From Sphingomonadales bacterium (GTDB taxonomy: Bacteria > Bacteroidota > Bacteroidia > Flavobacteriales_D > Crocinitomicaceae), in assembly GCA_016872115.1 (NCBI GenBank), contig VHBC01000002.1, positions 1 to 64,000 on the forward strand: DNA of 64,000 nucleotides, given 5' to 3'. The position numbers and the translations under genes are program-made. The first letter of the stretch is position 1, and the number at the start of each line of letters is the position of its first letter. Shown here piece after piece: positions 1 through 64,000 of the stretch. The notes beneath the pieces are model-generated. The model saw only the letters and a program-made list of their open reading frames with translations, made no database searches and was not told the origin of the DNA.

Positions 1-2
1 GT

Positions 3-3000
3 GGATCACTTTCATTGTCAACTTGGATTTATCCCAATACCAGTACGCTTGGGAGCGGGCAAGATGTGATTGTATCCAAAGAAAGTTCTACATTAACAAA
101 TATTCTTGGCGCATACACGCTATGGATGGAAAACGGAGTACCCAAATTTACAGTATCAAATCAAAATGGAGTACCAAGTTGGTATCAAACAGCTACCGCT
201 GCAAATGCCTTGAATGCAAATACTTGGTATCACCTTACAGGTGTGATCAATTTTCAATTGAATCGAATTGAGTTATACGTAAATGGTACTTTGGTCGGTA
301 CACAAACTTGGGGTGGTACAATTGCTAGTAATGTGAATGGTCGATTGTTAATCGGATCACATTTTAAGTCCAATTTTGGTTCACAGTACATGTATAATTT
401 TGGGGGGCATCTGGACGACATCGCTATCTGGAATCGCGCTTTAACTGCCTCAGAAATCCAACAGCTTTACACGCTTGGCAATGCTACCTACAGCTGGAGC
501 CCAGGTGGAGCAACAACGCCTTCAATAACAGTTTCACCGTCAAGCACCACAACATACACATGTACCGCGACTGCTAATGGCGTAAGCTCGACTTCGAGCA
601 GTGTAGTAACTGTTACTCCCGCACCAACCATCACCGCAACCAACACAACAGTTTGTGCTGGGCAAAGTACGACGCTAACGGCGGGTACGACATCTACCGG
701 TTCGGGCTCCAACTGCCCTACCCTTTCTGGTTCTTTGACAACTGGCCTTGTGGGCTACTGGCCGTTCTGTGGGAACGCAAATGATGCATCAGGAAATGGA
801 AATAATGGAACGGTGAATGGAGCGACATTGACTGTCGATAGGAATGGTGCTTTCAATTCAGCGTTCTCATTTGATGGATTATCTAATTATATTTCTGGGA
901 ACATAGCTAATTTTTCTAATACTTCAATTACTTCATTATCAGTATGGGCAAAGTATATAGGTGACGCAGGGGGGCAGCCCTATGATTTATTTTTCCAGTA
1001 TGGCGCATATGGTAGCCATACTTTTTCCTACGCCTATAACTACTTCGCTCAAAACATAGATTTTTATTCACAGTGTTTTACAAACCCTTATTCTAGTGTA
1101 AATCTTCAGAATAATTGGCATCACATTGTTGTTGTAGATTCGCTCCAATACACGAAAATATATATAGACGGTGCAATATTTAACAATTCAGTTTCTGGAA
1201 GTAATGGTAATTGCTATCAAGGCAGTAACTATTTTTTAATCGGGGGCGGGGGAGATAACCAATATACAACCGGATCATTAGACGACATCGCCATCTGGAA
1301 TCGCGCTTTAACTGCCTCAGAAATTCAAGCCCTGTATACTACTGGCCAAACGACTTATTCCTGGTCTAACGGTGCCACAACTCCTTCAATAACCGTTTCA
1401 CCGACCACTACAACCACCTATACTTGTACGGTAACCGATGCGAATGGAAATATTTGTACGGTTGATCAAACTATTACTGTCAATCCAATACCAACTGTAA
1501 ATGCTGGCGCGGATATCAGCGTATGTTCAGGGTCAACAGCAACATTAACTGCAACAGGTGCAGCGAGCTATTCCTGGACCAATAACGTTCAAAATGGGGT
1601 GGCATTTACGCCTACAAGCACGGCAACATATACAGTTACAGGAACTAGCAATGGATGTACAGCAACTGATGCTGTTACTGTTACTGTTACACCCGCACCA
1701 ACCATCACTGCAACCAACACTACAATTTGCGCTGGTCAAAGTACGACGCTTACAGCAAATACAACATCTACAGGTTCAGGCTCTAACTGCCCTACCCTTT
1801 CTGGTTCTTTGACAACTGGCCTCGTTGGCTACTGGCCTTTCTGTGGAAACGCGAATGATGCATCAGGAAATGGAAATAATGGAACGGTAAACGGTGCTAC
1901 GTTAACCACCGACCGCTTTGGTAATGCGAGTAGTGCGTATAGTTTTGATGGGGTTGATGATTATATTTCAGGGACAACTACAAATCTTTCAGTCCAATCA
2001 ACAGACAAACTTACAATGACCGCCTGGGTAAAAGTAAATCAGTTCGCACCCTCACCGGCTGCATCTAAAATTATAACACATACTGATAATTTGAATAATG
2101 GTCAGCAATACGCTCTTTCTATTGGAAATGATGGCTCACTTTACTTTCTTGCTGGAAATGGAGACTTTGAGAATAACGGACCTAATTCAACTTTACCTAG
2201 CCAAATTACAATTGATACTTGGAAACACGTAGGAGCTGTAATCTCAGACGATTCAGTCAAATTATTTGTTGATGGCGTCATGGTATTTGGTAAAGCTGAA
2301 ATCGATGTCTTTCCCGCTAACCCAGTTGGAAATTTTATTTTTTCCTCTTTAACAAATTCAACATTTAATAAGCTATTTAATGGAACCATCGACGACATCG
2401 CCATCTGGAACCGGGCTTTAACTGCCTCAGAAATTCAAGCCCTGTATACTACTGGCCAAACGACTTATTCCTGGTCTAACGGTGCCACAACTCCATCAAT
2501 AACCGTTACGCCGACTACGACAACTACATATACTTGTACGGTGACCGATGCGAATGGAAACAGCTGTTCGGTTGATCAAACAATTACCATAGTACCATTC
2601 AATGGGGTAAATGCCGGTACTGACCAAACAATTTGCGCCGGTGGTTCGGTGAGCTTAACAGCAACGGGTGCCACGACCTATTCTTGGAATAACAACGTTC
2701 AGAATGGCGTTGCTTTTTCACCGGTAGCTACTTCGAATTATATTGTGACCGGTACACAAAACGGTTGTACCGATGCTGACACCGTTCTGGTAACGGTGGT
2801 TGCTGACCCGGTTACAACTAGCCCGGCAGCGGCGAGCTATTGTCAAAATGGCGGCAGCGTAACACCCTTAGCTGTGAATGTTTCCGGAGGAATTGTGGGC
2901 GCATATGCCTATCAATGGTATGCGAATACAAGTGTGAATAATTTTGGTGGCAGCCCTGTTTTGGGTGCTACAACAGCAAGCTACACTCCTCCGATTTCAG

Positions 3001-6000
3001 CAGTTGGAACTACTTATTATTATTGTACGATTACACAAGGCGGGGCCAATAGTGGCTGTTTGGCAACCTCTGGTGCGAATGGCATTGTGGTTTATGCGCA
3101 GCCGAGCATTACTAGTCAGCCACTTGCCAACCAAAGTGGTTGTATTGGTGCAGCTTTAACGCCACTGAATGTGACGCTAACAGGTGGCAACGGGACGCCA
3201 AGTTATCAATGGTATTCCAATACGGTTTCGAGTACGACTGGCGGTATGGTAATTCCTGGAGCTAACACTTCTAGCTATTCAGCTCCGAATACAAGTGCAG
3301 GAACCAACTATTTTTATTGTGTAGCAAGTTTTGCCAATGCACCTTCTTGCGCTACCCAAACTTCTAGTCTTTCAACGATTGCTCTGATCAACGACCCTAT
3401 TTTTAGTGTGCCACCAACAGCAAACCAGTCAGTTTGTGTGGGAGGCACTATTGCTGCACTTACGTTTAGTAGCACGGGCGGTAGCGGAACTGCTAGCTAT
3501 CAGTGGTATGCTGTAAACGGCAGTACTTATACGACTATTTTAGGTGCGACAAACCCAAGTTACACGCCACCTATTTTCAATATTGCAGGCAATTACGCAT
3601 ACGCTGTTGCGGTGACACAAGCGGGCAATGGTTGTGCATCTGGTTACTCACCACTCGCGAATGTCACTGTTGTCAATGATCCGAATGTTTCTAGCCCAAC
3701 GGGCTCTAATTATTGTCAAGGCGGGGCTGTTAGCAATCCGTTGAGCGTAAGTGCTACTGGTGGTATCAATAGCGCTTATACTTATCAGTGGTATAGCAAT
3801 GGCGCAAACAACAATACCACCGGTATTGCCATTCCAGGTGCTACCGCCGCCAACTACACGCCGCCAACTGGAAATATCGGTACGATGTATTATTATTGTC
3901 AGGTTAGCCAAGGAGCAGGTTGCTTATCGAGTTCACCAACTGCTAACATTACCGTGGTGGCCGGCCCAGCGCTTAGCAGCCAATCACTTGGCTCTCAAAG
4001 CGTTTGCGTTGGGGCAACTTTAAATGCCTACAGCGTTTCTTACACTGGTGGAACCGGAACACCCAGCTATCAATGGTACAGTTCGGCAAGCAACTCAACA
4101 ATTAACGGAACGGCTATCTCGGGTGCTATAGCTGCTAATTATACTCCAGGAGCAAATGCTGTTGGGCAAACCTACTATTATTGTGTGCTAACTTTCAATT
4201 CATTAACGGGCTGTTCTACGCTGACATCAAATGCGGGCCAAGTCAATATTATTACCAACCCGACGTTTAGCATAGCACCACTCACTTCTCAGACCATATG
4301 TCAAGGGGCCAACCCTCAAACATTGAGTTTTACAATAACTGGTGGCTCAGGTACCGCAACTTACCAATGGTACAATGTAGTAAATAGCAATTACACGCCA
4401 ATTATTGGTGCCAATGGCCTGACCTACACCCCTTCTGCTAGTTTGCCTGCCGGAACCTATAATTATGCAGTTGCCATGACCCAAAACGCCAGCGGCTGTA
4501 GTACTGGTTTTTCTTCAAATTCACAATTGGTTGTCTTGCCGCAACCAGTGGTAAGCACGCCACAAGGAGGTGTTTATTGTCAGGGCGGAAGTATCTCACA
4601 ACCTTTGAGTGTGAGCGTCACAGGAGGGAATGGTGCTAGCAACTACCAATGGTATCAGAGTACCATCAATAACAATAGTGGCGGAACTGCCATCAGCGGC
4701 GCTACGAATAGCACCTTTACACCTTCATTGTTGAATTTTGGTACTTTATACTATTACTGTGTGGTTACACAAAATGCTGGTTGTACAGCAACTTCAGCAG
4801 TAGCTACTGTCGTTAGCAACCCGAGTCCTGTGATAAGTACACAGCCCACAGCTAATCAAACAATCTGTGTAGGTTCTACACCTACTCCGCTCACAACGAG
4901 CTATACAGGTGGGGTTGGCGCGCCAAGTTACCAGTGGTTTGTCAATAGTCAAAATACAACGCTTGGCGGCAGCCCAATTAGCGGCGCCACAAGCAACACG
5001 TATATCCCAAGCAACCAAGTTGGTTTGGGTAGCAACTACTATTATTGTGTGGTCACGCTATCCAACAGCAGCTGCCCACAAGCAACAACCAATGTTGCCG
5101 CTGTGAACACAGTTGCCAATCCGAGTATGAACGGGCCAACGAGCGCCACGTACTGTCAGAGTACAAGCGCTGCTCAACCACTCAGCGTTAGTGCCAGCGG
5201 TGGAAATGGAACGAGCTATAACTACCAATGGTACAATAATGTGAACAACGCTAACTTTGGCGGCAGCCCTATTTCTGGCGCTACCAACGCCAGTTTTACA
5301 CCAAGTATCAATGGCAGCAGCACCTATTATTACTGTGTGGTTACCCAACCAGGTGGCTGCCTCTCTGCGTCTTCAGTTGCCGCTATAGCCATTGAGCCAA
5401 GCCCGAGTATTACAAGCCAACCGCTTGTTGGGCAAACCCTTTGTGTTGGCGGTACGCCGCAAGCACTTGCCATTACTACTATTGGTGGCGTGAGCAATCC
5501 AAGCTACCAATGGTATAGCAATACCGTCAATACGATTACGAATGCACAAGCAATTGCCAACGCTACTAGCCCTAACTTCAGCCCTACAGCGGTTTCGAGC
5601 ACAGGAACCACTTATTATTTCTGCCAAGTAAGTTATGCTGCCAATAGCGCCTGCCCTACTTTGGTTTCAAATGCCGCAACGATTATTGTTGTATCAGACC
5701 CGCTCATGAGCAACCCAACTGGCGCAACTTATTGTCAGAATGCAGCGAGCGTTTCGCCTTTGACGGTTAATGCCAGTGGTGGAATCAATGTAGGTTACGC
5801 ATACCAATGGTATAGTAATAGTAGCAATTCAAACATTGGTGGTACCGCAATTGTGGGTGCCACAAGTAACAATTACTTCCCAGTTGTCAACCAATTGGGA
5901 ACCACTTACTATTACTGCGAAGTGACACAAGGTAGCGGCTGTAATGCAAGTTCGGCAACTGCGGCAGTGGTTGTTGGCGTAGCAGCTAGTATTGCGCAGC

Positions 6001-7631
6001 AACCTACGGCCAGCCAGAACATTTGTTTAGGACAAAGCGCTACAACGCTCACCGTTGGTGTTACGGCAGGGAATTATACCCTTAGTTACCAATGGTACAG
6101 CAATGTCAACAACAATAACTTTGGAGGCACGCTCATTGTTGGTGCTACCAACGCCTTTTATACGCCACCAAGCTCAGTTCTTGGCACCGAGTATTATTAC
6201 TGCGTGATCAGCGTTGCTGGAGGCGGTTGTGGTACACTCACAACAAATACAGCTGCGATCAATGTGGTAAGTGCTCCGTCAATGTTCCAACCCAATAACC
6301 AAACGGTTTGTTGTCAGGTTGGAACGGCGCCTATCTCATTTGTAGGCAACGCAAACAGCTACACTTGGACAGCAAGCGGAAGCTCACCACTATTGACTGG
6401 TTACACTGCAAATGGCGTCGGAGATATTCCTGCGCTGACGCTCACCAATAATAGCTCAACCCCGCAAAACGTAGTTTATTTAGTAATACCGAGCAACCAA
6501 GGTTGTAATGGAACACCGGTGCAGTTCAGCATCAATGTCATGCCTTGTTTGTCGGTGAGCACGCCTTCTGCTCAATATTACTGCGCACAAAATACAGTGA
6601 GCTCTTATGTATTCAGCGGTGTAGGCTCGAGCTTTAATTGGGTGAATTCCAACCCTTCTATTGGCTTGCAAAACGCAGGTGTCAATTTTGTTCCCAATTT
6701 TGTCGCTCAAAATTCCACAACAACTACCCAAACTGCGACTATAACCGTTACGCCAAGCTTTATGGGCTGTGCAGGCACTGCGCAATCCTATACAATTACA
6801 GTATATCCGCTACCTATTGTAAACGCAGGCGTTGACCAAGCGGTTTGTTCAGGTGGCAGCGTCACACTTACCGCAAGTGGTGCGCCTAATTTAACCTGGG
6901 ATAACGGCATTGTAAATGGCCAAACATTTATACCAAATGCCAGCACGACTTACACAGTAACCGGTACCGATACTAATGGCTGCCAAAGTCAAGACGCCGT
7001 TTTTGTTCAGGTGAACCAGCCAACGAGCGCTACTTTGAATATCACCGCTTGTGATAGCTACACGCTCAATGGCCAAACCTACACACAAAGCGGTAATTAC
7101 GATCAATTGCTCTCGAACTCAGCTGGCTGCGACTCTTCACTTACACTGAACCTCAGTTTGAACTTCTCGCCAAACCAGCCAACTATTTATGTCCAAAACC
7201 AAGTCAATTTGTCTACCGATTTGATCCCGGGCTTGACTTATCAGTGGATTACCTGTTCTGACCTCACGCCAATTGCTGGCCAGACTGCCATTACCTACAA
7301 CCCAAGCTCAAATGGTGTTTATGCTGTTGTCGTCACAAATAACTGTGGGTCTGACACTTCACTGTGCACTAGCATTACAACGATCGGTTTAGAAGAAAGT
7401 CTGCTTGAAGTATTCGAACTCTACCCTAATCCGAACAACGGTAGTTTCACCATTGAAATTCCGGAAGCTTGGATCGGAAAACAAGCCTTGATTTACGATA
7501 TGCAAGGCCGTTTACTAACTAAGCTGGATTTAACAGCGAAAAAATCTCAGATTGAAATGAATAACTTTGCACGCGGCGCTTATTGGCTACAAATTGACAA
7601 CGAAGTACCGGTCAAATGGATGAAAAATTAA
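3..7631 (+). CDS. Giant LamG/Ig-like secreted adhesin, type A T9SS tail (5' end cut by window)
   Basis: This is the 3' part of a surface or secreted adhesin-like protein. The frame is open to the window edge, and the residues before the first possible start (GSLSLSTWIYPN) already belong to a LamG domain, so the true start lies upstream. Visible layout: the end of one LamG domain (to about residue 155), two complete LamG domains (about 235-435 and 595-800) each ending DDIAIWNRALTASEIQ, and short Ig-like linkers (TYSWSNGATTPSITV). Next come twelve Ig-like modules of 80-95 residues with YQWY cores and paired cysteines (about 930-2090), four further Ig/PKD-like modules, and a type A type IX sorting domain (ELYPNPNNGSFTIEIP to the C-terminus). 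LamG domains usually bind sugars or proteins, so a role in adhesion is inferred. No catalytic domain is seen in the visible part. The next giant gene follows after 32 bp. Confidence 0.88.
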   Translation, partial: GSLSLSTWIYPNTSTLGSGQDVIVSKESSTLTNILGAYTLWMENGVPKFTVSNQNGVPSWYQTATAANALNANTWYHLTGVINFQLNRIELYVNGTLVGTQTWGGTIASNVNGRLLIGSHFKSNFGSQYMYNFGGHLDDIAIWNRALTASEIQQLYTLGNATYSWSPGGATTPSITVSPSSTTTYTCTATANGVSSTSSSVVTVTPAPTITATNTTVCAGQSTTLTAGTTSTGSGSNCPTLSGSLTTGLVGYWPFCGNANDASGNGNNGTVNGATLTVDRNGAFNSAFSFDGLSNYISGNIANFSNTSITSLSVWAKYIGDAGGQPYDLFFQYGAYGSHTFSYAYNYFAQNIDFYSQCFTNPYSSVNLQNNWHHIVVVDSLQYTKIYIDGAIFNNSVSGSNGNCYQGSNYFLIGGGGDNQYTTGSLDDIAIWNRALTASEIQALYTTGQTTYSWSNGATTPSITVSPTTTTTYTCTVTDANGNICTVDQTITVNPIPTVNAGADISVCSGSTATLTATGAASYSWTNNVQNGVAFTPTSTATYTVTGTSNGCTATDAVTVTVTPAPTITATNTTICAGQSTTLTANTTSTGSGSNCPTLSGSLTTGLVGYWPFCGNANDASGNGNNGTVNGATLTTDRFGNASSAYSFDGVDDYISGTTTNLSVQSTDKLTMTAWVKVNQFAPSPAASKIITHTDNLNNGQQYALSIGNDGSLYFLAGNGDFENNGPNSTLPSQITIDTWKHVGAVISDDSVKLFVDGVMVFGKAEIDVFPANPVGNFIFSSLTNSTFNKLFNGTIDDIAIWNRALTASEIQALYTTGQTTYSWSNGATTPSITVTPTTTTTYTCTVTDANGNSCSVDQTITIVPFNGVNAGTDQTICAGGSVSLTATGATTYSWNNNVQNGVAFSPVATSNYIVTGTQNGCTDADTVLVTVVADPVTTSPAAASYCQNGGSVTPLAVNVSGGIVGAYAYQWYANTSVNNFGGSPVLGATTASYTPPISAVGTTYYYCTITQGGANSGCLATSGANGIVVYAQPSITSQPLANQSGCIGAALTPLNVTLTGGNGTPSYQWYSNTVSSTTGGMVIPGANTSSYSAPNTSAGTNYFYCVASFANAPSCATQTSSLSTIALINDPIFSVPPTANQSVCVGGTIAALTFSSTGGSGTASYQWYAVNGSTYTTILGATNPSYTPPIFNIAGNYAYAVAVTQAGNGCASGYSPLANVTVVNDPNVSSPTGSNYCQGGAVSNPLSVSATGGINSAYTYQWYSNGANNNTTGIAIPGATAANYTPPTGNIGTMYYYCQVSQGAGCLSSSPTANITVVAGPALSSQSLGSQSVCVGATLNAYSVSYTGGTGTPSYQWYSSASNSTINGTAISGAIAANYTPGANAVGQTYYYCVLTFNSLTGCSTLTSNAGQVNIITNPTFSIAPLTSQTICQGANPQTLSFTITGGSGTATYQWYNVVNSNYTPIIGANGLTYTPSASLPAGTYNYAVAMTQNASGCSTGFSSNSQLVVLPQPVVSTPQGGVYCQGGSISQPLSVSVTGGNGASNYQWYQSTINNNSGGTAISGATNSTFTPSLLNFGTLYYYCVVTQNAGCTATSAVATVVSNPSPVISTQPTANQTICVGSTPTPLTTSYTGGVGAPSYQWFVNSQNTTLGGSPISGATSNTYIPSNQVGLGSNYYYCVVTLSNSSCPQATTNVAAVNTVANPSMNGPTSATYCQSTSAAQPLSVSASGGNGTSYNYQWYNNVNNANFGGSPISGATNASFTPSINGSSTYYYCVVTQPGGCLSASSVAAIAIEPSPSITSQPLVGQTLCVGGTPQALAITTIGGVSNPSYQWYSNTVNTITNAQAIANATSPNFSPTAVSSTGTTYYFCQVSYAANSACPTLVSNAATIIVVSDPLMSNPTGATYCQNAASVSPLTVNASGGINVGYAYQWYSNSSNSNIGGTAIVGATSNNYFPVVNQLGTTYYYCEVTQGSGCNASSATAAVVVGVAASIAQQPTASQNICLGQSATTLTVGVTAGNYTLSYQWYSNVNNNNFGGTLIVGATNAFYTPPSSVLGTEYYYCVISVAGGGCGTLTTNTAAINVVSAPSMFQPNNQTVCCQVGTAPISFVGNANSYTWTASGSSPLLTGYTANGVGDIPALTLTNNSSTPQNVVYLVIPSNQGCNGTPVQFSINVMPCLSVSTPSAQYYCAQNTVSSYVFSGVGSSFNWVNSNPSIGLQNAGVNFVPNFVAQNSTTTTQTATITVTPSFMGCAGTAQSYTITVYPLPIVNAGVDQAVCSGGSVTLTASGAPNLTWDNGIVNGQTFIPNASTTYTVTGTDTNGCQSQDAVFVQVNQPTSATLNITACDSYTLNGQTYTQSGNYDQLLSNSAGCDSSLTLNLSLNFSPNQPTIYVQNQVNLSTDLIPGLTYQWITCSDLTPIAGQTAITYNPSSNGVYAVVVTNNCGSDTSLCTSITTIGLEESLLEVFELYPNPNNGSFTIEIPEAWIGKQALIYDMQGRLLTKLDLTAKKSQIEMNNFARGAYWLQIDNEVPVKWMKN
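618..814 (+). repeat. LamG-entry repeat, copy 1
   Basis: This segment of about 197 bp encodes the Ig-like lead-in and the conserved first strand of the second LamG domain (LVGYWPFCGNANDASGNGNN). It recurs 1074 bp downstream with high nucleotide identity, including many identical synonymous codons. The LamG core that follows is quite different in the two copies. Confidence 0.8.
1281..1383 (+). repeat. LamG-exit repeat, copy 1
   Basis: This segment encodes the conserved LamG end (DDIAIWNRALTASEIQALYT) and the start of the Ig-like linker. It matches the copy 1110 bp downstream with only two mismatches over about 100 bp. A more diverged version lies near position 414. Confidence 0.85.
1692..1888 (+). 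repeat. LamG-entry repeat, copy 2
   Basis: This is the second copy of the segment leading into a LamG domain, in register with copy 1 at an offset of 1074 bp. Most differences are synonymous. Confidence 0.8.
2391..2493 (+). repeat. LamG-exit repeat, copy 2
   Basis: This is an almost identical copy of the LamG-exit segment at 1281. The flanks of the LamG cassettes are near-identical while their cores are not. Confidence 0.85.
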
Positions 7632-7639
7632 ATTGAACT

Positions 7640-7647
7640 TAACTTTG
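7640..7647 (+). promoter_or_regulatory. Candidate -7 promoter box for the second giant gene
   Basis: TAACTTTG matches the Bacteroidota -7 consensus TAnnTTTG in the 32-bp gap between the two giant genes. It would start transcription about 12 nt before the ATG. No clear -33 TTTG is seen, so this is tentative. Confidence 0.4.
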
Positions 7648-7663
7648 CAAGAAGAATACATTT

Positions 7664-10600
7664 ATGCGAACAAAACTACAAGCTCCACTCTCCCAATACA
7701 AGCAAATTTCAAATCCCCGTTTGCAGTTCCTATTTGGGCTATTTGCTTTGATTTGGATGCAGATCACCAATGCACAAACTGTTTCATTAGGTGGCAATCA
7801 AATTATTTGCTCTGGGAGTAATACAGCGACAGTTAGTGCTACTTTAAACAATCTTGGAAGTTTAACAGTACTCTCCTACTCTTGGACGGTCGAAGGGGTT
7901 GCGGCTGGGACAAGCTCGTCAACAAGCATCACCGTAAATGCCAGTTTAAGCCCGAATAATCCGCAGGAAGTAATTTGTGTGGCAGCACTTTCCAATGCTA
8001 CGAATATTTCAGATACTGTTCTCATATATACGCTTTCCCCTGGTGTAATAGCAGGTGATCAATTTTCGTGTACTTCTCCATTTAACCCAAGTGCATTTAC
8101 AAGTAGCAATAGTGGTACAACTTCACTAACTGGAGCCTCGATTTCCTACCAATGGCAAAGTTCCACTGATGGCACAACATGGACGAATATTAGTGGTCAG
8201 ACAAACGCAACCTATAATCCAAACTCCATTAGTACCTCTACCTTCTTCAGAAGGGCAATTATTTGCACGGTAGGTAGCCTTAGTCAAACATGTTATTCGA
8301 ACAGTGTTTTTATACAAGTATTAAATACACCGACGATAAGTGCTGTACCATGCATCAATAATGGCGCAACTGCGAGCCTAAGTGTAAACTTCAACCCAGC
8401 TCTCCCATCCGGATTCAGCGCAACCTACCAATGGTCTGGACCGAATAACTTTAGTGGTTCGACTTCGACAGTAAGTGTTCCTAACTTTTCTCAAAGCAAT
8501 GTCGGAAACTACTATGCAAATGTGACTGTTTCGGGAAATGGTCATACTTGTAATTATCCATTTTTAAGTACCACAATAAATTTAAACCCAAATACGCCAA
8601 GTTTCACCTTACCTACCAATGGTTGCCCAGGAACAAATTACATTCCATTATCATTCACTCCGCAAGCTGGGGTAAGTTACCAATGGTCGGTATCTCCATC
8701 GAGTAATAGCACCGGCCTATCTACGAGTAACCCATCTTTTTACTTTTCGAATAGTGGTACTTATACCGTTTCAGTATTTTCGGTGAGTAATCTCGGAAAT
8801 TGCCAATCGAGCACTATTACACAAAATATCATAATACCTAATTTGACAAATATTCTACCTAGCGTAGATGGTTCAGAGCCATTGCAAGTAATCAATGGCG
8901 TTAACACTCTAGCGATTTGTTCGGGTGCTAGTACCTCAAATGCCTTGGTATTCAACGATAATTTTGGCGGAACCAATCCGACCAATACAACATATGCCTA
9001 TACTTTAAATAATGGCCCGAGCATTCCAATTTTAGGTAGCGCATCTGTTCCAATAACTTATGGTAGCAATTTGTTTACTCTTACTGCTACCAGCGGTACA
9101 TGTTCTTTATCGAATACCGTTAACATTTATTCTGGTTCGAATCCGTTTGTTGCCCTTGGAGCAAATAACTCGATAAGCCTCTGTCCGGGGAGTATCGTGA
9201 ATTTTGTCATTGACCCAACACAAAGCATTGGTGTCAACAACCCTCCAGGAACAACCTATTCCTTGGTATTCAGTGACGTCGCTGGCTCATCCAACTTCAC
9301 AAATTTACTGAATGACACCATCATTGCGCATCAATACAACACTACCACTTGTGGTGTATCCAATGCGGGAACAACGTTTCCAAACAATACCTATTATGCT
9401 GTTGTTACGGCACAAAACCCTTGTGGAACTACTCAGAGTTTCTACTCTCCAATCACGGTTCACAACCTACCTACTGCAAACTTCACTGTTTCTGATTCTA
9501 CTATATGCGCCGGTCAAACAATCACAGTTACAAACACTGGTAACGCAGGATCAATAGTTGGGACAAACTCACCCTACAGCTGTACAACTCAGGGTAAATT
9601 CTATTGGACAATAACCGGTGGTACATTAGGAACAAACTTTACCTTAGGTTCCGGACAAACACTTGGGTCATACTGTGCCCCTCCAAATTGTTCTTGGAAT
9701 AGCACTGCATCAAATGGTTCAGGTACATTAAACATCTCTTTTTTAACAGCAGGCACGTACACTATTACTCAACATTATTACAACAGTTGCGGTACCAAAA
9801 CAAAAGTTCGTAACATTTGCGTCATTAACCCGCCGACTTGTCAATTTACAGCGACTCCTTCGAGCGGTTGTACCCCTTTGACGGTAGCGATCAATAATAC
9901 GACAGTGGCACCAACATGCGGAGGAACACATGTGCCGCTGACTTACGCTTGGACAGTTACTTCACCTTCGGGAACCACTGCGAGTTATACAACTAGCTCC
10001 GCGCAAGCTCCGCCTAATTTGGAGTTGACGAACCCTACGACTTCTCCACAAACATTCACGATTTCTTTGACGGTTTCACCCAAAGATCCCTACAATACTT
10101 CTGCCAATTTTGGAAATCCAAATTGCACTTCTACTTGTACACAGACAGTTATAGTAAATCCAAAGCCAATATATACGCCAAGCAGCTTGAGTACTTGTAA
10201 TGACCCCTTTCAATTAAACATTAATTTACAAAGTACTACCAACCTAGCGAATTCAACTTTTAATTGGTCTGCGACAAATAATTTAAATATTGCGGGTGAA
10301 TCAACAAGTAATCAAACTTCTGGTATCATTAACGATAACCTTGACAACACTTCAACAAGTTTTCAAACCGTAACCTACACGGTGACGCCTACTTCAAATT
10401 TAGGTTGTGTAGGTAACGCAGCTACTTTTACTGTAACACTTAATTATGTTGATGCAGGGCTTGTGTCAAGTGATCAAACGATTTGTAGTGGAACCAGCCC
10501 GGCGTTACTTACTGGAACTTCGCCAAGCGGCGCGGGAACGTTAAGTTACCAATGGCAGAGCTCTACAAATGGAACAACCTGGACCAATATCAGTGGTGCA

Positions 10601-13600
10601 ACAAGTGCGTCATTTCAGCCTGGAAATTTAAGTGCAAATACCTATTATAGAAGAATTGTTAATTACGTTTCAAATTCGGTGACCTGTACAGGAACGTCGA
10701 ATTCAGTATTGATCACCATCAATGCAATTACACCCGGAACAATTAGTGCCACTCAAAACCTTTGTACCGGAGATGACCCAGCAGCACTCAACGTCGTGAC
10801 AGGAGCTACAGGCATAGGCACAACAACTTTCATTTGGCAACAAAGTAGTAATTCCACCGGTCCATGGACTTCAATATTAGGGCAAACTGGATCTACCTAT
10901 GACCCTCCTGTACTAGGAAGCACTACTTATTTTTCTATTGCCGCAACAAGCGTGTTGAACAACGTAAGTTGTAGTGCTAATTCACCATCAATTGCAGTCA
11001 ATATTTACTCACTTTTACCAGGTTCTATAACTAATCCTGAAACCATTTGTGAGGGCGGAAACCTAGTTGCATTCACCAGTACCAATGCAAGTTCGAATGC
11101 ACCAACTGTTGCATATCAATGGCAGTCTTCAACAGATAACCTGAATTGGGCTAATATCACAGGTGCCACGAGTGCCACTTATGACCCACCTGCCTTAACA
11201 ACTACTACCTATTATCGCCGACTCGTAAATGCTTTAGTTGGTGGTACTGTCATTTGTCAAGGGCAATCAAATACGATTACGGTTACAGTTGTTCCTGACC
11301 CAACGGTTTCTGCGCCGACCGGCCAAACCATCTGTAACGGTGGTACGCCAATAGCCTTTTCTGTAACGGCGAGTGGAGGAATAAATACAAGTTATAGCTA
11401 TCAATGGTATAGTAATTCTCCGAATGCTAATACGATAATTACTGGTGCAAACGCTGCAACCTTTACGCCTCCAGCTTCAAATGGAACCTATTATTGCCAA
11501 GTAACAATCAACCCTGCAGCTTCAACCGGCTGTAGTGTCAATTCCTCAAATGCCACAATTACTGTTGTCAACGACCCGGCAGTTACAGGACCAACAGGCG
11601 CAAGTTATTGCCAAGACGCAGCCTCGGTAAGTGCCTTGAGCGTAAGTGCAAGTGGTGGCCTGAGTACCAATTATACTTATCAATGGTATAGTAATTCTCC
11701 GAATGCTAATACGATAATTACTGGTGCAAATGCTGCAACCTTTACGCCACCCGTAAATGCAGTGGGTACAATTAACTATTATTGTTTGGTGAGCATTGCT
11801 CCTGCAACTACCGGTTGTTCGACAGCATCTAATGTTGCATCTATTGCAGTAACAGCAGGGCCATCGGTATCAAGTCAGCCTGCGAATCAAACGCGTTGTA
11901 TTGGAGGTACTTTTACTGCACTTAGTTTTACAAGTTCAGGTGGTTCGGGTACCCCAACCTATCAATGGTACAGCAACTCCACAAATAGCAATACCGGAGG
12001 AACCCTTATTTCAGGTGCAACAAGTGCAACCTACACTCCTCCTTCTAGTTTGAGTGCAACGGCAGGTGTAACATACTTTTATTGTGTAGTTAGTTTCAGT
12101 TCAACAGGTGGGTGTTCAGTTATAAGTACAAATGCAACGGCAATTACTGTCTTGGCCTCACCAACAGTGAATCCTATCTCCAATCAAGTATTTTGTAAAA
12201 ATACTATTGCTCCTGCAACAGCAATAAGCGCCAACTACAGTTCAGGCATGACCTATGCTTGGTCTTTAACTGGCTCTAGTGTAGGACTTACTCCTACCTC
12301 CGGAAGCACAGGTACAATTCCGAGCTTCACAACTGTTAATAATGGCACTGCGCCATTAACGGCTATTGTAAACATCACGCCCACTTATACCACTGGTAGT
12401 TTGGTCTGTGCGGGAAGCCCAACTGCTGCTTACACCATCACCGTCAACCCGACACCAGTGATGTCGCAATTTAACCCGATGTTATTTGTATTCTGTGAAA
12501 ATGCTACAGGAACGGTTCCATTTAGCTCGAATATTTCAAGTAACATGTCTTATTCTTGGACAAATGACAATACACTTATTGGTTTGGGTGCAAACGGCAC
12601 AAGCACAAGCCCTGGTGCTGGGATTTCATTTTTAGCGGTTAATAACTCTAATCAGCCCCTGACTTCCAACTTGATGGTGACGCCAAGTTATACAAATGGC
12701 GGGGTTTCTTGCCCTGGAACAGCAGTACCTTTTGCAATTACAGTAAACCCATTACCTGATGTGATTCCGTTGCCAGATTATACAATCTGCGCAACTAGTA
12801 CAGGATCCAATCAGTTTTCTAGTTTGTATCCAATTATTGGTTTGGGAACAACTTATGCTTGGTCAAACTCCAACCCAGCAATTGGGATGGCTGCCTCAGG
12901 CAATGGTTCACATTTTTTCACAGCGACAAATACCTCATTGGTTCCGATTACCGGTACGGTAACTGTTACGCCAACTTATACCAACAATGGGGTCACTTGT
13001 ACCGGTGCGCAAGATCAGTTTGTAATTACCGTTAACCCGATGCCAACCGTAAACGCAATTGCCAACCAAGGCTTATGTGTTGGCAGCTCGACAACAGCGG
13101 TAACTCCTACAGGAAATATACCTGGAACACTCTATACCTGGACAAATAACAACACGAGTACAGGCCTTGGAAGTGGCGCAACGGGGACCATACCAGCTTT
13201 TATTGGCTTGAACACTACAAACGCACCAAACGTTTCGACGGTGAGTGTTGTTCCGAGTTATACTTACAATAACATTACTTGTACAGGAACAGCAGCACAG
13301 TTTGGAATCACTATCAACCCGACACCAAATGTGAATGCCGTTGTAGATCAGCAGGTCTGTGCTCAAAGTAATGCCAGCGTGCAGTTTAGTTCTACACCAA
13401 ATATTGTTGGAACAGTATATACCTGGACCAACAATAACACTGCAATTGGCCTTGCGGCTTCCGGAACGGGTGCTTTGTCTTTCAACGCTACAAATACCAC
13501 AAGTTCACCAATTAGTGCTACAATTACCGTGACGCCAAGTTTTACCTTTGCAGGCAGCACTTGTACTGGGCTTGCTGACACTTTCAATATCGTTGTTTTG

Positions 13601-16600
13601 CCAACGCCTGTGATGACTGCAATAAGTAATCAAACTTTGTGTAGCGGCACCGCAACCAATGTGATTAATTTCAGTTCCAACTTGACAGGGACACAATATG
13701 CTTGGACCAATTCTAATCTGACCATTGGTCTTGGGGCTTCCGGAGCAGGAAATAATATTGGCTCGTTTAATGTAACAAATACAGGCACCGCACCTTCTCA
13801 AGGGCTTATCAGCGTTGCTCCATCTTTAGTTACCAATAACCAAACATGTATTGGTTCGCCTGTAACTGCAACGATTACGGTGAATCCGATTCCAGTGATG
13901 AACCCAGTGAATAATCCTTCATTCTGTTTCGGTACTGCTGCTTCCATTCCATTGAGTTCAAATATCAATTCGGGTGTAACGTATAATTGGACAAACTCAA
14001 ATACCGGTATTGGTTTAGGTCAGAATGGAACAGGTAGCATTAGTTTTTCGACTCAAAATTCATTTTCCACACCAATTTCAGGACTCATTACCGTGAGCCC
14101 CGTTTATACAAACAACAATGTGCAATGTACAGGAAATCCCTCAAGTTTCACTGTCCAAATAGCACCAAACCCACAAGTAACTCCACTAAACAATATTGAT
14201 TTTTGTAGCGGCATTCAAACTACCCCAATAACCATAAGTGGAACGGTTACCGGTGCAACTTATTCATGGACTAACGCCAATCCTGCAATAGGCTTGCAGG
14301 CCACAGGCTCGGGTAATATTCCTGTTTTTACTACGGCCAATGCCAGTACTACCTCAGTAGCAAGTTCTTTGGTGACAGTAACGCCTAACCTTTCCTTTAA
14401 TGGTCAATCTTGTCAAGGACCTTCAACTACGTTCACCATATCCATCAACCCTGGAACTACGATAAATAGCGTACCAAATGTTCAATTATGTAATGGTGAA
14501 ACAAGTTTGCCTATTAGCTTCTCGGGAAGTGGAACAACTTATGCTTGGAGTAGCAGCAATACCAATATAGGAATTGCTAGCAATGGTGTTACGTCTATTC
14601 AACCATTTGTTGCTACAAATACAGGTACAACACCTCTAAATGCAACAATTACTGTTACCTCGCAATTTACTGGTGGAAGCGGTAACGGATGTAATGGTGG
14701 AAGTACGACATTTAACATTGAAGTGCTCCCCACACCTTCGGTTGTTGACCCACCTAACCTTGTTGTTTGTCACGGAAATACGGTAAATGCAGTAAATCTT
14801 TATGGGGTTGCGACCAATTATACTTGGACAAACAACACAAGCAGTATTGGCCTGACAAATACCGGAACAACAGCAACTATACCGTCGTTTACGGCAACTA
14901 ATACAGGAAATAATCCGGTTTTGGCTACGGTAAATATCAGTCCGAGCTTTGTTTCGGGAACAAAAGTTTGTACAGGGGTCTCACAATCATACACCATTAA
15001 CGTGATTCCAATTCCTACGATAACTTCCCAACCTCAAAGTCAAACAGTCTGTATTGGTGGTAGTTTAACCAATCTTTCGGTCGCGTATGCCGGAGGAAAT
15101 GGCACGCCAACTTATCAATGGTATAGTTCTGCAACAAATAGTACTGCTAGCGGAGTTGCTATCTCAGGTGCAAATAGCGCAGCATATGCCTTACCTGCTG
15201 CCAATGCAGTCGGGACTACCTATTATTATTGTATTTTAACATTTGCAAATGCAGCTACTTGTTCAACAATCTCTTCCAATTTAGCGGCAATCACCATCAC
15301 AAGTGGACCAACGATCAGCACCCAACCTTTAGCTAGTCAATCTATCTGTGTGGGTGGTTCAATTCCAGCACCATTGAGCGTTGCATTCACAAACGGAACA
15401 GGAAATGCAACTATACAATGGTATAGTGTATCTGGAGGAACTAATACAATAATTACTGGGGCAAACTCGGTGAATTATTTACCTGGTGTATTCAATAGCG
15501 TGGGCACATTTAGTTTCATGGCTCAAATTTCCTTAAGCGGAAGCGGTTGTGGCCTCGCTCAGTCAAATACAGTTCAGGTGAATGTGCTTGCAGATCCAAC
15601 CGTTTCAAACCCTGCATCTGCTTCCTATTGTTTGAATTCAAGCACTGCTGTACCTTTGACTGTTACGGCAAATGGCGGAACAAGCACGCCGTATGCTTAC
15701 CAATGGTATTCAAATGTGGTAAACAACAACACATCAGGCACGCTGATTTCGGGTGCCAATGCTGCAAGTTATATTCCATCAACCAATACCGTAGCCACTA
15801 CATACTACTATTGCGTCGTAACACAAGGTAATGGCTGCAGTGTAAGTTCAAATGCAGCCACTATTGCTGTTACAACAGCTCCAACAATAGCTAACCAACC
15901 TATTTCAACCCAAACGGTATGTTTGGATGGCGCGGTATCTTCGTTAGCTGTAAGCTACGCCAGTGGAAGCGGATCACCATCCTATCAATGGTATAGCAAT
16001 AGTCTAAATACGTATGTCGGCGGAGTTGCCATCCCAGGAGCCGCAAGCGCCACATATATGCCTCTAACAAGTTCGGTCGGAACCATCTATTATTACTGCG
16101 TTATCACCTTCGCTTCTAGCGGATGTTCCGCTATTTCATCAAATATTTCGCAAATTACGGTTGTTGCAGACCCTTCAATCACTACACAACCTTTGAGCAC
16201 ACAAACGATTTGTGGTGGTGGTTCGATTCCAAATGCGCTAAGTGTAGCTTATACTGGCGGAACCGGAACACTGAGTTACCAATGGTATAGTGTAAATAGT
16301 GGCACCAACACCCTTATTGGAGGTGCAACAGCGTCCTCCTACCTCCCACCCGCTTTTAACACGCCAGGCACCTATAACTTTACCGTTCAAGTCACTTTAA
16401 GTGGGAGTGGTTGTGGAATGGTGCAATCCAATAATGCACAGGTTATTGTGCTACCAGACCCTACGGTTTCAGCACCAGTTGCTGCAACTTATTGTAACGG
16501 TTACACGCCTGTACAGCCGCTAAGCGTTACTCCAAATGGAGGGCTAACAGCCGCATATACTTATCAATGGTATAGCAATACGGTCAATTCTAATTCAGGA

Positions 16601-19600
16601 GGCACCCTCATAAATGGAGCTACAGCAGCAACTTATACACCTTCTGTTTCAACGAATGGCTCCGTATATTACTATTGCGTCGTTAGCCAAGGTGCCGCGA
16701 ACACAGGTTGTTCTGTTGCCTCGGCAACTGCCTTGATCATTACTTCGCCAGCACCAGCTATAGCCACACAACCTTTGAGTATGCAAACTGCTTGTGTGGG
16801 CGGAACGCTTTCCAATTTAACGGTAAGTTACACAGGGGCTAGCACAACCCCAAGTTACCAATGGTATAGCAATTCAGTGAATGCCAATACCGGCGGAAAC
16901 CCTATCCCGGGTGCTACCACCGCTAGTTACTTACCGCAGAGTACAACTACTGGGACTGTTTACTATTATTGTGTTATCAGTTTCCCGGCAATTAGTTGTA
17001 CAACAATTAGCTCCAACCCTGGCGGTGTAACCATTCATCCTGACCCAATCATTTCGGTTCAGCCAATTGCCAACCAAGCAGTTTGTTTTGGAACCACACT
17101 TGGCGCACCACTTACCATTTCTTACACAGGAGGTTATGGCACCCCAAGTTACCAATGGAATTTAGTGAACGGAAGCACTACTTCTGCCATTCAAAATGCC
17201 ACTAATGCAAGTTACTTACCCGGCTCTTTCAACGTAGCCGGTGCCTACAACTTTAATGTCACTTTAACACTGTCGGGAAATGGCTGTAATGTCCAAACAT
17301 CCAATTTAGCACAAGTTGTAGTAATGCCGATTCCAGTTGTGGATTCTGTGGGCTCCTACCTATACTGTAATGCCGACACGGCAGACATGGTTGTTTTCAG
17401 TGGCCCTATTGCCGGCACAACTTACATTTGGTCCAATGACAATCCTGGTATTGGCTTGCCAGCCAGTGGCTTTGGAAATATTATGCCATTCGAGGTAACC
17501 AACATGAATAATTTTGGTATAATCGGTAATATCAGCGTTACGCCGCAACTCACTAACCTCAATACAACTTGCTCCGGAACACCTGTCTCGTTCCAAATCA
17601 TGGTGAATCCATACCAAGACGTTCAGGACCCCCAAGATTTGGTCTTGTGTCACGGAACGGGTGTCAATGGCGTCCAGTTCTTTGGTTCAGCACTCATTAA
17701 TAATTGGACCAATGATTTACCTGCTTTAGGTGTACCTGCATCCGGATCTGGTACTTTACCAGCGTTTTTAGCGGTTAACAACGGCACCCAACCCATCATA
17801 GCAAATCTGAGTGTCACGCCATCGTTCAATGGAGTAACAACTTGCCCAGGTGATATCGAAACATTTACGATTACCATTCTTCCGAATCCGAATGTTTCTG
17901 TTACACCTGCCGTTCAAACGGTTTGTAGCGGTGACTTAACAGCCACAATTAACATGAGTGGAACAGCGACAAGTTTCGCTTGGACCAACAACACGCCTTC
18001 CATTGGTTTGGCAGCAAATGGCACTGGTAATATTCCTGCGTTTTTAACAAGCGCTACAGGTTCAAATACAACGGCTACCATAGCAGTTACTCCTTTGTAC
18101 ACATTAGGTACGGTATCTTGTCCGGGGCCTTCACAAAATGTCCAGATCACGGTCGTACCGACACCAAGTACACTTCCGTTGCCAGATTTGGTTTATTGTA
18201 ACGGTGAAGCAACTAACCTCATCCAAATTCTGGGGAATGCCAGCGAACTCAATTGGAGCAGCAGCAACCCAAGTATTGGAACAGCAGCACTCGGTTCAGG
18301 CTCGATCGCATCATTCAACGTAATTAATCCAACACAGAGCCCAATAAGTACGGTAATTACAGTTACTCCAGTTAACTTCTTTGGTGGCCTCACTTGTATG
18401 GCGCCTGCAGAAGATTTTTCCATAACTGTAAATCCGACCCCAACGATTAATCCTATTCCAGACCAAGTGCTATGTGCCCAATCAAATTCTCCGGCAATGC
18501 TTTTTTCTGGAAATGCAACGAGCTTTGAATGGTCCAACACCAATACTGCAATTGGTTTGAGTGCAACAGGTTTAGGAAATATTAGCTCTTTTGTAACACA
18601 AAACGCCTTGCCTTCAGTGCTTTCTGCCAACATAAGTGTTGTCCCTCAATTCACGAATGCAGGGCTGACTTGTGAGGGTACGCCAGAATTGTTTGTACTC
18701 GACATTTTACCCTTACCAACGCTCACCACTGTAAATCCACAGGTGTTGTGTAACGGAACTGCCACGGCTCCTATCAATTTTGTAGGAAATGCCACCAACT
18801 ATGCTTGGATCAATAATAACACCACAATTGGTTTAGCAGCAGCTGGATCTGGCGATATCGCTGGCTTCAATGCCATTGCTGGCGCAACGAATAACGTAGC
18901 AAATATCGTCATTACGCCGTCATACACTTACAATAGTACAACGTGTTTTGGAACGCCAGTTTCAACATCCATTACGGTCTTACCTAGTCCGTATATCAAC
19001 ACAGTGCAAGATGTTGTAACATGTAACGGCGATTTATCCGGAGTATTAGCTTTCTCTGGAACAGCAACAAGTTTCAATTGGACAAACTCGAACCCAGCAA
19101 TTGGTTTGGCAGCTAGCGGCAGCGGGAACCTCCCAGTGTTTAGCAATACGAATACAAGTAGCAATCCGCTTTTGGCAACAATTACTGTGACGCCACAAAC
19201 TGCGCAAGGCATACAAACGTGTCAAGGCACACCGGAAATCTTTACCATAACAGTAAACCCAACTCCTACTGTAAATACGGTGAGTTCGCAATTGATCTGT
19301 AGCCAAAACCAGTCGCAGCCTGTCGTTTTTACAGGTAACGCTAGTACGTATACGTGGCTAAATAGCAACACGAGTATCGGCTTACCGTCATTCGGAAATG
19401 GAAATATCCCTGCCTTTACTGCTACAAATACTGGCGTAAATACAGCAATTGCTCAGATTCAAGTTACGCCGCAATACACCAATGCAGGGGCAACTTGTAC
19501 CGGTGCGCCGCAGAACTTTACATTTAGCGTTGACCCAATACCTGCTGTTCAATACAGCCAAATTGGCCAAGCTATTTGTACTGGAACAGCCACCGCTGCG

Positions 19601-22600
19601 GTCAACCTAAGTTCTACCACGCCTGGTGTGACTTTTGGTTGGACTATCCTCAATCCGTCGCCTGCAATCACAGGAATTCCAACCATGAACGGAACAGGAT
19701 CTCTTCCAAGTATGACACTTGTCAATTCAGGCTCGACAAGTGCGCAGTTTAATTTCCTAGGAATGGCTACCACTCCGTTGGTTGGTTGTGTAGGTTACGG
19801 AGCACTCGGCACCATTACCGTTGATCCTGCTCCTGTCATGCAGCCATTAAACGACCTTACCATTTGTAGCAATGCTCAGATCAATTACAATTTAGTTGCC
19901 AGTCTTCCATCGACATTTAGTTGGACGGCAAGCGCAAATACAAACGTTGTTGGGCAACCAAGCGGAACAGTAAACTCCAACTTGATATACAACACACTGC
20001 AAAACAATGCGAGTACCCTACAATATGTCACCTATACGGTCACCCCTACCTCTTTTCCAACAGGCTGTGTTGGTTTACCTGAAACTTTCGTTGCAGAAGT
20101 CGTTCCGAACATCCAAATTACCAGTTTGGCTAACTACGAAATTTGTAGCGGTGAGCCAACAGATATTACCTTACAATCTAATCTGCCGGGTAATTTTAGC
20201 TTCTCAGCAGTAAGTAATCCAAATGTACAAGGAGAGTCTGTCAATTCACAAAACGGATTCTATATCAATGACATCCTAAGCAACACAACCTCTTACGATC
20301 AGATCGTTACTTATAACGTTCAAGTTGTTTCGAGTCCATATAATTGTTATGGCTTACCTCAAACGATTGCTGTCGAGGTGCACCCTGAAATTTCAATTAC
20401 GAATGCTTCGCCCACACAAATATGCAGTGGTGCGCCACTGAGCCTGAACCTCACGGCTACAGAAAATGCAAACTTTAGTTGGTATGCCACGCAAAATGGT
20501 TTGGTGAATGGCGAATCTACCACCACTCAAAACAGCAACGTACTCAACGACAACCTAGCGCTTGCGCCAAACGTAAATGCGCATCAGACGGTGCTTTACA
20601 CCATCAGCGCTACCTCAACAGTTACTGGTTGTACAGCGCAAGCATTGCCGCTATCCATCATCGTGAATCCAGTGCCAGTTGTTTCTGCTCTGCCTGATCA
20701 AATGCATTGCGCCGGTGAAGCCACAGATCCGTTGAATTGGACACTCAACGGTACCGCAACCAACTATGCTTGGTCCAACAATAATTCTGCAATAGGCTTG
20801 GCTTTAAACGGCAACGGAAATATTCCGGCTTTCAATGTGATAAATCCCGGACCTCAGACCTTAATATCTACCATTACCGTTACACCACAGTACGTGAACA
20901 ACGGCTTTGTTTGTGCTGGAACAATAGATACGCTCACTATTACCGTGGAGCCTATTCCGAGTATCAGTTATAATATACCTAACCAAGATTTATGTTCTGG
21001 TGAACTCAGCCAAGCAGTTGTAATGAGTTCGCCGAACCCAGGTGCAAGCATTACCTGGACTATCATCAATCCACCACTTACCATTTCGGGCATACCAAAC
21101 CTAACTGGCACCAATCAAATTCCTGCAATGACGCTTTCGAATTCGAGTACAAGTCCGCAGCAAATACTTTTCCAAGGAACAGTAAGTACGCCGCTCAACG
21201 CTTGTGAGTTAGAAGGGCCTATTGGGCAGATAGTTGTCTTGCCTGAACCAGTCATTAGCAATATTAATGATATCACCATTTGTAGCAATGATGTTTTGAG
21301 TGTCGCTATCAATTCTAGTATTCCGGCAACCTTTAGTTGGGGTGCGCAAAATAACCCGAACGTGAATGGTGAATCTATTGGGCCAATTTATTCCAATTTC
21401 ATCTACAACACGCTACTAAATACCTCATCTACGCTCCAATATGTCAATTATACCATTACACCGACCTCAATCAATGGAAACTGTGTTGGTGTAGATGAGG
21501 ACTTTACTGTAGAGGTTATTCCTGATATTGCACTCAATCAGGCTATCACACCACTTCAAGATACGATATGTAGCGGAGAATTGACCAATATTCTATTGCA
21601 AACCAATTACCCTTCATCGATAATTTGGTATGCCATTAATAACCCTAATGTCAGTGGAGAAACAACTACGGCTACTGCCAGTAATTACATTAGTGACATT
21701 TTAGTCAATAATACGCCGTTCAATCAGTATGTGCAATATTATATTGATATGGTAGCTTCACCGCAAGGATGCAATGGCATTCCTGAGCTCATCACCGTGT
21801 TGGTTTATCCTGCCATTCAGCTCACCAACGCAACGAGTATCAACCTTTGTAGCAATGAGCCACTCGATCTCAATTTAGCTGCTACAGTGAATGCCAACTT
21901 TACTTGGTATGCAACGAATAACGGAGTGGTGCAAGGAGAGACCACAACACCGCAAAATACAAGTATCATCAATGATATTTTAGTCAATAACTCTTCTCTG
22001 ACCGAGCAAGTGAATTATGCCGTTGACGTTGTGGCCTTGAATTCTGGCTGTCAGGCTTTTGACCTGCCGATAACAGTCAATGTATTGCCTTTACCCGTTT
22101 TGCTGACGAACGACACCATTATTTGTTCAGGTGAATATACCAACGTGAATTTGGTGACGAATATTCCTTCGAGCATTGTTTGGAACGGCGTATTTAACAT
22201 CCCAATTCTCGGTGAAACCTATGCCAATATTTCCGGCACGTATATTAATGATTTCTTAATCAACAATACGGGGCAAGACGATACTTTGGTATACGAAGTG
22301 TTGGCTACTTCAAACGGTTGTACGGCTCCGCTAGACTCAGTTTTGGTCATCGTACACGACCAACCAGATATCGACTTTAGTATTCTTACAACACCTCTAT
22401 GTTCTGAAGATACCATTCAATTTATCAATTTATCGAATCCGAACTTTGATTTTGACTGGAGTTTTGGCGACGGAGCTACCTCTGTAGTCTATTCACCGAT
22501 CCATATCTATAACAACTCTGGCGTTTATGAAGTCATGTTAGTAGGTACCAACCCACTCAATAATTGTTCGGCGGCAGACTCCACAACGATTGTCGTCAAT

Positions 22601-23392
22601 AAAATGCCGGACGCTAGTTTCTATACCATGGACACCATTGGATGCGGCAACCTAAATGCGACCTTCTATGCCAATTATCAGGCAACTAGTGAAATGGTTT
22701 GGGACTTCGGCGACGGTCAAACACTTGCGCAAGTAGGAAATGTCACAAATTACTACGGTCAGGCTGGCTGCTACGACGTTACATTGACAGTCACGAGTCC
22801 GGAGGGTTGTATAGCTCAAGAAAGTTACGACGACTACGTCTGCGTTTATGAAAACCCGATTGCGTTCATTGGTGCGTCGCCGACAAGTGTGAATGCCTTG
22901 AACCCGACAGTTCAGTTCAGCAACTCCTCACAAAATGCCATTTCTTACATCTGGCAAATGGGCGACGGCGGCATTAGTTACGACGACAACCCAACCTACA
23001 CTTATCCGATGGAAGGAGCAGATTACTATGTTTTAATGACTGCATACAATGAAGTTGGCTGTTTTGATACTGCGTCCATAAACATACACGTATTTGAGGA
23101 GCTCATTTTTTATGTTCCAAATACCTTCACGCCAAACGACGACGAAAAGAACCAAACTTTCTACCCTGTCCTATCACAAGGAATGAAACGCACCTATATG
23201 GAATTCTATATATACAACCGCTGGGGTGAACTCGTCTTCGAAAGCCACGACCCAGCTTACGGTTGGGACGGCACCTATGGCCCTAGTGCCTTAGATTGCC
23301 CAATGGGAACGTATACTTGGAAACTCAAACTCGAGTCGCTACAAACCCAAGAAATACTAGATTTCCACGGACATGTGAATTTGATAAGGTAA
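7664..23392 (+). CDS. Giant Ig/PKD-repeat gliding/adhesion-type protein, T9SS type B (CHU_C) tail
   Basis: A 5242-residue protein with a signal peptide (hydrophobic core FLFGLFALIWM, cleavage likely near TNAQT). Layout: mixed Ig-like modules with YQWQSS..TTWTNISG cores (about 40-1200) and YQWY modules (about 1200-1500). Ten modules with W[TS]NxNxxIGL cores follow (about 1500-2450), then eight YQWY-type modules (about 2450-3220), eight more IGL modules (about 3220-3960) and a nested super-repeat (about 3960-4810). Three PKD domains with WxFGDG or WQMGDG motifs lie near 4927, 5010 and 5095. The tail from about 5149 has the CHU_C signature (FYVPNTFTPNDDEKN, YNRWGELVFES, YGWDGTY), which marks type B sorting by the type IX system. 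Most modules carry two cysteines. The family includes SprB-like gliding adhesins. Adhesion is inferred; no enzyme domain is visible. A terminator follows. Confidence 0.93.
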   Translation: MRTKLQAPLSQYKQISNPRLQFLFGLFALIWMQITNAQTVSLGGNQIICSGSNTATVSATLNNLGSLTVLSYSWTVEGVAAGTSSSTSITVNASLSPNNPQEVICVAALSNATNISDTVLIYTLSPGVIAGDQFSCTSPFNPSAFTSSNSGTTSLTGASISYQWQSSTDGTTWTNISGQTNATYNPNSISTSTFFRRAIICTVGSLSQTCYSNSVFIQVLNTPTISAVPCINNGATASLSVNFNPALPSGFSATYQWSGPNNFSGSTSTVSVPNFSQSNVGNYYANVTVSGNGHTCNYPFLSTTINLNPNTPSFTLPTNGCPGTNYIPLSFTPQAGVSYQWSVSPSSNSTGLSTSNPSFYFSNSGTYTVSVFSVSNLGNCQSSTITQNIIIPNLTNILPSVDGSEPLQVINGVNTLAICSGASTSNALVFNDNFGGTNPTNTTYAYTLNNGPSIPILGSASVPITYGSNLFTLTATSGTCSLSNTVNIYSGSNPFVALGANNSISLCPGSIVNFVIDPTQSIGVNNPPGTTYSLVFSDVAGSSNFTNLLNDTIIAHQYNTTTCGVSNAGTTFPNNTYYAVVTAQNPCGTTQSFYSPITVHNLPTANFTVSDSTICAGQTITVTNTGNAGSIVGTNSPYSCTTQGKFYWTITGGTLGTNFTLGSGQTLGSYCAPPNCSWNSTASNGSGTLNISFLTAGTYTITQHYYNSCGTKTKVRNICVINPPTCQFTATPSSGCTPLTVAINNTTVAPTCGGTHVPLTYAWTVTSPSGTTASYTTSSAQAPPNLELTNPTTSPQTFTISLTVSPKDPYNTSANFGNPNCTSTCTQTVIVNPKPIYTPSSLSTCNDPFQLNINLQSTTNLANSTFNWSATNNLNIAGESTSNQTSGIINDNLDNTSTSFQTVTYTVTPTSNLGCVGNAATFTVTLNYVDAGLVSSDQTICSGTSPALLTGTSPSGAGTLSYQWQSSTNGTTWTNISGATSASFQPGNLSANTYYRRIVNYVSNSVTCTGTSNSVLITINAITPGTISATQNLCTGDDPAALNVVTGATGIGTTTFIWQQSSNSTGPWTSILGQTGSTYDPPVLGSTTYFSIAATSVLNNVSCSANSPSIAVNIYSLLPGSITNPETICEGGNLVAFTSTNASSNAPTVAYQWQSSTDNLNWANITGATSATYDPPALTTTTYYRRLVNALVGGTVICQGQSNTITVTVVPDPTVSAPTGQTICNGGTPIAFSVTASGGINTSYSYQWYSNSPNANTIITGANAATFTPPASNGTYYCQVTINPAASTGCSVNSSNATITVVNDPAVTGPTGASYCQDAASVSALSVSASGGLSTNYTYQWYSNSPNANTIITGANAATFTPPVNAVGTINYYCLVSIAPATTGCSTASNVASIAVTAGPSVSSQPANQTRCIGGTFTALSFTSSGGSGTPTYQWYSNSTNSNTGGTLISGATSATYTPPSSLSATAGVTYFYCVVSFSSTGGCSVISTNATAITVLASPTVNPISNQVFCKNTIAPATAISANYSSGMTYAWSLTGSSVGLTPTSGSTGTIPSFTTVNNGTAPLTAIVNITPTYTTGSLVCAGSPTAAYTITVNPTPVMSQFNPMLFVFCENATGTVPFSSNISSNMSYSWTNDNTLIGLGANGTSTSPGAGISFLAVNNSNQPLTSNLMVTPSYTNGGVSCPGTAVPFAITVNPLPDVIPLPDYTICATSTGSNQFSSLYPIIGLGTTYAWSNSNPAIGMAASGNGSHFFTATNTSLVPITGTVTVTPTYTNNGVTCTGAQDQFVITVNPMPTVNAIANQGLCVGSSTTAVTPTGNIPGTLYTWTNNNTSTGLGSGATGTIPAFIGLNTTNAPNVSTVSVVPSYTYNNITCTGTAAQFGITINPTPNVNAVVDQQVCAQSNASVQFSSTPNIVGTVYTWTNNNTAIGLAASGTGALSFNATNTTSSPISATITVTPSFTFAGSTCTGLADTFNIVVLPTPVMTAISNQTLCSGTATNVINFSSNLTGTQYAWTNSNLTIGLGASGAGNNIGSFNVTNTGTAPSQGLISVAPSLVTNNQTCIGSPVTATITVNPIPVMNPVNNPSFCFGTAASIPLSSNINSGVTYNWTNSNTGIGLGQNGTGSISFSTQNSFSTPISGLITVSPVYTNNNVQCTGNPSSFTVQIAPNPQVTPLNNIDFCSGIQTTPITISGTVTGATYSWTNANPAIGLQATGSGNIPVFTTANASTTSVASSLVTVTPNLSFNGQSCQGPSTTFTISINPGTTINSVPNVQLCNGETSLPISFSGSGTTYAWSSSNTNIGIASNGVTSIQPFVATNTGTTPLNATITVTSQFTGGSGNGCNGGSTTFNIEVLPTPSVVDPPNLVVCHGNTVNAVNLYGVATNYTWTNNTSSIGLTNTGTTATIPSFTATNTGNNPVLATVNISPSFVSGTKVCTGVSQSYTINVIPIPTITSQPQSQTVCIGGSLTNLSVAYAGGNGTPTYQWYSSATNSTASGVAISGANSAAYALPAANAVGTTYYYCILTFANAATCSTISSNLAAITITSGPTISTQPLASQSICVGGSIPAPLSVAFTNGTGNATIQWYSVSGGTNTIITGANSVNYLPGVFNSVGTFSFMAQISLSGSGCGLAQSNTVQVNVLADPTVSNPASASYCLNSSTAVPLTVTANGGTSTPYAYQWYSNVVNNNTSGTLISGANAASYIPSTNTVATTYYYCVVTQGNGCSVSSNAATIAVTTAPTIANQPISTQTVCLDGAVSSLAVSYASGSGSPSYQWYSNSLNTYVGGVAIPGAASATYMPLTSSVGTIYYYCVITFASSGCSAISSNISQITVVADPSITTQPLSTQTICGGGSIPNALSVAYTGGTGTLSYQWYSVNSGTNTLIGGATASSYLPPAFNTPGTYNFTVQVTLSGSGCGMVQSNNAQVIVLPDPTVSAPVAATYCNGYTPVQPLSVTPNGGLTAAYTYQWYSNTVNSNSGGTLINGATAATYTPSVSTNGSVYYYCVVSQGAANTGCSVASATALIITSPAPAIATQPLSMQTACVGGTLSNLTVSYTGASTTPSYQWYSNSVNANTGGNPIPGATTASYLPQSTTTGTVYYYCVISFPAISCTTISSNPGGVTIHPDPIISVQPIANQAVCFGTTLGAPLTISYTGGYGTPSYQWNLVNGSTTSAIQNATNASYLPGSFNVAGAYNFNVTLTLSGNGCNVQTSNLAQVVVMPIPVVDSVGSYLYCNADTADMVVFSGPIAGTTYIWSNDNPGIGLPASGFGNIMPFEVTNMNNFGIIGNISVTPQLTNLNTTCSGTPVSFQIMVNPYQDVQDPQDLVLCHGTGVNGVQFFGSALINNWTNDLPALGVPASGSGTLPAFLAVNNGTQPIIANLSVTPSFNGVTTCPGDIETFTITILPNPNVSVTPAVQTVCSGDLTATINMSGTATSFAWTNNTPSIGLAANGTGNIPAFLTSATGSNTTATIAVTPLYTLGTVSCPGPSQNVQITVVPTPSTLPLPDLVYCNGEATNLIQILGNASELNWSSSNPSIGTAALGSGSIASFNVINPTQSPISTVITVTPVNFFGGLTCMAPAEDFSITVNPTPTINPIPDQVLCAQSNSPAMLFSGNATSFEWSNTNTAIGLSATGLGNISSFVTQNALPSVLSANISVVPQFTNAGLTCEGTPELFVLDILPLPTLTTVNPQVLCNGTATAPINFVGNATNYAWINNNTTIGLAAAGSGDIAGFNAIAGATNNVANIVITPSYTYNSTTCFGTPVSTSITVLPSPYINTVQDVVTCNGDLSGVLAFSGTATSFNWTNSNPAIGLAASGSGNLPVFSNTNTSSNPLLATITVTPQTAQGIQTCQGTPEIFTITVNPTPTVNTVSSQLICSQNQSQPVVFTGNASTYTWLNSNTSIGLPSFGNGNIPAFTATNTGVNTAIAQIQVTPQYTNAGATCTGAPQNFTFSVDPIPAVQYSQIGQAICTGTATAAVNLSSTTPGVTFGWTILNPSPAITGIPTMNGTGSLPSMTLVNSGSTSAQFNFLGMATTPLVGCVGYGALGTITVDPAPVMQPLNDLTICSNAQINYNLVASLPSTFSWTASANTNVVGQPSGTVNSNLIYNTLQNNASTLQYVTYTVTPTSFPTGCVGLPETFVAEVVPNIQITSLANYEICSGEPTDITLQSNLPGNFSFSAVSNPNVQGESVNSQNGFYINDILSNTTSYDQIVTYNVQVVSSPYNCYGLPQTIAVEVHPEISITNASPTQICSGAPLSLNLTATENANFSWYATQNGLVNGESTTTQNSNVLNDNLALAPNVNAHQTVLYTISATSTVTGCTAQALPLSIIVNPVPVVSALPDQMHCAGEATDPLNWTLNGTATNYAWSNNNSAIGLALNGNGNIPAFNVINPGPQTLISTITVTPQYVNNGFVCAGTIDTLTITVEPIPSISYNIPNQDLCSGELSQAVVMSSPNPGASITWTIINPPLTISGIPNLTGTNQIPAMTLSNSSTSPQQILFQGTVSTPLNACELEGPIGQIVVLPEPVISNINDITICSNDVLSVAINSSIPATFSWGAQNNPNVNGESIGPIYSNFIYNTLLNTSSTLQYVNYTITPTSINGNCVGVDEDFTVEVIPDIALNQAITPLQDTICSGELTNILLQTNYPSSIIWYAINNPNVSGETTTATASNYISDILVNNTPFNQYVQYYIDMVASPQGCNGIPELITVLVYPAIQLTNATSINLCSNEPLDLNLAATVNANFTWYATNNGVVQGETTTPQNTSIINDILVNNSSLTEQVNYAVDVVALNSGCQAFDLPITVNVLPLPVLLTNDTIICSGEYTNVNLVTNIPSSIVWNGVFNIPILGETYANISGTYINDFLINNTGQDDTLVYEVLATSNGCTAPLDSVLVIVHDQPDIDFSILTTPLCSEDTIQFINLSNPNFDFDWSFGDGATSVVYSPIHIYNNSGVYEVMLVGTNPLNNCSAADSTTIVVNKMPDASFYTMDTIGCGNLNATFYANYQATSEMVWDFGDGQTLAQVGNVTNYYGQAGCYDVTLTVTSPEGCIAQESYDDYVCVYENPIAFIGASPTSVNALNPTVQFSNSSQNAISYIWQMGDGGISYDDNPTYTYPMEGADYYVLMTAYNEVGCFDTASINIHVFEELIFYVPNTFTPNDDEKNQTFYPVLSQGMKRTYMEFYIYNRWGELVFESHDPAYGWDGTYGPSALDCPMGTYTWKLKLESLQTQEILDFHGHVNLIR
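11399..11469 (+). repeat. Near-identical DNA repeat within an Ig-like module, copy 1
   Basis: About 71 bp encoding YQWYSNSPNANTIITGANAA. The copy 279 bp (93 codons, one module) downstream is almost identical, which points to recent duplication or conversion between neighbouring modules. Confidence 0.8.
11678..11748 (+). repeat. Near-identical DNA repeat within an Ig-like module, copy 2
   Basis: Second copy of the 71-bp segment, exactly one 93-codon module after the first. Identity falls off sharply on both sides. Confidence 0.8.
19540..22092 (+). repeat. Five-module super-repeat (D-E-F-G-H-D-E-F-G)
   Basis: Four distinct Ig-like modules occur twice in the same order: D with SGIP and P.MTL, E with SNLIYNTL or SNFIYNTL, F with NPNVxGE, and G with WYATxNGxVxGE. 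The first set starts near 19540 and the second near 20947. They are separated by one IGL-type module (H) at about 20676-20946. The period is about 1.41 kb (about 470 residues). The copies are diverged in DNA, so the block duplication is not recent. Confidence 0.75.
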
Positions 23393-23400
23393 ATAACTAA

Positions 23401-23421
23401 AGCCCCGCTTGGGGCTTTTTT
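23401..23421 (+). terminator. Rho-independent terminator of the giant adhesin gene
   Basis: AGCCCC-GCTT-GGGGCT stem-loop followed by a T run, 9 bp after the stop codon of the giant gene. The T run leads straight into the promoter box of the next gene. Confidence 0.88.
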
Positions 23422-23423
23422 CT

Positions 23424-23431
23424 TACCTTTA
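23424..23431 (+). promoter_or_regulatory. -7 box 4 nt before ATG (leaderless-type) for the DUF2461 gene
   Basis: TACCTTTA, then 4 nt, then ATG at 23436. It is a one-base variant of TAnnTTTG. The spacing matches six other genes in the window. An in-frame TTG at 23409 lies inside the upstream terminator hairpin, so ATG 23436 is the start. Confidence 0.5.
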
Positions 23432-23435
23432 CCTC

Positions 23436-24110
23436 ATGGCCTTTTTTACCGAAGATTACCTACAGTTCTTTAAAGAGCTTGCCGCCAACAACCATAAAGA
23501 GTGGTTTGATGCCAACCGCAAGCGCTATGAAACGAGCGTGAAAGAACCCTTCAAAGCATTCACGCAACATTTGATTGACCAACTTGCCAAAAAAGAACCT
23601 GTTTTTAAGGACTTGAAGGCCAGTGACTGCATTTTTAGGATCAACCGCGACATCCGTTTTTCAAAAGACAAAACGCCGTATAAAACGATGTGTTCGGCCG
23701 TGATTTCGCCTAACGGCAAGAAAAGCAGCTCCATTCACGGCATTTATTTTGAGCTGAGCCCTGAGCACGTGCGGGCTTATGGTGGCGTTTATGAAATCGA
23801 GAAAGACGATTTATACGCGCTGCGCGAAGGTATTGCCAGCAACCTTACTGAATTTCAGAAATACTACAATCAAAAGGAATTCAAAGCAATATTTGGTGAA
23901 ATTCATGGTGAACGCAACAAAAAGATCGACAAAGATTTTCAAGAAGCAGCTGCCAAGGAACCACTGCTTTTCAATAAACAATTTTATTTTTACAGCACTT
24001 TTGAAGCCGAGCGGGTTTTGGATCCTGCGCTAGATGACTTACTTTTGAAGTGCTACGAGGTCGGAAGGCCGATGGAATTATTTTTCAATCAATTTATCCA
24101 ACGTTCATGA
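23436..24110 (+). CDS. DUF2461 family protein (TIGR02453)
   Basis: A 224-residue protein matching the DUF2461/TIGR02453 family, whose biochemical role is unknown. The family N-terminus is clear (FFTEDYLQFFKELAANNHKE), followed by the typical F.R.NRDIRFSKDKTPYKT segment. The central part (YFELSPEHVRAYGGVYE) and length agree with full-length members. No signal peptide or membrane segment is visible, so it should be cytoplasmic. The start is set at the ATG directly preceding AFFTED; an earlier in-frame TTG would sit within the terminator of the adhesin gene. The stop overlaps the ATG of the S9 peptidase by 4 bp (ATGA), which suggests translational coupling, although a functional link between the two is not obvious. 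Confidence 0.9.
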   Translation: MAFFTEDYLQFFKELAANNHKEWFDANRKRYETSVKEPFKAFTQHLIDQLAKKEPVFKDLKASDCIFRINRDIRFSKDKTPYKTMCSAVISPNGKKSSSIHGIYFELSPEHVRAYGGVYEIEKDDLYALREGIASNLTEFQKYYNQKEFKAIFGEIHGERNKKIDKDFQEAAAKEPLLFNKQFYFYSTFEAERVLDPALDDLLLKCYEVGRPMELFFNQFIQRS

Positions 24111-26215
24111 AATATTTCTTTCAATTCTTATTTATCGGACTTGCGTTTTTCAGTTTTGGTCAGAAGAAAACATTTGAGCTCAAAGAATCTGTGCTCAAGC
24201 AGAGAGCGCTCTCACCGGTCCGACTCAATAATTTTCAATGGATCCCCGAAACCGATCAATATACGTTTTGCAGTGCCGATTGGCAAAGTCTGCAACAAAG
24301 TTCGGTGGCCTCCGAAAAATCGATTGAACTTACGAGTATCAAAGAAATCAATGAAAAACTAGGCACCGCGTTTGCCCACCTCGCTTTTGCAAAATGGGTC
24401 AGCAAAGATGTAGTAGAGGTTTCCGACGGCGGCAGTGTTTATGCGTTATATAATGTGGCTGCAAAAACAGGTAGTGTTCATAAATTACCCGAAGGTGCCG
24501 AAAATGCGCATTTTCATAGTGGGAGCCAGCGTTTGGCTTATACCGTTGATAACAACTTATACGTCGATGGCCGCGCTGTAACGAAGAATAAGGACAAAAA
24601 CATCGTTTCGGGGCAAACCTATGCGCGCAGTGAATTTGGCATCACGGAAGGTATTTTTTGGTCCAATTCTGGAGCTTTGTTGGCTTTTTATCAAAAGGAT
24701 GAAAGCGCAGTTCACGATTATCCCCTACTCGATATCAACCAAACCCCTGGCGCTGTCAAGTTCATCAAATACCCGATGGCTGGGCAGGCATCGGAAAAAC
24801 CGCGCGTGGGCATTTACAACGTCAAAACAAAGAAAACGGTGTTCATTAGCCCGCGCTCAGGCGCTGATTCATACCTAACCAATGTCGCTTTTACACCTAG
24901 TGAAAAATACCTTTTGGTGGCAGAAGTTAACCGCGATCAAAACCACATGTGGCTCTATCTTTACGATTTAAAAGGGCAATTGATCCGTACACTTTGGGAA
25001 GAGCAAAACGACAAATGGGTAGAGCCCGAACACCCTGCATTTTTCCCTTCTAAAACTTCAGACAACTTCATTTGGATATCCGAAAAGAATGGCTTCAACA
25101 ACCTCTATTTTGTCGATATCAAAGGTGAAAATGTGAAGGCCCTTACTGCCAATAAATTTGTCGTTAAAGATATTTTAGAAGCGAGCGAAGACGGCAGCAA
25201 AATATATTACAGCGCTACTGGGCCAAACCCTTGTAACACGCTCATTTACGAATGTGACCTCCAAGGCAACAACCGTTTATTGACAAGCGCAGAAGGCACG
25301 CACCGCTTTGCTTTGGCACCTAAAGGCGCTTACTACTACGACGGCTACAACAGTTTAGAAGTAGCGAACAGCGAATATATCTGGACGCTCAATGGCAAAA
25401 TGGCCAAAATGCTAATGGTTTCAAGTGACAAACTAGCCGAATACAACATTGGCAGCACGGAAATTGGCAATATCAAAGGTAATGACGGTTCGGCACTTTA
25501 TTACCGCTTGATCAAGCCAGCAGATTTTGACCGAGCTAAAAAATATCCGGTTTTGATTTACGTTTACGGCGGGCCACATGCCCAAATGGTGACCAACAGC
25601 TGGTTGGCAGGTGCCAATTTATGGATGCACTGGCTGGCCAACCAAGGTTACATCGTTTTTACGCTAGACAACCGCGGCTCTGGCGAGCGTGGTTTTGCTT
25701 TTGAGAGCCAAATTCACCGCCAACTTGGTACCGTTGAAATGGAAGACCAACTCACCGGCGTTGACTACCTAAAGTCTTTACCTTATATCGATGGCCAGCG
25801 TTTGGCGGTCCATGGGTGGTCTTTTGGCGGCTTCATGACCACTTCTCTGATGCTGCGCCAAGCAGGAGTATTTAATGTTGGTGTTGCTGGAGGGCCAGTA
25901 ACCGACTGGAAATTCTATGAAATCATGTACGGCGAGCGCTACATGGACCGCCCCGAACAAAACCCGGAGGGCTATGCTGCGAATTCACTCTTGAACCACA
26001 CCAAAAACCTCAAAGGCAAACTGCTTTTGATCCACGGAACAGTTGATGACGTCGTAGTCATGCAACACAACGAAGCGCTCCTGAAATCATTTATTGACAA
26101 TAGCGTTCAAGCCGACTACTTTGTATACCCGATGCACCCACACAACGTAATGGGCAAAGACCGCGCACATTTGATGGAAAAAGTATTGTTGTATATCCTA
26201 GAAAATAACAAGTAG
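24107..26215 (+). CDS. S9 family prolyl oligopeptidase, DPP4-like
   Basis: A 702-residue exported serine peptidase of the dipeptidyl-peptidase IV type, expected to cleave Xaa-Pro dipeptides from peptides in the periplasm. A signal peptide is visible (MKYFFQFLFIGLAFFSFGQ). Residues of about 20-450 form the DPPIV N-terminal beta-propeller region, and about 480-702 form the alpha/beta hydrolase domain. The nucleophile is Ser 572 in GWSFGG, the acid is Asp 647 in HGTVDDVV, and the histidine is His 679 in MHPHNVMG. A loop YVYGGPHAQMV precedes the catalytic domain, as in the family. Length is usual. The start is the ATG overlapping the DUF2461 stop, because the upstream extension lacks any family similarity and would bury the signal peptide. 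The rhodanese gene converges immediately, with no gap between the stop codons. Confidence 0.93.
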   Translation: MKYFFQFLFIGLAFFSFGQKKTFELKESVLKQRALSPVRLNNFQWIPETDQYTFCSADWQSLQQSSVASEKSIELTSIKEINEKLGTAFAHLAFAKWVSKDVVEVSDGGSVYALYNVAAKTGSVHKLPEGAENAHFHSGSQRLAYTVDNNLYVDGRAVTKNKDKNIVSGQTYARSEFGITEGIFWSNSGALLAFYQKDESAVHDYPLLDINQTPGAVKFIKYPMAGQASEKPRVGIYNVKTKKTVFISPRSGADSYLTNVAFTPSEKYLLVAEVNRDQNHMWLYLYDLKGQLIRTLWEEQNDKWVEPEHPAFFPSKTSDNFIWISEKNGFNNLYFVDIKGENVKALTANKFVVKDILEASEDGSKIYYSATGPNPCNTLIYECDLQGNNRLLTSAEGTHRFALAPKGAYYYDGYNSLEVANSEYIWTLNGKMAKMLMVSSDKLAEYNIGSTEIGNIKGNDGSALYYRLIKPADFDRAKKYPVLIYVYGGPHAQMVTNSWLAGANLWMHWLANQGYIVFTLDNRGSGERGFAFESQIHRQLGTVEMEDQLTGVDYLKSLPYIDGQRLAVHGWSFGGFMTTSLMLRQAGVFNVGVAGGPVTDWKFYEIMYGERYMDRPEQNPEGYAANSLLNHTKNLKGKLLLIHGTVDDVVVMQHNEALLKSFIDNSVQADYFVYPMHPHNVMGKDRAHLMEKVLLYILENNK

Positions 26216-26461
26216 TTAGGGTTTACCTTTGAGACTCATCCAGCTGCCGCCGTTTTCACACGCTACACCAATAGACTGAAAATAATCTGTTGCTTGGCCT
26301 GAACGCATCCCGGATGCACAACAGAATATAATAGGCTGCGCCATGGCTTTGATTTCGTCGATGTGACCGGTAATTTCTTGCAAAGGAATATTAATTGAAC
26401 CGGCTACATGGCCACCTGCGAACTCAGCGCGTGTGCGCACATCAATGATTGTTTTTGACAT
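26216..26461 (-). CDS. Single-domain rhodanese
   Basis: An 81-residue rhodanese-like sulfurtransferase, a small cytoplasmic single-domain form. The substrate-entry segment DVRTRAEFAGGHVAGSINIP and the active-site loop FCCASGMRSGQA are present. The second cysteine of that loop takes the catalytic position of the CxxGxRS motif, so it is probably active as a persulfide carrier. The start is set at the ATG of MSKTIIDVRT, which matches the N-terminus of such proteins; a longer reading frame adds 16 residues with no similarity. It is a single gene, tail to tail with the S9 peptidase. Its partner is unknown. Confidence 0.87.
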   Translation of the reverse strand: MSKTIIDVRTRAEFAGGHVAGSINIPLQEITGHIDEIKAMAQPIIFCCASGMRSGQATDYFQSIGVACENGGSWMSLKGKP

Positions 26462-26517
26462 TTTTTTAGTTTTTGAATGAATGCTTTCGAAAATGAAATT
26501 ATTTTTCATTTACAAGA

Positions 26518-26525
26518 CAAAATTA
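26518..26525 (-). promoter_or_regulatory. Candidate -7 box for the rhodanese gene
   Basis: TAATTTTG on the minus strand fits TAnnTTTG and would give a leader of about 50 nt. No clear -33 element is seen. Confidence 0.35.
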
Positions 26526-26588
26526 ATTGTTCTTATTCTTTTCATATGTAGCTAATGTTACAAAGCTGTTCTTTCAATTGAAATAGCC

Positions 26589-26596
26589 TACCTTTG
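26589..26596 (+). promoter_or_regulatory. Candidate -7 box for the acidic unknown gene
   Basis: TACCTTTG fits TAnnTTTG and lies 13 nt before the ATG. The -33 region is weak. Confidence 0.45.
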
Positions 26597-26609
26597 TCAA
26601 AATTATTTT

Positions 26610-27089
26610 ATGAAACAAGTTTCCCTTGCCGCCATTGAAAAGGCTATTGAGGTCATCGATAACCTCACTGACGAACAACTCGAAAACATTACTGAAACCT
26701 ATGCCGATGCGCAAGAGGCCCTTTTGGCTTATGTCATGACGGCACCCGAAGAATACAAGAACGAAGACCTCGAAGGCCTTCTGATTTATTATTTCTGCCT
26801 GATTTTAGAAGCTTTCAAGCAAGATGGTATTGCACTACGTACTGTGGTTGAAGCAGACATCGACGAACTCGAAGAACCTTTCTTTGACATGCTTGACCAA
26901 TATTTTGAATCAGAGGACGAAGAAATCATTGAGTCTTTCTGTGACCAACCCAATTTAGCACAGTTCATTGCTATGGAAGTTTCAGAAGAAGACGAAGACG
27001 GTTCTGCGCTTTCAGAAGAAACTGCCACTCAGCTTTTTATTGTGAGTTTGGCCATGATTTCTTTATTGAACCGTGCAGTTATTGCATAA
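26610..27089 (+). CDS. Acidic conserved-type hypothetical protein
   Basis: I do not recognise this 159-residue protein. It is strongly acidic, with Glu/Asp clusters such as EADIDELEEPFFD, ESEDEEIIE and EEDEDG. It looks mostly alpha-helical, and a hydrophobic helix lies at the C-terminus (QLFIVSLAMISLLNRAVIA). There is no signal peptide. It has its own promoter-like box and directly precedes the SRP RNA promoter, whose -33 element lies at the very end of this coding region. Coding character is supported by the good start, the length and the steady amino-acid composition. Function is unknown. Confidence 0.75.
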   Translation: MKQVSLAAIEKAIEVIDNLTDEQLENITETYADAQEALLAYVMTAPEEYKNEDLEGLLIYYFCLILEAFKQDGIALRTVVEADIDELEEPFFDMLDQYFESEDEEIIESFCDQPNLAQFIAMEVSEEDEDGSALSEETATQLFIVSLAMISLLNRAVIA

Positions 27090-27113
27090 AATCGCAAGAA
27101 TTACTTATTTTTG
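27082..27113 (+). promoter_or_regulatory. Promoter of the SRP RNA
   Basis: The -33 element TTG (27082-27084) and the -7 element TATTTTTG (27106-27113) are 21 nt apart, a good Bacteroidota sigma-ABfr type promoter. The RNA's first G (27117) follows 3 nt after the box. This independently calibrates where transcription starts relative to TAnnTTTG in this genome. Confidence 0.8.
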
Positions 27114-27116
27114 CAT

Positions 27117-27214
27117 GGGGTAAGTCTTTTACGACCAGCTCCCTCTGAATCCTCCAGGACAGGAATGTAGCAAAGGTATGAGGTTGTAGCGGTGCGATAA
27201 AAGTAGCTTACCCC
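27117..27214 (+). ncRNA. ffs: Small signal recognition particle RNA (4.5S type)
   Basis: A bacterial SRP RNA of about 98 nt that binds Ffh for co-translational membrane targeting. The 5' end GGGGTAAG (27117-27124) pairs with CTTACCCC (27207-27214). The Ffh-binding apex is clear: CAGG (27155-27158), stem ACA, GGAA tetraloop (27162-27165), stem TGT, AGCA (27169-27172). This is equivalent to the CAGG-UCC-GGAA-GGA-AGCA of E. coli 4.5S RNA. A T-rich tract follows the closing stem. Confidence 0.93.
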
Positions 27215-27227
27215 ATCTTTTTTTTTG
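27207..27227 (+). terminator. U-tract terminator after the SRP RNA
   Basis: The closing stem of the SRP RNA is followed by a run of T residues at 27218-27226, so the RNA's own stem probably serves as the terminator hairpin. The tract ends 5 nt before the next ATG, so the downstream operon is read by leakage or from an overlapping start. Confidence 0.6.
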
Positions 27228-27231
27228 TCTC

Positions 27232-28245
27232 ATGAAGATTTCAGCTTCCATTTATTCAGACGCCGCTCGCCCCTTAGAAGCCGTTTTAGCTGATTTAGTG
27301 GCTCACCAAGTGGACCTTCTTCACATAGATTGCAATGACAACCTAGCTGTTTTTGAAGACATCCAAAAAATCAGAAAGCTTTGCGCTTTACCGCTAGACC
27401 TGCACATCATTACCACAGATCCAGAAAAATTTTATCCGCTATTGCTTGAAAATCCTGTTGAGTACCTCACTTTTCAGGCTGAACCTTTAAACAAGCCCTT
27501 AGCAATTCCAAAAGAAATCACTGGTAAAAAAGGGATTTCTGTCATTACACCCACTTCTATTGAACTCTTTGAAACCTACCCGGACTTCGATTTTATTTTA
27601 ATCATGGCAACAGTTCCAGGTCAATCTGGCGGCGTATTTGACCGTCAAAACTTTGCTAAAATCCGAAACTTCAGAAAGCGTTATCCAAATAAATCTATTC
27701 ACGTTGATGGGGGTGTCAATCCAGAAGTTTCTTTTATTTTAAGACAAATGGGAGTCAGCACAGCGGTTTCGGGTTCTTATTTATTTAAGCAACCAAGCGT
27801 TGGCTCTGCCTTAATGAACCTCACCAAACGCAGTATCGGCTCTGACTACAAAATCAAAGATTTCATGACCCCTTTGCACGAAACACCGCAATTCGTCATG
27901 GAAAACATTTCGTTGAAAAATGTACTACAAGTTGTTGAAGACGGGCAAATGGGGGTGGCCATGGCTACCGATAACCAACAATACTTCAAAGGTATGGTGT
28001 CGAGTGCCGATATCCGAAAAGCATTATTAAAGCAACTCTCTAAAAGCGCTGACCTCAATGCGCTCTGTGTTTCAGACCTCATCAATTCAAATCCAATTTG
28101 CATCGACCAAGATGCAAGTGTGGTAGAACTTTTACAACTCATTAAAAACAGTCCCTTTGCCGTACTTTATTTGCCCGTAGTCGACAAACAAATGCAGCTC
28201 AAGGGTATTGTCCAATTCTCGAACCTTATCAAAGCAGAATTATGA
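27232..28245 (+). CDS. Ribulose-phosphate-3-epimerase-like barrel fused to two CBS domains
   Basis: A 337-residue cytoplasmic protein. Residues 1-200 look like a ribulose-phosphate 3-epimerase TIM barrel. The metal-binding and catalytic pattern is kept: His31-x-Asp33 (LLHIDCND), His58 (LDLHII) and Asp159 (HVDGGV), plus a phosphate loop like MATVPGQSGG. Unlike canonical enzymes, the VMDGxFVPN stretch is replaced by CNDNLAVF, so the sugar specificity is doubtful. Residues of about 210-337 form a pair of CBS domains with KdsD-like segments (KDFMTP, VSSADIRKALL). Canonical epimerases are about 220 residues with no CBS part; KdsD isomerases carry a SIS domain before such a CBS pair. The stop overlaps the next ATG by 4 bp (ATGA), and the partners are a DAHP-synthase-family enzyme and a KdsC-like phosphatase. 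The actual substrate is unknown. Confidence 0.8.
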   Translation: MKISASIYSDAARPLEAVLADLVAHQVDLLHIDCNDNLAVFEDIQKIRKLCALPLDLHIITTDPEKFYPLLLENPVEYLTFQAEPLNKPLAIPKEITGKKGISVITPTSIELFETYPDFDFILIMATVPGQSGGVFDRQNFAKIRNFRKRYPNKSIHVDGGVNPEVSFILRQMGVSTAVSGSYLFKQPSVGSALMNLTKRSIGSDYKIKDFMTPLHETPQFVMENISLKNVLQVVEDGQMGVAMATDNQQYFKGMVSSADIRKALLKQLSKSADLNALCVSDLINSNPICIDQDASVVELLQLIKNSPFAVLYLPVVDKQMQLKGIVQFSNLIKAEL

Positions 28246-29237
28246 TCATCGAACTCAAAGAAAACGCCCGCGCCCATGCAGCAACACTTGCCGAACAGGT
28301 AAAGGCTTTTCATATTACCTATCTGAATAAATCTTACCTCATTACGGGTAGCGGACTCAAAGAAGTACCTGCAACACTTGAAGCTTTTACCGAAAATCAT
28401 TGGGTTTTTGCCAACGACATCCAGCTTGCATCTAGAAAATTTCAAGACCAAAAGCGCGAAGTTGCTATAGGCAAGACCGTCATAGGCGGTCAAACCAACA
28501 ACACCATTTTAATTGGCGGGCCTTGCTCGGTTGAATCTGAAGAACAACTGCGCAGCGCAGCAGAATTACTTGTAAGCATGGGCCTCACCACGCTCAGAGG
28601 CGGCGCTTACAAACCGCGCACAAGTCCCTACTCTTTTCAGGGCATGGGTCTTGATGGCTTACAAATTTTGGCAAAAATGCGCCAAGACTACGGTTTAAAT
28701 GTGATTACCGAAGCCCGAGACGCAACACATATCGATGAAATCATCGAACACACGGACATCATTCAGATTGGCGCAAAAGCCATGTACGACCAAGGTATTT
28801 TACGCGCTTGTGCGAAAATCCAGAAGCCCGTGCTGATCAAGCGCGGTTTCGGAACTACCTTGCAAGAATTTGTTCAGGCCGCCGAATTTGTGTTGTCTGG
28901 GGGCAATCCAAACGTAGTGCTCTGTGAGCGCGGCATCCGCACCTTTGAGACCGGCACGCGCTTCACTTTAGATTTGTGTGGTGTGGCTTGGTTGCAAGAA
29001 CACTGTAACTTACCAATTGTTCTCGATCCGTCGCATGCCATGGGCTATGCTTACGGCGTCAATTCTTTGGCGCGCGCTTGCGTAGCCATGGGAATAGACG
29101 GTCTTCTCATAGAGGCGCACCCGAATCCTAAAGTTGCTAAATCAGACGCCTCACAGCAACTCAATTACGACGAATTCCGCAAGTTGCATTCCGACCTCCA
29201 AAAAGTTGCGCAAAGCGTTGGTTACCAAATTGTTTGA
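28242..29237 (+). CDS. aroF: 3-deoxy-7-phosphoheptulonate (DAHP) synthase, type I-beta
   Basis: 331 residues. DAHP synthase condenses phosphoenolpyruvate with erythrose 4-phosphate, the first shikimate-pathway step. The barrel motifs are GGPCSVESEEQ, LRGGAYKPRTSPYSFQG, IQIGAKAMYDQG, LIKRGF, LCERGIRTFE and LDPSHAMG, followed by EAHPNPKVAKSD. These fit the beta subfamily, which includes the KDO-8-phosphate synthases and Thermotoga/Bacillus-type DAHP synthases. An N-terminal stretch (about 1-75) resembles the ferredoxin-like regulatory domain of the Thermotoga type, which senses aromatic amino acids. The usual IGARNMQN motif reads IGAKAMYD here, so some specificity change is possible. No chorismate mutase domain is present. 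The gene is coupled to the epimerase-CBS gene and followed within 2 nt by a KdsC-like phosphatase gene. Confidence 0.85.
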   Translation: MIIELKENARAHAATLAEQVKAFHITYLNKSYLITGSGLKEVPATLEAFTENHWVFANDIQLASRKFQDQKREVAIGKTVIGGQTNNTILIGGPCSVESEEQLRSAAELLVSMGLTTLRGGAYKPRTSPYSFQGMGLDGLQILAKMRQDYGLNVITEARDATHIDEIIEHTDIIQIGAKAMYDQGILRACAKIQKPVLIKRGFGTTLQEFVQAAEFVLSGGNPNVVLCERGIRTFETGTRFTLDLCGVAWLQEHCNLPIVLDPSHAMGYAYGVNSLARACVAMGIDGLLIEAHPNPKVAKSDASQQLNYDEFRKLHSDLQKVAQSVGYQIV

Positions 29238-29239
29238 TT

Positions 29240-29905
29240 ATGATACTTGAACTCAATCTCAAAGGACTTTGTAAAAAAAACGGCATCGAATTCGATGATT
29301 TTTTAGCAGATTTAGATGTCGAAAACGTCCATGAACTAACTGTTTATGACCTCGAGGCTATCTGCGAAGAATACGAAATCGATTTTCAAGCCTTGCTTTT
29401 CAAGCCACTTTTTGCGCAAGCCAGCCTCGACAAAAAAATCAAACAACTCAAAATGCTCGTCTTGGATGTCGATGGTGTTTTGACCGACGGCGGCATGTTC
29501 GTTACTGAAAATGGCGATCAAATGAAGCGCTACCATACCCACGACGGCTTGGCCTTGTTAGAACTGAGCAAGAGCGATAAACTGAAATTGGGTATCATTT
29601 CATCTGGCTTCACCCAACATATGGTACAAGACCGCGCCGCTCTTTTAGGTATCGAAAACGTCTATGTTGGCCGCGAACCCAAACTTGGCGTACTCAAAAC
29701 ATGGTGTGAACAACTCGGTATTGGTCTGCAAGAAGTTGCTTTTATTGGCGACGACCGCAACGACATCGAAATCATGCAAGCCGTAGGTTTAGCTGTTTGC
29801 CCCGCCTCAGCTACGCCTGCAGTCAAAAGTATTTCTGATATTGTTTTGCAACGCAAAGGTGGCGATGCGTGCGTGCGTGAGTTCATCGACCATTACCTTC
29901 AATAA
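29240..29905 (+). CDS. KdsC-like HAD phosphatase with HTH-like N-terminal extension
   Basis: 221 residues. Residues of about 70-221 match the YrbI/KdsC family, which removes the phosphate from KDO-8-phosphate and related sugar acids. Motif I is LDVDGVLTDG, motif II is IISSGFTQHM (usually IITGR), the lysine is in EPKLGVLK, and motif III is IGDDRNDIEIM. The family's C-terminal GGxGAVRE lid appears as GGDACVRE. Residues 1-60 are extra; LKGLCKKNGIEFDDFLADL and YEIDFQALLF recall an XRE-type helix-turn-helix, although the recognition helix is weak. The start is ATG 29240; a TTG two codons earlier overlaps the DAHP synthase stop and cannot be excluded. Operon partners suggest it acts on a 3-deoxy-heptulosonate or octulosonate phosphate. 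The true substrate is unproven. Confidence 0.8.
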   Translation: MILELNLKGLCKKNGIEFDDFLADLDVENVHELTVYDLEAICEEYEIDFQALLFKPLFAQASLDKKIKQLKMLVLDVDGVLTDGGMFVTENGDQMKRYHTHDGLALLELSKSDKLKLGIISSGFTQHMVQDRAALLGIENVYVGREPKLGVLKTWCEQLGIGLQEVAFIGDDRNDIEIMQAVGLAVCPASATPAVKSISDIVLQRKGGDACVREFIDHYLQ

Positions 29906-29921
29906 ACCGTACTTCAAACAA

Positions 29922-31142
29922 ATGTCCATCATCAACATCGGCATTATCCGAGAGGGTAAAACCCCACCTGATTTTAGGGTTCCGCTTAGCCCCGAGCAGT
30001 GCTTAGCGCTAGAAAAGCAATATCCAAATGTCAAGGTAACTGTTCAAACAAGCCTCATACGTTGTTTGAAAGACGATGCCTACCGTGCGCTCAGCTTAAA
30101 AGTCCAAGAAGACCTCAGCCATTGCGATATTTTACTTGGCATAAAAGAAGTTCCCAAAGAACAATTAATTGCTGGCAAAACCTACCTTTTCTTCTCGCAT
30201 ACGTTTAAAAAACAGCCCCACAACCGAGCGCTTCTACAAGAAATTCTCGACAAAAAGATTCGACTCGTTGACTATGAAGTACTCAAAGATGCCAACAACA
30301 AACGTATCATTGGATTTGGCCGCTATGCCGGAATTGTTGGCGCCTATAATGCTTTTCTTACCTTCGGACTGAAAACCGAAACTTACACACTCAAACCAGC
30401 TCATTTGTGCGCTGACCGCAAGGAAGTGGAGCAAGAATTGAAAAAGGTGATTTTACCCGCTGACTTCAAAGTTGTATTGACAGGTTTTGGCCGTGTTGGA
30501 AACGGTGCAAGAGAAATTATCAAGCTTTTGCCTATCCGAGAAGTGAGCGCTGAGGCTTTTCTGCAAAAAGATTTTACAGAACCTGTATATACGCATCTCG
30601 ATACACATCAATACTTTCGTAGAAAGTCTGATTCAGGTTTTGACAAAAAAGAATTTTACACCCAACCCGAAAAATACCAAAGCAATTTTGGTGCTTTTGC
30701 ACAAAAGAGCAACATGTACATTCCGTGTCATTTTTGGTCGTCCAAATCTCCGTTTATCTTGACCAAAGAAATGTTACAAGATGTACAAAGTCGTTTACAA
30801 GTGGTGGCCGATGTATCTTGCGATGTAGATGGGCCGATTGCCTGCACCATGCGACCGAGTAAAATTGGAGCTGCAATTTATGGTTACGATCCAAGAACAG
30901 GTAACGAAACCGATTTCATGACGAGCAATGCGATTGCCGTAATGGCCGTCGATAACTTGCCGTGCGAGCTACCACTTGATGCTTCCATCGATTTTGGTTC
31001 AGAGCTACTCAAACACGTATTCCCCGTGTTGTTGGGCCCAGACCCGGATCAAGTCATTCTCCGCGGCACTCAAACCACTTTTGAGGGGCAATTAAATGAG
31101 CCATTTGCGTACTTGAAAGCGTATCTTGCCGGAGAGGAATGA
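29922..31142 (+). CDS. Saccharopine dehydrogenase (lysine-forming)-like NAD(P) oxidoreductase
   Basis: A 406-residue cytoplasmic enzyme of the alanine dehydrogenase/transhydrogenase-like fold used by NAD-dependent saccharopine dehydrogenases (Lys1 type). The N-terminus IGIIREGKTPPDFRVPLSP is the AlaDH/PNT N-terminal signature. The Rossmann glycine motif is LTGFGRVGNGAREI (about residue 188), and a late conserved stretch reads VADVSCDVDGPIACTMRPS. Related Bacteroidota proteins are annotated as NAD(P)-dependent oxidoreductases or saccharopine dehydrogenases. Lysine breakdown or synthesis is therefore likely but not certain. dapD, a diaminopimelate-route gene, lies two genes downstream, which makes a catabolic role more plausible. 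The start MSIINIG is 16 bp after the phosphatase stop; an upstream in-frame extension overlaps that gene and lacks similarity. Confidence 0.72.
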   Translation: MSIINIGIIREGKTPPDFRVPLSPEQCLALEKQYPNVKVTVQTSLIRCLKDDAYRALSLKVQEDLSHCDILLGIKEVPKEQLIAGKTYLFFSHTFKKQPHNRALLQEILDKKIRLVDYEVLKDANNKRIIGFGRYAGIVGAYNAFLTFGLKTETYTLKPAHLCADRKEVEQELKKVILPADFKVVLTGFGRVGNGAREIIKLLPIREVSAEAFLQKDFTEPVYTHLDTHQYFRRKSDSGFDKKEFYTQPEKYQSNFGAFAQKSNMYIPCHFWSSKSPFILTKEMLQDVQSRLQVVADVSCDVDGPIACTMRPSKIGAAIYGYDPRTGNETDFMTSNAIAVMAVDNLPCELPLDASIDFGSELLKHVFPVLLGPDPDQVILRGTQTTFEGQLNEPFAYLKAYLAGEE

Positions 31143-31179
31143 AATATCAGCCAGACATTCTTCGCTAAAGATATTTCCC

Positions 31180-31187
31180 TAAATTTG
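31180..31187 (+). promoter_or_regulatory. -7 box 4 nt before ATG (leaderless-type) for the UMF1 transporter
   Basis: TAAATTTG, 4 nt (AATT), then ATG at 31192. A perfect TAnnTTTG. Using the SRP RNA as calibration, transcription would start at the start codon. Confidence 0.6.
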
Positions 31188-31191
31188 AATT

Positions 31192-32514
31192 ATGTTGGAA
31201 AAAGGGAACAAACGAACCATTACAGGTTGGGTCTTCTATGACTGGGCCAATTCCGTGTATCCACTGATCATCAGTTCAGCTATTTTCCCGATTCTCTATG
31301 AAACCCAAACGAGTGTCAAAAACGACGCTGGCCGCACCATTTACGACACCGTTTCTTTTCTCGCACGCGAATTCCACAACACCGAATTCTATGCTTATGT
31401 CATTTGCCTATCTTATTTGGTAGTAGCCATGGTTTCTCCATTGCTCTCAGGTATTGCCGACGCCGGTGGGAAACGCAAATTATTTATGCAGTTTTTTTGT
31501 TATCTCGGTGCATTTTCTAGTGCGTTATTGTATTTTTTTCAAGCTGATCAACAAGCCGATCAAACGCCTTTTCTCATTGGCTGGAGCATCGTTCCGTTGT
31601 TCTTTGGGTCTATCGGATTTTGGGGCAGTTTGGTTTATTACAACGCGTATTTACCAGATATCGCCGAGCCCAAAGACCACGATAAAGTTTCTGCACGTGG
31701 CTTTTCAATGGGCTACTTAGGTAGCTCCATTTTACTTATCACAATTTTAGTACTAAGTAAATTTAATCCCTTTTTTACCATGGACATCAAATGGGCCTTT
31801 CCTTTAGTGAGCTTGTGGTGGATCAGCTTTGCGACTTTTTCATTTTCGAGATTACCCAAAACAAGTGCCTCTCAATCGGATACTAAAAACCTGATTAGCA
31901 AAGGCTATAAAGAAGTTTACGGTGTTTGGAAACAAATCAGTGCCAACAAAACTTTAAAAGGATATTTGGGTTCTTACTTTATGTTTAATATGGCCGTTCA
32001 AACCATCATGGTCATGGCGGTAGCTTTTGCCAACAAAGAAGTCATCGGTATCCAGCAAACGGACCTCATTTTATGCATTCTGATTATTCAGTTTATTGGA
32101 ATTGTTGGTGCATACCTGATGTCCAAAGTATCGCTGTTCATTGGTAATTTCAAAGCATTAAGTCTATCTATCGTCATTTGGATTTTTCTATGCTTGTACG
32201 TCTATCAATTTGTTTGGTATCCGTGGCAATTTTACATTGCTGCAGCCATCGTTGGTTTGGTAATGGGCGGTATCCAATCGCTGTCTCGTTCAACCTACTC
32301 CAAATTGTTACCGCAAACAAAAGACCTTACCTCCTACTTTAGTTTCTATGACCTCGCTGAAAAAATTGGTTTGGCGATCGGCACCCTTACCTTTGGATTA
32401 ATTGAAGGATTGCTCGATATCCGCACCTCCATTTTAGCTTTGGTCGTATTCTTTACTTTAGGCCTTATTTTATTAATTCGCACACCAAAACAAGCGCATG
32501 AGACAAGCAATTGA
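31192..32514 (+). CDS. UMF1-type MFS transporter (Atg22-like)
   Basis: A 440-residue inner-membrane protein with about 12 hydrophobic segments, of the UMF1 / Atg22-like branch of the major facilitator superfamily. The family opening GWVFYDWANSVYPLIISSAIFP is present, as is the loop YNAYLPDIAEPKDHDKVSARG with the D..S.RG motif. A conserved segment GGIQSLSRSTYSKLLP lies near residue 365. Yeast Atg22 exports amino acids from the vacuole; the bacterial substrates are not known. The coding region ends inside the dapD gene (17-bp overlap), so it probably heads the operon UMF1-dapD-trhO-lgt-lipoprotein. Confidence 0.88.
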   Translation: MLEKGNKRTITGWVFYDWANSVYPLIISSAIFPILYETQTSVKNDAGRTIYDTVSFLAREFHNTEFYAYVICLSYLVVAMVSPLLSGIADAGGKRKLFMQFFCYLGAFSSALLYFFQADQQADQTPFLIGWSIVPLFFGSIGFWGSLVYYNAYLPDIAEPKDHDKVSARGFSMGYLGSSILLITILVLSKFNPFFTMDIKWAFPLVSLWWISFATFSFSRLPKTSASQSDTKNLISKGYKEVYGVWKQISANKTLKGYLGSYFMFNMAVQTIMVMAVAFANKEVIGIQQTDLILCILIIQFIGIVGAYLMSKVSLFIGNFKALSLSIVIWIFLCLYVYQFVWYPWQFYIAAAIVGLVMGGIQSLSRSTYSKLLPQTKDLTSYFSFYDLAEKIGLAIGTLTFGLIEGLLDIRTSILALVVFFTLGLILLIRTPKQAHETSN

Positions 32515-33307
32515 AGCCGCCTGGGAAAACAGAGCTCTACTTTCTGAGAAAGAAACAATTCAAGCAATAGAACACGTCATCGAAGACCTCGATAAAGGTT
32601 TGCTAAGAGTCGCCGAACCGCTAGATGACGGCACCTGGCAAGTCAATGAATGGGTGAAAAAAGCCGTTGTGCTTTATTTTCCTATTCGCCAAATGGAAAC
32701 CATTGAAGTTGGCCCTTTCGAATTCCACGACAAAATGGCGCTCAAGCGCAATTACAAAGATTTAGGTGTTCGCGTGGTGCCGCATGCCATTGCGCGTTAC
32801 GGCGCCTATGTAGCTCCTGGCGTGATCATGATGCCTTCTTACATCAACATTGGCGCTTATGTAGACAGCGGTACTATGGTAGATACCTGGGCCACTGTGG
32901 GCAGTTGCGCGCAAATAGGTAAAGACGTACACCTCAGTGGAGGCGTGGGTATAGGCGGCGTATTAGAACCACTGCAAGCTGCTCCTGTGGTTATCGAAGA
33001 CGGTGCTTTCATCGGTTCAAGATGTATTGTAGTCGAAGGTGTTCGGGTTGGAAAGCAAGCTGTTTTAGGCGCTAATGTCGTCCTAACAAAATCGACCAAA
33101 ATCATCGATGTTTCAGGCCCCGAACCAATCGAAATGAATGGATACGTACCTGAACGGTCAGTTGTTATTCCTGGTTCGTACACCAAAACTTTTGCGGCCG
33201 GAGACTATCAGGTCCCGTGCGCTTTGGTTATTGGTCAGCGAAAAGCGTCCACAGATTTAAAAACCTCGCTCAACGATGCCTTGCGCGAACACAATATTGC
33301 GGTCTGA
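32498..33307 (+). CDS. dapD: 2,3,4,5-tetrahydropyridine-2,6-dicarboxylate N-succinyltransferase
   Basis: 269 residues. DapD transfers succinate from succinyl-CoA to tetrahydrodipicolinate in the succinylase branch of diaminopimelate/lysine and cell-wall synthesis. The N-terminal helical domain is followed by left-handed beta-helix hexapeptide repeats. Signature stretches are MMPSYINIGAYVDSGTMVDT, WATVGSCAQIGKDVHLSGG, GVGIGGVLEPLQA and DGAFIGSRCIVVEG. Length is normal. The start overlaps the transporter gene by 17 bp but agrees with the N-terminus of known DapD proteins (IEAAWENRA). The stop and the next start share one base (TGATG), showing tight coupling. Confidence 0.96.
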   Translation: MRQAIEAAWENRALLSEKETIQAIEHVIEDLDKGLLRVAEPLDDGTWQVNEWVKKAVVLYFPIRQMETIEVGPFEFHDKMALKRNYKDLGVRVVPHAIARYGAYVAPGVIMMPSYINIGAYVDSGTMVDTWATVGSCAQIGKDVHLSGGVGIGGVLEPLQAAPVVIEDGAFIGSRCIVVEGVRVGKQAVLGANVVLTKSTKIIDVSGPEPIEMNGYVPERSVVIPGSYTKTFAAGDYQVPCALVIGQRKASTDLKTSLNDALREHNIAV

Positions 33308-34410
33308 TGTCGTCAAAAATGCAACTTTGGAACACGCTTGACCGCGCTAGTCTAGAAAAACAACTAGCGTCTATCGGGCATCAATACATTACCATCTCCT
33401 TTTATCAGTACGCACACATCACCGATCCACAATCCTTCAGAAATCAGCTTTTTATAGCTTGGTCTGCCTTGGATATTGTTGGGCGGACGTATGTAGCTAA
33501 AGAAGGTATCAATGCACAAATTGCAGTACCCACTGCTCATCTTGGGCGTTTCCGCGAAGAACTTTATCAAATCGATTTTCTAAATGGTGTTCGACTTAAT
33601 TTTGCTGTAGACGACGCTGAGGCGGAATTTCCGTTTTTAAAACTGAAAATTAAAGTCAGGTCAAAAATATTAGCAGACGGACTCAAGGACAGTACTTTTG
33701 ATGTCACCAATAAAGGGATTCATTTGGATGCCGAGGCCTTCAACAAACTTACCGACGACCCCAATACCTTATTAATTGATTTTCGAAACCATTACGAATG
33801 GGAAGTAGGACATTTTAAAGGGGCCGTATTACCAGATGTAGATACGTTCAGGGAGTCCTTGCCATTTATTGAGCAAACCGTCCTCAAAGGAAACGAAGAA
33901 AAAAATATTGTGATGTATTGCACTGGGGGCGTGCGCTGCGAGAAAGCTTCGGCGTGGTTCAAGCACCGCGGCTTTAAAAATGTACACCAATTAGAGGGCG
34001 GCATCATCAAATATGCCAACGACTGCAAAGAAAAAGGACTCGAAAACAAATTTATCGGTAAAAATTTCGTCTTCGATGAGCGCAGAGGTGAGCGCATCAC
34101 CCCTGATATCATTTCCATTTGCCATCAATGCGGAGCCCCGGCCGATACCCACACCAATTGCTTGAATGAGGCCTGCCATTTGCTTTTTATCCAATGTGAG
34201 TCTTGTAAAGCAACCATGGAAAACTGTTGTAGTACAACCTGCCAAGAGACCATTCACCTGCCACTAGAAACTCAAAAAGAAATGCGCAAAGGACAAAATA
34301 AAAGCAACCTGATCTTTAAAAAAGGTCGCTCCACTGTCCTGCCCTTTCAAGGACGCAAAGAAAAACCCCAAGCGCTTGTTGACCAAGCACTTCAAAATTC
34401 AAATCAATGA
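33307..34410 (+). CDS. trhO: tRNA uridine(34) hydroxylase
   Basis: 367 residues. TrhO (YceA family) hydroxylates wobble uridine 34 in certain tRNAs with oxygen, the first step to 5-(carboxy)methoxyuridine. The N-terminal acylphosphatase-like part contains AKEGINAQIAVP and LKIKVRSKI. The rhodanese domain (about 145-245) has the active-site loop MYCTGGVRCEKASAWF. The C-terminal tail is rich in cysteine pairs (CHQCGAP, CESCKATMENCC) and may bind a metal, as in long TrhO forms. The start is the ATG sharing a base with the dapD stop; upstream residues overlap dapD and are not conserved. The lgt gene overlaps the 3' end by 4 bp. Confidence 0.93.
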   Translation: MSSKMQLWNTLDRASLEKQLASIGHQYITISFYQYAHITDPQSFRNQLFIAWSALDIVGRTYVAKEGINAQIAVPTAHLGRFREELYQIDFLNGVRLNFAVDDAEAEFPFLKLKIKVRSKILADGLKDSTFDVTNKGIHLDAEAFNKLTDDPNTLLIDFRNHYEWEVGHFKGAVLPDVDTFRESLPFIEQTVLKGNEEKNIVMYCTGGVRCEKASAWFKHRGFKNVHQLEGGIIKYANDCKEKGLENKFIGKNFVFDERRGERITPDIISICHQCGAPADTHTNCLNEACHLLFIQCESCKATMENCCSTTCQETIHLPLETQKEMRKGQNKSNLIFKKGRSTVLPFQGRKEKPQALVDQALQNSNQ

Positions 34411-35258
34411 AACTTTTTATCCATTGGGCAGTCGACTCAGAACTCATTGACGGCTGGCGTACGCCAAATCTGTACGGACTCCTTTTTGTAAGCGGCATCG
34501 TTTTGGGGTATTTTGTTATTCGCAAAATGTTCAGAGCAGAAAAGGTTGAAGATAAAGTACTCGACACACTCGTTACCTACATGGTGCTTGCAACAATTGT
34601 TGGGGCTCGCTTGGGGCACGTCTTGTTTTACGGACCCTATTGGGACAAAGTCGTTAACGGTCAAATTATTGAGAAAGGTTATTTTTCACACCCTGCCGAT
34701 ATCATTAAAATTTGGGAAGGTGGGCTTGCAAGTCATGGTGCCGCCATTGCCATTCTGATTGCCCTATTTATATTTACCAAAAAGGTTTCTGGACGCCCCT
34801 ATATCTGGATTTTAGACAGAATTGCAGCTCCTATTGCCATTGCCGGTACGTTTATTCGATTGGGCAATTTGGTCAATCACGAAATGGTTGGCTATGTGAC
34901 CGACGTGCCGTGGGCCTTCGAATTTCAATATTTTTACAACGAAGCCATTGGCAACTACGACCCCTCCCCGCGTCATCCTGCTCAACTTTACGAAGCCATT
35001 TGCTATTTTATTTCGTTTTGGATCTTGCTTTATTTGTATTGGAAGCTCAAAAAATGGCAAGAGCCCGGTTTTGTATTCGGTAGCTTTTTAATCCTCATTT
35101 TTGGCGCGCGCATCATCTGTGAGTTTTTCAAGTTAGGCCAAACCGCCCGCGACTACACTTTACCGCTCAATACGGGCCAGCTCCTGAGTATACCATTGGT
35201 CATCGCAGGAATTTACTTACTCGTTCAAGCCACTAAAAAGTCACAAGATGCCATTTAA
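34407..35258 (+). CDS. lgt: Prolipoprotein diacylglyceryl transferase
   Basis: 283 residues, integral inner membrane. Lgt moves diacylglycerol from phosphatidylglycerol to the lipobox cysteine of prolipoproteins. About seven hydrophobic segments are visible. Motifs include YGLLFVSGIVLGY, GARLGHVLFY, KIWEGGLASHGA (with the conserved Arg-Leu-Gly-His and Gly-Ala/Ser-His groups), IAGTFIRLGNLVNHEMVG and RHPAQLYEA. Length is usual. It overlaps trhO by 4 bp. The following lipoprotein gene starts inside it (11-bp overlap), so enzyme and a likely substrate are made together. Confidence 0.96.
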   Translation: MKLFIHWAVDSELIDGWRTPNLYGLLFVSGIVLGYFVIRKMFRAEKVEDKVLDTLVTYMVLATIVGARLGHVLFYGPYWDKVVNGQIIEKGYFSHPADIIKIWEGGLASHGAAIAILIALFIFTKKVSGRPYIWILDRIAAPIAIAGTFIRLGNLVNHEMVGYVTDVPWAFEFQYFYNEAIGNYDPSPRHPAQLYEAICYFISFWILLYLYWKLKKWQEPGFVFGSFLILIFGARIICEFFKLGQTARDYTLPLNTGQLLSIPLVIAGIYLLVQATKKSQDAI

Positions 35259-36099
35259 ATTATTAACCATTTCATTTGCTTTATTTCTTTTTGCTTGTCA
35301 GAATACAAGCAGCGATAAAAAAGAAAAGCCCAAAGCCTCAACCAAAGAGGAAGTACAAGAAGAAATTCAAGAAAAAAAGGCTGTTCCCAGTGAAACTGCG
35401 CGCCTGATTACCGGCAGTGACAGCATTTTGATCTCCAAGAAGAAAGTGGTCGAAGACTATGATCGACAGTGGTCGGTCATCTCTTATACCTTTTACGATG
35501 AAAATTTAGCGCTATCCAAGTGGCAAAAGACTATCAATCGTTTCATTCGTAAAAGTTTGTATCGCCAAGAAGAAGCAAAAGAATACAATGAACCACTAAG
35601 CAAGGAACTGATTAGAAAAGTGCTGCTTGTATTTAAAAAAGAGGCACGCCGTTACGAAGATGACATGCCCTGGAATATTGCAGAAAACTATCAAATCGAT
35701 GACGCTTTTAAAACATTCGCGGTGTTAAAGATAGAGTCTAGCCTATATACGGGCGGAGCGCACGGTAGCTATGGCGTTGGCTATTATTATTTTGATAAGT
35801 CAAGCGCTAAAGAATTGCATATAAAGGATTTCATTGATACGAAGAAAGAACTACTGCGCGCAGCCGAGCTGGTTTTCAGAAAGAAAGTGGGTATAAAGGC
35901 AAATACACCTTTTGAAGAAACTGATTATTGGTTTTCAGATGGCTTCTACCTCAGTGACAATTTCGAAATTACCGATCAGGGTATTACCTTTATTTACAAT
36001 CCTTACGAAATTTCCAATTATGCCAATGGCATGATCGAATTCACCTTGACGAAGACACAAATTGAGCCCTTTTTGAAACGCAAAATCGATTGGAAATAG
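35248..36099 (+). CDS. DUF3298/DUF4163-type lipoprotein
   Basis: A 283-residue lipoprotein. The signal peptide MPFKLLTISFALFLFACQ ends in a lipobox with the acylated Cys at residue 17. A charged linker (about 25-50, rich in K and E) follows, then a globular region. The segment TGGAHGSYGVGYYYFDKSSA and the following F.DTKKELLRAAE part resemble the RsiV-like DUF3298 domain, preceded by a DUF4163-like part. The domain is extracytoplasmic in known proteins, and the RsiV form binds lysozyme. Whether this one does is unknown. It is the last gene of the lgt operon and is followed by the pdhA promoter. Confidence 0.8.
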   Translation: MPFKLLTISFALFLFACQNTSSDKKEKPKASTKEEVQEEIQEKKAVPSETARLITGSDSILISKKKVVEDYDRQWSVISYTFYDENLALSKWQKTINRFIRKSLYRQEEAKEYNEPLSKELIRKVLLVFKKEARRYEDDMPWNIAENYQIDDAFKTFAVLKIESSLYTGGAHGSYGVGYYYFDKSSAKELHIKDFIDTKKELLRAAELVFRKKVGIKANTPFEETDYWFSDGFYLSDNFEITDQGITFIYNPYEISNYANGMIEFTLTKTQIEPFLKRKIDWK

Positions 36100-36119
36100 A
36101 CTTAGTGTAATTTTGACAA

Positions 36120-36153
36120 TTTGAACGTAGTTTATGAATCATTTGTATATTTG
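36120..36153 (+). promoter_or_regulatory. Promoter of the pdhA-pdhC operon
   Basis: TTTG (36120-36123) and TATATTTG (36146-36153) are 22 nt apart, a good -33/-7 pair. Transcription should start near 36157, after the in-frame GTG at 36153. This rules out that GTG and supports ATG 36174 as the pdhA start. Confidence 0.7.
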
Positions 36154-36173
36154 TGACCGATAAAAAACAAGTT

Positions 36174-37196
36174 ATGTGCGCAAAAGCCGTTAAAAGTTCA
36201 GATAAACCAAAGTTTTCAAAAGAAACCTACATAAAGTGGTACAAAGACATGCGCTTGATCCGCAAATTTGAGGACAAAACAGGTCAGCTTTATATCCAGC
36301 AAAAATTTGGTGGATTTTGTCACCTTTATATCGGTCAAGAAGCCATTGTTGTTGGTACGGCAAGCGCCTGCAAACCAGACGACAAACATATGACCGCCTA
36401 CCGCGATCACGCACATCCAATTGCTTTAGGTACAGATCCGCGCGTCCTGATGGCCGAACTTTATGGCCGCACCACTGGCTGTTCCAAAGGAAAAGGAGGC
36501 TCTATGCACTTTTTTGACAAAAAAGTCAATTTTATGGGAGGCCACGGTATTGTTGGGGCTCAAATTGGCATGGGTGCAGGTGTGGCATTCGCCGAAATGT
36601 ACAAGGGCACTAAAAACGTAGCTTTTGTGTCAATGGGCGACGGCGCCGTACGCCAGGGCATGCTCCATGAAACCTTTAATATGGCTATGACCTGGAAAAT
36701 TCCGGTTATTTTCATTATCGAAAACAACAACTACGCCATGGGAACCTCTGTAGAGCGTACCACCAACGTAACTGACCTCTCTCAAATCGGGCTTTCTTAC
36801 GGAATGCCATCCAAAATTGTCAATGGCATGCGCCCAGAAAGCGTACACGAAGCTATCGAAGAAGCCGCAGACCGTGCGCGCAGAGGCGAAGGCCCAACGC
36901 TTCTCGACATCAGAACCTACCGCTACAAAGGGCACTCCATGTCAGATCCACAGAAATACCGCACCAAAGAAGAAGTGGCCGAATGGATGGAGCAAGACCC
37001 AATTGAACACTGCTTGCGCGTTATCCAAGCGCAAAAATGGCTTTCTGAGAAAGAAATAGCCGACATCGATGCTTGGGTCAAAAAAGAAGTAGAAGAATCG
37101 GTTGCATTTGCAGAAAATTCGCCTTATCCAGAGGCACACGAACTCTACGAAGACGTTTATACGCAAACTGACTACCCTTATATTAAAGAATACTAA
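36174..37196 (+). CDS. pdhA: Pyruvate dehydrogenase E1 component, alpha subunit
   Basis: 340 residues. The thiamine-diphosphate subunit of the pyruvate dehydrogenase complex, which decarboxylates pyruvate and feeds acetyl-CoA synthesis. The cofactor-binding motif GDGAVRQGMLHETFNMA ... NNNYAMGTS is intact. The phosphorylation-loop region TYRYKGHSMSDP and the substrate channel segment GRTTGCSKGKGGSMHFF are conserved. The start is ATG 36174, since the promoter box covers the earlier GTG. pdhC follows after 11 bp. The E1 beta gene is not here, an arrangement also common in other Bacteroidota, so pdhB must be elsewhere. Confidence 0.95.
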   Translation: MCAKAVKSSDKPKFSKETYIKWYKDMRLIRKFEDKTGQLYIQQKFGGFCHLYIGQEAIVVGTASACKPDDKHMTAYRDHAHPIALGTDPRVLMAELYGRTTGCSKGKGGSMHFFDKKVNFMGGHGIVGAQIGMGAGVAFAEMYKGTKNVAFVSMGDGAVRQGMLHETFNMAMTWKIPVIFIIENNNYAMGTSVERTTNVTDLSQIGLSYGMPSKIVNGMRPESVHEAIEEAADRARRGEGPTLLDIRTYRYKGHSMSDPQKYRTKEEVAEWMEQDPIEHCLRVIQAQKWLSEKEIADIDAWVKKEVEESVAFAENSPYPEAHELYEDVYTQTDYPYIKEY

Positions 37197-37207
37197 AACC
37201 CAAAGAC

Positions 37208-38482
37208 ATGGCTGAAGTAGTTTACATGCCCAAATTAAGTGACACCATGACCGAAGGTGTGGTGGCAACCTGGACCAAAAACGTTGGCGATGCTGTAAAA
37301 TCTGGCGAAGTACTCGCCGAGATTGAAACAGACAAAGCCACCATGGAATTTGAGTCTTTTTACGATGGTGTTTTATTGCATATTGGTGTCCCTACCGGAC
37401 AAGCCGCGCCTGTCAATAGCGTATTAGCTATTATTGGTGAGGCCGGAGAAGATATTTCTGCTGTTTTAGCAAATGCAGCAGCAGGCGCATCGGACGCAGC
37501 AACAGCTGCGCCTGTAGTTGAGACAGCAGCGCCTGTAGCGGAACCTGTTACGGCAGAACCTGTTGCTCCGGCAGAACCTGCAGCACCGGCTCCTATAGCT
37601 CAGGCCCCTGTTGCCGACAACACAGAACGTGTACTTGCATCCCCGTTGGCAAAGAAATTAGCAGCCGAGCGTGGCATATCCATAGAAGCCGTTGCCGGAA
37701 CCGGTGAAAACGGCCGCATTGTCAAACGAGACATCGATCATTACGTTCCTTACACGCCAGCAGTTAACACAGCTCCATATGTTGCTGCTCCTGCCGGAAC
37801 TGTTTCATACACAGACGAGCCTATTTCTCAAATGCGCAAAACCATTGCCCGCCGTTTGGCCGAGAGCAAATTTACTGCGCCGCACTTTTACCTTACATTG
37901 GATATCGATATGGATGCAGCTATTGCCACACGCAAAAGCTTGAATACCATAGATGGCGTCAAGGTATCTTTCAATGATATGGTCATTAAGGCAGTTGCAA
38001 TGGCCTTGCGCAAGCATCCGGCCATTAATAGTGCCTGGACGGGTGATTTCATTCGCCGCAATAAACACGTCAATATCGGCGTAGCTGTAGCTGTAGACGA
38101 AGGCTTACTTGTTCCTGTGGTGCGTTTTGCAGATAGCAAAGGACTTACGCAGATTGCTGCTGAGGTGCGTGAATACGCGCAAAAAGCCAAAGACAAAAAA
38201 CTACAACCTGCCGATTGGGAAGGGAATACTTTTACCATTTCCAACCTCGGTATGTTTGGTATCGAATCTTTTACAGCAATAGTTAACCCACCTGACGCTT
38301 GCATTTTAGCAATTGGAGGAATCAAAGAAGTTCCGGTCGTTAAAAATGGCCAGGTTGTTCCTGGAAATGTCATGAAAGTAACGCTTTCTTGTGACCACCG
38401 CGTCGTAGATGGTGCCTCAGGAGCTGCTTTCTTGCAAACCTTCAAGACCTACATGGAGCAGCCTGCTGCTATGTTGCTCTAA
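37208..38482 (+). CDS. pdhC: Pyruvate dehydrogenase E2, dihydrolipoamide acetyltransferase
   Basis: 424 residues. The core of the pyruvate dehydrogenase complex, which passes the acetyl group from lipoate to CoA. One lipoyl domain (about 1-78) has the lipoylated Lys in ETDKATMEF. An Ala/Pro/Glu-rich flexible linker (about 95-140) follows, then a peripheral-subunit-binding domain (about 143-178; ASPLAKKLAAERGISI and GTGENGRIVKRDI). The catalytic domain carries the active-site signature DHRVVDGASGAAF near the C-terminus. Length fits a single-lipoyl-domain E2. It is the second gene of the pdhA operon, with no promoter seen in the short gap. Confidence 0.95.
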   Translation: MAEVVYMPKLSDTMTEGVVATWTKNVGDAVKSGEVLAEIETDKATMEFESFYDGVLLHIGVPTGQAAPVNSVLAIIGEAGEDISAVLANAAAGASDAATAAPVVETAAPVAEPVTAEPVAPAEPAAPAPIAQAPVADNTERVLASPLAKKLAAERGISIEAVAGTGENGRIVKRDIDHYVPYTPAVNTAPYVAAPAGTVSYTDEPISQMRKTIARRLAESKFTAPHFYLTLDIDMDAAIATRKSLNTIDGVKVSFNDMVIKAVAMALRKHPAINSAWTGDFIRRNKHVNIGVAVAVDEGLLVPVVRFADSKGLTQIAAEVREYAQKAKDKKLQPADWEGNTFTISNLGMFGIESFTAIVNPPDACILAIGGIKEVPVVKNGQVVPGNVMKVTLSCDHRVVDGASGAAFLQTFKTYMEQPAAMLL

Positions 38483-38497
38483 GAAGTAAGTTTGCTT

Positions 38498-38923
38498 CTA
38501 TAAATCTTTATGAATGGCGTGGACGTCATTGTGGTTTTCCTCAATGCGGTCCTTGATGATTTGAATGGACTTCGCCAAAATAATCAGCTCAGGATTGGTA
38601 TGCTTGCGCAGCCAAAACCAGCTCTCTTGTTCGTGCTCAACGGCCATAGCGATGTGATACAACACCTCGTATTCGTATTGTTGCAGCCATTTTTGCGCCT
38701 TTTCATTTCCTTCAGCAGCACTAATCATGGCCATCAGTTCAGGGTAGCCATTTTGTATGAGCCATTGCCTTGCTGGGTCATGAAGGCGAATTGCTTGGCA
38801 TGCCATCCAGAGCTCCAGGTAACCATTTTCTTGTAGCCAATCATGCAAGGTTTGATGACCTTCTACAGCTTTGGCCCAGGCAAGAATGACTAACGAAGGA
38901 TAAGCTAAATCGTTCTTTTTCAT
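38498..38923 (-). CDS. Small protein of 25-residue helical repeats
   Basis: 141 residues of unknown function, no signal peptide. Nearly the whole protein is built of about five units. Three successive units are exactly 25 residues long: LELWMACQAIRLHDPARQWL+IQNGY, PELMAMISAAEGNEKAQKWL+QQYEY and EVLYHIAMAVEHEQESWFWL+RKHTN. They are flanked by a 27-residue first unit and a truncated last one. The consensus is roughly (P)EL..[IL]A.A......A..WL....Y, suggesting paired short helices stacked as a solenoid, perhaps a binding scaffold. I do not recognise a named family. It lies 3 bp after the SpmAB fusion gene on the same strand, so the two are probably co-transcribed. It converges with pdhC. Confidence 0.8.
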   Translation of the reverse strand: MKKNDLAYPSLVILAWAKAVEGHQTLHDWLQENGYLELWMACQAIRLHDPARQWLIQNGYPELMAMISAAEGNEKAQKWLQQYEYEVLYHIAMAVEHEQESWFWLRKHTNPELIILAKSIQIIKDRIEENHNDVHAIHKDL

Positions 38924-38926
38924 GAC

Positions 38927-40366
38927 TTAAAAAAACCAGAGTGCCACACCGATGGCGGTGAGTACGCAAATAAGATCTACAAGTAGCATGGTGCCTAAGG
39001 TATAGCGCGTATTGCGCACATTGATCGATCCGAAATAAACAGCAATAACATAAAAAGTGGTTTCTGCCGAGCACTGAAAAATGGACGACAAGCGCCCCGC
39101 AAGGCTATCCGGTCCGAATTGATTCATTGCATCGAGCATAAAACCTCTTGAACCCGAACTACTGAACGGACGCAATAAAGCAACAGGTAAAGAATCTGTG
39201 ATTTCTTTACTTACGCCTACCATGCGAAATACATCAGAAATACCGCCGGCTATTACTTCAAATAAGCCTGAGTTTCGAAATACAGAAATAGCCACCAGCA
39301 TGCCGAGAACATACGGGAAAATTTTAACACCTGTATCAAGTCCGTCTCTGGCTCCTGACACAAAAGCATCAAAAACAGTGGTGTCTTTTTCTTTAAATTT
39401 CTTTTCGTTCCTAAAAGCAAAAAGCAAAGTCAATAAAATAATGGCAAACAATAAGATGCCTGAAAAATTACCCGTGAAATAATTCTTTTCGACCAAGTTG
39501 AGCGATCCTACATAAAAAAGCAAGCCAAAAATAGCGCCTATGATTCCCATAATAACACCTAATAAAAGGCCGCTCTTGAATGAAATACGCTGACGCAATC
39601 CCACAATGAAAAAAGCAGCAAGGGTACCAATAAAGGATGTGATTATACAAGGCAACATGACGTCGGCAGGGTTGGCGGCATTTGCTGCAGCACGATAACC
39701 AATAATTGAGGTTGGTATGAGTGTAAGGCCTGCGGCATGCAGACACAAAAACATGATTTGCGCGTCAGAGGCTTTTTCTTTTTCTTGGTTCAATTCTTGA
39801 AGACTTTCCATTGCTTTGAGTCCAAAAGGAGTTGCAGCAGAATCAAGGCCCAAGAAATTTGCAGAGAAATTCATGGTCATGTAAGTAATGGACGGGTGTC
39901 CAGTGGGCACTTGTGGAAAGACTTTTGAAAAGAACGGACTCAGCTTTCTAGCGAGTCTTTCTGTGGCACCTGAATCAATTAATAACTGCATGATGCCTGC
40001 AAAAAAGGCCAAATAGGCCATGAGCGGCAAAATAAGGTCAAATAAACTGTTTTTAGCTGTAACCAATAAGCCATCTGATTTTTGAACGCCAGAGAAAACC
40101 TGAACCGTTTTCTCTTTCATGACATAAGTGGTATCTGCATCTGCTGGATTGATATCTCTTATGTAAGTAAAGTTTTCAGCACGCTGCATGGCGTCGACAT
40201 AGGCCCGCGGCAGGTTCCATTTGTAGGTTTCGAGAATAAGAACTGGGTCATCTTTTTTTCCATTGAGCACGTAGTCAATGCTGTAAAAACGGCCAGAAAA
40301 AACGGCAAACAGAACAAATAAAATGGAGCTGATGAAAATGACCAGCCAAAAACGACTTAATACCAT
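38927..40366 (-). CDS. SpmA-SpmB fusion, nucleoside-recognition (Gate) domain membrane protein
   Basis: 479 residues, inner membrane, many hydrophobic segments. About 115-320 resembles spore maturation protein A (LLIDSGATERLARKLSPFF, NFSANFLGLDSAATPFG, GLTLIPTSIIGYR). About 340-479 resembles spore maturation protein B (GLDTGVKIFPYVLGMLVA, LRPFSSSGSRGFMLDAMN, IFQCSAETTFYVIAVYFGS). Both halves are Gate/nucleoside-recognition domains. In Bacillus the two are separate proteins needed for spore cortex dehydration. Fused forms occur in non-sporulating bacteria and are probably transporters of unknown substrate. The start is ATG 40366 (MVLSRFWLVIF), which puts a membrane segment directly at the N-terminus. 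A longer frame adds 16 polar residues. Confidence 0.88.
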   Translation of the reverse strand: MVLSRFWLVIFISSILFVLFAVFSGRFYSIDYVLNGKKDDPVLILETYKWNLPRAYVDAMQRAENFTYIRDINPADADTTYVMKEKTVQVFSGVQKSDGLLVTAKNSLFDLILPLMAYLAFFAGIMQLLIDSGATERLARKLSPFFSKVFPQVPTGHPSITYMTMNFSANFLGLDSAATPFGLKAMESLQELNQEKEKASDAQIMFLCLHAAGLTLIPTSIIGYRAAANAANPADVMLPCIITSFIGTLAAFFIVGLRQRISFKSGLLLGVIMGIIGAIFGLLFYVGSLNLVEKNYFTGNFSGILLFAIILLTLLFAFRNEKKFKEKDTTVFDAFVSGARDGLDTGVKIFPYVLGMLVAISVFRNSGLFEVIAGGISDVFRMVGVSKEITDSLPVALLRPFSSSGSRGFMLDAMNQFGPDSLAGRLSSIFQCSAETTFYVIAVYFGSINVRNTRYTLGTMLLVDLICVLTAIGVALWFF

Positions 40367-40477
40367 ACGTCTAAGTTGCACATTTTCTTTTTGAACACAA
40401 TGTCTGTGCAACAAAAACTATTAACATATGTTATTGAATAGTACGCCATTTGGTAACGATCTTTGTCAAAAAAAAAG

Positions 40478-41182
40478 ATGAAAACAGTATTCCACGCCGC
40501 CAATTCTAGAGGTCATGCCAATCACGGATGGCTTTATGCCCACCATTCTTTCAGCTTTGCTTCATGGTACAATCCAGAACGCATTCATTTTGGAATGCTG
40601 AGGGTGCTCAACGACGATATCGTGGCCGGTGGAATGGGTTTTGGAAAACACCCTCATGACAACATGGAAATCATTACCATCCCACTTTCTGGCGCACTCA
40701 AACACCAAGACAGCATGGGTTTTAGTGAAATTATTGAAGCTGGAGAAGTCCAAGTGCTGTCTGCCGGCACCGGCATCTATCACAGCGAGTTCAACCCCAA
40801 CCCTGACCAAACGGTCAATTTGTTTCAAATTTGGATCTTTCCCAATCGTAAACAAGTAGAGCCGCGCTATGCTCAGCGCAGATATGAACCACAAAATGGT
40901 TCATTTTCTACACTTGTTGGGCCTGAAAAAAGCGGTGTTTCCACTTGGATTCATCAAGAAGCTTGGTTATCAATGGGGGAATTTGCCGCAGATACACAAG
41001 CTTCATACACCATGAAAAGTGTTGGTAATGGCGTATACATCATGGTTGTGGAAGGTGAAATTCAAATTGGCGATCAAACATTAGCAAAAAGAGATGCTAT
41101 CGGCATTTCTCAAACCGAAAAAGTAGAGATCAGCTGTAAACAAAATACAAAAATTCTTGTCATAGAAGTACCAATGAACTAA
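40478..41182 (+). CDS. Pirin family protein
   Basis: A 234-residue cytoplasmic bicupin. Bacterial pirins bind one metal ion in the N-terminal cupin; several act as quercetin 2,3-dioxygenases, but natural roles vary. The opening AANSRGHANHGWLYAHHSFSF is typical. The metal ligands are the two His and the Glu-containing set in GKHPHDNMEI and GIYHSEFN. The C-terminal cupin lacks such ligands, as usual. The start is ATG 40478; an in-frame TTG 15 bp upstream is preceded by a promoter-like GATCTTTG and is less like family N-termini. A nitroreductase-family gene follows after 5 bp, so a shared redox or detoxification role is possible. Confidence 0.92.
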   Translation: MKTVFHAANSRGHANHGWLYAHHSFSFASWYNPERIHFGMLRVLNDDIVAGGMGFGKHPHDNMEIITIPLSGALKHQDSMGFSEIIEAGEVQVLSAGTGIYHSEFNPNPDQTVNLFQIWIFPNRKQVEPRYAQRRYEPQNGSFSTLVGPEKSGVSTWIHQEAWLSMGEFAADTQASYTMKSVGNGVYIMVVEGEIQIGDQTLAKRDAIGISQTEKVEISCKQNTKILVIEVPMN

Positions 41183-41187
41183 AACTA

Positions 41188-41823
41188 ATGAAAATCGAAC
41201 TCCTCAAAGCGCTTCAATGGCGCTATGCAGTTAAAAAATACGATCCTGGTTTCAAACTCAGCGAAGATGATAAAGAAACCCTTGAAACGATCCTACAACT
41301 AACGCCTAGCAGCTATGGTTTACAACCTTTTCATTTCATTTGGCTCGAAGACCAATTATTAAGAGAAGAAACTAAAAAAATAGCTTGGAACCAACAACAA
41401 ATTGTAGACGCCAGCAATGTTATAATTCTCTGTGCAAAAACAAATTTGGACACTGACTTTTTAGATACACACGTAGATAATATGCGCGATACCCGAGAGA
41501 TGCAAGAAGAGCAAATCAAGGGCTTCAGAGCGCATCTTCATGCTGCTATTGGTGCAAAGGACGCCGATACGATCAAGGTATGGAACGACAAACAAGCTTA
41601 CATTGCGCTTGGTCAAGTACTTACCGCCTGTGCACTGCTTCAGCTCGATGCCACCCCAATGGAAGGATTTGATCCACTTGCCTTAGACCAACTTCTTGAA
41701 CTCGACCAAAACGGTTTGCGCAGTATATTAATTTGTACTATTGGAAAACGAGCTGCAGACGACCAATACCAACACTTAAAAAAGGTCAGAAGAGCCAAAA
41801 AGGAGCTCTTCTCTACGCGCTAA
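41188..41823 (+). CDS. NAD(P)H-dependent nitroreductase-family oxidoreductase (NfsB-like)
   Basis: A 211-residue FMN enzyme of the nitroreductase fold, probably a cytoplasmic dimer that reduces quinones or nitro compounds. The FMN-phosphate-binding start LQWRYAVKKYDPGFKL, the loop LTPSSYGLQPFHFIW and the segment KQAYIALGQVLTACAL followed by ATPMEGFDP match NfsB-like members. Length is normal. It is the second gene after pirin. The next gene, a secreted subtilase, begins 26 bp downstream with its own promoter box. Confidence 0.9.
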   Translation: MKIELLKALQWRYAVKKYDPGFKLSEDDKETLETILQLTPSSYGLQPFHFIWLEDQLLREETKKIAWNQQQIVDASNVIILCAKTNLDTDFLDTHVDNMRDTREMQEEQIKGFRAHLHAAIGAKDADTIKVWNDKQAYIALGQVLTACALLQLDATPMEGFDPLALDQLLELDQNGLRSILICTIGKRAADDQYQHLKKVRRAKKELFSTR

Positions 41824-41838
41824 AACAAGAATTTTACG

Positions 41839-41846
41839 TATATTTG
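41839..41846 (+). promoter_or_regulatory. -7 box 3 nt before ATG (leaderless-type) for the subtilase gene
   Basis: TATATTTG, 3 nt (AGG), then ATG at 41850. A perfect TAnnTTTG. It also decides the start: any upstream start would lie before the promoter. Confidence 0.55.
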
Positions 41847-41849
41847 AGG

Positions 41850-44021
41850 ATGCGCGTTGTGCTTCTCGTCTTTGTGCTTTCTTGCGGTTGGCTTTGCCAA
41901 ACAATTGCTGCGACTCCAGTTATGAGCCAATCAGATCGGCAAGAACTTGAACTACTTCAAAACGCATTGCTGCGCAGCAATGGTGTCGTTTCTAAACAAC
42001 TAGAAGCCGCCCACCCAATTTACAACCTAGATGGCCGCTGGTACCTTTCCATGTTGGGTCGCTGCTCTGCAACTTTCAAACCTGAAGAACTACAGTGGCA
42101 ACGTATTTTGTTCAACAAACCCATTGCTGGCTTGCTCTCCTTAAAAGTACCACTCCAAAAACTGGGCTCCTTAGCTACGCTCAAAAGCATTGACTACCTC
42201 GAAATCGCAGGGAAAATCAATCCAAATTTAGACAAAGCCATTCTCGATCTGCATGCAGATTCTGTTCACGCAGGAATTGGTCTACCTCAAGGCTACAACG
42301 GCCAAGACGTCCTGATAGGCGTCACCGACTGGGGCTTTGATTACACCCACCCTGTTTTCTACGACACCCTCCTTCAACAGCACCGCATTTACGCCGCCTG
42401 GGACCAATTCAAGACCAGCGGTCCTGCTCCAAATGGCTACGGTTACGGCACCGAATACACTGACACACAAAGTTTGCTGGCCGCTGGCGGAGATACCGCC
42501 AACATCTACAGCTACAGTACCCACGGCACGCACGTAGCCGGTATTGCAGGTGGCGCTGGTGCAGACACACCTTACCGCGGCGTTGCCTTCGGCACGCAAT
42601 TTTTATTTGTAACCTTTCTCATCGACGAAGGCGCAGTGCTCGATGCCTGGCAATGGATGTACCAAAAAGCGCTTGCTGCAGACAAACGATTGGTCATTAA
42701 CATGAGTTGGGGGCTTTATCATTTTGGTACCCTCGACGGCACTTCGCTACTCAGCCAAGCCATCACTGCCTTTAGTAATCTTGGTGTGGTTTTCGTTAAT
42801 TCTGGCGGCAACAACGGAAATGTCAATTTCCACCTCAAAAAGACTTTCAACAACGATGTTCTCAAATCGAGAATTGAATTTTACGATTATGCAGCGAATC
42901 CGAATATGTGGGGCCAAAGCATCCACGCTTGGGGAGAGCCGGGCCAAAGCTTTTCAAATGGTATCATTATTACAAACAGTGCTAACGTAACGCTCGTAGA
43001 AAGCCCATTTTACAGTACAGCAACAACGGTCAACTACATCGACACCTTTTTGGTGGTCAATCAGGATACTATTTTTTACAATATTTCTGCAGATGCCCTA
43101 CATCCGCTAAACGGCAAACCCCAAATGCGCCTGCGTGTTAAGAACACCAATACAAGCCTGCGTGTTCAACTCAAGTCAGAGGCGAACTCAGGCACCGTTC
43201 ATTATTGGAATGTCACTGAACTGACCACAAATGTTGGCAATTGGGGGATGGCCTTTTTAGCTGCCGGCACTGGCACTACCTCGGGCGATAACCAAAACGG
43301 TATTTCAGAACCATCTTGCGCCGACGACGTTATTAGTGTAGCCGCCTACGCCACCCAATATGCCACCAGTTCTGGTTCTTTAGTTGGTGGCGCACTTGCC
43401 TCGTTCTCGAGCAAAGGCCCACGCTACGACGGCGCCATGAAACCAGATATTGCCGCACCCGGCGTGGCCATCACTTCGGCCATTTCATCTTTTACAGATG
43501 GGAACTACAGCAGTGTTGCCACTACTGTTTTCAACAACACCAATTACCGCTATGCGAAATTCTCTGGCACATCTATGGCTTCGCCAATGGTCGCGGGCGT
43601 GGTAGCCCTTATGCTAGAAGCCAACCCCTATTTATCGGCTTCCCAAGTTAAAGAAATCATCATGCAAACCGCCCGCCAAGACAACTACACTGGGCAAATT
43701 CCTGCAGAAGGCAGTCCGCTTTGGGGAGCCGGAAAAATCAATGCTTATGCAGCTGTTCAGTTGGCTGTGCAAACCCTTGGTGTGTTACCTGGTTCTCTGA
43801 TCCTTGAGTGGTCGGTATTCCCTAACCCTGTACAGAATTACCTGCATTTTACCATTGTAGAACTTCCAGATTTTGCAGAAATTATTGGTCTAGACGGCAA
43901 ACGCTATTGGGTGGCTATTGAGAGTGGCAAAATGACCGTTCAGGACCTGCCTGCTGGTCAGTACTATGTACGTTTGCATCAAAATGGCCGTATTCAACAG
44001 GCTCCTTTCATTAAAAACTAA
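41850..44021 (+). CDS. Secreted S8 (subtilisin-like) peptidase with type A T9SS tail
   Basis: 723 residues, exported serine protease. The signal peptide is visible (MRVVLLVFVLSCGWLCQTIA). The catalytic triad is Asp in GVTDWGFDYTHP (about residue 156), His in THGTHVAGIAGG (about 226) and Ser in GTSMASPMVAGV (about 576). The oxyanion Asn is probably in VNSGGNNGN. A roughly 240-residue stretch between His and Ser contains an inserted beta-rich region, common in large subtilases. The C-terminal 75 residues form a type A type IX sorting domain (VFPNPVQNYLHFTI and later PAGQYYVRL), so it is exported across the outer membrane or anchored there. The start is fixed by the promoter box and signal peptide. 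A GNAT gene follows after 1 bp. Confidence 0.94.
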   Translation: MRVVLLVFVLSCGWLCQTIAATPVMSQSDRQELELLQNALLRSNGVVSKQLEAAHPIYNLDGRWYLSMLGRCSATFKPEELQWQRILFNKPIAGLLSLKVPLQKLGSLATLKSIDYLEIAGKINPNLDKAILDLHADSVHAGIGLPQGYNGQDVLIGVTDWGFDYTHPVFYDTLLQQHRIYAAWDQFKTSGPAPNGYGYGTEYTDTQSLLAAGGDTANIYSYSTHGTHVAGIAGGAGADTPYRGVAFGTQFLFVTFLIDEGAVLDAWQWMYQKALAADKRLVINMSWGLYHFGTLDGTSLLSQAITAFSNLGVVFVNSGGNNGNVNFHLKKTFNNDVLKSRIEFYDYAANPNMWGQSIHAWGEPGQSFSNGIIITNSANVTLVESPFYSTATTVNYIDTFLVVNQDTIFYNISADALHPLNGKPQMRLRVKNTNTSLRVQLKSEANSGTVHYWNVTELTTNVGNWGMAFLAAGTGTTSGDNQNGISEPSCADDVISVAAYATQYATSSGSLVGGALASFSSKGPRYDGAMKPDIAAPGVAITSAISSFTDGNYSSVATTVFNNTNYRYAKFSGTSMASPMVAGVVALMLEANPYLSASQVKEIIMQTARQDNYTGQIPAEGSPLWGAGKINAYAAVQLAVQTLGVLPGSLILEWSVFPNPVQNYLHFTIVELPDFAEIIGLDGKRYWVAIESGKMTVQDLPAGQYYVRLHQNGRIQQAPFIKN

Positions 44022-44022
44022 A

Positions 44023-44517
44023 ATGAATATCCGTTTGGCGCAGGTAGCAGAACTGCATATTCTCGAGGCATTAGCCCGAGAAATTTGGCCAAGTACCTAC
44101 GCGACAATCATCAGTACAGCGCAAATTGAATTCATGCTTGACTGGATGTACAGCACCAAAACACTCCTACAACAACTTCAAGAAGGCCATGAATTTTACA
44201 TTTTGGAGTCAGCCGGAACAGACAGTGGCTTTATGGCCCTTGAATGGGTAAAAGTCGAACAGACTACCAAAATCAAAATCAATAAATTATATGTGCTTCC
44301 GAAATTGCATGGACACGGCGCAGGTCGGCTACTCATCGATAAAGCCATCGAAAGAGCAAGTGCTACCAACGCTTCACAACTGTACTTACAGGTCAATAAA
44401 GCCAACAAAGCCAAAGATTTTTACCTTCGACTAGGCTTTCAAATTGACCAAGAAGCCGTATTCGACATCGGACACGGCTTTGTCATGGACGACTACATCA
44501 TGATACGAGCGCTTTAA
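44023..44517 (+). CDS. GNAT family N-acetyltransferase
   Basis: A 164-residue cytoplasmic acetyl-CoA-dependent acetyltransferase of unknown substrate. The acetyl-CoA-binding motif A is KLYVLPKLHGHGAGRLLIDKA, with the conserved Arg/Gly pattern HGHGAGR. The motif B region reads LYLQVNKANKAKDFYLRLGF. Length is normal for a single-domain GNAT. The start is the ATG one base after the subtilase stop; the longer frame overlaps the subtilase gene. Coupling to the protease gene is probably positional only. Confidence 0.88.
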   Translation: MNIRLAQVAELHILEALAREIWPSTYATIISTAQIEFMLDWMYSTKTLLQQLQEGHEFYILESAGTDSGFMALEWVKVEQTTKIKINKLYVLPKLHGHGAGRLLIDKAIERASATNASQLYLQVNKANKAKDFYLRLGFQIDQEAVFDIGHGFVMDDYIMIRAL

Positions 44518-44552
44518 GCTTTTTTGTATCTTCGTAAACCAAATCAACACCC

Positions 44553-45560
44553 ATGCTTAAAATCGACATGCACAGCCATATTTTGCCCAAATCAATGCCC
44601 AATTGGACGCAAAAGTTTGGCTACGGCAAGTTCATTCACCTCGAGCCAAATGCCGATGGCAGCGCCAACATGATGCAAGGTAGGCAATTTTTCAGGCGCA
44701 TCGTAGAAAATTGTTGGGACGAACAATTGCGCATCGAAGAATACAAGCCCTATAACACCCAAGTTCAGGTGGTTTGCACCATTCCGGTCATGTTCTCATA
44801 TTGGGCAAAAACAGCTGATGCTTTAGAGCTCTCGTGCTTTTTAAATGATCATATTGCGGAACTCGTTGTACGCTACCCAAAAAACTACATAGGTTTGGCA
44901 ACCATACCAATGCAAGATGCAGATGCCGCAATTCAAGAACTCGAACGCGCAAAAGCAATCGGGCATGTGGGCATTCAAATCGGCTCTAACATCAACGACG
45001 AAAACCTCAGCGAAGAAAAGTTCTTTCCCATTTTTGAGGCTTGTGCGCGTTTGGGCATGGCCGTCATGATTCATCCATGGCAAATGATGGGCTTTGACAG
45101 CATGAAAAAATACTGGCTTCCTTGGTTGGTTGGCATGCCGGCAGAAACCTCAAGAGCAGCTTGTTCCCTAATTTTTGGCGGCGTTCTCGAACGACTGCCA
45201 AACTTGCGTATTTGTTTTTCGCATGCCGGCGGGTCCTTTTTACCTACCTTAGGGCGCATCGAGCACGGCTTCAATTGCCGTCCGGACTTGGTCGCCATCG
45301 ACAACCCCCACAACCCACGAACTTATCTCGGGAAATTCTGGGTAGACAGCATTACCCACGATATCGCTGTACTTGAGTACATTCTGAAATTGCTAGGTTC
45401 AAAAAGAGTTTGTTTGGGCAGTGACTACCCCTTCCCGCTCGGAGACCTCGAGATTGGAAAATTCATCGAGGAGAGTCAGCTGAGCCCTGAAGTAATGGAA
45501 GATATCTTTTGCAATGCTACTTTGGAGTGGTTGCAATTAGACAAGCAACTGTTTTTGTAG
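44553..45560 (+). CDS. 2-amino-3-carboxymuconate-6-semialdehyde decarboxylase (ACMSD)
   Basis: 335 residues. ACMSD is a zinc-dependent amidohydrolase-fold decarboxylase that diverts tryptophan breakdown (kynurenine pathway) away from quinolinate. The metal-binding start DMHSHILPKSMPNW, the N-terminal part with IVENCWDE..RI, the histidine in MIHPWQMMG, the active-site HAGGSFLPTLGRIEHG and the aspartate in LGSDYPFPLGD are all in the expected order. Length matches known ACMSD (about 330-340). No other kynurenine genes are in the window. A TATCTTCG box lies 18 nt upstream of the start. The gene converges with no gap on the SIMPL gene. Confidence 0.92.
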   Translation: MLKIDMHSHILPKSMPNWTQKFGYGKFIHLEPNADGSANMMQGRQFFRRIVENCWDEQLRIEEYKPYNTQVQVVCTIPVMFSYWAKTADALELSCFLNDHIAELVVRYPKNYIGLATIPMQDADAAIQELERAKAIGHVGIQIGSNINDENLSEEKFFPIFEACARLGMAVMIHPWQMMGFDSMKKYWLPWLVGMPAETSRAACSLIFGGVLERLPNLRICFSHAGGSFLPTLGRIEHGFNCRPDLVAIDNPHNPRTYLGKFWVDSITHDIAVLEYILKLLGSKRVCLGSDYPFPLGDLEIGKFIEESQLSPEVMEDIFCNATLEWLQLDKQLFL

Positions 45561-46301
45561 TTAATCAATCTCATACTTCAAACGAATCGTCACATTCGCT
45601 GTTTTACGTCTAGAGCTGGTATTAAAACTACCACCCCATTCGTAGTCTTCAGAGGAATTTTCGGCGGTAATCTGAAAGACGCCCATATCGGCATTTTTGA
45701 GTTTGCCAAGACTTCCGCCGCCATTTTCTGCAATTTTCTCGGCACGCTGGCGCGCATCTTTAGTGGCCGCCTCTATCATTTTGAGCTTTAATTGCGCCAA
45801 TTTGGTGTAGTAATATTCTGGTGCCTCTGAGTTCAATTCAATACCCGCATCAATCAGTTCTGAAACCTGGCGAGAAGTTTGCTCCACGACATTCACCTTT
45901 TTTGAACTCACTTTAACACTTTGATTGAGTGAATACCCGTCGAAAATGGTTTGACGCAAATTTCCTTCGTCGTCGTATACCCGCGACCATTCTTTGCTAA
46001 TATCGGCCGCTTCAAATACCATTTCGTCCTCGTTGATACCTCTTGATTTCAAATAAGATCGAACTTTACGGATATCTGAATTGAGCTGAGCGTAGGCGTC
46101 CTTTAGTTCATAACTTCTGCGTGAAAAGGATGCGCGCCATACAATTAAATCGGAATCAAAAGATTCTTCACCAAGACCAAGTACTGAAACGGTATCGTCT
46201 GGTTTGCCTTTTGAAAGATAGGATTTACCTAAAATAAGACCTGTCACAATGACGGCAACTGCGATAAGTACAGTCGAAAAGTGTTGTTTAAGAAAATTCA
46301 T
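45561..46301 (-). CDS. SIMPL domain (DUF541) protein
   Basis: 246 residues. An N-terminal membrane anchor or signal (STVLIAVAVIVTGLILG) is followed by a SIMPL/DUF541 domain (about 37-246), so it is probably periplasmic. Typical features are the early VSVLGLGEESFDSDLIVWRA strand, the middle LKSRGINEDEM helix and the QLKLKMIEAATKDARQRAEK helix near residue 170. Family members such as E. coli YggE relate to oxidative stress, but the molecular role is unknown. It is a single gene, divergent from the SDR gene and tail to tail with ACMSD. Confidence 0.85.
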   Translation of the reverse strand: MNFLKQHFSTVLIAVAVIVTGLILGKSYLSKGKPDDTVSVLGLGEESFDSDLIVWRASFSRRSYELKDAYAQLNSDIRKVRSYLKSRGINEDEMVFEAADISKEWSRVYDDEGNLRQTIFDGYSLNQSVKVSSKKVNVVEQTSRQVSELIDAGIELNSEAPEYYYTKLAQLKLKMIEAATKDARQRAEKIAENGGGSLGKLKNADMGVFQITAENSSEDYEWGGSFNTSSRRKTANVTIRLKYEID

Positions 46302-46375
46302 AAAAATAAGGTTAACTGATTTTAAAGTTTTTGACGGAATGATAAACCAAGGTAGTACTTTTTTGTTAAACAGTC

Positions 46376-47074
46376 ATGGAAACAAAAAATATCGCTGTTA
46401 TTGGCGCATCGAAAGGAATTGGCTTGGCGCTGGTTCAAAAATTAGCCCAACAAGGACATCAAGTTCTTGCTACTTATGCACAAACCTTACCCACATTTGA
46501 ACACCAAAATGTCAAATGGCAGTCCTATTCAATCTCCGAAGATCAACCACTTGAAATACCAGAAGTGCTCGACGGACTCGTTTATTGCCCGGGCACCATT
46601 TCTTTGAAACCATTCAATCGCTTTAGCACGACCGATTTTCTCTCCGATTACCAACTGCAAGTAGTAGGTGCTGTTCAGGCTATCCAAAACGTCTTACCTG
46701 CTCTAAAAAAGAGCGCACAAGCATCAGTGGTACTTTTCTCCACGGTTGCCGTTCAGCAAGGCTTGCCTTTTCATTCCTTGGTTTCGGCATCTAAAGGCGC
46801 AATTGAAGGCCTTACACGCGCACTTGCTGCTGAATTTGCACCAAAAATTCGCGTCAATGCCATTGCACCTTCTTTAACCAACACGCCTTTGGCAGAAAAT
46901 TTATTGAACTCCGATGCCAAGCGCGAGGCAAACGCCGCTCGGCATCCTTTGAAACGTGTTGGCGAACCTATAGACATCGCCAACATGGCTACTTTCTTAC
47001 TCAATGATGAATCCTCTTGGATGAGTGGTCAAATTCTTCATGTCGATGGTGGAATATCGACATTGCGCGTATGA
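46376..47074 (+). CDS. SDR-fold protein lacking the catalytic tyrosine
   Basis: A 232-residue Rossmann-fold protein of the short-chain dehydrogenase/reductase superfamily. The cofactor motif GASKGIGLALVQKL is intact. The downstream LVYCPGTISLKP corresponds to the NNAG motif, and FSTVAVQQGLPF carries the catalytic Ser. The usual YxxxK reads VSASK (about residues 137-141), so the general-base tyrosine is a valine. The C-terminal RVNAIAPSLTNTPLAE and SGQILHVDGGIS are normal. It heads a three-gene operon with a photolyase-like FAD protein (4-bp overlap) and a photolyase, so it may serve a light or DNA-repair context. Enzymatic activity is uncertain. Confidence 0.87.
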   Translation: METKNIAVIGASKGIGLALVQKLAQQGHQVLATYAQTLPTFEHQNVKWQSYSISEDQPLEIPEVLDGLVYCPGTISLKPFNRFSTTDFLSDYQLQVVGAVQAIQNVLPALKKSAQASVVLFSTVAVQQGLPFHSLVSASKGAIEGLTRALAAEFAPKIRVNAIAPSLTNTPLAENLLNSDAKREANAARHPLKRVGEPIDIANMATFLLNDESSWMSGQILHVDGGISTLRV

Positions 47075-48162
47075 TACCGCTGCGCACGCTTGCTGAAATT
47101 GAGGCGTATATTGATGCCTTCGACCCTATTCGTTATGGTAAAACTAGAAATTACATCAATGGTGGTGTCAGTTATTTATCGCCGTATTTATCCCGGGGTG
47201 TGATCAGTGTGCGCGACGTCTATGAACGGCTCAAAAGACGCGGTTTTAGCCTCTATGAAATGGAGGCGTTTGTTAGCGAACTCTGTTGGCGCGAACACGC
47301 CCAACGCGTGTGGCAGCACCATGATCCGCAAAGAGAACTCAGATCTACACAGTACTGGGTCCACAATCAATCAAAAATTCCAAAAGAACTACTAGAGGCG
47401 AGCACGGGAATAGAAGCGATAGACGCCGCACTCTTAGAACTCAAAGAAACCGGTTACATGCACAACCACATGCGCATGTATTTGGCTGCTATCGCACTTA
47501 ATCATTATGGATGCCATTGGCCCGTGGCCGCAAAATGGCTCTTTTCCCAATTAGCCGATGCCGACCCCGCTAGCAATCATTTGAGTTGGCAGTGGGTGTG
47601 CGGTGCCAATGCACCAAAAGTCTATTTTGCCAATCAAGAAAACATCAATAAATACACGGGTAGCAATCAGCGTCATTCCTTTCTAGATACAACCTACGAA
47701 AAATTACCTCAGCTTCAAATTGCTTGTGAATGGGTAGATGCGTCGTATCCTTTTATTCCGGAGCTGACTGAGCAACTTCAATTGGATGCAAATTTACCAA
47801 CGCACCTTTACACACCATATCACCTCGATCCAACATGGCGTGCACAGTCACCTGCAAACCGCATCTTATTCTGGGACCTCGCTCATTGGCAAGACTACCC
47901 GTTTAACGAAAAGAATTTCAACTGGATCAACGATTTGGCAAGGTTAAACATTCCTGCTATTCAAATTTACGTCGGTCATTGGGAAAACTTAGTTACCGAG
48001 TTAAATCTCCGACAAACCTTTACCAAAGAACATCCACTTACGGAAGGCTACCCCATGCAGAAAGACCCGCGTGGTTGGTTATTCCCCGGATTTGAACAAC
48101 AGCCCGGTTCATTTTTTGGCTTCTGGAAAAAAGTTCAAAAACACCTCAAAAATGAAAAATGA
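47071..48162 (+). CDS. Photolyase-like FAD-binding protein without the antenna domain
   Basis: A 363-residue protein equivalent to the C-terminal FAD-binding half of cryptochrome/photolyase (FAD_binding_7). Its start has no N-terminal alpha/beta antenna domain. Recognisable stretches are [61 protein letters not shown] and [20 protein letters not shown]. These correspond to the flavin pocket and the W..N.HNH.R region of photolyases. The start is the ATG overlapping the SDR stop by 4 bp; the upstream reading overlaps the SDR gene. It overlaps the full photolyase gene by 11 bp. Similar short proteins sit beside photolyases in other bacteria, but their role is unclear. Confidence 0.85.
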
Positions 48163-49696
48163 GTTGGGCATTGTTTGGTTTAAGCGAGACCTTCGACTCC
48201 AAGACCACGCACCTTTAGCAGCTGCGCAAAACAGTTCGCTTCCGCTGCTCTACATATATATTTTAGAACCTGAAGAATGGGAAGCTCCAGAAAATAGCTT
48301 ACGCCACTGGCAATTTCAATGGCAATCTATTGAACAAATGAATGCCCAATTAGCCAACTTTGACCAACAAATCGCCTATTGTTTTGGCTCGGCTTTCGCT
48401 GTTTTTGAGTCGCTTTTACAGCATTTCGAGATCAAACAAGTTTGGAGTTATCAAGAATCTGGCACGCCTCGCACTTACCAACGCGACAACACGTTGAAAA
48501 AATTATTTGTTCAACATAAGGTCAATTGGCAAGAATTTCAACGCGACGGCATCATTCGCGGACTTAAAAACCGAAAAAACTGGGACCGTTCTTGGTTTGC
48601 GTATGTCAATAGTCCCGTTATAGAAAACCAATTTAAAATTGGCGGAAATGTGCAATGGAAAAATACTTTTAAATTACCAGAGGAACTCGTTCAACAACTC
48701 AAAGCATACCCAAAATACTATCAGAAAGCAGGACCAATATATGCGGAAAAATACCTCACCAATTTTTTAACTGAGCGCATTTATGGTTATCAAAAAGGAA
48801 TCTCTAAACCGGCACTGAGTAGACGAACGTGCAGCCGGCTCTCGCCTTTTTTGGCATGGGGAAATTTATCGATTCGTCAGGTTGTGCGTGCAACTTCAGC
48901 GCAGATGAACAAAAATCCTAAGCACAAGCATCATTTTGAGGCCTTTTTAACCAGGCTGCATTGGCATTGCCATTTTATTCAGAAGTTTGAGACCGATTGC
49001 ACCTATGCCACCACTTGCATCAATAAAGCCTATGAAAATGCGCCATATCCAAAGAACGAATCGTTTTTAGAGGCTTGGAAGTCAGCTCAAACTGGATATC
49101 CGTTAGTCGATGCGAACATGCGTTGTTTGTCACAAACGGGCTGGATCAATTTTAGAATGCGGGCTCTTTTGGTGTCGTTTTTGTGCCATAACCTTTTACA
49201 AGACTGGAAAGACGGGGTTCATCATATGGCCCGCTTGTTTTTGGATTTTGAACCCGGAATACATTTCCCGCAGTTTCAAATGCAGGCTGGCACAACGGGA
49301 GTAAATACCATACGCGTCTACAATCCAATTCACAACAGTTACAAGCACGATCCGGATGGTGTTTTTATCAGGCAATGGGTACCTGACCTCGCCAAACTTC
49401 CCGATGCATTGATTCATGAACCATGGAAAATAACGCAACTAGAAGCTGAGACTTATGGTTTTGAACTGGGTAAAGACTATCCCCAGCCAATCATCGATCC
49501 CAAAGATTCTAGAAAGGAAGATCGAAAATTTCTTTGGGAAATTAGAAGAAGTGTCCACGCAAAAAGCGAAGGAGAAAAAATCATTCAAACGTTGGTCAGG
49601 CCCTCAGAGCCGCGCCAAAAACCAAAACGCAAGCAAACCCAGAGCAATCGAAAACAAAATATTGAGGCCAACAATGGCCAATTGCCCTTGTTGTAA
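48152..49696 (+). CDS. Cryptochrome/deoxyribodipyrimidine photolyase family protein
   Basis: 514 residues. A full-length photolyase/cryptochrome: N-terminal antenna-binding domain ([19 protein letters not shown]) and C-terminal FAD domain with [37 protein letters not shown] and [18 protein letters not shown]. It should use blue light to repair UV dimers or to signal; the sequence does not settle which. The basic C-terminal tail ([16 protein letters not shown]) is unusual. The last 93 bp are also coding for crcB on the other strand. The start matches family N-termini and lies within the upstream gene. Confidence 0.9.
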
Positions 49697-49966
49697 GAGT
49701 TGGTAATTTTCAAATGAAAAAGTGCTGAAAGTTGACAAACCTCCGCAAATGCCAACTACAATAAATGTTTGTATCGAAACCCACTTATCAGATTCTTTGA
49801 ACTGAATCATAACAATTGCTAAAATCAGGGTTGCTATGACGTTACTCAGTAAGGTAGCCCATGGAAAGCTGCTTGCTTGAAAAGGAAATAATTTGGCGAT
49901 CAAAAAACGCAGTACACTGCCGATGCCACCACCAAGAAAAACATAAAGTACGCTTGTTAGTCCCAT
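49604..49966 (-). CDS. crcB: Fluoride exporter CrcB/Fluc
   Basis: 120 residues, four hydrophobic segments, inner membrane. CrcB forms dimeric fluoride channels that lower cytoplasmic fluoride. Signatures are [32 protein letters not shown] and the conserved [15 protein letters not shown] with the phenylalanine and sodium-site residues. Length is normal. The 3' end overlaps the photolyase gene tail-to-tail by 93 bp, so its last segment is encoded antisense to the photolyase C-terminus. It overlaps the PAP2 gene by 10 bp. No fluoride riboswitch was noticed. Confidence 0.93.
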
Positions 49967-50541
49967 TTCTCGAGCAATTTAGCAAAAATATGTTTTCGAA
50001 AGACCCAGCCAATAAATAGGCCCAAAAGTGCGCCACAAACAACATCAGACGGAAAATGCACACCCAAATAAATGCGACTATATGCCACAAGAAAAACGTA
50101 GCATCCCAACCCATAGACAACAAGAGGATACTTTTTGAAGTACGGAAAGATGAAGGCAAATAGTGCTGCTAAATTGGCTGCATGCGAGGATACGAAGCCA
50201 AATTGACCACCCAAGTATGGATTGCCAGGTGTAATCATGTAATACCGCAAGGACTCATTTAAAAGAGGGTCGTGAGACGGACGCAAGCGTTCGAACACGT
50301 CTTTAAATAAATGAGTAGAAACGCTATCAGCAAAAGTCACTATAACAAGCACCAATAAAAAAATCAAACTTGTTTTCTTCCAGGAAAATTGACGTTTCAA
50401 CAGTAGTAAGACAAGAATTGCCAACGGAAAATTAATCCATTTGGAAGAGAGCACCCACATGCATTCGTCTAACCAAGGCGCATTCATTTGATTGATACGC
50501 AAGAGCAAACCACGATCGATACGTTGTAAAAAATCAATCAT
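49957..50541 (-). CDS. PAP2-superfamily membrane phosphatase
   Basis: 194 residues, inner membrane, about six hydrophobic segments. It is a PAP2-type lipid phosphatase, which may dephosphorylate undecaprenyl pyrophosphate or phosphatidyl-glycerophosphate. The three catalytic motifs are [24 protein letters not shown] (SSHA in place of PSGH) and [16 protein letters not shown]. The start overlaps the obgE stop by 8 bp and the stop overlaps crcB by 10 bp, so the three are translated as one operon. Substrate not determined. Confidence 0.92.
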
Positions 50542-51526
50542 GACTGAGGTGCTTCCAGATCAGGTCCTTGAGTTCTGTCAAGCCCTGTTGGGCAACAGAG
50601 GAAATGAACAAATAAGGAATTTTTGGGAGGTCTTTTGCTATTGCAGCTTTGAGTTCGTCATCGAGCATATCTGACTTAGTAATCGCCAATAAACGCTCTT
50701 TGTGCAGCAATTCGGGATTGTATTGCTTGAGTTCGTTTAAGAGAATGTTGTATTCTTTTTGGATGTCGTCTGCATCGGCAGGAATCATGAACAATAGTAA
50801 GGAGTTGCGTTCGATGTGACGCAAAAAGCGCAACCCTAATCCTTTACCTGCGTGGGCACCTTCTATGATTCCGGGTATATCTGCCATTACAAAGGATCGA
50901 TAATCTCGGTAAGAGACAATTCCTAAATTGGGTCTAAGGGTGGTAAATGGATAGTCTCCGATTTCGGGCTTGGCTGCAGAAAGTACAGAAAGCAACGTAC
51001 TCTTGCCAGCATTCGGAAAGCCTACCAAACCAACATCAGCTAAAATTTTGAGTTCAAGTATTTTCCAGCCTTCAAGCCCTTCTTCTCCGGGTTGTGCATA
51101 ACGCGGTGTTTGATTGGTCGGGGATTTAAAATTGTTGTTGCCCAATCCGCCGCGGCCGCCTCTTTGAATAATGCGCTCTTCTCCTTCTTCGGTTATTTCG
51201 AAAAGGACCTCACCGGTTTCACCATCTTTTGCAAGCGTGCCAAGCGGCACATCTATGTAGACATCCTCACCTTGAGCTCCTGTTTTGAGGTTGCCAGCGC
51301 CGTGCGCGCCATGAGCAGCTTTGATGTGTTTTTTAAACTTGAGATGCAAGAGCGTCCAAAGTTGCTTGTTGCCACGCAAAATGATGTGCCCACCACGACC
51401 GCCGTCGCCGCCGTCAGGACCACCTTTAGGAATGTATTTTTCTCTACGAAAGTGCGTAGAGCCTCCACCCCCGTTCCCAGAGGTACAATGGATTTTTACA
51501 TAATCAACAAAGTTGTCTGAAGCCAT
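50534..51526 (-). CDS. obgE: GTPase ObgE/CgtA
   Basis: 330 residues. Obg is an essential ribosome-associated GTPase acting in 50S assembly and stress control. The N-terminal glycine-rich Obg fold (about 1-158) shows [20 protein letters not shown] and [11 protein letters not shown]. The G domain has G1 [11 protein letters not shown], the switch region with TTLRPNLG, G3 DIPGIIEGA and the NKxD equivalent TKSD. It lacks the optional C-terminal OCT domain, as in many Bacteroidota. It begins directly after the adk stop (adjacent bases). Confidence 0.97.
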
Positions 51527-52102
51527 TTAAGCGTTTTGATCAATGGCAGTAAAAAGTCTTGAAGTGATGTCGTCGATGCTACCAATGCCATCGATGGCAA
51601 CAAATTTATGTTGTGACTGGTAAAAGGCTTTAACAGGTGCGGTTTCTTGATTATAAACCGAGATACGCTTCTCAATGACAGCTGGATCTGCGTCGTCTGG
51701 ACGACCTGATACTTCTGCGCGTTTGAGTAAGCGCGTTTTGAGTTCATTTTCCTCGACTTCTAAAGCGAGCATCAGACTGATTTCTGTTTGTAAACTGGCC
51801 AAAAATTCGTCCAAAGCTAGGGCCTGAGCATTAGTTCTGGGAAAGCCATCAAAAATAAAGCCTTTTGGTGCTTCGTGCTTCACCACTTCTGAACGCAACA
51901 TATTTATTGTAACTTCATCCGGCACAAGTTGCCCTGCATCCATGTAACTTTTGGCGAGTTTACCTAATTCTGTCTTGCCTTTGATATTCGCGCGAAAAAC
52001 ATCGCCTGTTGAAAGATGCACAAGACCATATTTTTCAATGAGTCTTTCTGATTGGGTTCCTTTGCCTGCTCCTGGAGGGCCAAAAAGTACAATATTTAAC
52101 AT
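51527..52102 (-). CDS. adk: Adenylate kinase
   Basis: A 191-residue short-type adenylate kinase that interconverts 2 ADP and ATP plus AMP. The P-loop GPPGAGKGTQ, AMP-binding STGDVFRANI and FDGFPRTNAQA motifs are intact. The lid is short (KRAEVSGRPDDADP), lacking the zinc-binding Cys set, as expected for this form. The gene sits between hpt (2-bp gap) and obgE (0-bp gap), linking it to purine salvage in the same operon. Confidence 0.97.
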   Translation of the reverse strand: MLNIVLFGPPGAGKGTQSERLIEKYGLVHLSTGDVFRANIKGKTELGKLAKSYMDAGQLVPDEVTINMLRSEVVKHEAPKGFIFDGFPRTNAQALALDEFLASLQTEISLMLALEVEENELKTRLLKRAEVSGRPDDADPAVIEKRISVYNQETAPVKAFYQSQHKFVAIDGIGSIDDITSRLFTAIDQNA

Positions 52103-52104
52103 AA

Positions 52105-52650
52105 CTAACCGATTAATTGATAAATAGCCGGCAACTCTCTACCGAGTTCTTTGTAATCAAGTCCAAAACCGACTACAAAACGATCTTCGATTTCGAAGCC
52201 AACATAGTTGGGTGTGTGTTTTCCTTTGTAAGAGGTTGGTTTGAGTAAAAGCGAACAAATAGCCAAAGAAGCGGGTTGATCGGCTTGTAACAACGTAAAA
52301 ATTTTATCCATAGTGACGCCTGTATCTAGGATATCTTCGACGATGACAACATGGCGATCTTTTAAGGCCGTTTGCAAACCGATGAGTTCGTCTACCCGAC
52401 CACTAGATTGGGTGCCTTGATAAGAACTCACTTTGACAAAACTGAGCTCAGGCTGGCAGTCTAGCCACTTAAATAAATCAGAGGCAAACATGAATGCACC
52501 ATTCATCACTGCTAAAAAAATAGGTTTTTTACCAGCGTAGTTGTTGTTGAGCTGCGCTGCCAATTCCTTGATTCGTGCTTGTAACATCGTTTCTGTAAGG
52601 AAAGGCGCAAAGGATAATTCGTGTATGTGTACCACTGAACGCATTGTCAT
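52105..52650 (-). CDS. hpt: Hypoxanthine phosphoribosyltransferase
   Basis: 181 residues if the first ATG is used, 179 if the second. It salvages hypoxanthine or guanine to IMP/GMP with PRPP. The PRPP loop VEDILDTGVTM is clear, and FLAVMNGAFMFASDL and VGFGLDYKELGRELP fit the family. Two starts lie three codons apart as ATG-ACA-ATG. Both are within a few bases of the -7 box TACCTTTG, so the leader is absent or a few nt long. The adk-obgE-PAP2-crcB genes follow as an operon, and purK diverges 33 bp away. Confidence 0.95.
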   Translation of the reverse strand: MTMRSVVHIHELSFAPFLTETMLQARIKELAAQLNNNYAGKKPIFLAVMNGAFMFASDLFKWLDCQPELSFVKVSSYQGTQSSGRVDELIGLQTALKDRHVVIVEDILDTGVTMDKIFTLLQADQPASLAICSLLLKPTSYKGKHTPNYVGFEIEDRFVVGFGLDYKELGRELPAIYQLIG

Positions 52651-52651
52651 G

Positions 52652-52659
52652 CAAAGGTA
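52652..52659 (-). promoter_or_regulatory. -7 box at the hpt start (divergent from purK)
   Basis: TACCTTTG on the minus strand. The first ATG is 1 nt and the second 7 nt after the box; transcription at 4-nt spacing would begin between them. The purK box on the other strand lies 12 bp away. Confidence 0.6.
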
Positions 52660-52671
52660 CAATTTTAAACG

Positions 52672-52679
52672 TATCTTTG
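52672..52679 (+). promoter_or_regulatory. -7 box 4 nt before ATG (leaderless-type) for purK
   Basis: TATCTTTG, 4 nt (CTCC), then ATG at 52684. A perfect TAnnTTTG. A TTG lies 25 nt upstream, within the hpt coding region. The start codons of hpt and purK are only 33 bp apart. Confidence 0.65.
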
Positions 52680-52683
52680 CTCC

Positions 52684-53826
52684 ATGACAAAAACATGGTA
52701 CGGTAAGCAATTACAAATCGGCGTGCTTGGCGGAGGTCAGTTAGGACGCATGCTCATACAGGCTGCAAATAGCCTAGATATCCAACTCCACATGCTCGAT
52801 CCAGACCCCGACGCACCGTGTGCTCAAATTGCCTACAGTTTACAAGTTGGATCGCTAACCGATTACAACACAGTCTTGGCCTTCGGTCAAAACAAAGACC
52901 TCATCACTGTAGAAATCGAAAATGTAAATACCGACGCCCTTAAAACGCTTGAACAACAAGGCGTAAAGGTCTTTCCACAGCCCCAAGTTTTGGAATTAAT
53001 CCGAGACAAAGGTCAACAAAAACAATTCTACCTAGACAACCAAATTCCAACTGCCCCTTTTGTTTTTTACAACAATGACCAAGATATCATTCCGTTTGAA
53101 TTTCCGGTTGTTCACAAACTAAGAACAGGCGGCTACGATGGCAAAGGGGTGCAAATCATCAAGAATTCGACTGATCTTCAAAACAGTTTTCGAGAACCTT
53201 CTATCATTGAAGCGTGTATTCCATTTGAAAAAGAACTCTCAGTTATTGTTGCCCGCAACCAGGATCGTCAAACCAATTGCTTTGCGGTGGTAGAATGCGA
53301 ATTTAACCCCGAAGCGAATTTGGTAGAATTTCTGTTTTCTCCAGCTGCCATTTCTCCAGAAATAGAGACGCAAGCGCAAGCCATTGCAATTGACATCATC
53401 GAAAAACTCGACATGGTTGGTTTGCTTGCCGTTGAGTTCTTTTTAACCAAAGATGGAGAATTGTTGGTCAATGAAATTGCACCACGGCCACACAACAGCG
53501 GCCACCACACCATCGAAATTGCGCGTTGTTCTCAATTTGAACAACATTTACGCGCTATTTTAAACCTCCCATTAGCAAACACGGACTTGCACAGTGCAGG
53601 CGCTATGCTCAACCTCATTGGGGAAAAAGGACACGCAGGATCTGCTTATTATGAGGGGCTCGAAGAAATATTAAAATTACCGGGTGTTCATCCGCACCTG
53701 TATGGAAAAAGCCAAACCAAACCCTTCCGCAAAATGGGCCACGTCACCATCAGTGCAGGGAATATGCAAGAAGTAAGAAAACTTGCTCAAATAGTAAAAG
53801 AAACAATTAGGGTTATCTCCAAATAA
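52684..53826 (+). CDS. purK: 5-(carboxyamino)imidazole ribonucleotide synthase
   Basis: 380 residues. PurK makes N5-CAIR from AIR, ATP and bicarbonate in purine biosynthesis. It has the ATP-grasp fold: the N-terminal LGGGQLGRMLIQAANSL, the central EIENVNTDAL, KLRTGGYDGKGVQ and the metal-binding VNEIAPRPHNSGHHT all agree. Length is usual. It diverges from the salvage gene hpt with very little space between them, so both purine routes are read from one control region. A terminator follows. Confidence 0.97.
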   Translation: MTKTWYGKQLQIGVLGGGQLGRMLIQAANSLDIQLHMLDPDPDAPCAQIAYSLQVGSLTDYNTVLAFGQNKDLITVEIENVNTDALKTLEQQGVKVFPQPQVLELIRDKGQQKQFYLDNQIPTAPFVFYNNDQDIIPFEFPVVHKLRTGGYDGKGVQIIKNSTDLQNSFREPSIIEACIPFEKELSVIVARNQDRQTNCFAVVECEFNPEANLVEFLFSPAAISPEIETQAQAIAIDIIEKLDMVGLLAVEFFLTKDGELLVNEIAPRPHNSGHHTIEIARCSQFEQHLRAILNLPLANTDLHSAGAMLNLIGEKGHAGSAYYEGLEEILKLPGVHPHLYGKSQTKPFRKMGHVTISAGNMQEVRKLAQIVKETIRVISK

Positions 53827-53848
53827 AAGATTAACAATCATTAGAAAT

Positions 53849-53876
53849 AAAAAGAGCCGCGATTGCGGCTCTTTTT
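53849..53876 (+). terminator. Bidirectional terminator between purK and the Omp28-like gene
   Basis: AAAGAGCCGC-GATT-GCGGCTCTTT with A residues before and T residues after, so it can work on both strands. It lies between two convergent genes. Confidence 0.92.
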
Positions 53877-53913
53877 GTTCAGTTGAATTTAAAGCGTGAT
53901 TTTAATGTAGAAC

Positions 53914-55917
53914 TTACTTTATAATCAATTTCTTTTGGATACGTTGACCATTCATTTGCATTTCTACAACATATAGTCCTGGTGTAAAATTGGTTGTATT
54001 GATTCCTAACTCATAATCTCCCATCAAGCTGCCGTATTGACGCGCTTGTAAAATGCCGCCTTTTGCATCGAGAATGCGCACACTCACTTGGGCATCTGTT
54101 GGAATATGCAGGGTGATATTGGTAAAATCCGTAGCAGGATTTGGCGCTACTGTTAGCATTTGTTCCAAATTAACGCCAGAAATTAATTCTTGAAGTCCTA
54201 CATAACCATTTTGTACTGCTTGATTGATAGTGGTATAGCCAGCGTTGTCTATCTTACCTTGTGGGTCGATTAACATACCTACAATATGCATTTGGGTTTC
54301 ATCCCAAGTACTAGGAAGTGTGAAACTGAAGTTTGCGATATAATTATCTCCAACCGTTGTTGAAGCAGCGATTATTCCTGTTTGACCTGCAAAACTAGGA
54401 GCAATAGCACGCGCAACGTGATCGTATACCATTTGTGCGGCTGGGACCGGGTTTGGAAGACTTTCAAAACCGCCCATTGTGCCGTTGTTTCCGCCCGCAT
54501 ATGCGTTGGATTGATTGTAGCCATTTCCAGAACCAGTTACCCCATCTTCAGTAAGCACACAGGCAACTTTATACGAACCATTGGTAGCTTGCATCATTTC
54601 GGTACTCACAGATACATTGAGTACACGTGTTGCAGGATCCCAAGTAGCGCCGTTTGTAGGGACTCCTTTTGGAGCTGTTTGTAAACGCTCAAAGAAATCG
54701 GAGCTCATCTGAGATGGGTCAACATCGCCCAAACGATCAACCAAAGCACTCGGATAACCGCCAATTAAACCACCAATTCCAGCGTCGTAGTCAGCAACAA
54801 CCATTGGATCTCCGTTGTGAACAGCAATACCTGCCCAGAAACCGTCGTATTCCGAGGCAAATAAATCCATAAACACAGCGCCGCGCGGACACCACTGACA
54901 CCACGTTCCGGTAGCTTCCTCGCCAACAACAATTTTACCTGCAGCAGGAACCACCGGGTCTACTTCTTGACTGAGTGTATTATCGGCAGCGTTATCGTCG
55001 TTGCCACCATTTATATTTGAAATGGTAACAACAGCGTTGTTGATTCCAGCAACCAATGTTAGCGTTGGTATATTAACCGTATAACTTGCAATACTAGCCA
55101 CATTTACACCTGTGATATTTTGGGTGTAATTTTGACCATTGTAATTAAGGTTCACATCGAAAGAAGTGAGCGCGTTTTGACCAGCATTGATAATCGAAAC
55201 ACTTGGGCTTACAATTTGACCTGCAATATTCCCGCCCATGTCGAGCGAAGCTACCATAGCATTGAGCGCTGGTAGCGTGTATGTGGCGTGGTCAAAACTC
55301 ACATTATCTACAAAAAATTGATTGTTTTGCAGCGGGAAATAATCCGCAGACGCAACGGTATTTACCCCGTTGACCCACGTGCCGACCAATACATTATTGA
55401 GATAAGCCTTCCACACATGAAGGGTGAGGTTGGCCTCTATTTTTAAATTGAACCAAGTTGCCTGGGGATAAGCCGCGACACACAAATTTGGTGTATTCCC
55501 ATCATCGATGGCAAGTTCACCCGCATCCATGTGTACATTGAGTGCCCATATATTGCCAATTGTAGTGGCACCTTGTATATTGTAGTACGCGCCTTTATTA
55601 TTGTTGACGTAAAAATCAGCACTTAGCGTAAAAACACCAGAATTGTACAGTTGCCCAAAAGTTAGAACAACATCTTGTGGTCCGCCATTGGCAGATGTAG
55701 AAGAAAAATAGACCGAATGAGGTGCGCTTGCCGCTTGGTTATTGGTAGTGGCTACATCTTCGGCGCCTCCCTGAGTCCCAGACCAAGTAGTCCAATTGCT
55801 CGATTGTGGGCCAATATAAGAACCCAAGGCATAGTTGTCAAAATTATCTGTAAAGAGTTGCGCTGAAACCAACTGGGCACTAAAAAGACCCGCAATTAAT
55901 AAGAAGCTTTTTTTCAT
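53914..55917 (-). CDS. Omp28-related thioredoxin-fold protein with type A T9SS tail
   Basis: 667 residues, exported. The signal peptide is MKKSFLLIAGLFSAQLVSAQ. The N-terminal region (about 20-210) looks like a beta-sandwich binding domain. A CARDB-like strand-rich part follows (about 220-310). The Omp28-related domain (about 315-560) begins IVVGEEATGTWCQWCPRG with a thioredoxin-like CxxC. The C-terminal 75 residues form a type A type IX sorting domain (VAPNPATDFTNITLHIP, GLYVVEMQMNG). A disulfide or redox function at the surface is possible; Omp28 family members are otherwise poorly understood. The start is the ATG directly before KKSFLL; an earlier one only adds 8 residues. It ends opposite purK, sharing the terminator. 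Confidence 0.92.
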   Translation of the reverse strand: MKKSFLLIAGLFSAQLVSAQLFTDNFDNYALGSYIGPQSSNWTTWSGTQGGAEDVATTNNQAASAPHSVYFSSTSANGGPQDVVLTFGQLYNSGVFTLSADFYVNNNKGAYYNIQGATTIGNIWALNVHMDAGELAIDDGNTPNLCVAAYPQATWFNLKIEANLTLHVWKAYLNNVLVGTWVNGVNTVASADYFPLQNNQFFVDNVSFDHATYTLPALNAMVASLDMGGNIAGQIVSPSVSIINAGQNALTSFDVNLNYNGQNYTQNITGVNVASIASYTVNIPTLTLVAGINNAVVTISNINGGNDDNAADNTLSQEVDPVVPAAGKIVVGEEATGTWCQWCPRGAVFMDLFASEYDGFWAGIAVHNGDPMVVADYDAGIGGLIGGYPSALVDRLGDVDPSQMSSDFFERLQTAPKGVPTNGATWDPATRVLNVSVSTEMMQATNGSYKVACVLTEDGVTGSGNGYNQSNAYAGGNNGTMGGFESLPNPVPAAQMVYDHVARAIAPSFAGQTGIIAASTTVGDNYIANFSFTLPSTWDETQMHIVGMLIDPQGKIDNAGYTTINQAVQNGYVGLQELISGVNLEQMLTVAPNPATDFTNITLHIPTDAQVSVRILDAKGGILQARQYGSLMGDYELGINTTNFTPGLYVVEMQMNGQRIQKKLIIK

Positions 55918-55972
55918 AGTTTTGGCTTGTTTGAGAGCCAAAAGTTAGCTAAATGCCACCAATAAAACTAAT

Positions 55973-56423
55973 TTATGACTTCTTTTTACCTAAAAAGCGT
56001 AATACTTCGGCTGCGCCCAATAAGCCAAATAAGGCTGGCATATAGCTAACTGTTCCATAAAAACTTTTCTTGAAACGCGTGCCGTCAGTCATTTTCAGTG
56101 AATGCGGTTGTTGGATTTCAGTAGAAAACACCACTTTAACACCCCGATAAGATGCATTTTTACGCTTCATGCGCTTTTTGATATGCGCACCCAACTTACA
56201 ACCCGAAAGTTGAATCGAGTGCGGTAAGCTGACGGTTTTTATTCGAAGCATCAAAAGCATCGCCGTCAATGATGGTCATGCGGCCCACACCTGCCCTGGC
56301 AATGAACTCTCCAGCATAAGAACCGATGCCGCCTAGACCGACAATCAGGACATGCGCATCTTTGAGTTGCTGCATGCTTTGAGGATTCAAGAGTAGTTCC
56401 GTGCGTTCTAACCAGTTTGTCAT
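55973..56423 (-). pseudogene. tcdA: tRNA threonylcarbamoyladenosine dehydratase, internally deleted and frameshifted
   Basis: Remnant of TcdA/CsdL, an E1-like enzyme that cyclises t6A37 in tRNA. The first 75 residues are normal: WLERTELLLNP, GLGGIGSYAGEFIARAGVGR and the adenylation motif DGDAFDASNKNRQL. The frame then stops shortly after ALDST (stop near 56196). The remainder continues in another frame (near 56223 onward) with SGCKLGAHIKKRMKRKN, VKVVFSTE and the usual end TVSYMPALFGLLGA. About 100 residues expected between the two parts, which hold the VDAID segment and GAGGK loop, are missing. So there is a deletion of roughly 300 bp plus a frameshift. It is unlikely to be functional. It diverges from the first POT gene. 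Confidence 0.82.
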
Positions 56424-56457
56424 TTTGGTTTTTTTCGGGCCAAAATTAGTATATTCG
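56424..56457 (+). promoter_or_regulatory. Promoter of the POT transporter operon
   Basis: TTTG (56424-56427) and TATATTCG (56450-56457) are 22 nt apart, close to the -33/-7 consensus with one mismatch. The leader would be about 18-20 nt. Confidence 0.55.
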
Positions 56458-56479
56458 GCCAAATTAATGTGAACTAACC

Positions 56480-58216
56480 ATGGAACAAACTATTCAATCA
56501 GGACACCCAAAAGGGCTCTATCTTTTATTTGTAACTGAAATGTGGGAACGCTTTAGTTATTATGGCATGCGAGCGATTCTCATGCTTTTTATGACCAAAG
56601 CGCTCTTATTTGATTCAGAATTCGCTTCAGGTCTGTATGGCAACTACACTGGCCTTGTTTACCTCACACCGCTTATCGGAGGATACATCTCAGACCGATA
56701 TTGGGGTAACCGTAAATCGATTTTTGTTGGTGGTATTATCATGGCCATAGGGCAGTTCATGCTTTTCTTCTCTGCAAGCTCTCTTGACACCCCTGTTGCG
56801 TCTATTGCATTTTATATTGGTTTGTTATCATTGATCATAGGTAATGGTTTTTTCAAGCCGAATATCTCAACGATGGTTAATCAACTCTATACTCCAGGTG
56901 ACAAACGCGTAGATGGTGCTTTCTCCATTTTCTACATGGGAATCAATCTTGGTGCTTTCTTTTCTCCACTTGTTTGTGGTACGCTTGCCGAAAAAATCGA
57001 CTATCGTTGGGGCTTTTTAGCAGCTGGCGTTGGCATGCTTATTGGCGTTGTGGTGTTCGAACTTTTGAAAAATAAATACATCGTTTCTGCCGATGGAGAG
57101 GTCGTTGGTGGAAAACCAAAACCATTCGAAAAACCAATAGAACAAAATACAGATGTAAGCCAGACAGCAAGTGCCAATCCAATTCAACGCATTGCGCTGT
57201 GGTTGGCTGTTTATGGCGCGCTGTGGTATGTATTTATGCAACTTGTCGGGTTCAATTTTGTTTCTACACTTATTTTTGCCACCTCAATTGCCGCTTCAGG
57301 TTTTGTTATTACCGATCCTTCTTTATCTAAAATCGAACGCTCGCGAATTATTGTCATTTATATCATCGCCTTTTTCGTAATTTTCTTCTGGTCTGCCTTT
57401 GAGCAAGCCGGCGCTTCACTCACTTTATTTGCCGACCAACAAACGGATCGCACCATTTTTGGTTGGGAAATGCCTGCCTCTTATTTCCAATCGGTCAATC
57501 CGTTGGCGATCATCATTTTTGCTCCGTTGTTTGCCGTGCTCTGGGGCTATCTTGGCAAGCGCAATATGGAACCAGCTTCGCCTGTTAAGCAAGCTGTAGG
57601 TTTATTTTTACTTGCAATAGGTTACTTCATCATTGCCGTTGGAGTATCGGGTGTCGAAGGATCAACAAAAACGAGCATGTTTTGGCTACTGAGTATGTAT
57701 TTAGTACATACGCTAGGTGAACTGTGTTTGTCGCCAATTGGTCTTTCGATGGTAGCGCGTTTGGCGCCTTTGCGTTTGGGTTCTTTACTAATGGGTATTT
57801 GGTTCATGAGTAACGCCATGGCCAACGATTTTGCGGGCATGCTCTCTAAGTTATATCCAGAACAATACGTAAGCGTGAGTGCTGTCATTGCGCAAGAAGA
57901 AATGAGTAAAGTTCAACTTTTGGAGCGCAAGGAAGGCAAAGACGAGCTTTTAGCAGAGCCGAAATCTTTCGACAATCAAGATTACGTTGCCATTTCATCT
58001 GTGCATTTTAGCAAGATCAAGAAGGAAGCCTCAAGAGATGCTGCCTTCAAGCAAATTACTACTGATTCAAGGGTTCAAGAAAAGTCTTTTTTCGGCTTTA
58101 AGGTGAATTCGTTGTACAGTTTTTTCATGGTATTTGTTTTCATGGGAGGTATTGCAGCCATTATTTTATTCTTGCTTCAAAAGAAATTACTTTCTATGAT
58201 GCACGGCATCCGTTAA
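56480..58216 (+). CDS. Proton-dependent oligopeptide transporter (POT/PTR2), copy 1
   Basis: 578 residues, inner membrane, about 12-14 transmembrane segments. It should import di- and tripeptides with protons. The POT signature EMWERFSYYGMRAIL opens the protein (with the ExxERFxYY motif), followed by TPLIGGYISDRYWGNRKSI and the second signature NGFFKPNIST and FYMGINLGAFFSPL. It has a hydrophilic stretch of about 75 residues near the C-terminus (about 470-545), before the last membrane segment, that the second copy lacks. A second POT gene follows after 15 bp. Confidence 0.94.
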   Translation: MEQTIQSGHPKGLYLLFVTEMWERFSYYGMRAILMLFMTKALLFDSEFASGLYGNYTGLVYLTPLIGGYISDRYWGNRKSIFVGGIIMAIGQFMLFFSASSLDTPVASIAFYIGLLSLIIGNGFFKPNISTMVNQLYTPGDKRVDGAFSIFYMGINLGAFFSPLVCGTLAEKIDYRWGFLAAGVGMLIGVVVFELLKNKYIVSADGEVVGGKPKPFEKPIEQNTDVSQTASANPIQRIALWLAVYGALWYVFMQLVGFNFVSTLIFATSIAASGFVITDPSLSKIERSRIIVIYIIAFFVIFFWSAFEQAGASLTLFADQQTDRTIFGWEMPASYFQSVNPLAIIIFAPLFAVLWGYLGKRNMEPASPVKQAVGLFLLAIGYFIIAVGVSGVEGSTKTSMFWLLSMYLVHTLGELCLSPIGLSMVARLAPLRLGSLLMGIWFMSNAMANDFAGMLSKLYPEQYVSVSAVIAQEEMSKVQLLERKEGKDELLAEPKSFDNQDYVAISSVHFSKIKKEASRDAAFKQITTDSRVQEKSFFGFKVNSLYSFFMVFVFMGGIAAIILFLLQKKLLSMMHGIR

Positions 58217-58231
58217 ATTAAAAACTCACCT

Positions 58232-59848
58232 ATGTTTGGTTTAAAACATCCTAAAGCGCTCCCCTTTCTATTTTTATCAGAAATGTGGGAGCGTTTCGGT
58301 TATTACCTCATGATTGGCATCTTTACGTTGTATCTCAAAGATGCCGAGCGCGGCTTTGGCCTCAACGAAGCCCAAGCAAGTGACCTCTACGGTACATTCA
58401 TCGCACTCGTTTTTTTGACGCCATTTATTGGTGGTTTATTAGCTGATCGCATTTTAGGCTATAGTAAATCAATTATTATTGGCGGTATACTAATGGGCCT
58501 AGGATACATTCTAATGTCTATCAATGACCTGAAATTCCTTTACTTTTCGATGACCCTCATCATTTTGGGCAACGGATTTTTCAAGCCAAATATTTCTACT
58601 CTACTTGGTAACGTATACAACCAAGAAAAGTATAAAGCCAAAAAAGATGCGGGCTATAATATTTTCTACATGGGAATCAACATCGGTGCGTTTGTTTGTA
58701 ATTTCTTTGGGGCGGCCCTATACAACATGTACGGTTGGTATGCCGCATTTTGGGCAGCAGGTGTTGGCATGTTTATAGGCGTGTTGGTTTTCATCATTGG
58801 TACGAAACATTACAAACATGCCGATCAAATAAAGCCTGCTAGCGAGACCGACATGCCTTTACTCAAAATTTTGGGTACCATCCTATTGCCAGCCGTTATT
58901 TTTGGACTTATTCCTTTAACCTTCGAAACACCTTTAGTTGGTTCTAAATCAACAGACGCATTTTTGTTTGGTTGTATTCCTGTTGTTTTCTTTTATATTC
59001 ATTTGTACCGGAAATCCCCGGCCTCCGAGAAGCCACAGATTGGTGCCATGCTCTCTATATTTGCGGTAGTGATTGCATTTTGGGCTATTTTCAAACAAAA
59101 TGGTTCCACAATGAACACTTGGGCCATGAATTACACGGATCGAGAGGTACCGTCGGTTGTTCAGCCCCTTACCTCTAATTTGAAACTCTCCGAAGAAATT
59201 ACCTATCAAAAAGATAGTGTTCCATTCATTGATCAGCAATTTCGGGTCATTGAGAAAGACAAAAAGGTTATAGATTTTCCACCCTATTTTAAGAATCAAA
59301 GCAAAACTGAAGAACCAAAAGTTGGCGCTACGATTAAGGTTTTCAATACGAATTTATTTCAAAGCGTCAATCCTTTTTGGGTAATCGCGCTGACTCCTTT
59401 GGTCGTTGCCTTTTTTGCTTTTTTAAACCGAAAAGGACTTGAACCCTCTACTCCTACCAAAATAGCATTCGGTTTGCTCATTTCAGCCTTATCATGTTTG
59501 GTAATGGTTGGTGCGGTTTACGCCTCCTCGAATGGCGCTGAAAAATCTTCTGCTTGGTGGTTTATCAGTTCTTATGCAGTTATTACAATTGGAGAGCTCT
59601 TTTTAAGCCCTATGGGCTTGTCTTTAGTTTCAAAGCTAAGTCCAGCTCGTCTTACTTCCTTAATGATGGGAGGTTGGTTTTTGGCGACTTCCATTGGCAA
59701 CAAATTATCGGGTGTACTCAGTTCAATGTGGGATGGCTACGAACAAAAAGCTAACTTTTTCTTGGTGAATTTCGTCTTATTAGGTTTGGCCGCACTCCTT
59801 TTGTTTGGTATGCTGCGCAAGCTCAATAAGGTATTCGAAAAGTACTAG
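58232..59848 (+). CDS. Proton-dependent oligopeptide transporter (POT/PTR2), copy 2
   Basis: 538 residues, inner membrane. A second POT-family peptide transporter, directly after the first and diverged in sequence. The ExxERFxYY motif is in EMWERFGYYLMIG; TPFIGGLLADRILGYSKS and NGFFKPNISTLLGNVY are conserved. A hydrophilic loop of about 70 residues in the middle (about 310-380, DSVPFIDQQFRV and onward) differs from the first copy. The two may divide peptide size or class; specificity cannot be read from sequence. The stop codon overlaps the stop of the convergent 188-residue gene (CTAG). Confidence 0.93.
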   Translation: MFGLKHPKALPFLFLSEMWERFGYYLMIGIFTLYLKDAERGFGLNEAQASDLYGTFIALVFLTPFIGGLLADRILGYSKSIIIGGILMGLGYILMSINDLKFLYFSMTLIILGNGFFKPNISTLLGNVYNQEKYKAKKDAGYNIFYMGINIGAFVCNFFGAALYNMYGWYAAFWAAGVGMFIGVLVFIIGTKHYKHADQIKPASETDMPLLKILGTILLPAVIFGLIPLTFETPLVGSKSTDAFLFGCIPVVFFYIHLYRKSPASEKPQIGAMLSIFAVVIAFWAIFKQNGSTMNTWAMNYTDREVPSVVQPLTSNLKLSEEITYQKDSVPFIDQQFRVIEKDKKVIDFPPYFKNQSKTEEPKVGATIKVFNTNLFQSVNPFWVIALTPLVVAFFAFLNRKGLEPSTPTKIAFGLLISALSCLVMVGAVYASSNGAEKSSAWWFISSYAVITIGELFLSPMGLSLVSKLSPARLTSLMMGGWFLATSIGNKLSGVLSSMWDGYEQKANFFLVNFVLLGLAALLLFGMLRKLNKVFEKY

Positions 59849-60411
59849 CCCAAGCGCTTTTGTACCAACCCAGCTACCTTTTGGTAAAAATGCTGGGGCT
59901 GGTAGGTTCGCCACTCGATGTCTTCGAGTTCGCCGCCCATGACAAAATAGTGGTCAATACCGACTTGTTCGAATTCCCTGACCACGTGGTCGTGAAAATT
60001 CACCATAGCAATCCATCCATCTTCGACATCGTCGAACCACTCTTCGTAATAGCAGTCGTCAGAATGATGAAAATTGAGTACGTTTTCGCCAATAAGAATA
60101 AAGGCATTGATGCCGTTTTCGATGAGCACATCAATGACGTCGCGCTTTAAAATCATGATGTCGTTCTCGATGGCGTCGTTCCATTCGCCAATGAGTTCAA
60201 TTATGGCGTAGCGTTCGTCGTAGTCGGCGTATATGACTTTCAAAAAAAGTGTCGGAGAGCCAAATTCGTCCCACTGCGGATGGATGTAAAAGTTGTAAAC
60301 GTGGTTGCTAAAGGCAAATTCGCTGTATTCGCGTCCGTAAAAGGGTGAATTCGGATCTTCTGCGGCGATGTAATAACCGCGCCAATTGTAAAACGGCTCA
60401 ACGAAATGCAT
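59845..60411 (-). CDS. Conserved-type hypothetical protein, 188 residues
   Basis: I do not recognise a family for this soluble, acidic protein. It is rich in aromatic residues and in Asp/Glu. It begins MHFVEPFYNWRGYYIAAEDP and has an HHSDDCYYEEWFDD stretch near residue 120. There is no signal peptide or membrane segment. It has a strong promoter box (TAATTTTG) 4 nt before the ATG and diverges from trmB with 36 bp between start codons. Its stop overlaps that of the POT gene. The clear promoter and start support it as a real gene. Function is unknown. Confidence 0.8.
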   Translation of the reverse strand: MHFVEPFYNWRGYYIAAEDPNSPFYGREYSEFAFSNHVYNFYIHPQWDEFGSPTLFLKVIYADYDERYAIIELIGEWNDAIENDIMILKRDVIDVLIENGINAFILIGENVLNFHHSDDCYYEEWFDDVEDGWIAMVNFHDHVVREFEQVGIDHYFVMGGELEDIEWRTYQPQHFYQKVAGLVQKRLG

Positions 60412-60415
60412 GCCG

Positions 60416-60423
60416 CAAAATTA
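60416..60423 (-). promoter_or_regulatory. -7 box 4 nt before ATG (leaderless-type) for the 188-residue gene
   Basis: TAATTTTG, 4 nt (CGGC), then ATG (minus strand). A perfect TAnnTTTG. It lies 12 bp from the oppositely oriented trmB box. Confidence 0.65.
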
Positions 60424-60435
60424 CAAGGATTCTCT

Positions 60436-60443
60436 TAACTTTG
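60436..60443 (+). promoter_or_regulatory. -7 box 4 nt before GTG (leaderless-type) for trmB
   Basis: TAACTTTG, 4 nt (CGCC), then GTG at 60448. A perfect TAnnTTTG. The GTG start is backed by the family N-terminus (GKDKLKRFA). Confidence 0.65.
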
Positions 60444-60447
60444 CGCC

Positions 60448-61119
60448 GTGGGAAAAGATAAGTTAAAGCGCTTTGCCGCCATCAAAACATTCGCGAATGT
60501 ATTCGAGCCCGTAATGGGAGAATCATTTGCACCAAAAGGAAATTGGAGAACATCTGTATTTAAAAACGACAACCCAATCATTTTAGAGTTAGGCTGCGGA
60601 AAAGGCGAATATGCCGTAGGCATGGGGCGCCACTTTCCAAATAAGAATTTCATTGGCGTCGACCTCAAAGGCAACCGCATTTACATTGGCGCCAAAGAAG
60701 CACTGCAAACCAATTTGACGAATGTTGCTTTTCTACGGACGCGCATCGATTTTATTCTCGATTATTTTACAGAAGGAGAAGTAGATGAAATCTGGCTCAC
60801 TTTCTCAGATCCGCAACCGCAAAAAGCCCGCAAACGACTGTCATCCCCAATTTTTACAGCGCGCTACAAAAAGATCCTAACGCCCGGCGGTATCATTCAC
60901 ATGAAGACTGATTCAGATGTACTCTTTGATTACACTTTAGAGCAAATTGAAGAACATGGCCACAAAATGCTCGAATGTTACCCTGATTTGTACGCCAATT
61001 TACCAGCTGACCTTGACGCCCAGACCAAAGAAATTTTTCATATCAAAACGTATTATGAAGAATTTTTCAGTAAAAGAGGACACGTCATTAAGTACTGTAA
61101 GTTTCGCTTGGCAGAATAA
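60448..61119 (+). CDS. trmB: tRNA (guanine-N7-)-methyltransferase
   Basis: 223 residues. TrmB makes m7G46 in tRNA using S-adenosylmethionine. The family N-terminus GKDKLKRFAAIKTFANVFEP fits a GTG start. SAM-binding ILELGCGKGEYAVGMG and the signature TFSDPQPQKARKRLSSPIF are present, followed by GGIIHMKTDSDVLFDYT. Length is normal. The gene is single, divergent from an unknown gene with only 36 bp between. Confidence 0.94.
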   Translation: MGKDKLKRFAAIKTFANVFEPVMGESFAPKGNWRTSVFKNDNPIILELGCGKGEYAVGMGRHFPNKNFIGVDLKGNRIYIGAKEALQTNLTNVAFLRTRIDFILDYFTEGEVDEIWLTFSDPQPQKARKRLSSPIFTARYKKILTPGGIIHMKTDSDVLFDYTLEQIEEHGHKMLECYPDLYANLPADLDAQTKEIFHIKTYYEEFFSKRGHVIKYCKFRLAE

Positions 61120-61129
61120 GCGTTGAAAT

Positions 61130-61999
61130 TTACCGAATTAAGGTATAATTGGTATAATTGGTATCGATACCAAGCCACTTCAAGAGATTTTTAATCCTGT
61201 TTTTAAGGGTGCGCTTGCTTCTAGAGATATCTGACTGAAAAGTCCAGTTGCGGGCTGCGATGCGCTCAGCAATCCATTGTGGATGCGTGCCTTCAAAACG
61301 CCCTAATTCATGGATGTGGTCTTCGTAATCAAAGTTTTTGGCAACCTTTATGTTTTTTTCGAGCCAAGCGTCGTCGTGCCAAAGCTTATGGAAACTTTCT
61401 TGTTTGCGCTGCATTGCTGCGGGGTCTTTGACCCAACCATAATGAAAAACGCGCGCATTGGCCTTAGCTACCTTTAATTTTTGTTCTGGGTGCTTGCGAA
61501 AACCTTGGGCATCTCTAAAAGAAAAAATACACCTACCTGGCCTAATAACGCGGATTTCCTTTTTGTACCAATTATTGGAGACCCCGATAAAATCATATGA
61601 TCCATAAAAATGTAGGTAGTCAAATAGCAGACCGTCGACTTCTTGGTCCTGAACATAAATGTGCATGGCTTTTAGAATAGCCGGATGGTCTTCTTGGTGC
61701 AACACTTCGTCGCCTTGAATATAAATTGCCCAATCTGCCTGCGGGTCTATGGCAGCAAGCGCTTTGTCGGTCTCGACCGCCAGTACACGACCGTTTTGAC
61801 GCAAGGAGTCGTCCCAGGTGGTTTGAATGATTTTGACTTTTGGATCAATGTTTTGGATCAGCGCCAAGGTGTCGTCGTCGGAGTTACCAACCGCTACAAC
61901 TACTTCGTCGCAGAGCGGCAATATTGATTGAATGGAAGCCACTACCGGGTAATCGAGTAGAATGGCATTGCGGATAAAGGTGAAACCGCTGACTCTCAA
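61130..61999 (-). CDS. Family 2-type glycosyltransferase
   Basis: 289 residues, probably cytoplasmic or membrane-associated. The opening RVSGFTFIRNAILLDYPVVA, the segment LCDEVVVAVGNSDDDTL and the acidic WAIYIQGDEVLHQED (which replaces the DxD region) fit small GT-A type 2 glycosyltransferases of Bacteroidota. The start is a TTG two bases after the gatC stop; homologues typically begin exactly at (M)[KR]VSGFTFIRN, and no ATG is nearby, so translation probably depends on coupling to gatC. The tail has a short duplicated stretch (NYTNYT). The sugar donor and acceptor are unknown. Confidence 0.85.
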   Translation of the reverse strand: MRVSGFTFIRNAILLDYPVVASIQSILPLCDEVVVAVGNSDDDTLALIQNIDPKVKIIQTTWDDSLRQNGRVLAVETDKALAAIDPQADWAIYIQGDEVLHQEDHPAILKAMHIYVQDQEVDGLLFDYLHFYGSYDFIGVSNNWYKKEIRVIRPGRCIFSFRDAQGFRKHPEQKLKVAKANARVFHYGWVKDPAAMQRKQESFHKLWHDDAWLEKNIKVAKNFDYEDHIHELGRFEGTHPQWIAERIAARNWTFQSDISRSKRTLKNRIKNLLKWLGIDTNYTNYTLIR

Positions 62000-62001
62000 G
62001 T

Positions 62002-62292
62002 TTATTTGTCTAAAACTTTTGGGATTCTAAAATAATCGGAGTCTTTTTTTGGCGCGTTGCGAAGTGCCTCTTCATGGGTAATGTCCTGGTGAACGACGTC
62101 CTCGCGAAGGCGATTTACTTCTTCGGACATAAAAATGAGGGGCTCAACTCCGGTGGTGTCGAGTTCAGAGAGTTTATCGACAAAGGCGATCATGCGTTCT
62201 AAATCTTGGCGAATAGCATCTTTTTGAGCACCTTCAAACGAAAGTTTGGAAAGGTGAGCGAGGTGATCGATGAGGGCTTCGTTGATTTCCAT
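62002..62292 (-). CDS. gatC: Aspartyl/glutamyl-tRNA amidotransferase subunit C
   Basis: 96 residues. The small subunit of GatCAB, which converts Glu-tRNA(Gln) and/or Asp-tRNA(Asn) by transamidation. IDHLAHLSKLSFEGAQKDA, the central DKLSELDTTGVEPL and the C-terminal LRNAPKKDSDYFRIPKVLD are hallmarks. gatA and gatB are not nearby. It is co-transcribed with the glycosyltransferase downstream. A promoter-like TAATTTTA lies 4 nt before the start. Confidence 0.95.
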   Translation of the reverse strand: MEINEALIDHLAHLSKLSFEGAQKDAIRQDLERMIAFVDKLSELDTTGVEPLIFMSEEVNRLREDVVHQDITHEEALRNAPKKDSDYFRIPKVLDK

Positions 62293-62296
62293 AATG

Positions 62297-62304
62297 TAAA
62301 ATTA
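62297..62304 (-). promoter_or_regulatory. -7 box 4 nt before ATG (leaderless-type) for gatC
   Basis: TAATTTTA (minus strand; last base A instead of G), 4 nt (CATT), then ATG. It overlaps the 3' end of plsC. Confidence 0.45.
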
Positions 62305-63069
62305 CAAATTTTTGAAGAGTTGCGGGTGCGCCTCACGCAAGGGTTGTTCGATGAGTTGAAAACACTTTTTACTGAGCTCGTCTGCGCTTGTTGCTGCTAC
62401 TTCTTCGGTAGGAATGTAGGGATGGATAAATACTTCTACCACCCCAGGATGAGCCGGCCCAAACCATTGGGTAGGGTCTGAAAATAAATGAAAGTTCTGT
62501 GTAAAGGTGAGCGGTAAAATAGGTGTGTTTAGAATTTTAGCCAAGCGGAATGCCCCATTTTTGAAAGGCAACATTTGGGGAATGTTTTCCTCTGGAATGG
62601 TTCCTTCAGGAAAAATAACAATGGACCAGCCCTCTTGCATGGCTTTTTGAGCGTGCACTAATGCTTGCCCGGCTTTTGATTTGTCTTTGCGGTAAACCGG
62701 AATATTAAGGGCTTTAAAGTAAGTACGAACAATAGGGTATTTGAGAATTTCTGCTTTACCTAAAAATGCAAAAGGTTGTTGCGGTAGTATGGAGTGTAAT
62801 AAAAAGATATCGAGGTAAGAGCTGTGATTCGAGATAATGATAAAAGGCGCATTGGGTAAGGGAGATCGGAGTTTGTATCGGACCGGGTAAAAGCAAAAAA
62901 TACGGATCATCCAACTCCAGATGATGAAAATCTTAAAACCAAGTTTGCGCCACGACTGCTTGAGTTGTAAAATCCAAAAGAACGGATAAAACAACAATGC
63001 AAAAACAAAAAACACCACCGCAATGTAGAGCTTGTAGGTTAATCCAAAAAGACCTTTGATTTTTTGCAT
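62302..63069 (-). CDS. plsC: 1-acyl-sn-glycerol-3-phosphate acyltransferase
   Basis: 255 residues. PlsC acylates lysophosphatidic acid to phosphatidic acid. An N-terminal membrane segment (KLYIAVVFFVFALLFYPFFW) precedes the catalytic motifs: motif I is SNHSSYLDIFLL (NHxxxxD), motif II lies around FLGKAEILKYPIVR, and motif III is IVIFPEGTIPEE. Length is usual. It lies just upstream of gatC on the same strand, ending 9 bp before its start, and diverges from trpS. A promoter-like TAACTTTA lies 4 nt before its ATG. Confidence 0.92.
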   Translation of the reverse strand: MQKIKGLFGLTYKLYIAVVFFVFALLFYPFFWILQLKQSWRKLGFKIFIIWSWMIRIFCFYPVRYKLRSPLPNAPFIIISNHSSYLDIFLLHSILPQQPFAFLGKAEILKYPIVRTYFKALNIPVYRKDKSKAGQALVHAQKAMQEGWSIVIFPEGTIPEENIPQMLPFKNGAFRLAKILNTPILPLTFTQNFHLFSDPTQWFGPAHPGVVEVFIHPYIPTEEVAATSADELSKKCFQLIEQPLREAHPQLFKNL

Positions 63070-63073
63070 AGTG

Positions 63074-63081
63074 TAAAGTTA
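63074..63081 (-). promoter_or_regulatory. -7 box 4 nt before ATG (leaderless-type) for plsC
   Basis: TAACTTTA (minus strand; last base A instead of G), 4 nt (CACT), then ATG. Confidence 0.45.
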
Positions 63082-63127
63082 ACAATAACCCCGCAGCATT
63101 TGCGCGTCAAAAACGCGTCAAAATGAC

Positions 63128-63135
63128 TAATTTTG
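63128..63135 (+). promoter_or_regulatory. Candidate -7 box for trpS
   Basis: TAATTTTG fits TAnnTTTG. The start codon is 15 nt downstream, so this gene has a normal short leader. Confidence 0.5.
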
Positions 63136-63150
63136 AATAAAATTGAACGC

Positions 63151-64000
63151 ATGTCACGCATATTAACCGGAATTCAAAGTACAGGCACTCCGCATTTAGG
63201 AAACATTCTCGGCGCCATCTTGCCCGCTATTCATTTAGCCCAAGATCCGTCCAATGAGTCCTTTTTATTTATTGCCGACATGCACAGCCTCACCCAAATT
63301 AAAGAAGGGGCAACGCTCAAACAAAATACCTACGCCACTGCCGCCACCTGGCTGGCCTTTGGTCTCGATCCTCAAAAAACTGTTTTTTACCGACAGTCTG
63401 ATATTCCAGAAGTCACGGAGTTAACTTGGTATTTACTTTGTCAGTATCCTTATCAACGCCTCACACTAGCGCATTCTTTCAAAGACAAAGCAGACCGTCT
63501 AGACGACGTCAATGGTGGATTGTTCACCTACCCTATTCTCATGGCTGCTGACATCTTGCTTTACGACGCAGAAATTGTACCCGTTGGCAAAGACCAAAAG
63601 CAGCATATCGAAATGGCAAGAGATGTCGCCAATCGCTTTAATTTAGCCTATGGTGAAACTTTTGTTTTGCCGGAAGAACAAATCCAATCCGACACCATGC
63701 TCATACCAGGTACCGACGGTGAAAAAATGAGCAAATCAAGAAACAACTACATGGATATTTTCCTGCCAGAGAAACAGCTTCGAAAGCAAATTATGTCTAT
63801 TGTATCGGACAGCACGCCGCTCGAAGAACCCAAAAACCCCGATACTTGCCACACCTTTGCGCTCTATCAATTACTTGCTTCGGCAGAACAAACCGCACAA
63901 ATGAGAGCCAATTATGAAGGTGGCAACTACGGCTATGGACACGCCAAACAAGCGCTTTTTGAACTTATTTTAGAAAAATTTGCTTCCGAACGTGCTAAAT
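63151..64000 (+). CDS. trpS: Tryptophanyl-tRNA synthetase (3' end cut by window)
   Basis: The first 283 residues of TrpRS, open to the window end with no stop. It charges tRNA(Trp). The class I HIGH-like motif is STGTPHLGNILG, and the KMSKS motif is DGEKMSKSRNN (about residue 191). LLYDAEIVPVGKDQKQHIEM forms the tryptophan/dimer region typical of TrpRS. The full protein should be about 325-350 residues, so only the C-terminal part is missing. It diverges from plsC. Confidence 0.96.
   Translation, partial: MSRILTGIQSTGTPHLGNILGAILPAIHLAQDPSNESFLFIADMHSLTQIKEGATLKQNTYATAATWLAFGLDPQKTVFYRQSDIPEVTELTWYLLCQYPYQRLTLAHSFKDKADRLDDVNGGLFTYPILMAADILLYDAEIVPVGKDQKQHIEMARDVANRFNLAYGETFVLPEEQIQSDTMLIPGTDGEKMSKSRNNYMDIFLPEKQLRKQIMSIVSDSTPLEEPKNPDTCHTFALYQLLASAEQTAQMRANYEGGNYGYGHAKQALFELILEKFASERAK

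Follow-up and report, generated by a model that had tools for sequence, protein, structure and literature searches.

The SprB-type gliding adhesins of Flavobacterium are very large repeat adhesins exported by the type IX secretion system (T9SS). Polymorphic toxins pair a constant scaffold with an exchangeable specificity module that is brought in by recombination. Exchange at the C terminus is among the features described for such toxins (PMC3482391). In Porphyromonas gingivalis, surface proteins that include the T9SS adhesins Kgp and HagA undergo domain rearrangement, allelic exchange, recombination, and gene conversion (PMC5266723); of these processes, the domain rearrangement and allelic exchange constitute the nearest described case that we found. 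We found no description of LamG core swapping in open-access papers. Here, we analyzed a window comprising the first 64 kb of contig C2 of a 2.22-Mb draft genome (G000), which opens inside a gene for a LamG adhesin. Like the SprB-type proteins, which occur in the same order, this adhesin is very large, T9SS exported, and built of repeats, but its feature of interest is the LamG head. It shares with polymorphic toxins a constant scaffold and an exchangeable specificity module; unlike in the toxins, the module is internal, bounded on both sides, present in several tandem copies, and lectin-like rather than toxic. Like the P. gingivalis proteins, it is a Bacteroidota surface adhesin whose adhesin domains are modular and whose C-terminal domain is conserved. 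The P. gingivalis case, however, concerns other adhesin domains that vary among strains of one species, whereas the swapped unit here is the LamG interior between the domain's own edge motifs, with relatives in other families.

Pfam searches of the adhesin gave a layout of LamG cassettes followed by an Ig-like/PKD-like stalk and a type IX secretion tail (Table 1). Three Laminin_G_3 domains (PF13385) were detected (protein E = 1e-49; 169 bits versus a curated cut-off of 27.6), each of which exceeded the cut-off singly, and a C-terminal T9SS sorting domain was present (Por_Secre_tail, E = 5.8e-12). The gene's own 5′ end is missing, but a signal-like N terminus was recognized by eye in orthologues from two congeneric species (G020 and G093). 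An AlphaFold2 model of cassette C (pLDDT = 87.5, pTM = 0.88) adopted a ConA-like jelly-roll fold; its best PDB matches were ConA-like lectin domains (TM = 0.74 to 0.77), and domain 4 of AbnA (5hon), a Laminin_G_3/ConA-like lectin, shares this fold with TM values in the same range. We gave no functional weight to these structural matches or to a weak Pfam match to a clostridial receptor-binding fold, which fell below the cut-off, because the ConA-like fold is generic. On the best reading, this locus supplies the predicted ligand-binding head of a surface adhesin that has an Ig stalk and is secreted by the type IX system.

Table 1. Features of the adhesin gene, in window coordinates
Feature	Position	Strand	Evidence and comparison
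Adhesin gene, 5′-truncated by contig start	3..7631	+	5′-open ORF, at least 2542 aa; Pfam Laminin_G_3 x3, Ig_7, Por_Secre_tail
LamG core A, partial	3..413	+	Closest relative 53% aa, other family (G154); 20-29% versus position A of G020, G093
Flank spanning the cassette A exit, linker, and cassette B entry	414..842	+	Versus G020: 90% aa, 80% nt
Repeat D2 (copy 1), linker plus cassette B entry flank	606..832	+	227 nt, 88% to 1680-1906
LamG core B	843..1280	+	54-55% aa to three family f9 cores; 25% to G020 core B
Repeat D3 (copy 1), cassette B exit flank	1272..1477	+	206 nt, 91% to 2382-2587
Flank spanning the cassette B exit, Ig-like linker, and cassette C entry	1281..1916	+	Versus G020: 88% aa, 76% nt
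Repeat D2 (copy 2), linker plus cassette C entry flank	1680..1906	+	Direct repeat of 606-832
LamG core C	1917..2390	+	62% aa to G134 and G282; 24-26% versus position C of G020, G093
Repeat D3 (copy 2), cassette C exit flank	2382..2587	+	Direct repeat of 1272-1477
Ig-like repeat stalk	2724..7300	+	Ig_7; versus G020 75% aa, 70% nt, synonymous sites saturated
Por_Secre_tail, type IX secretion C-terminal sorting domain	7419..7604	+	ORF residues 2473-2534, E 5.8e-12

Cassette A lies upstream of the range covered by an earlier, sequence-only reading of this DNA; the contig end falls within its core (3 to 413), and its exit begins at 414. The gene rpsF, the upstream neighbor of the orthologue, is found at position 136 of another contig (C7; L275:136), which indicates that the assembly breaks inside the cassette array and lacks the first cassettes. 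Elsewhere in the draft genome, contig C11 carries a short LamG remnant (L012:1787-2173) with a signal-peptide-like start followed by a LamG end that is apparently out of frame; it has the appearance of a LamG gene that has decayed or was misassembled. The gene that follows the adhesin in the window (7664 to 23392) specifies a 5242-aa protein that has numerous PKD-like domains and ends in a CHU_C tail, and its first part is 46% identical to G020, far below the adhesin gene upstream. Further along (47017 to 49696), two adjacent overlapping ORFs each match the DNA photolyase FAD-binding domain.

Within the adhesin gene, the sequence-only reading had described near-identical flanks around unlike cores, including two mismatches in about 100 bp at 1281 versus 2391, and both observations were borne out. 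The two copies of D2 are 88% identical and those of D3 91%, whereas the proteins of cores B and C are 24 to 26% identical, at the level of shuffled sequences (25.7%, SD = 3.7). The stretches at 1281 and 2391 differ at exactly 2 of 100 nt, both synonymous (pS = 0.083, or 8% of synonymous sites over 33 codons); 20,000 pairs of 100-nt stretches drawn at random from this gene's Ig part gave a mean of 25 matches and a maximum of 62. At the exit boundary, identity falls from 27/30 to 11/30 between adjoining 30-nt windows. Each cassette reads as a conserved entry segment (GLVGYWPFCGNANDASGNGNNGTVNGATLTTDR), a core of about 140 to 165 residues, and a conserved exit segment that begins DDIAIWNRALTASEIQALY. 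Motifs at both ends of the LamG domain are conserved across phyla, and the combination of conserved edges with a variable middle is partly a general trait of LamG_3 proteins. GC3 was 0.25 to 0.31 in the cores, 0.34 to 0.45 in the flanks, and 0.42 in the stalk. We dropped low core GC3 as proof of foreign origin because values were also low in a control LamG (0.36) and in a Flavobacterium LamG gene (0.33, with most of its neighbors at 0.39 to 0.50).

To compare matching positions between species, we used the orthologous genes of G020 and G093, with one multi-contig draft genome per species and the locus broken at contig ends in G000 and G093. The G020 gene is complete (2905 aa) and carries four cassettes (0, A, B, and C); the G093 gene carries three, the last of which combines a B/C-like entry with a C-type exit. 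Orthology is supported by the shared upstream gene order (rpsF, the L9 gene, and further genes). Exit flanks at the same position were 79 to 94% identical (aa) across the three species and were significantly more alike at the same than at different positions (86% versus 63%, permutation P = 0.003). Cores, in contrast, were no more alike at the same position (28.9%) than at different ones (28.1%, P = 0.26), with shuffled sequences at 25.7%. Between G000 and G020, flanks were 80 to 90% and cores 22 to 27% identical (aa), and dN differed six- to seventeen-fold; synonymous sites are nearly saturated between these two genomes, and core alignments across species are near random. As a control, the LamG core of a 1155-aa protein was 87 to 88% identical in the same pair, which argues that LamG cores are not fast-evolving as such. 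These comparisons show that cores have been replaced at orthologous positions, the opposite of identical cores between flanks that evolve at the same rate. Matches to the Ig-like linker were evenly spaced at 210 nt in two other genomes (L204, G007:C11 41741-42687; and G049:C3), which suggests long tandem arrays there.

To determine where the cores have relatives, we searched 86 genomes of the genus and 399 genomes of the order (families are given as group codes, such as f1 and f9). At E ≤ 1e-5, neither core A nor core B matched any other genome among the 86 of the genus, and core C had weak matches only (25 to 34% over long stretches, at most 53% over short edge stretches). Among the 399 genomes of the order, by local identity, relatives of core A were found in one f9 genome (G154, 53%), of core B in three f9 genomes (54 to 55%), and of core C in G134 (f9) and G282, which belongs to another genus of the window genome's family (62%). 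Two G020 cores gave closer matches: core A was 69% identical to a core in a Flavobacterium metagenome-assembled genome, and core B shared 86% (aa) and 81.5% (nt) identity with a core from f9 (G170). Core C of G020 had no match at E ≤ 1e-15. The identity of G020 core B with f9 exceeds that of a control gene between G000 and G020 (78.6% aa, 72.4% nt), which suggests, if rates are similar, that a transfer took place after these two species split. Core A of G093, without a close foreign relative, had its best match (44%) in a congener. Because the best relatives are 44 to 86% identical, no recent donor was identified. The cassettes had no match in plasmid DNA; among viral contigs, the only hits were LamGs at about 35% identity or less over most of the domain, with core B drawing no hit, and a carrier role for phages is thus not shown.

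Sliding identity profiles placed the breaks in similarity. Core A of G020 resembles the Flavobacterium sequence only within the cassette, and identity breaks in the exit motif; compared with core A of G093, the profile is the mirror image, high only outside the core. The same mirror image was obtained for G020 core B against G170 and against core B of the window genome, with the exception that the G170 linker is somewhat similar. In a tree of the cores, all three window cores grouped with foreign cores (SH-aLRT = 97 to 100). AU tests rejected position clades for core B (p = 0.0009), for core A with G020 (p = 5e-6), and for core C (p = 0.024); the clade of the G000 and G093 A cores was not rejected (p = 0.12). 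By comparison, these results show that most cores have their nearest relatives in foreign genomes and that similarity breaks near the conserved motifs.

Within genomes, pS between B and C flanks was 0.28 to 0.41 (0.58 for the G020 exit) versus 0.50 to 0.72 between orthologous flanks, and the paralogous B/C flanks of the window genome itself (0.28 to 0.41) lay below the orthologous ones. Flanks are more alike within than between genomes, and cassette number has changed; both features fit exchange among cassettes, by gene conversion or unequal crossing over. The low within-genome pS of the flanks cannot be explained by a duplication dating back to the divergence of the cores.

We therefore consider it very probable that recombination at conserved LamG edge motifs swaps in horizontally acquired cores and that gene conversion keeps the flanks alike. 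The entry and exit segments, although parts of the LamG domain, would double as homology for recombination, which terminal motifs conserved across phyla can offer. Imported DNA from other Flavobacteriales lineages would recombine between the entry and exit motifs, with crossovers in or beside them, and would replace the core in frame with the fold kept. Exchange among the cassettes of a single gene, through gene conversion or unequal crossing over, would homogenize the flanks and alter cassette number. The agent is presumably ordinary RecA-type homologous recombination with imported DNA, and a changed glycan or surface-ligand specificity is a plausible effect, given the lectin fold. The sequence-only reading had proposed that flanks recombine while cores are swapped or diversified. 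Recombining flanks and swapped cores are well supported by the conserved flanks around unrelated cores in three species, the foreign core relatives, and the normal control LamG; diversification by point mutation as the main process is not supported, because most cores have close foreign relatives.

Ordinary descent under unequal constraint would instead have an ancestral duplication whose LamG ends were held by purifying selection while the cores parted through drift, point mutation, and positive selection. Terminal motifs conserved across phyla do imply some edge conservation without recombination, and near-saturated synonymous sites between G000 and G020 leave time for change. However, a control LamG core is 88% identical in the same species pair, other families hold closer relatives of the cores (up to 86%), the motifs are where similarity breaks, and B/C flanks with an 8% synonymous difference (33 codons) sit beside cores that are 24% identical. 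Descent alone is therefore improbable, and the foreign core relatives already largely refute it.

We regard an assembly artefact, in which short reads joined near-identical flank repeats to the wrong cores, as still less probable: the genomes are drafts, the gene is interrupted by contig breaks in G000 and G093, and flank repeats of about 100 nt can mislead short-read assembly, but three genomes that were assembled independently all show the pattern, with the reading frame kept every time. Wrong joins could shuffle B and C but not import cores whose relatives have different flanks, and the window flanks occur at no other place in the G000 draft genome. Least probable of all, and very unlikely in our estimation, is a dedicated programmed system (a diversity-generating retroelement, an invertase shufflon, or a silent cassette store). 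The cassette-like layout with constant borders is what such a system would share with this gene; yet cassette borders carry no inverted repeats, no reverse transcriptase or recombinase was detected among those window ORFs that were scanned with Pfam, and the draft genome holds no silent cassette with the window flanks elsewhere. The cores, moreover, vary in length and along their whole extent, which does not resemble adenine-directed change confined to a short variable region.

Core replacement by recombination at edge motifs would provide a concrete case in which what is exchanged is a domain's interior rather than an entire gene or one end of a protein, and in which similarity breaks at motifs conserved in LamG proteins of several phyla. 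It suggests that a cell changes what it sticks to by exchanging the binding part alone, and it makes testable how environmental Bacteroidota change adhesion targets: lectin specificity is predicted to track the core rather than the species. A caution also follows: calling orthologues by their LamG flanks gives a misleading picture of function. More tentatively, and with less than even confidence, we propose that Flavobacteriales LamG domains form a shared cross-family pool of interchangeable cores, with the widely conserved terminal motifs as recombination handles through which one homologous event could give any LamG adhesin a new ligand specificity. Two congeners, G025 (L193:6263) and G097 (L260:8491), share a LamG core at 76% identity (aa) and have exit flanks that are 53% identical, an apparent further core exchange, so the process may be general. 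In the quick version of a tree of all 86 cores, a LamG core of another congener (G068, L263:3631) groups with one from an uncultured Eudoraea (Flavobacteriaceae; L072:8006), to which it is 49% identical (aa).
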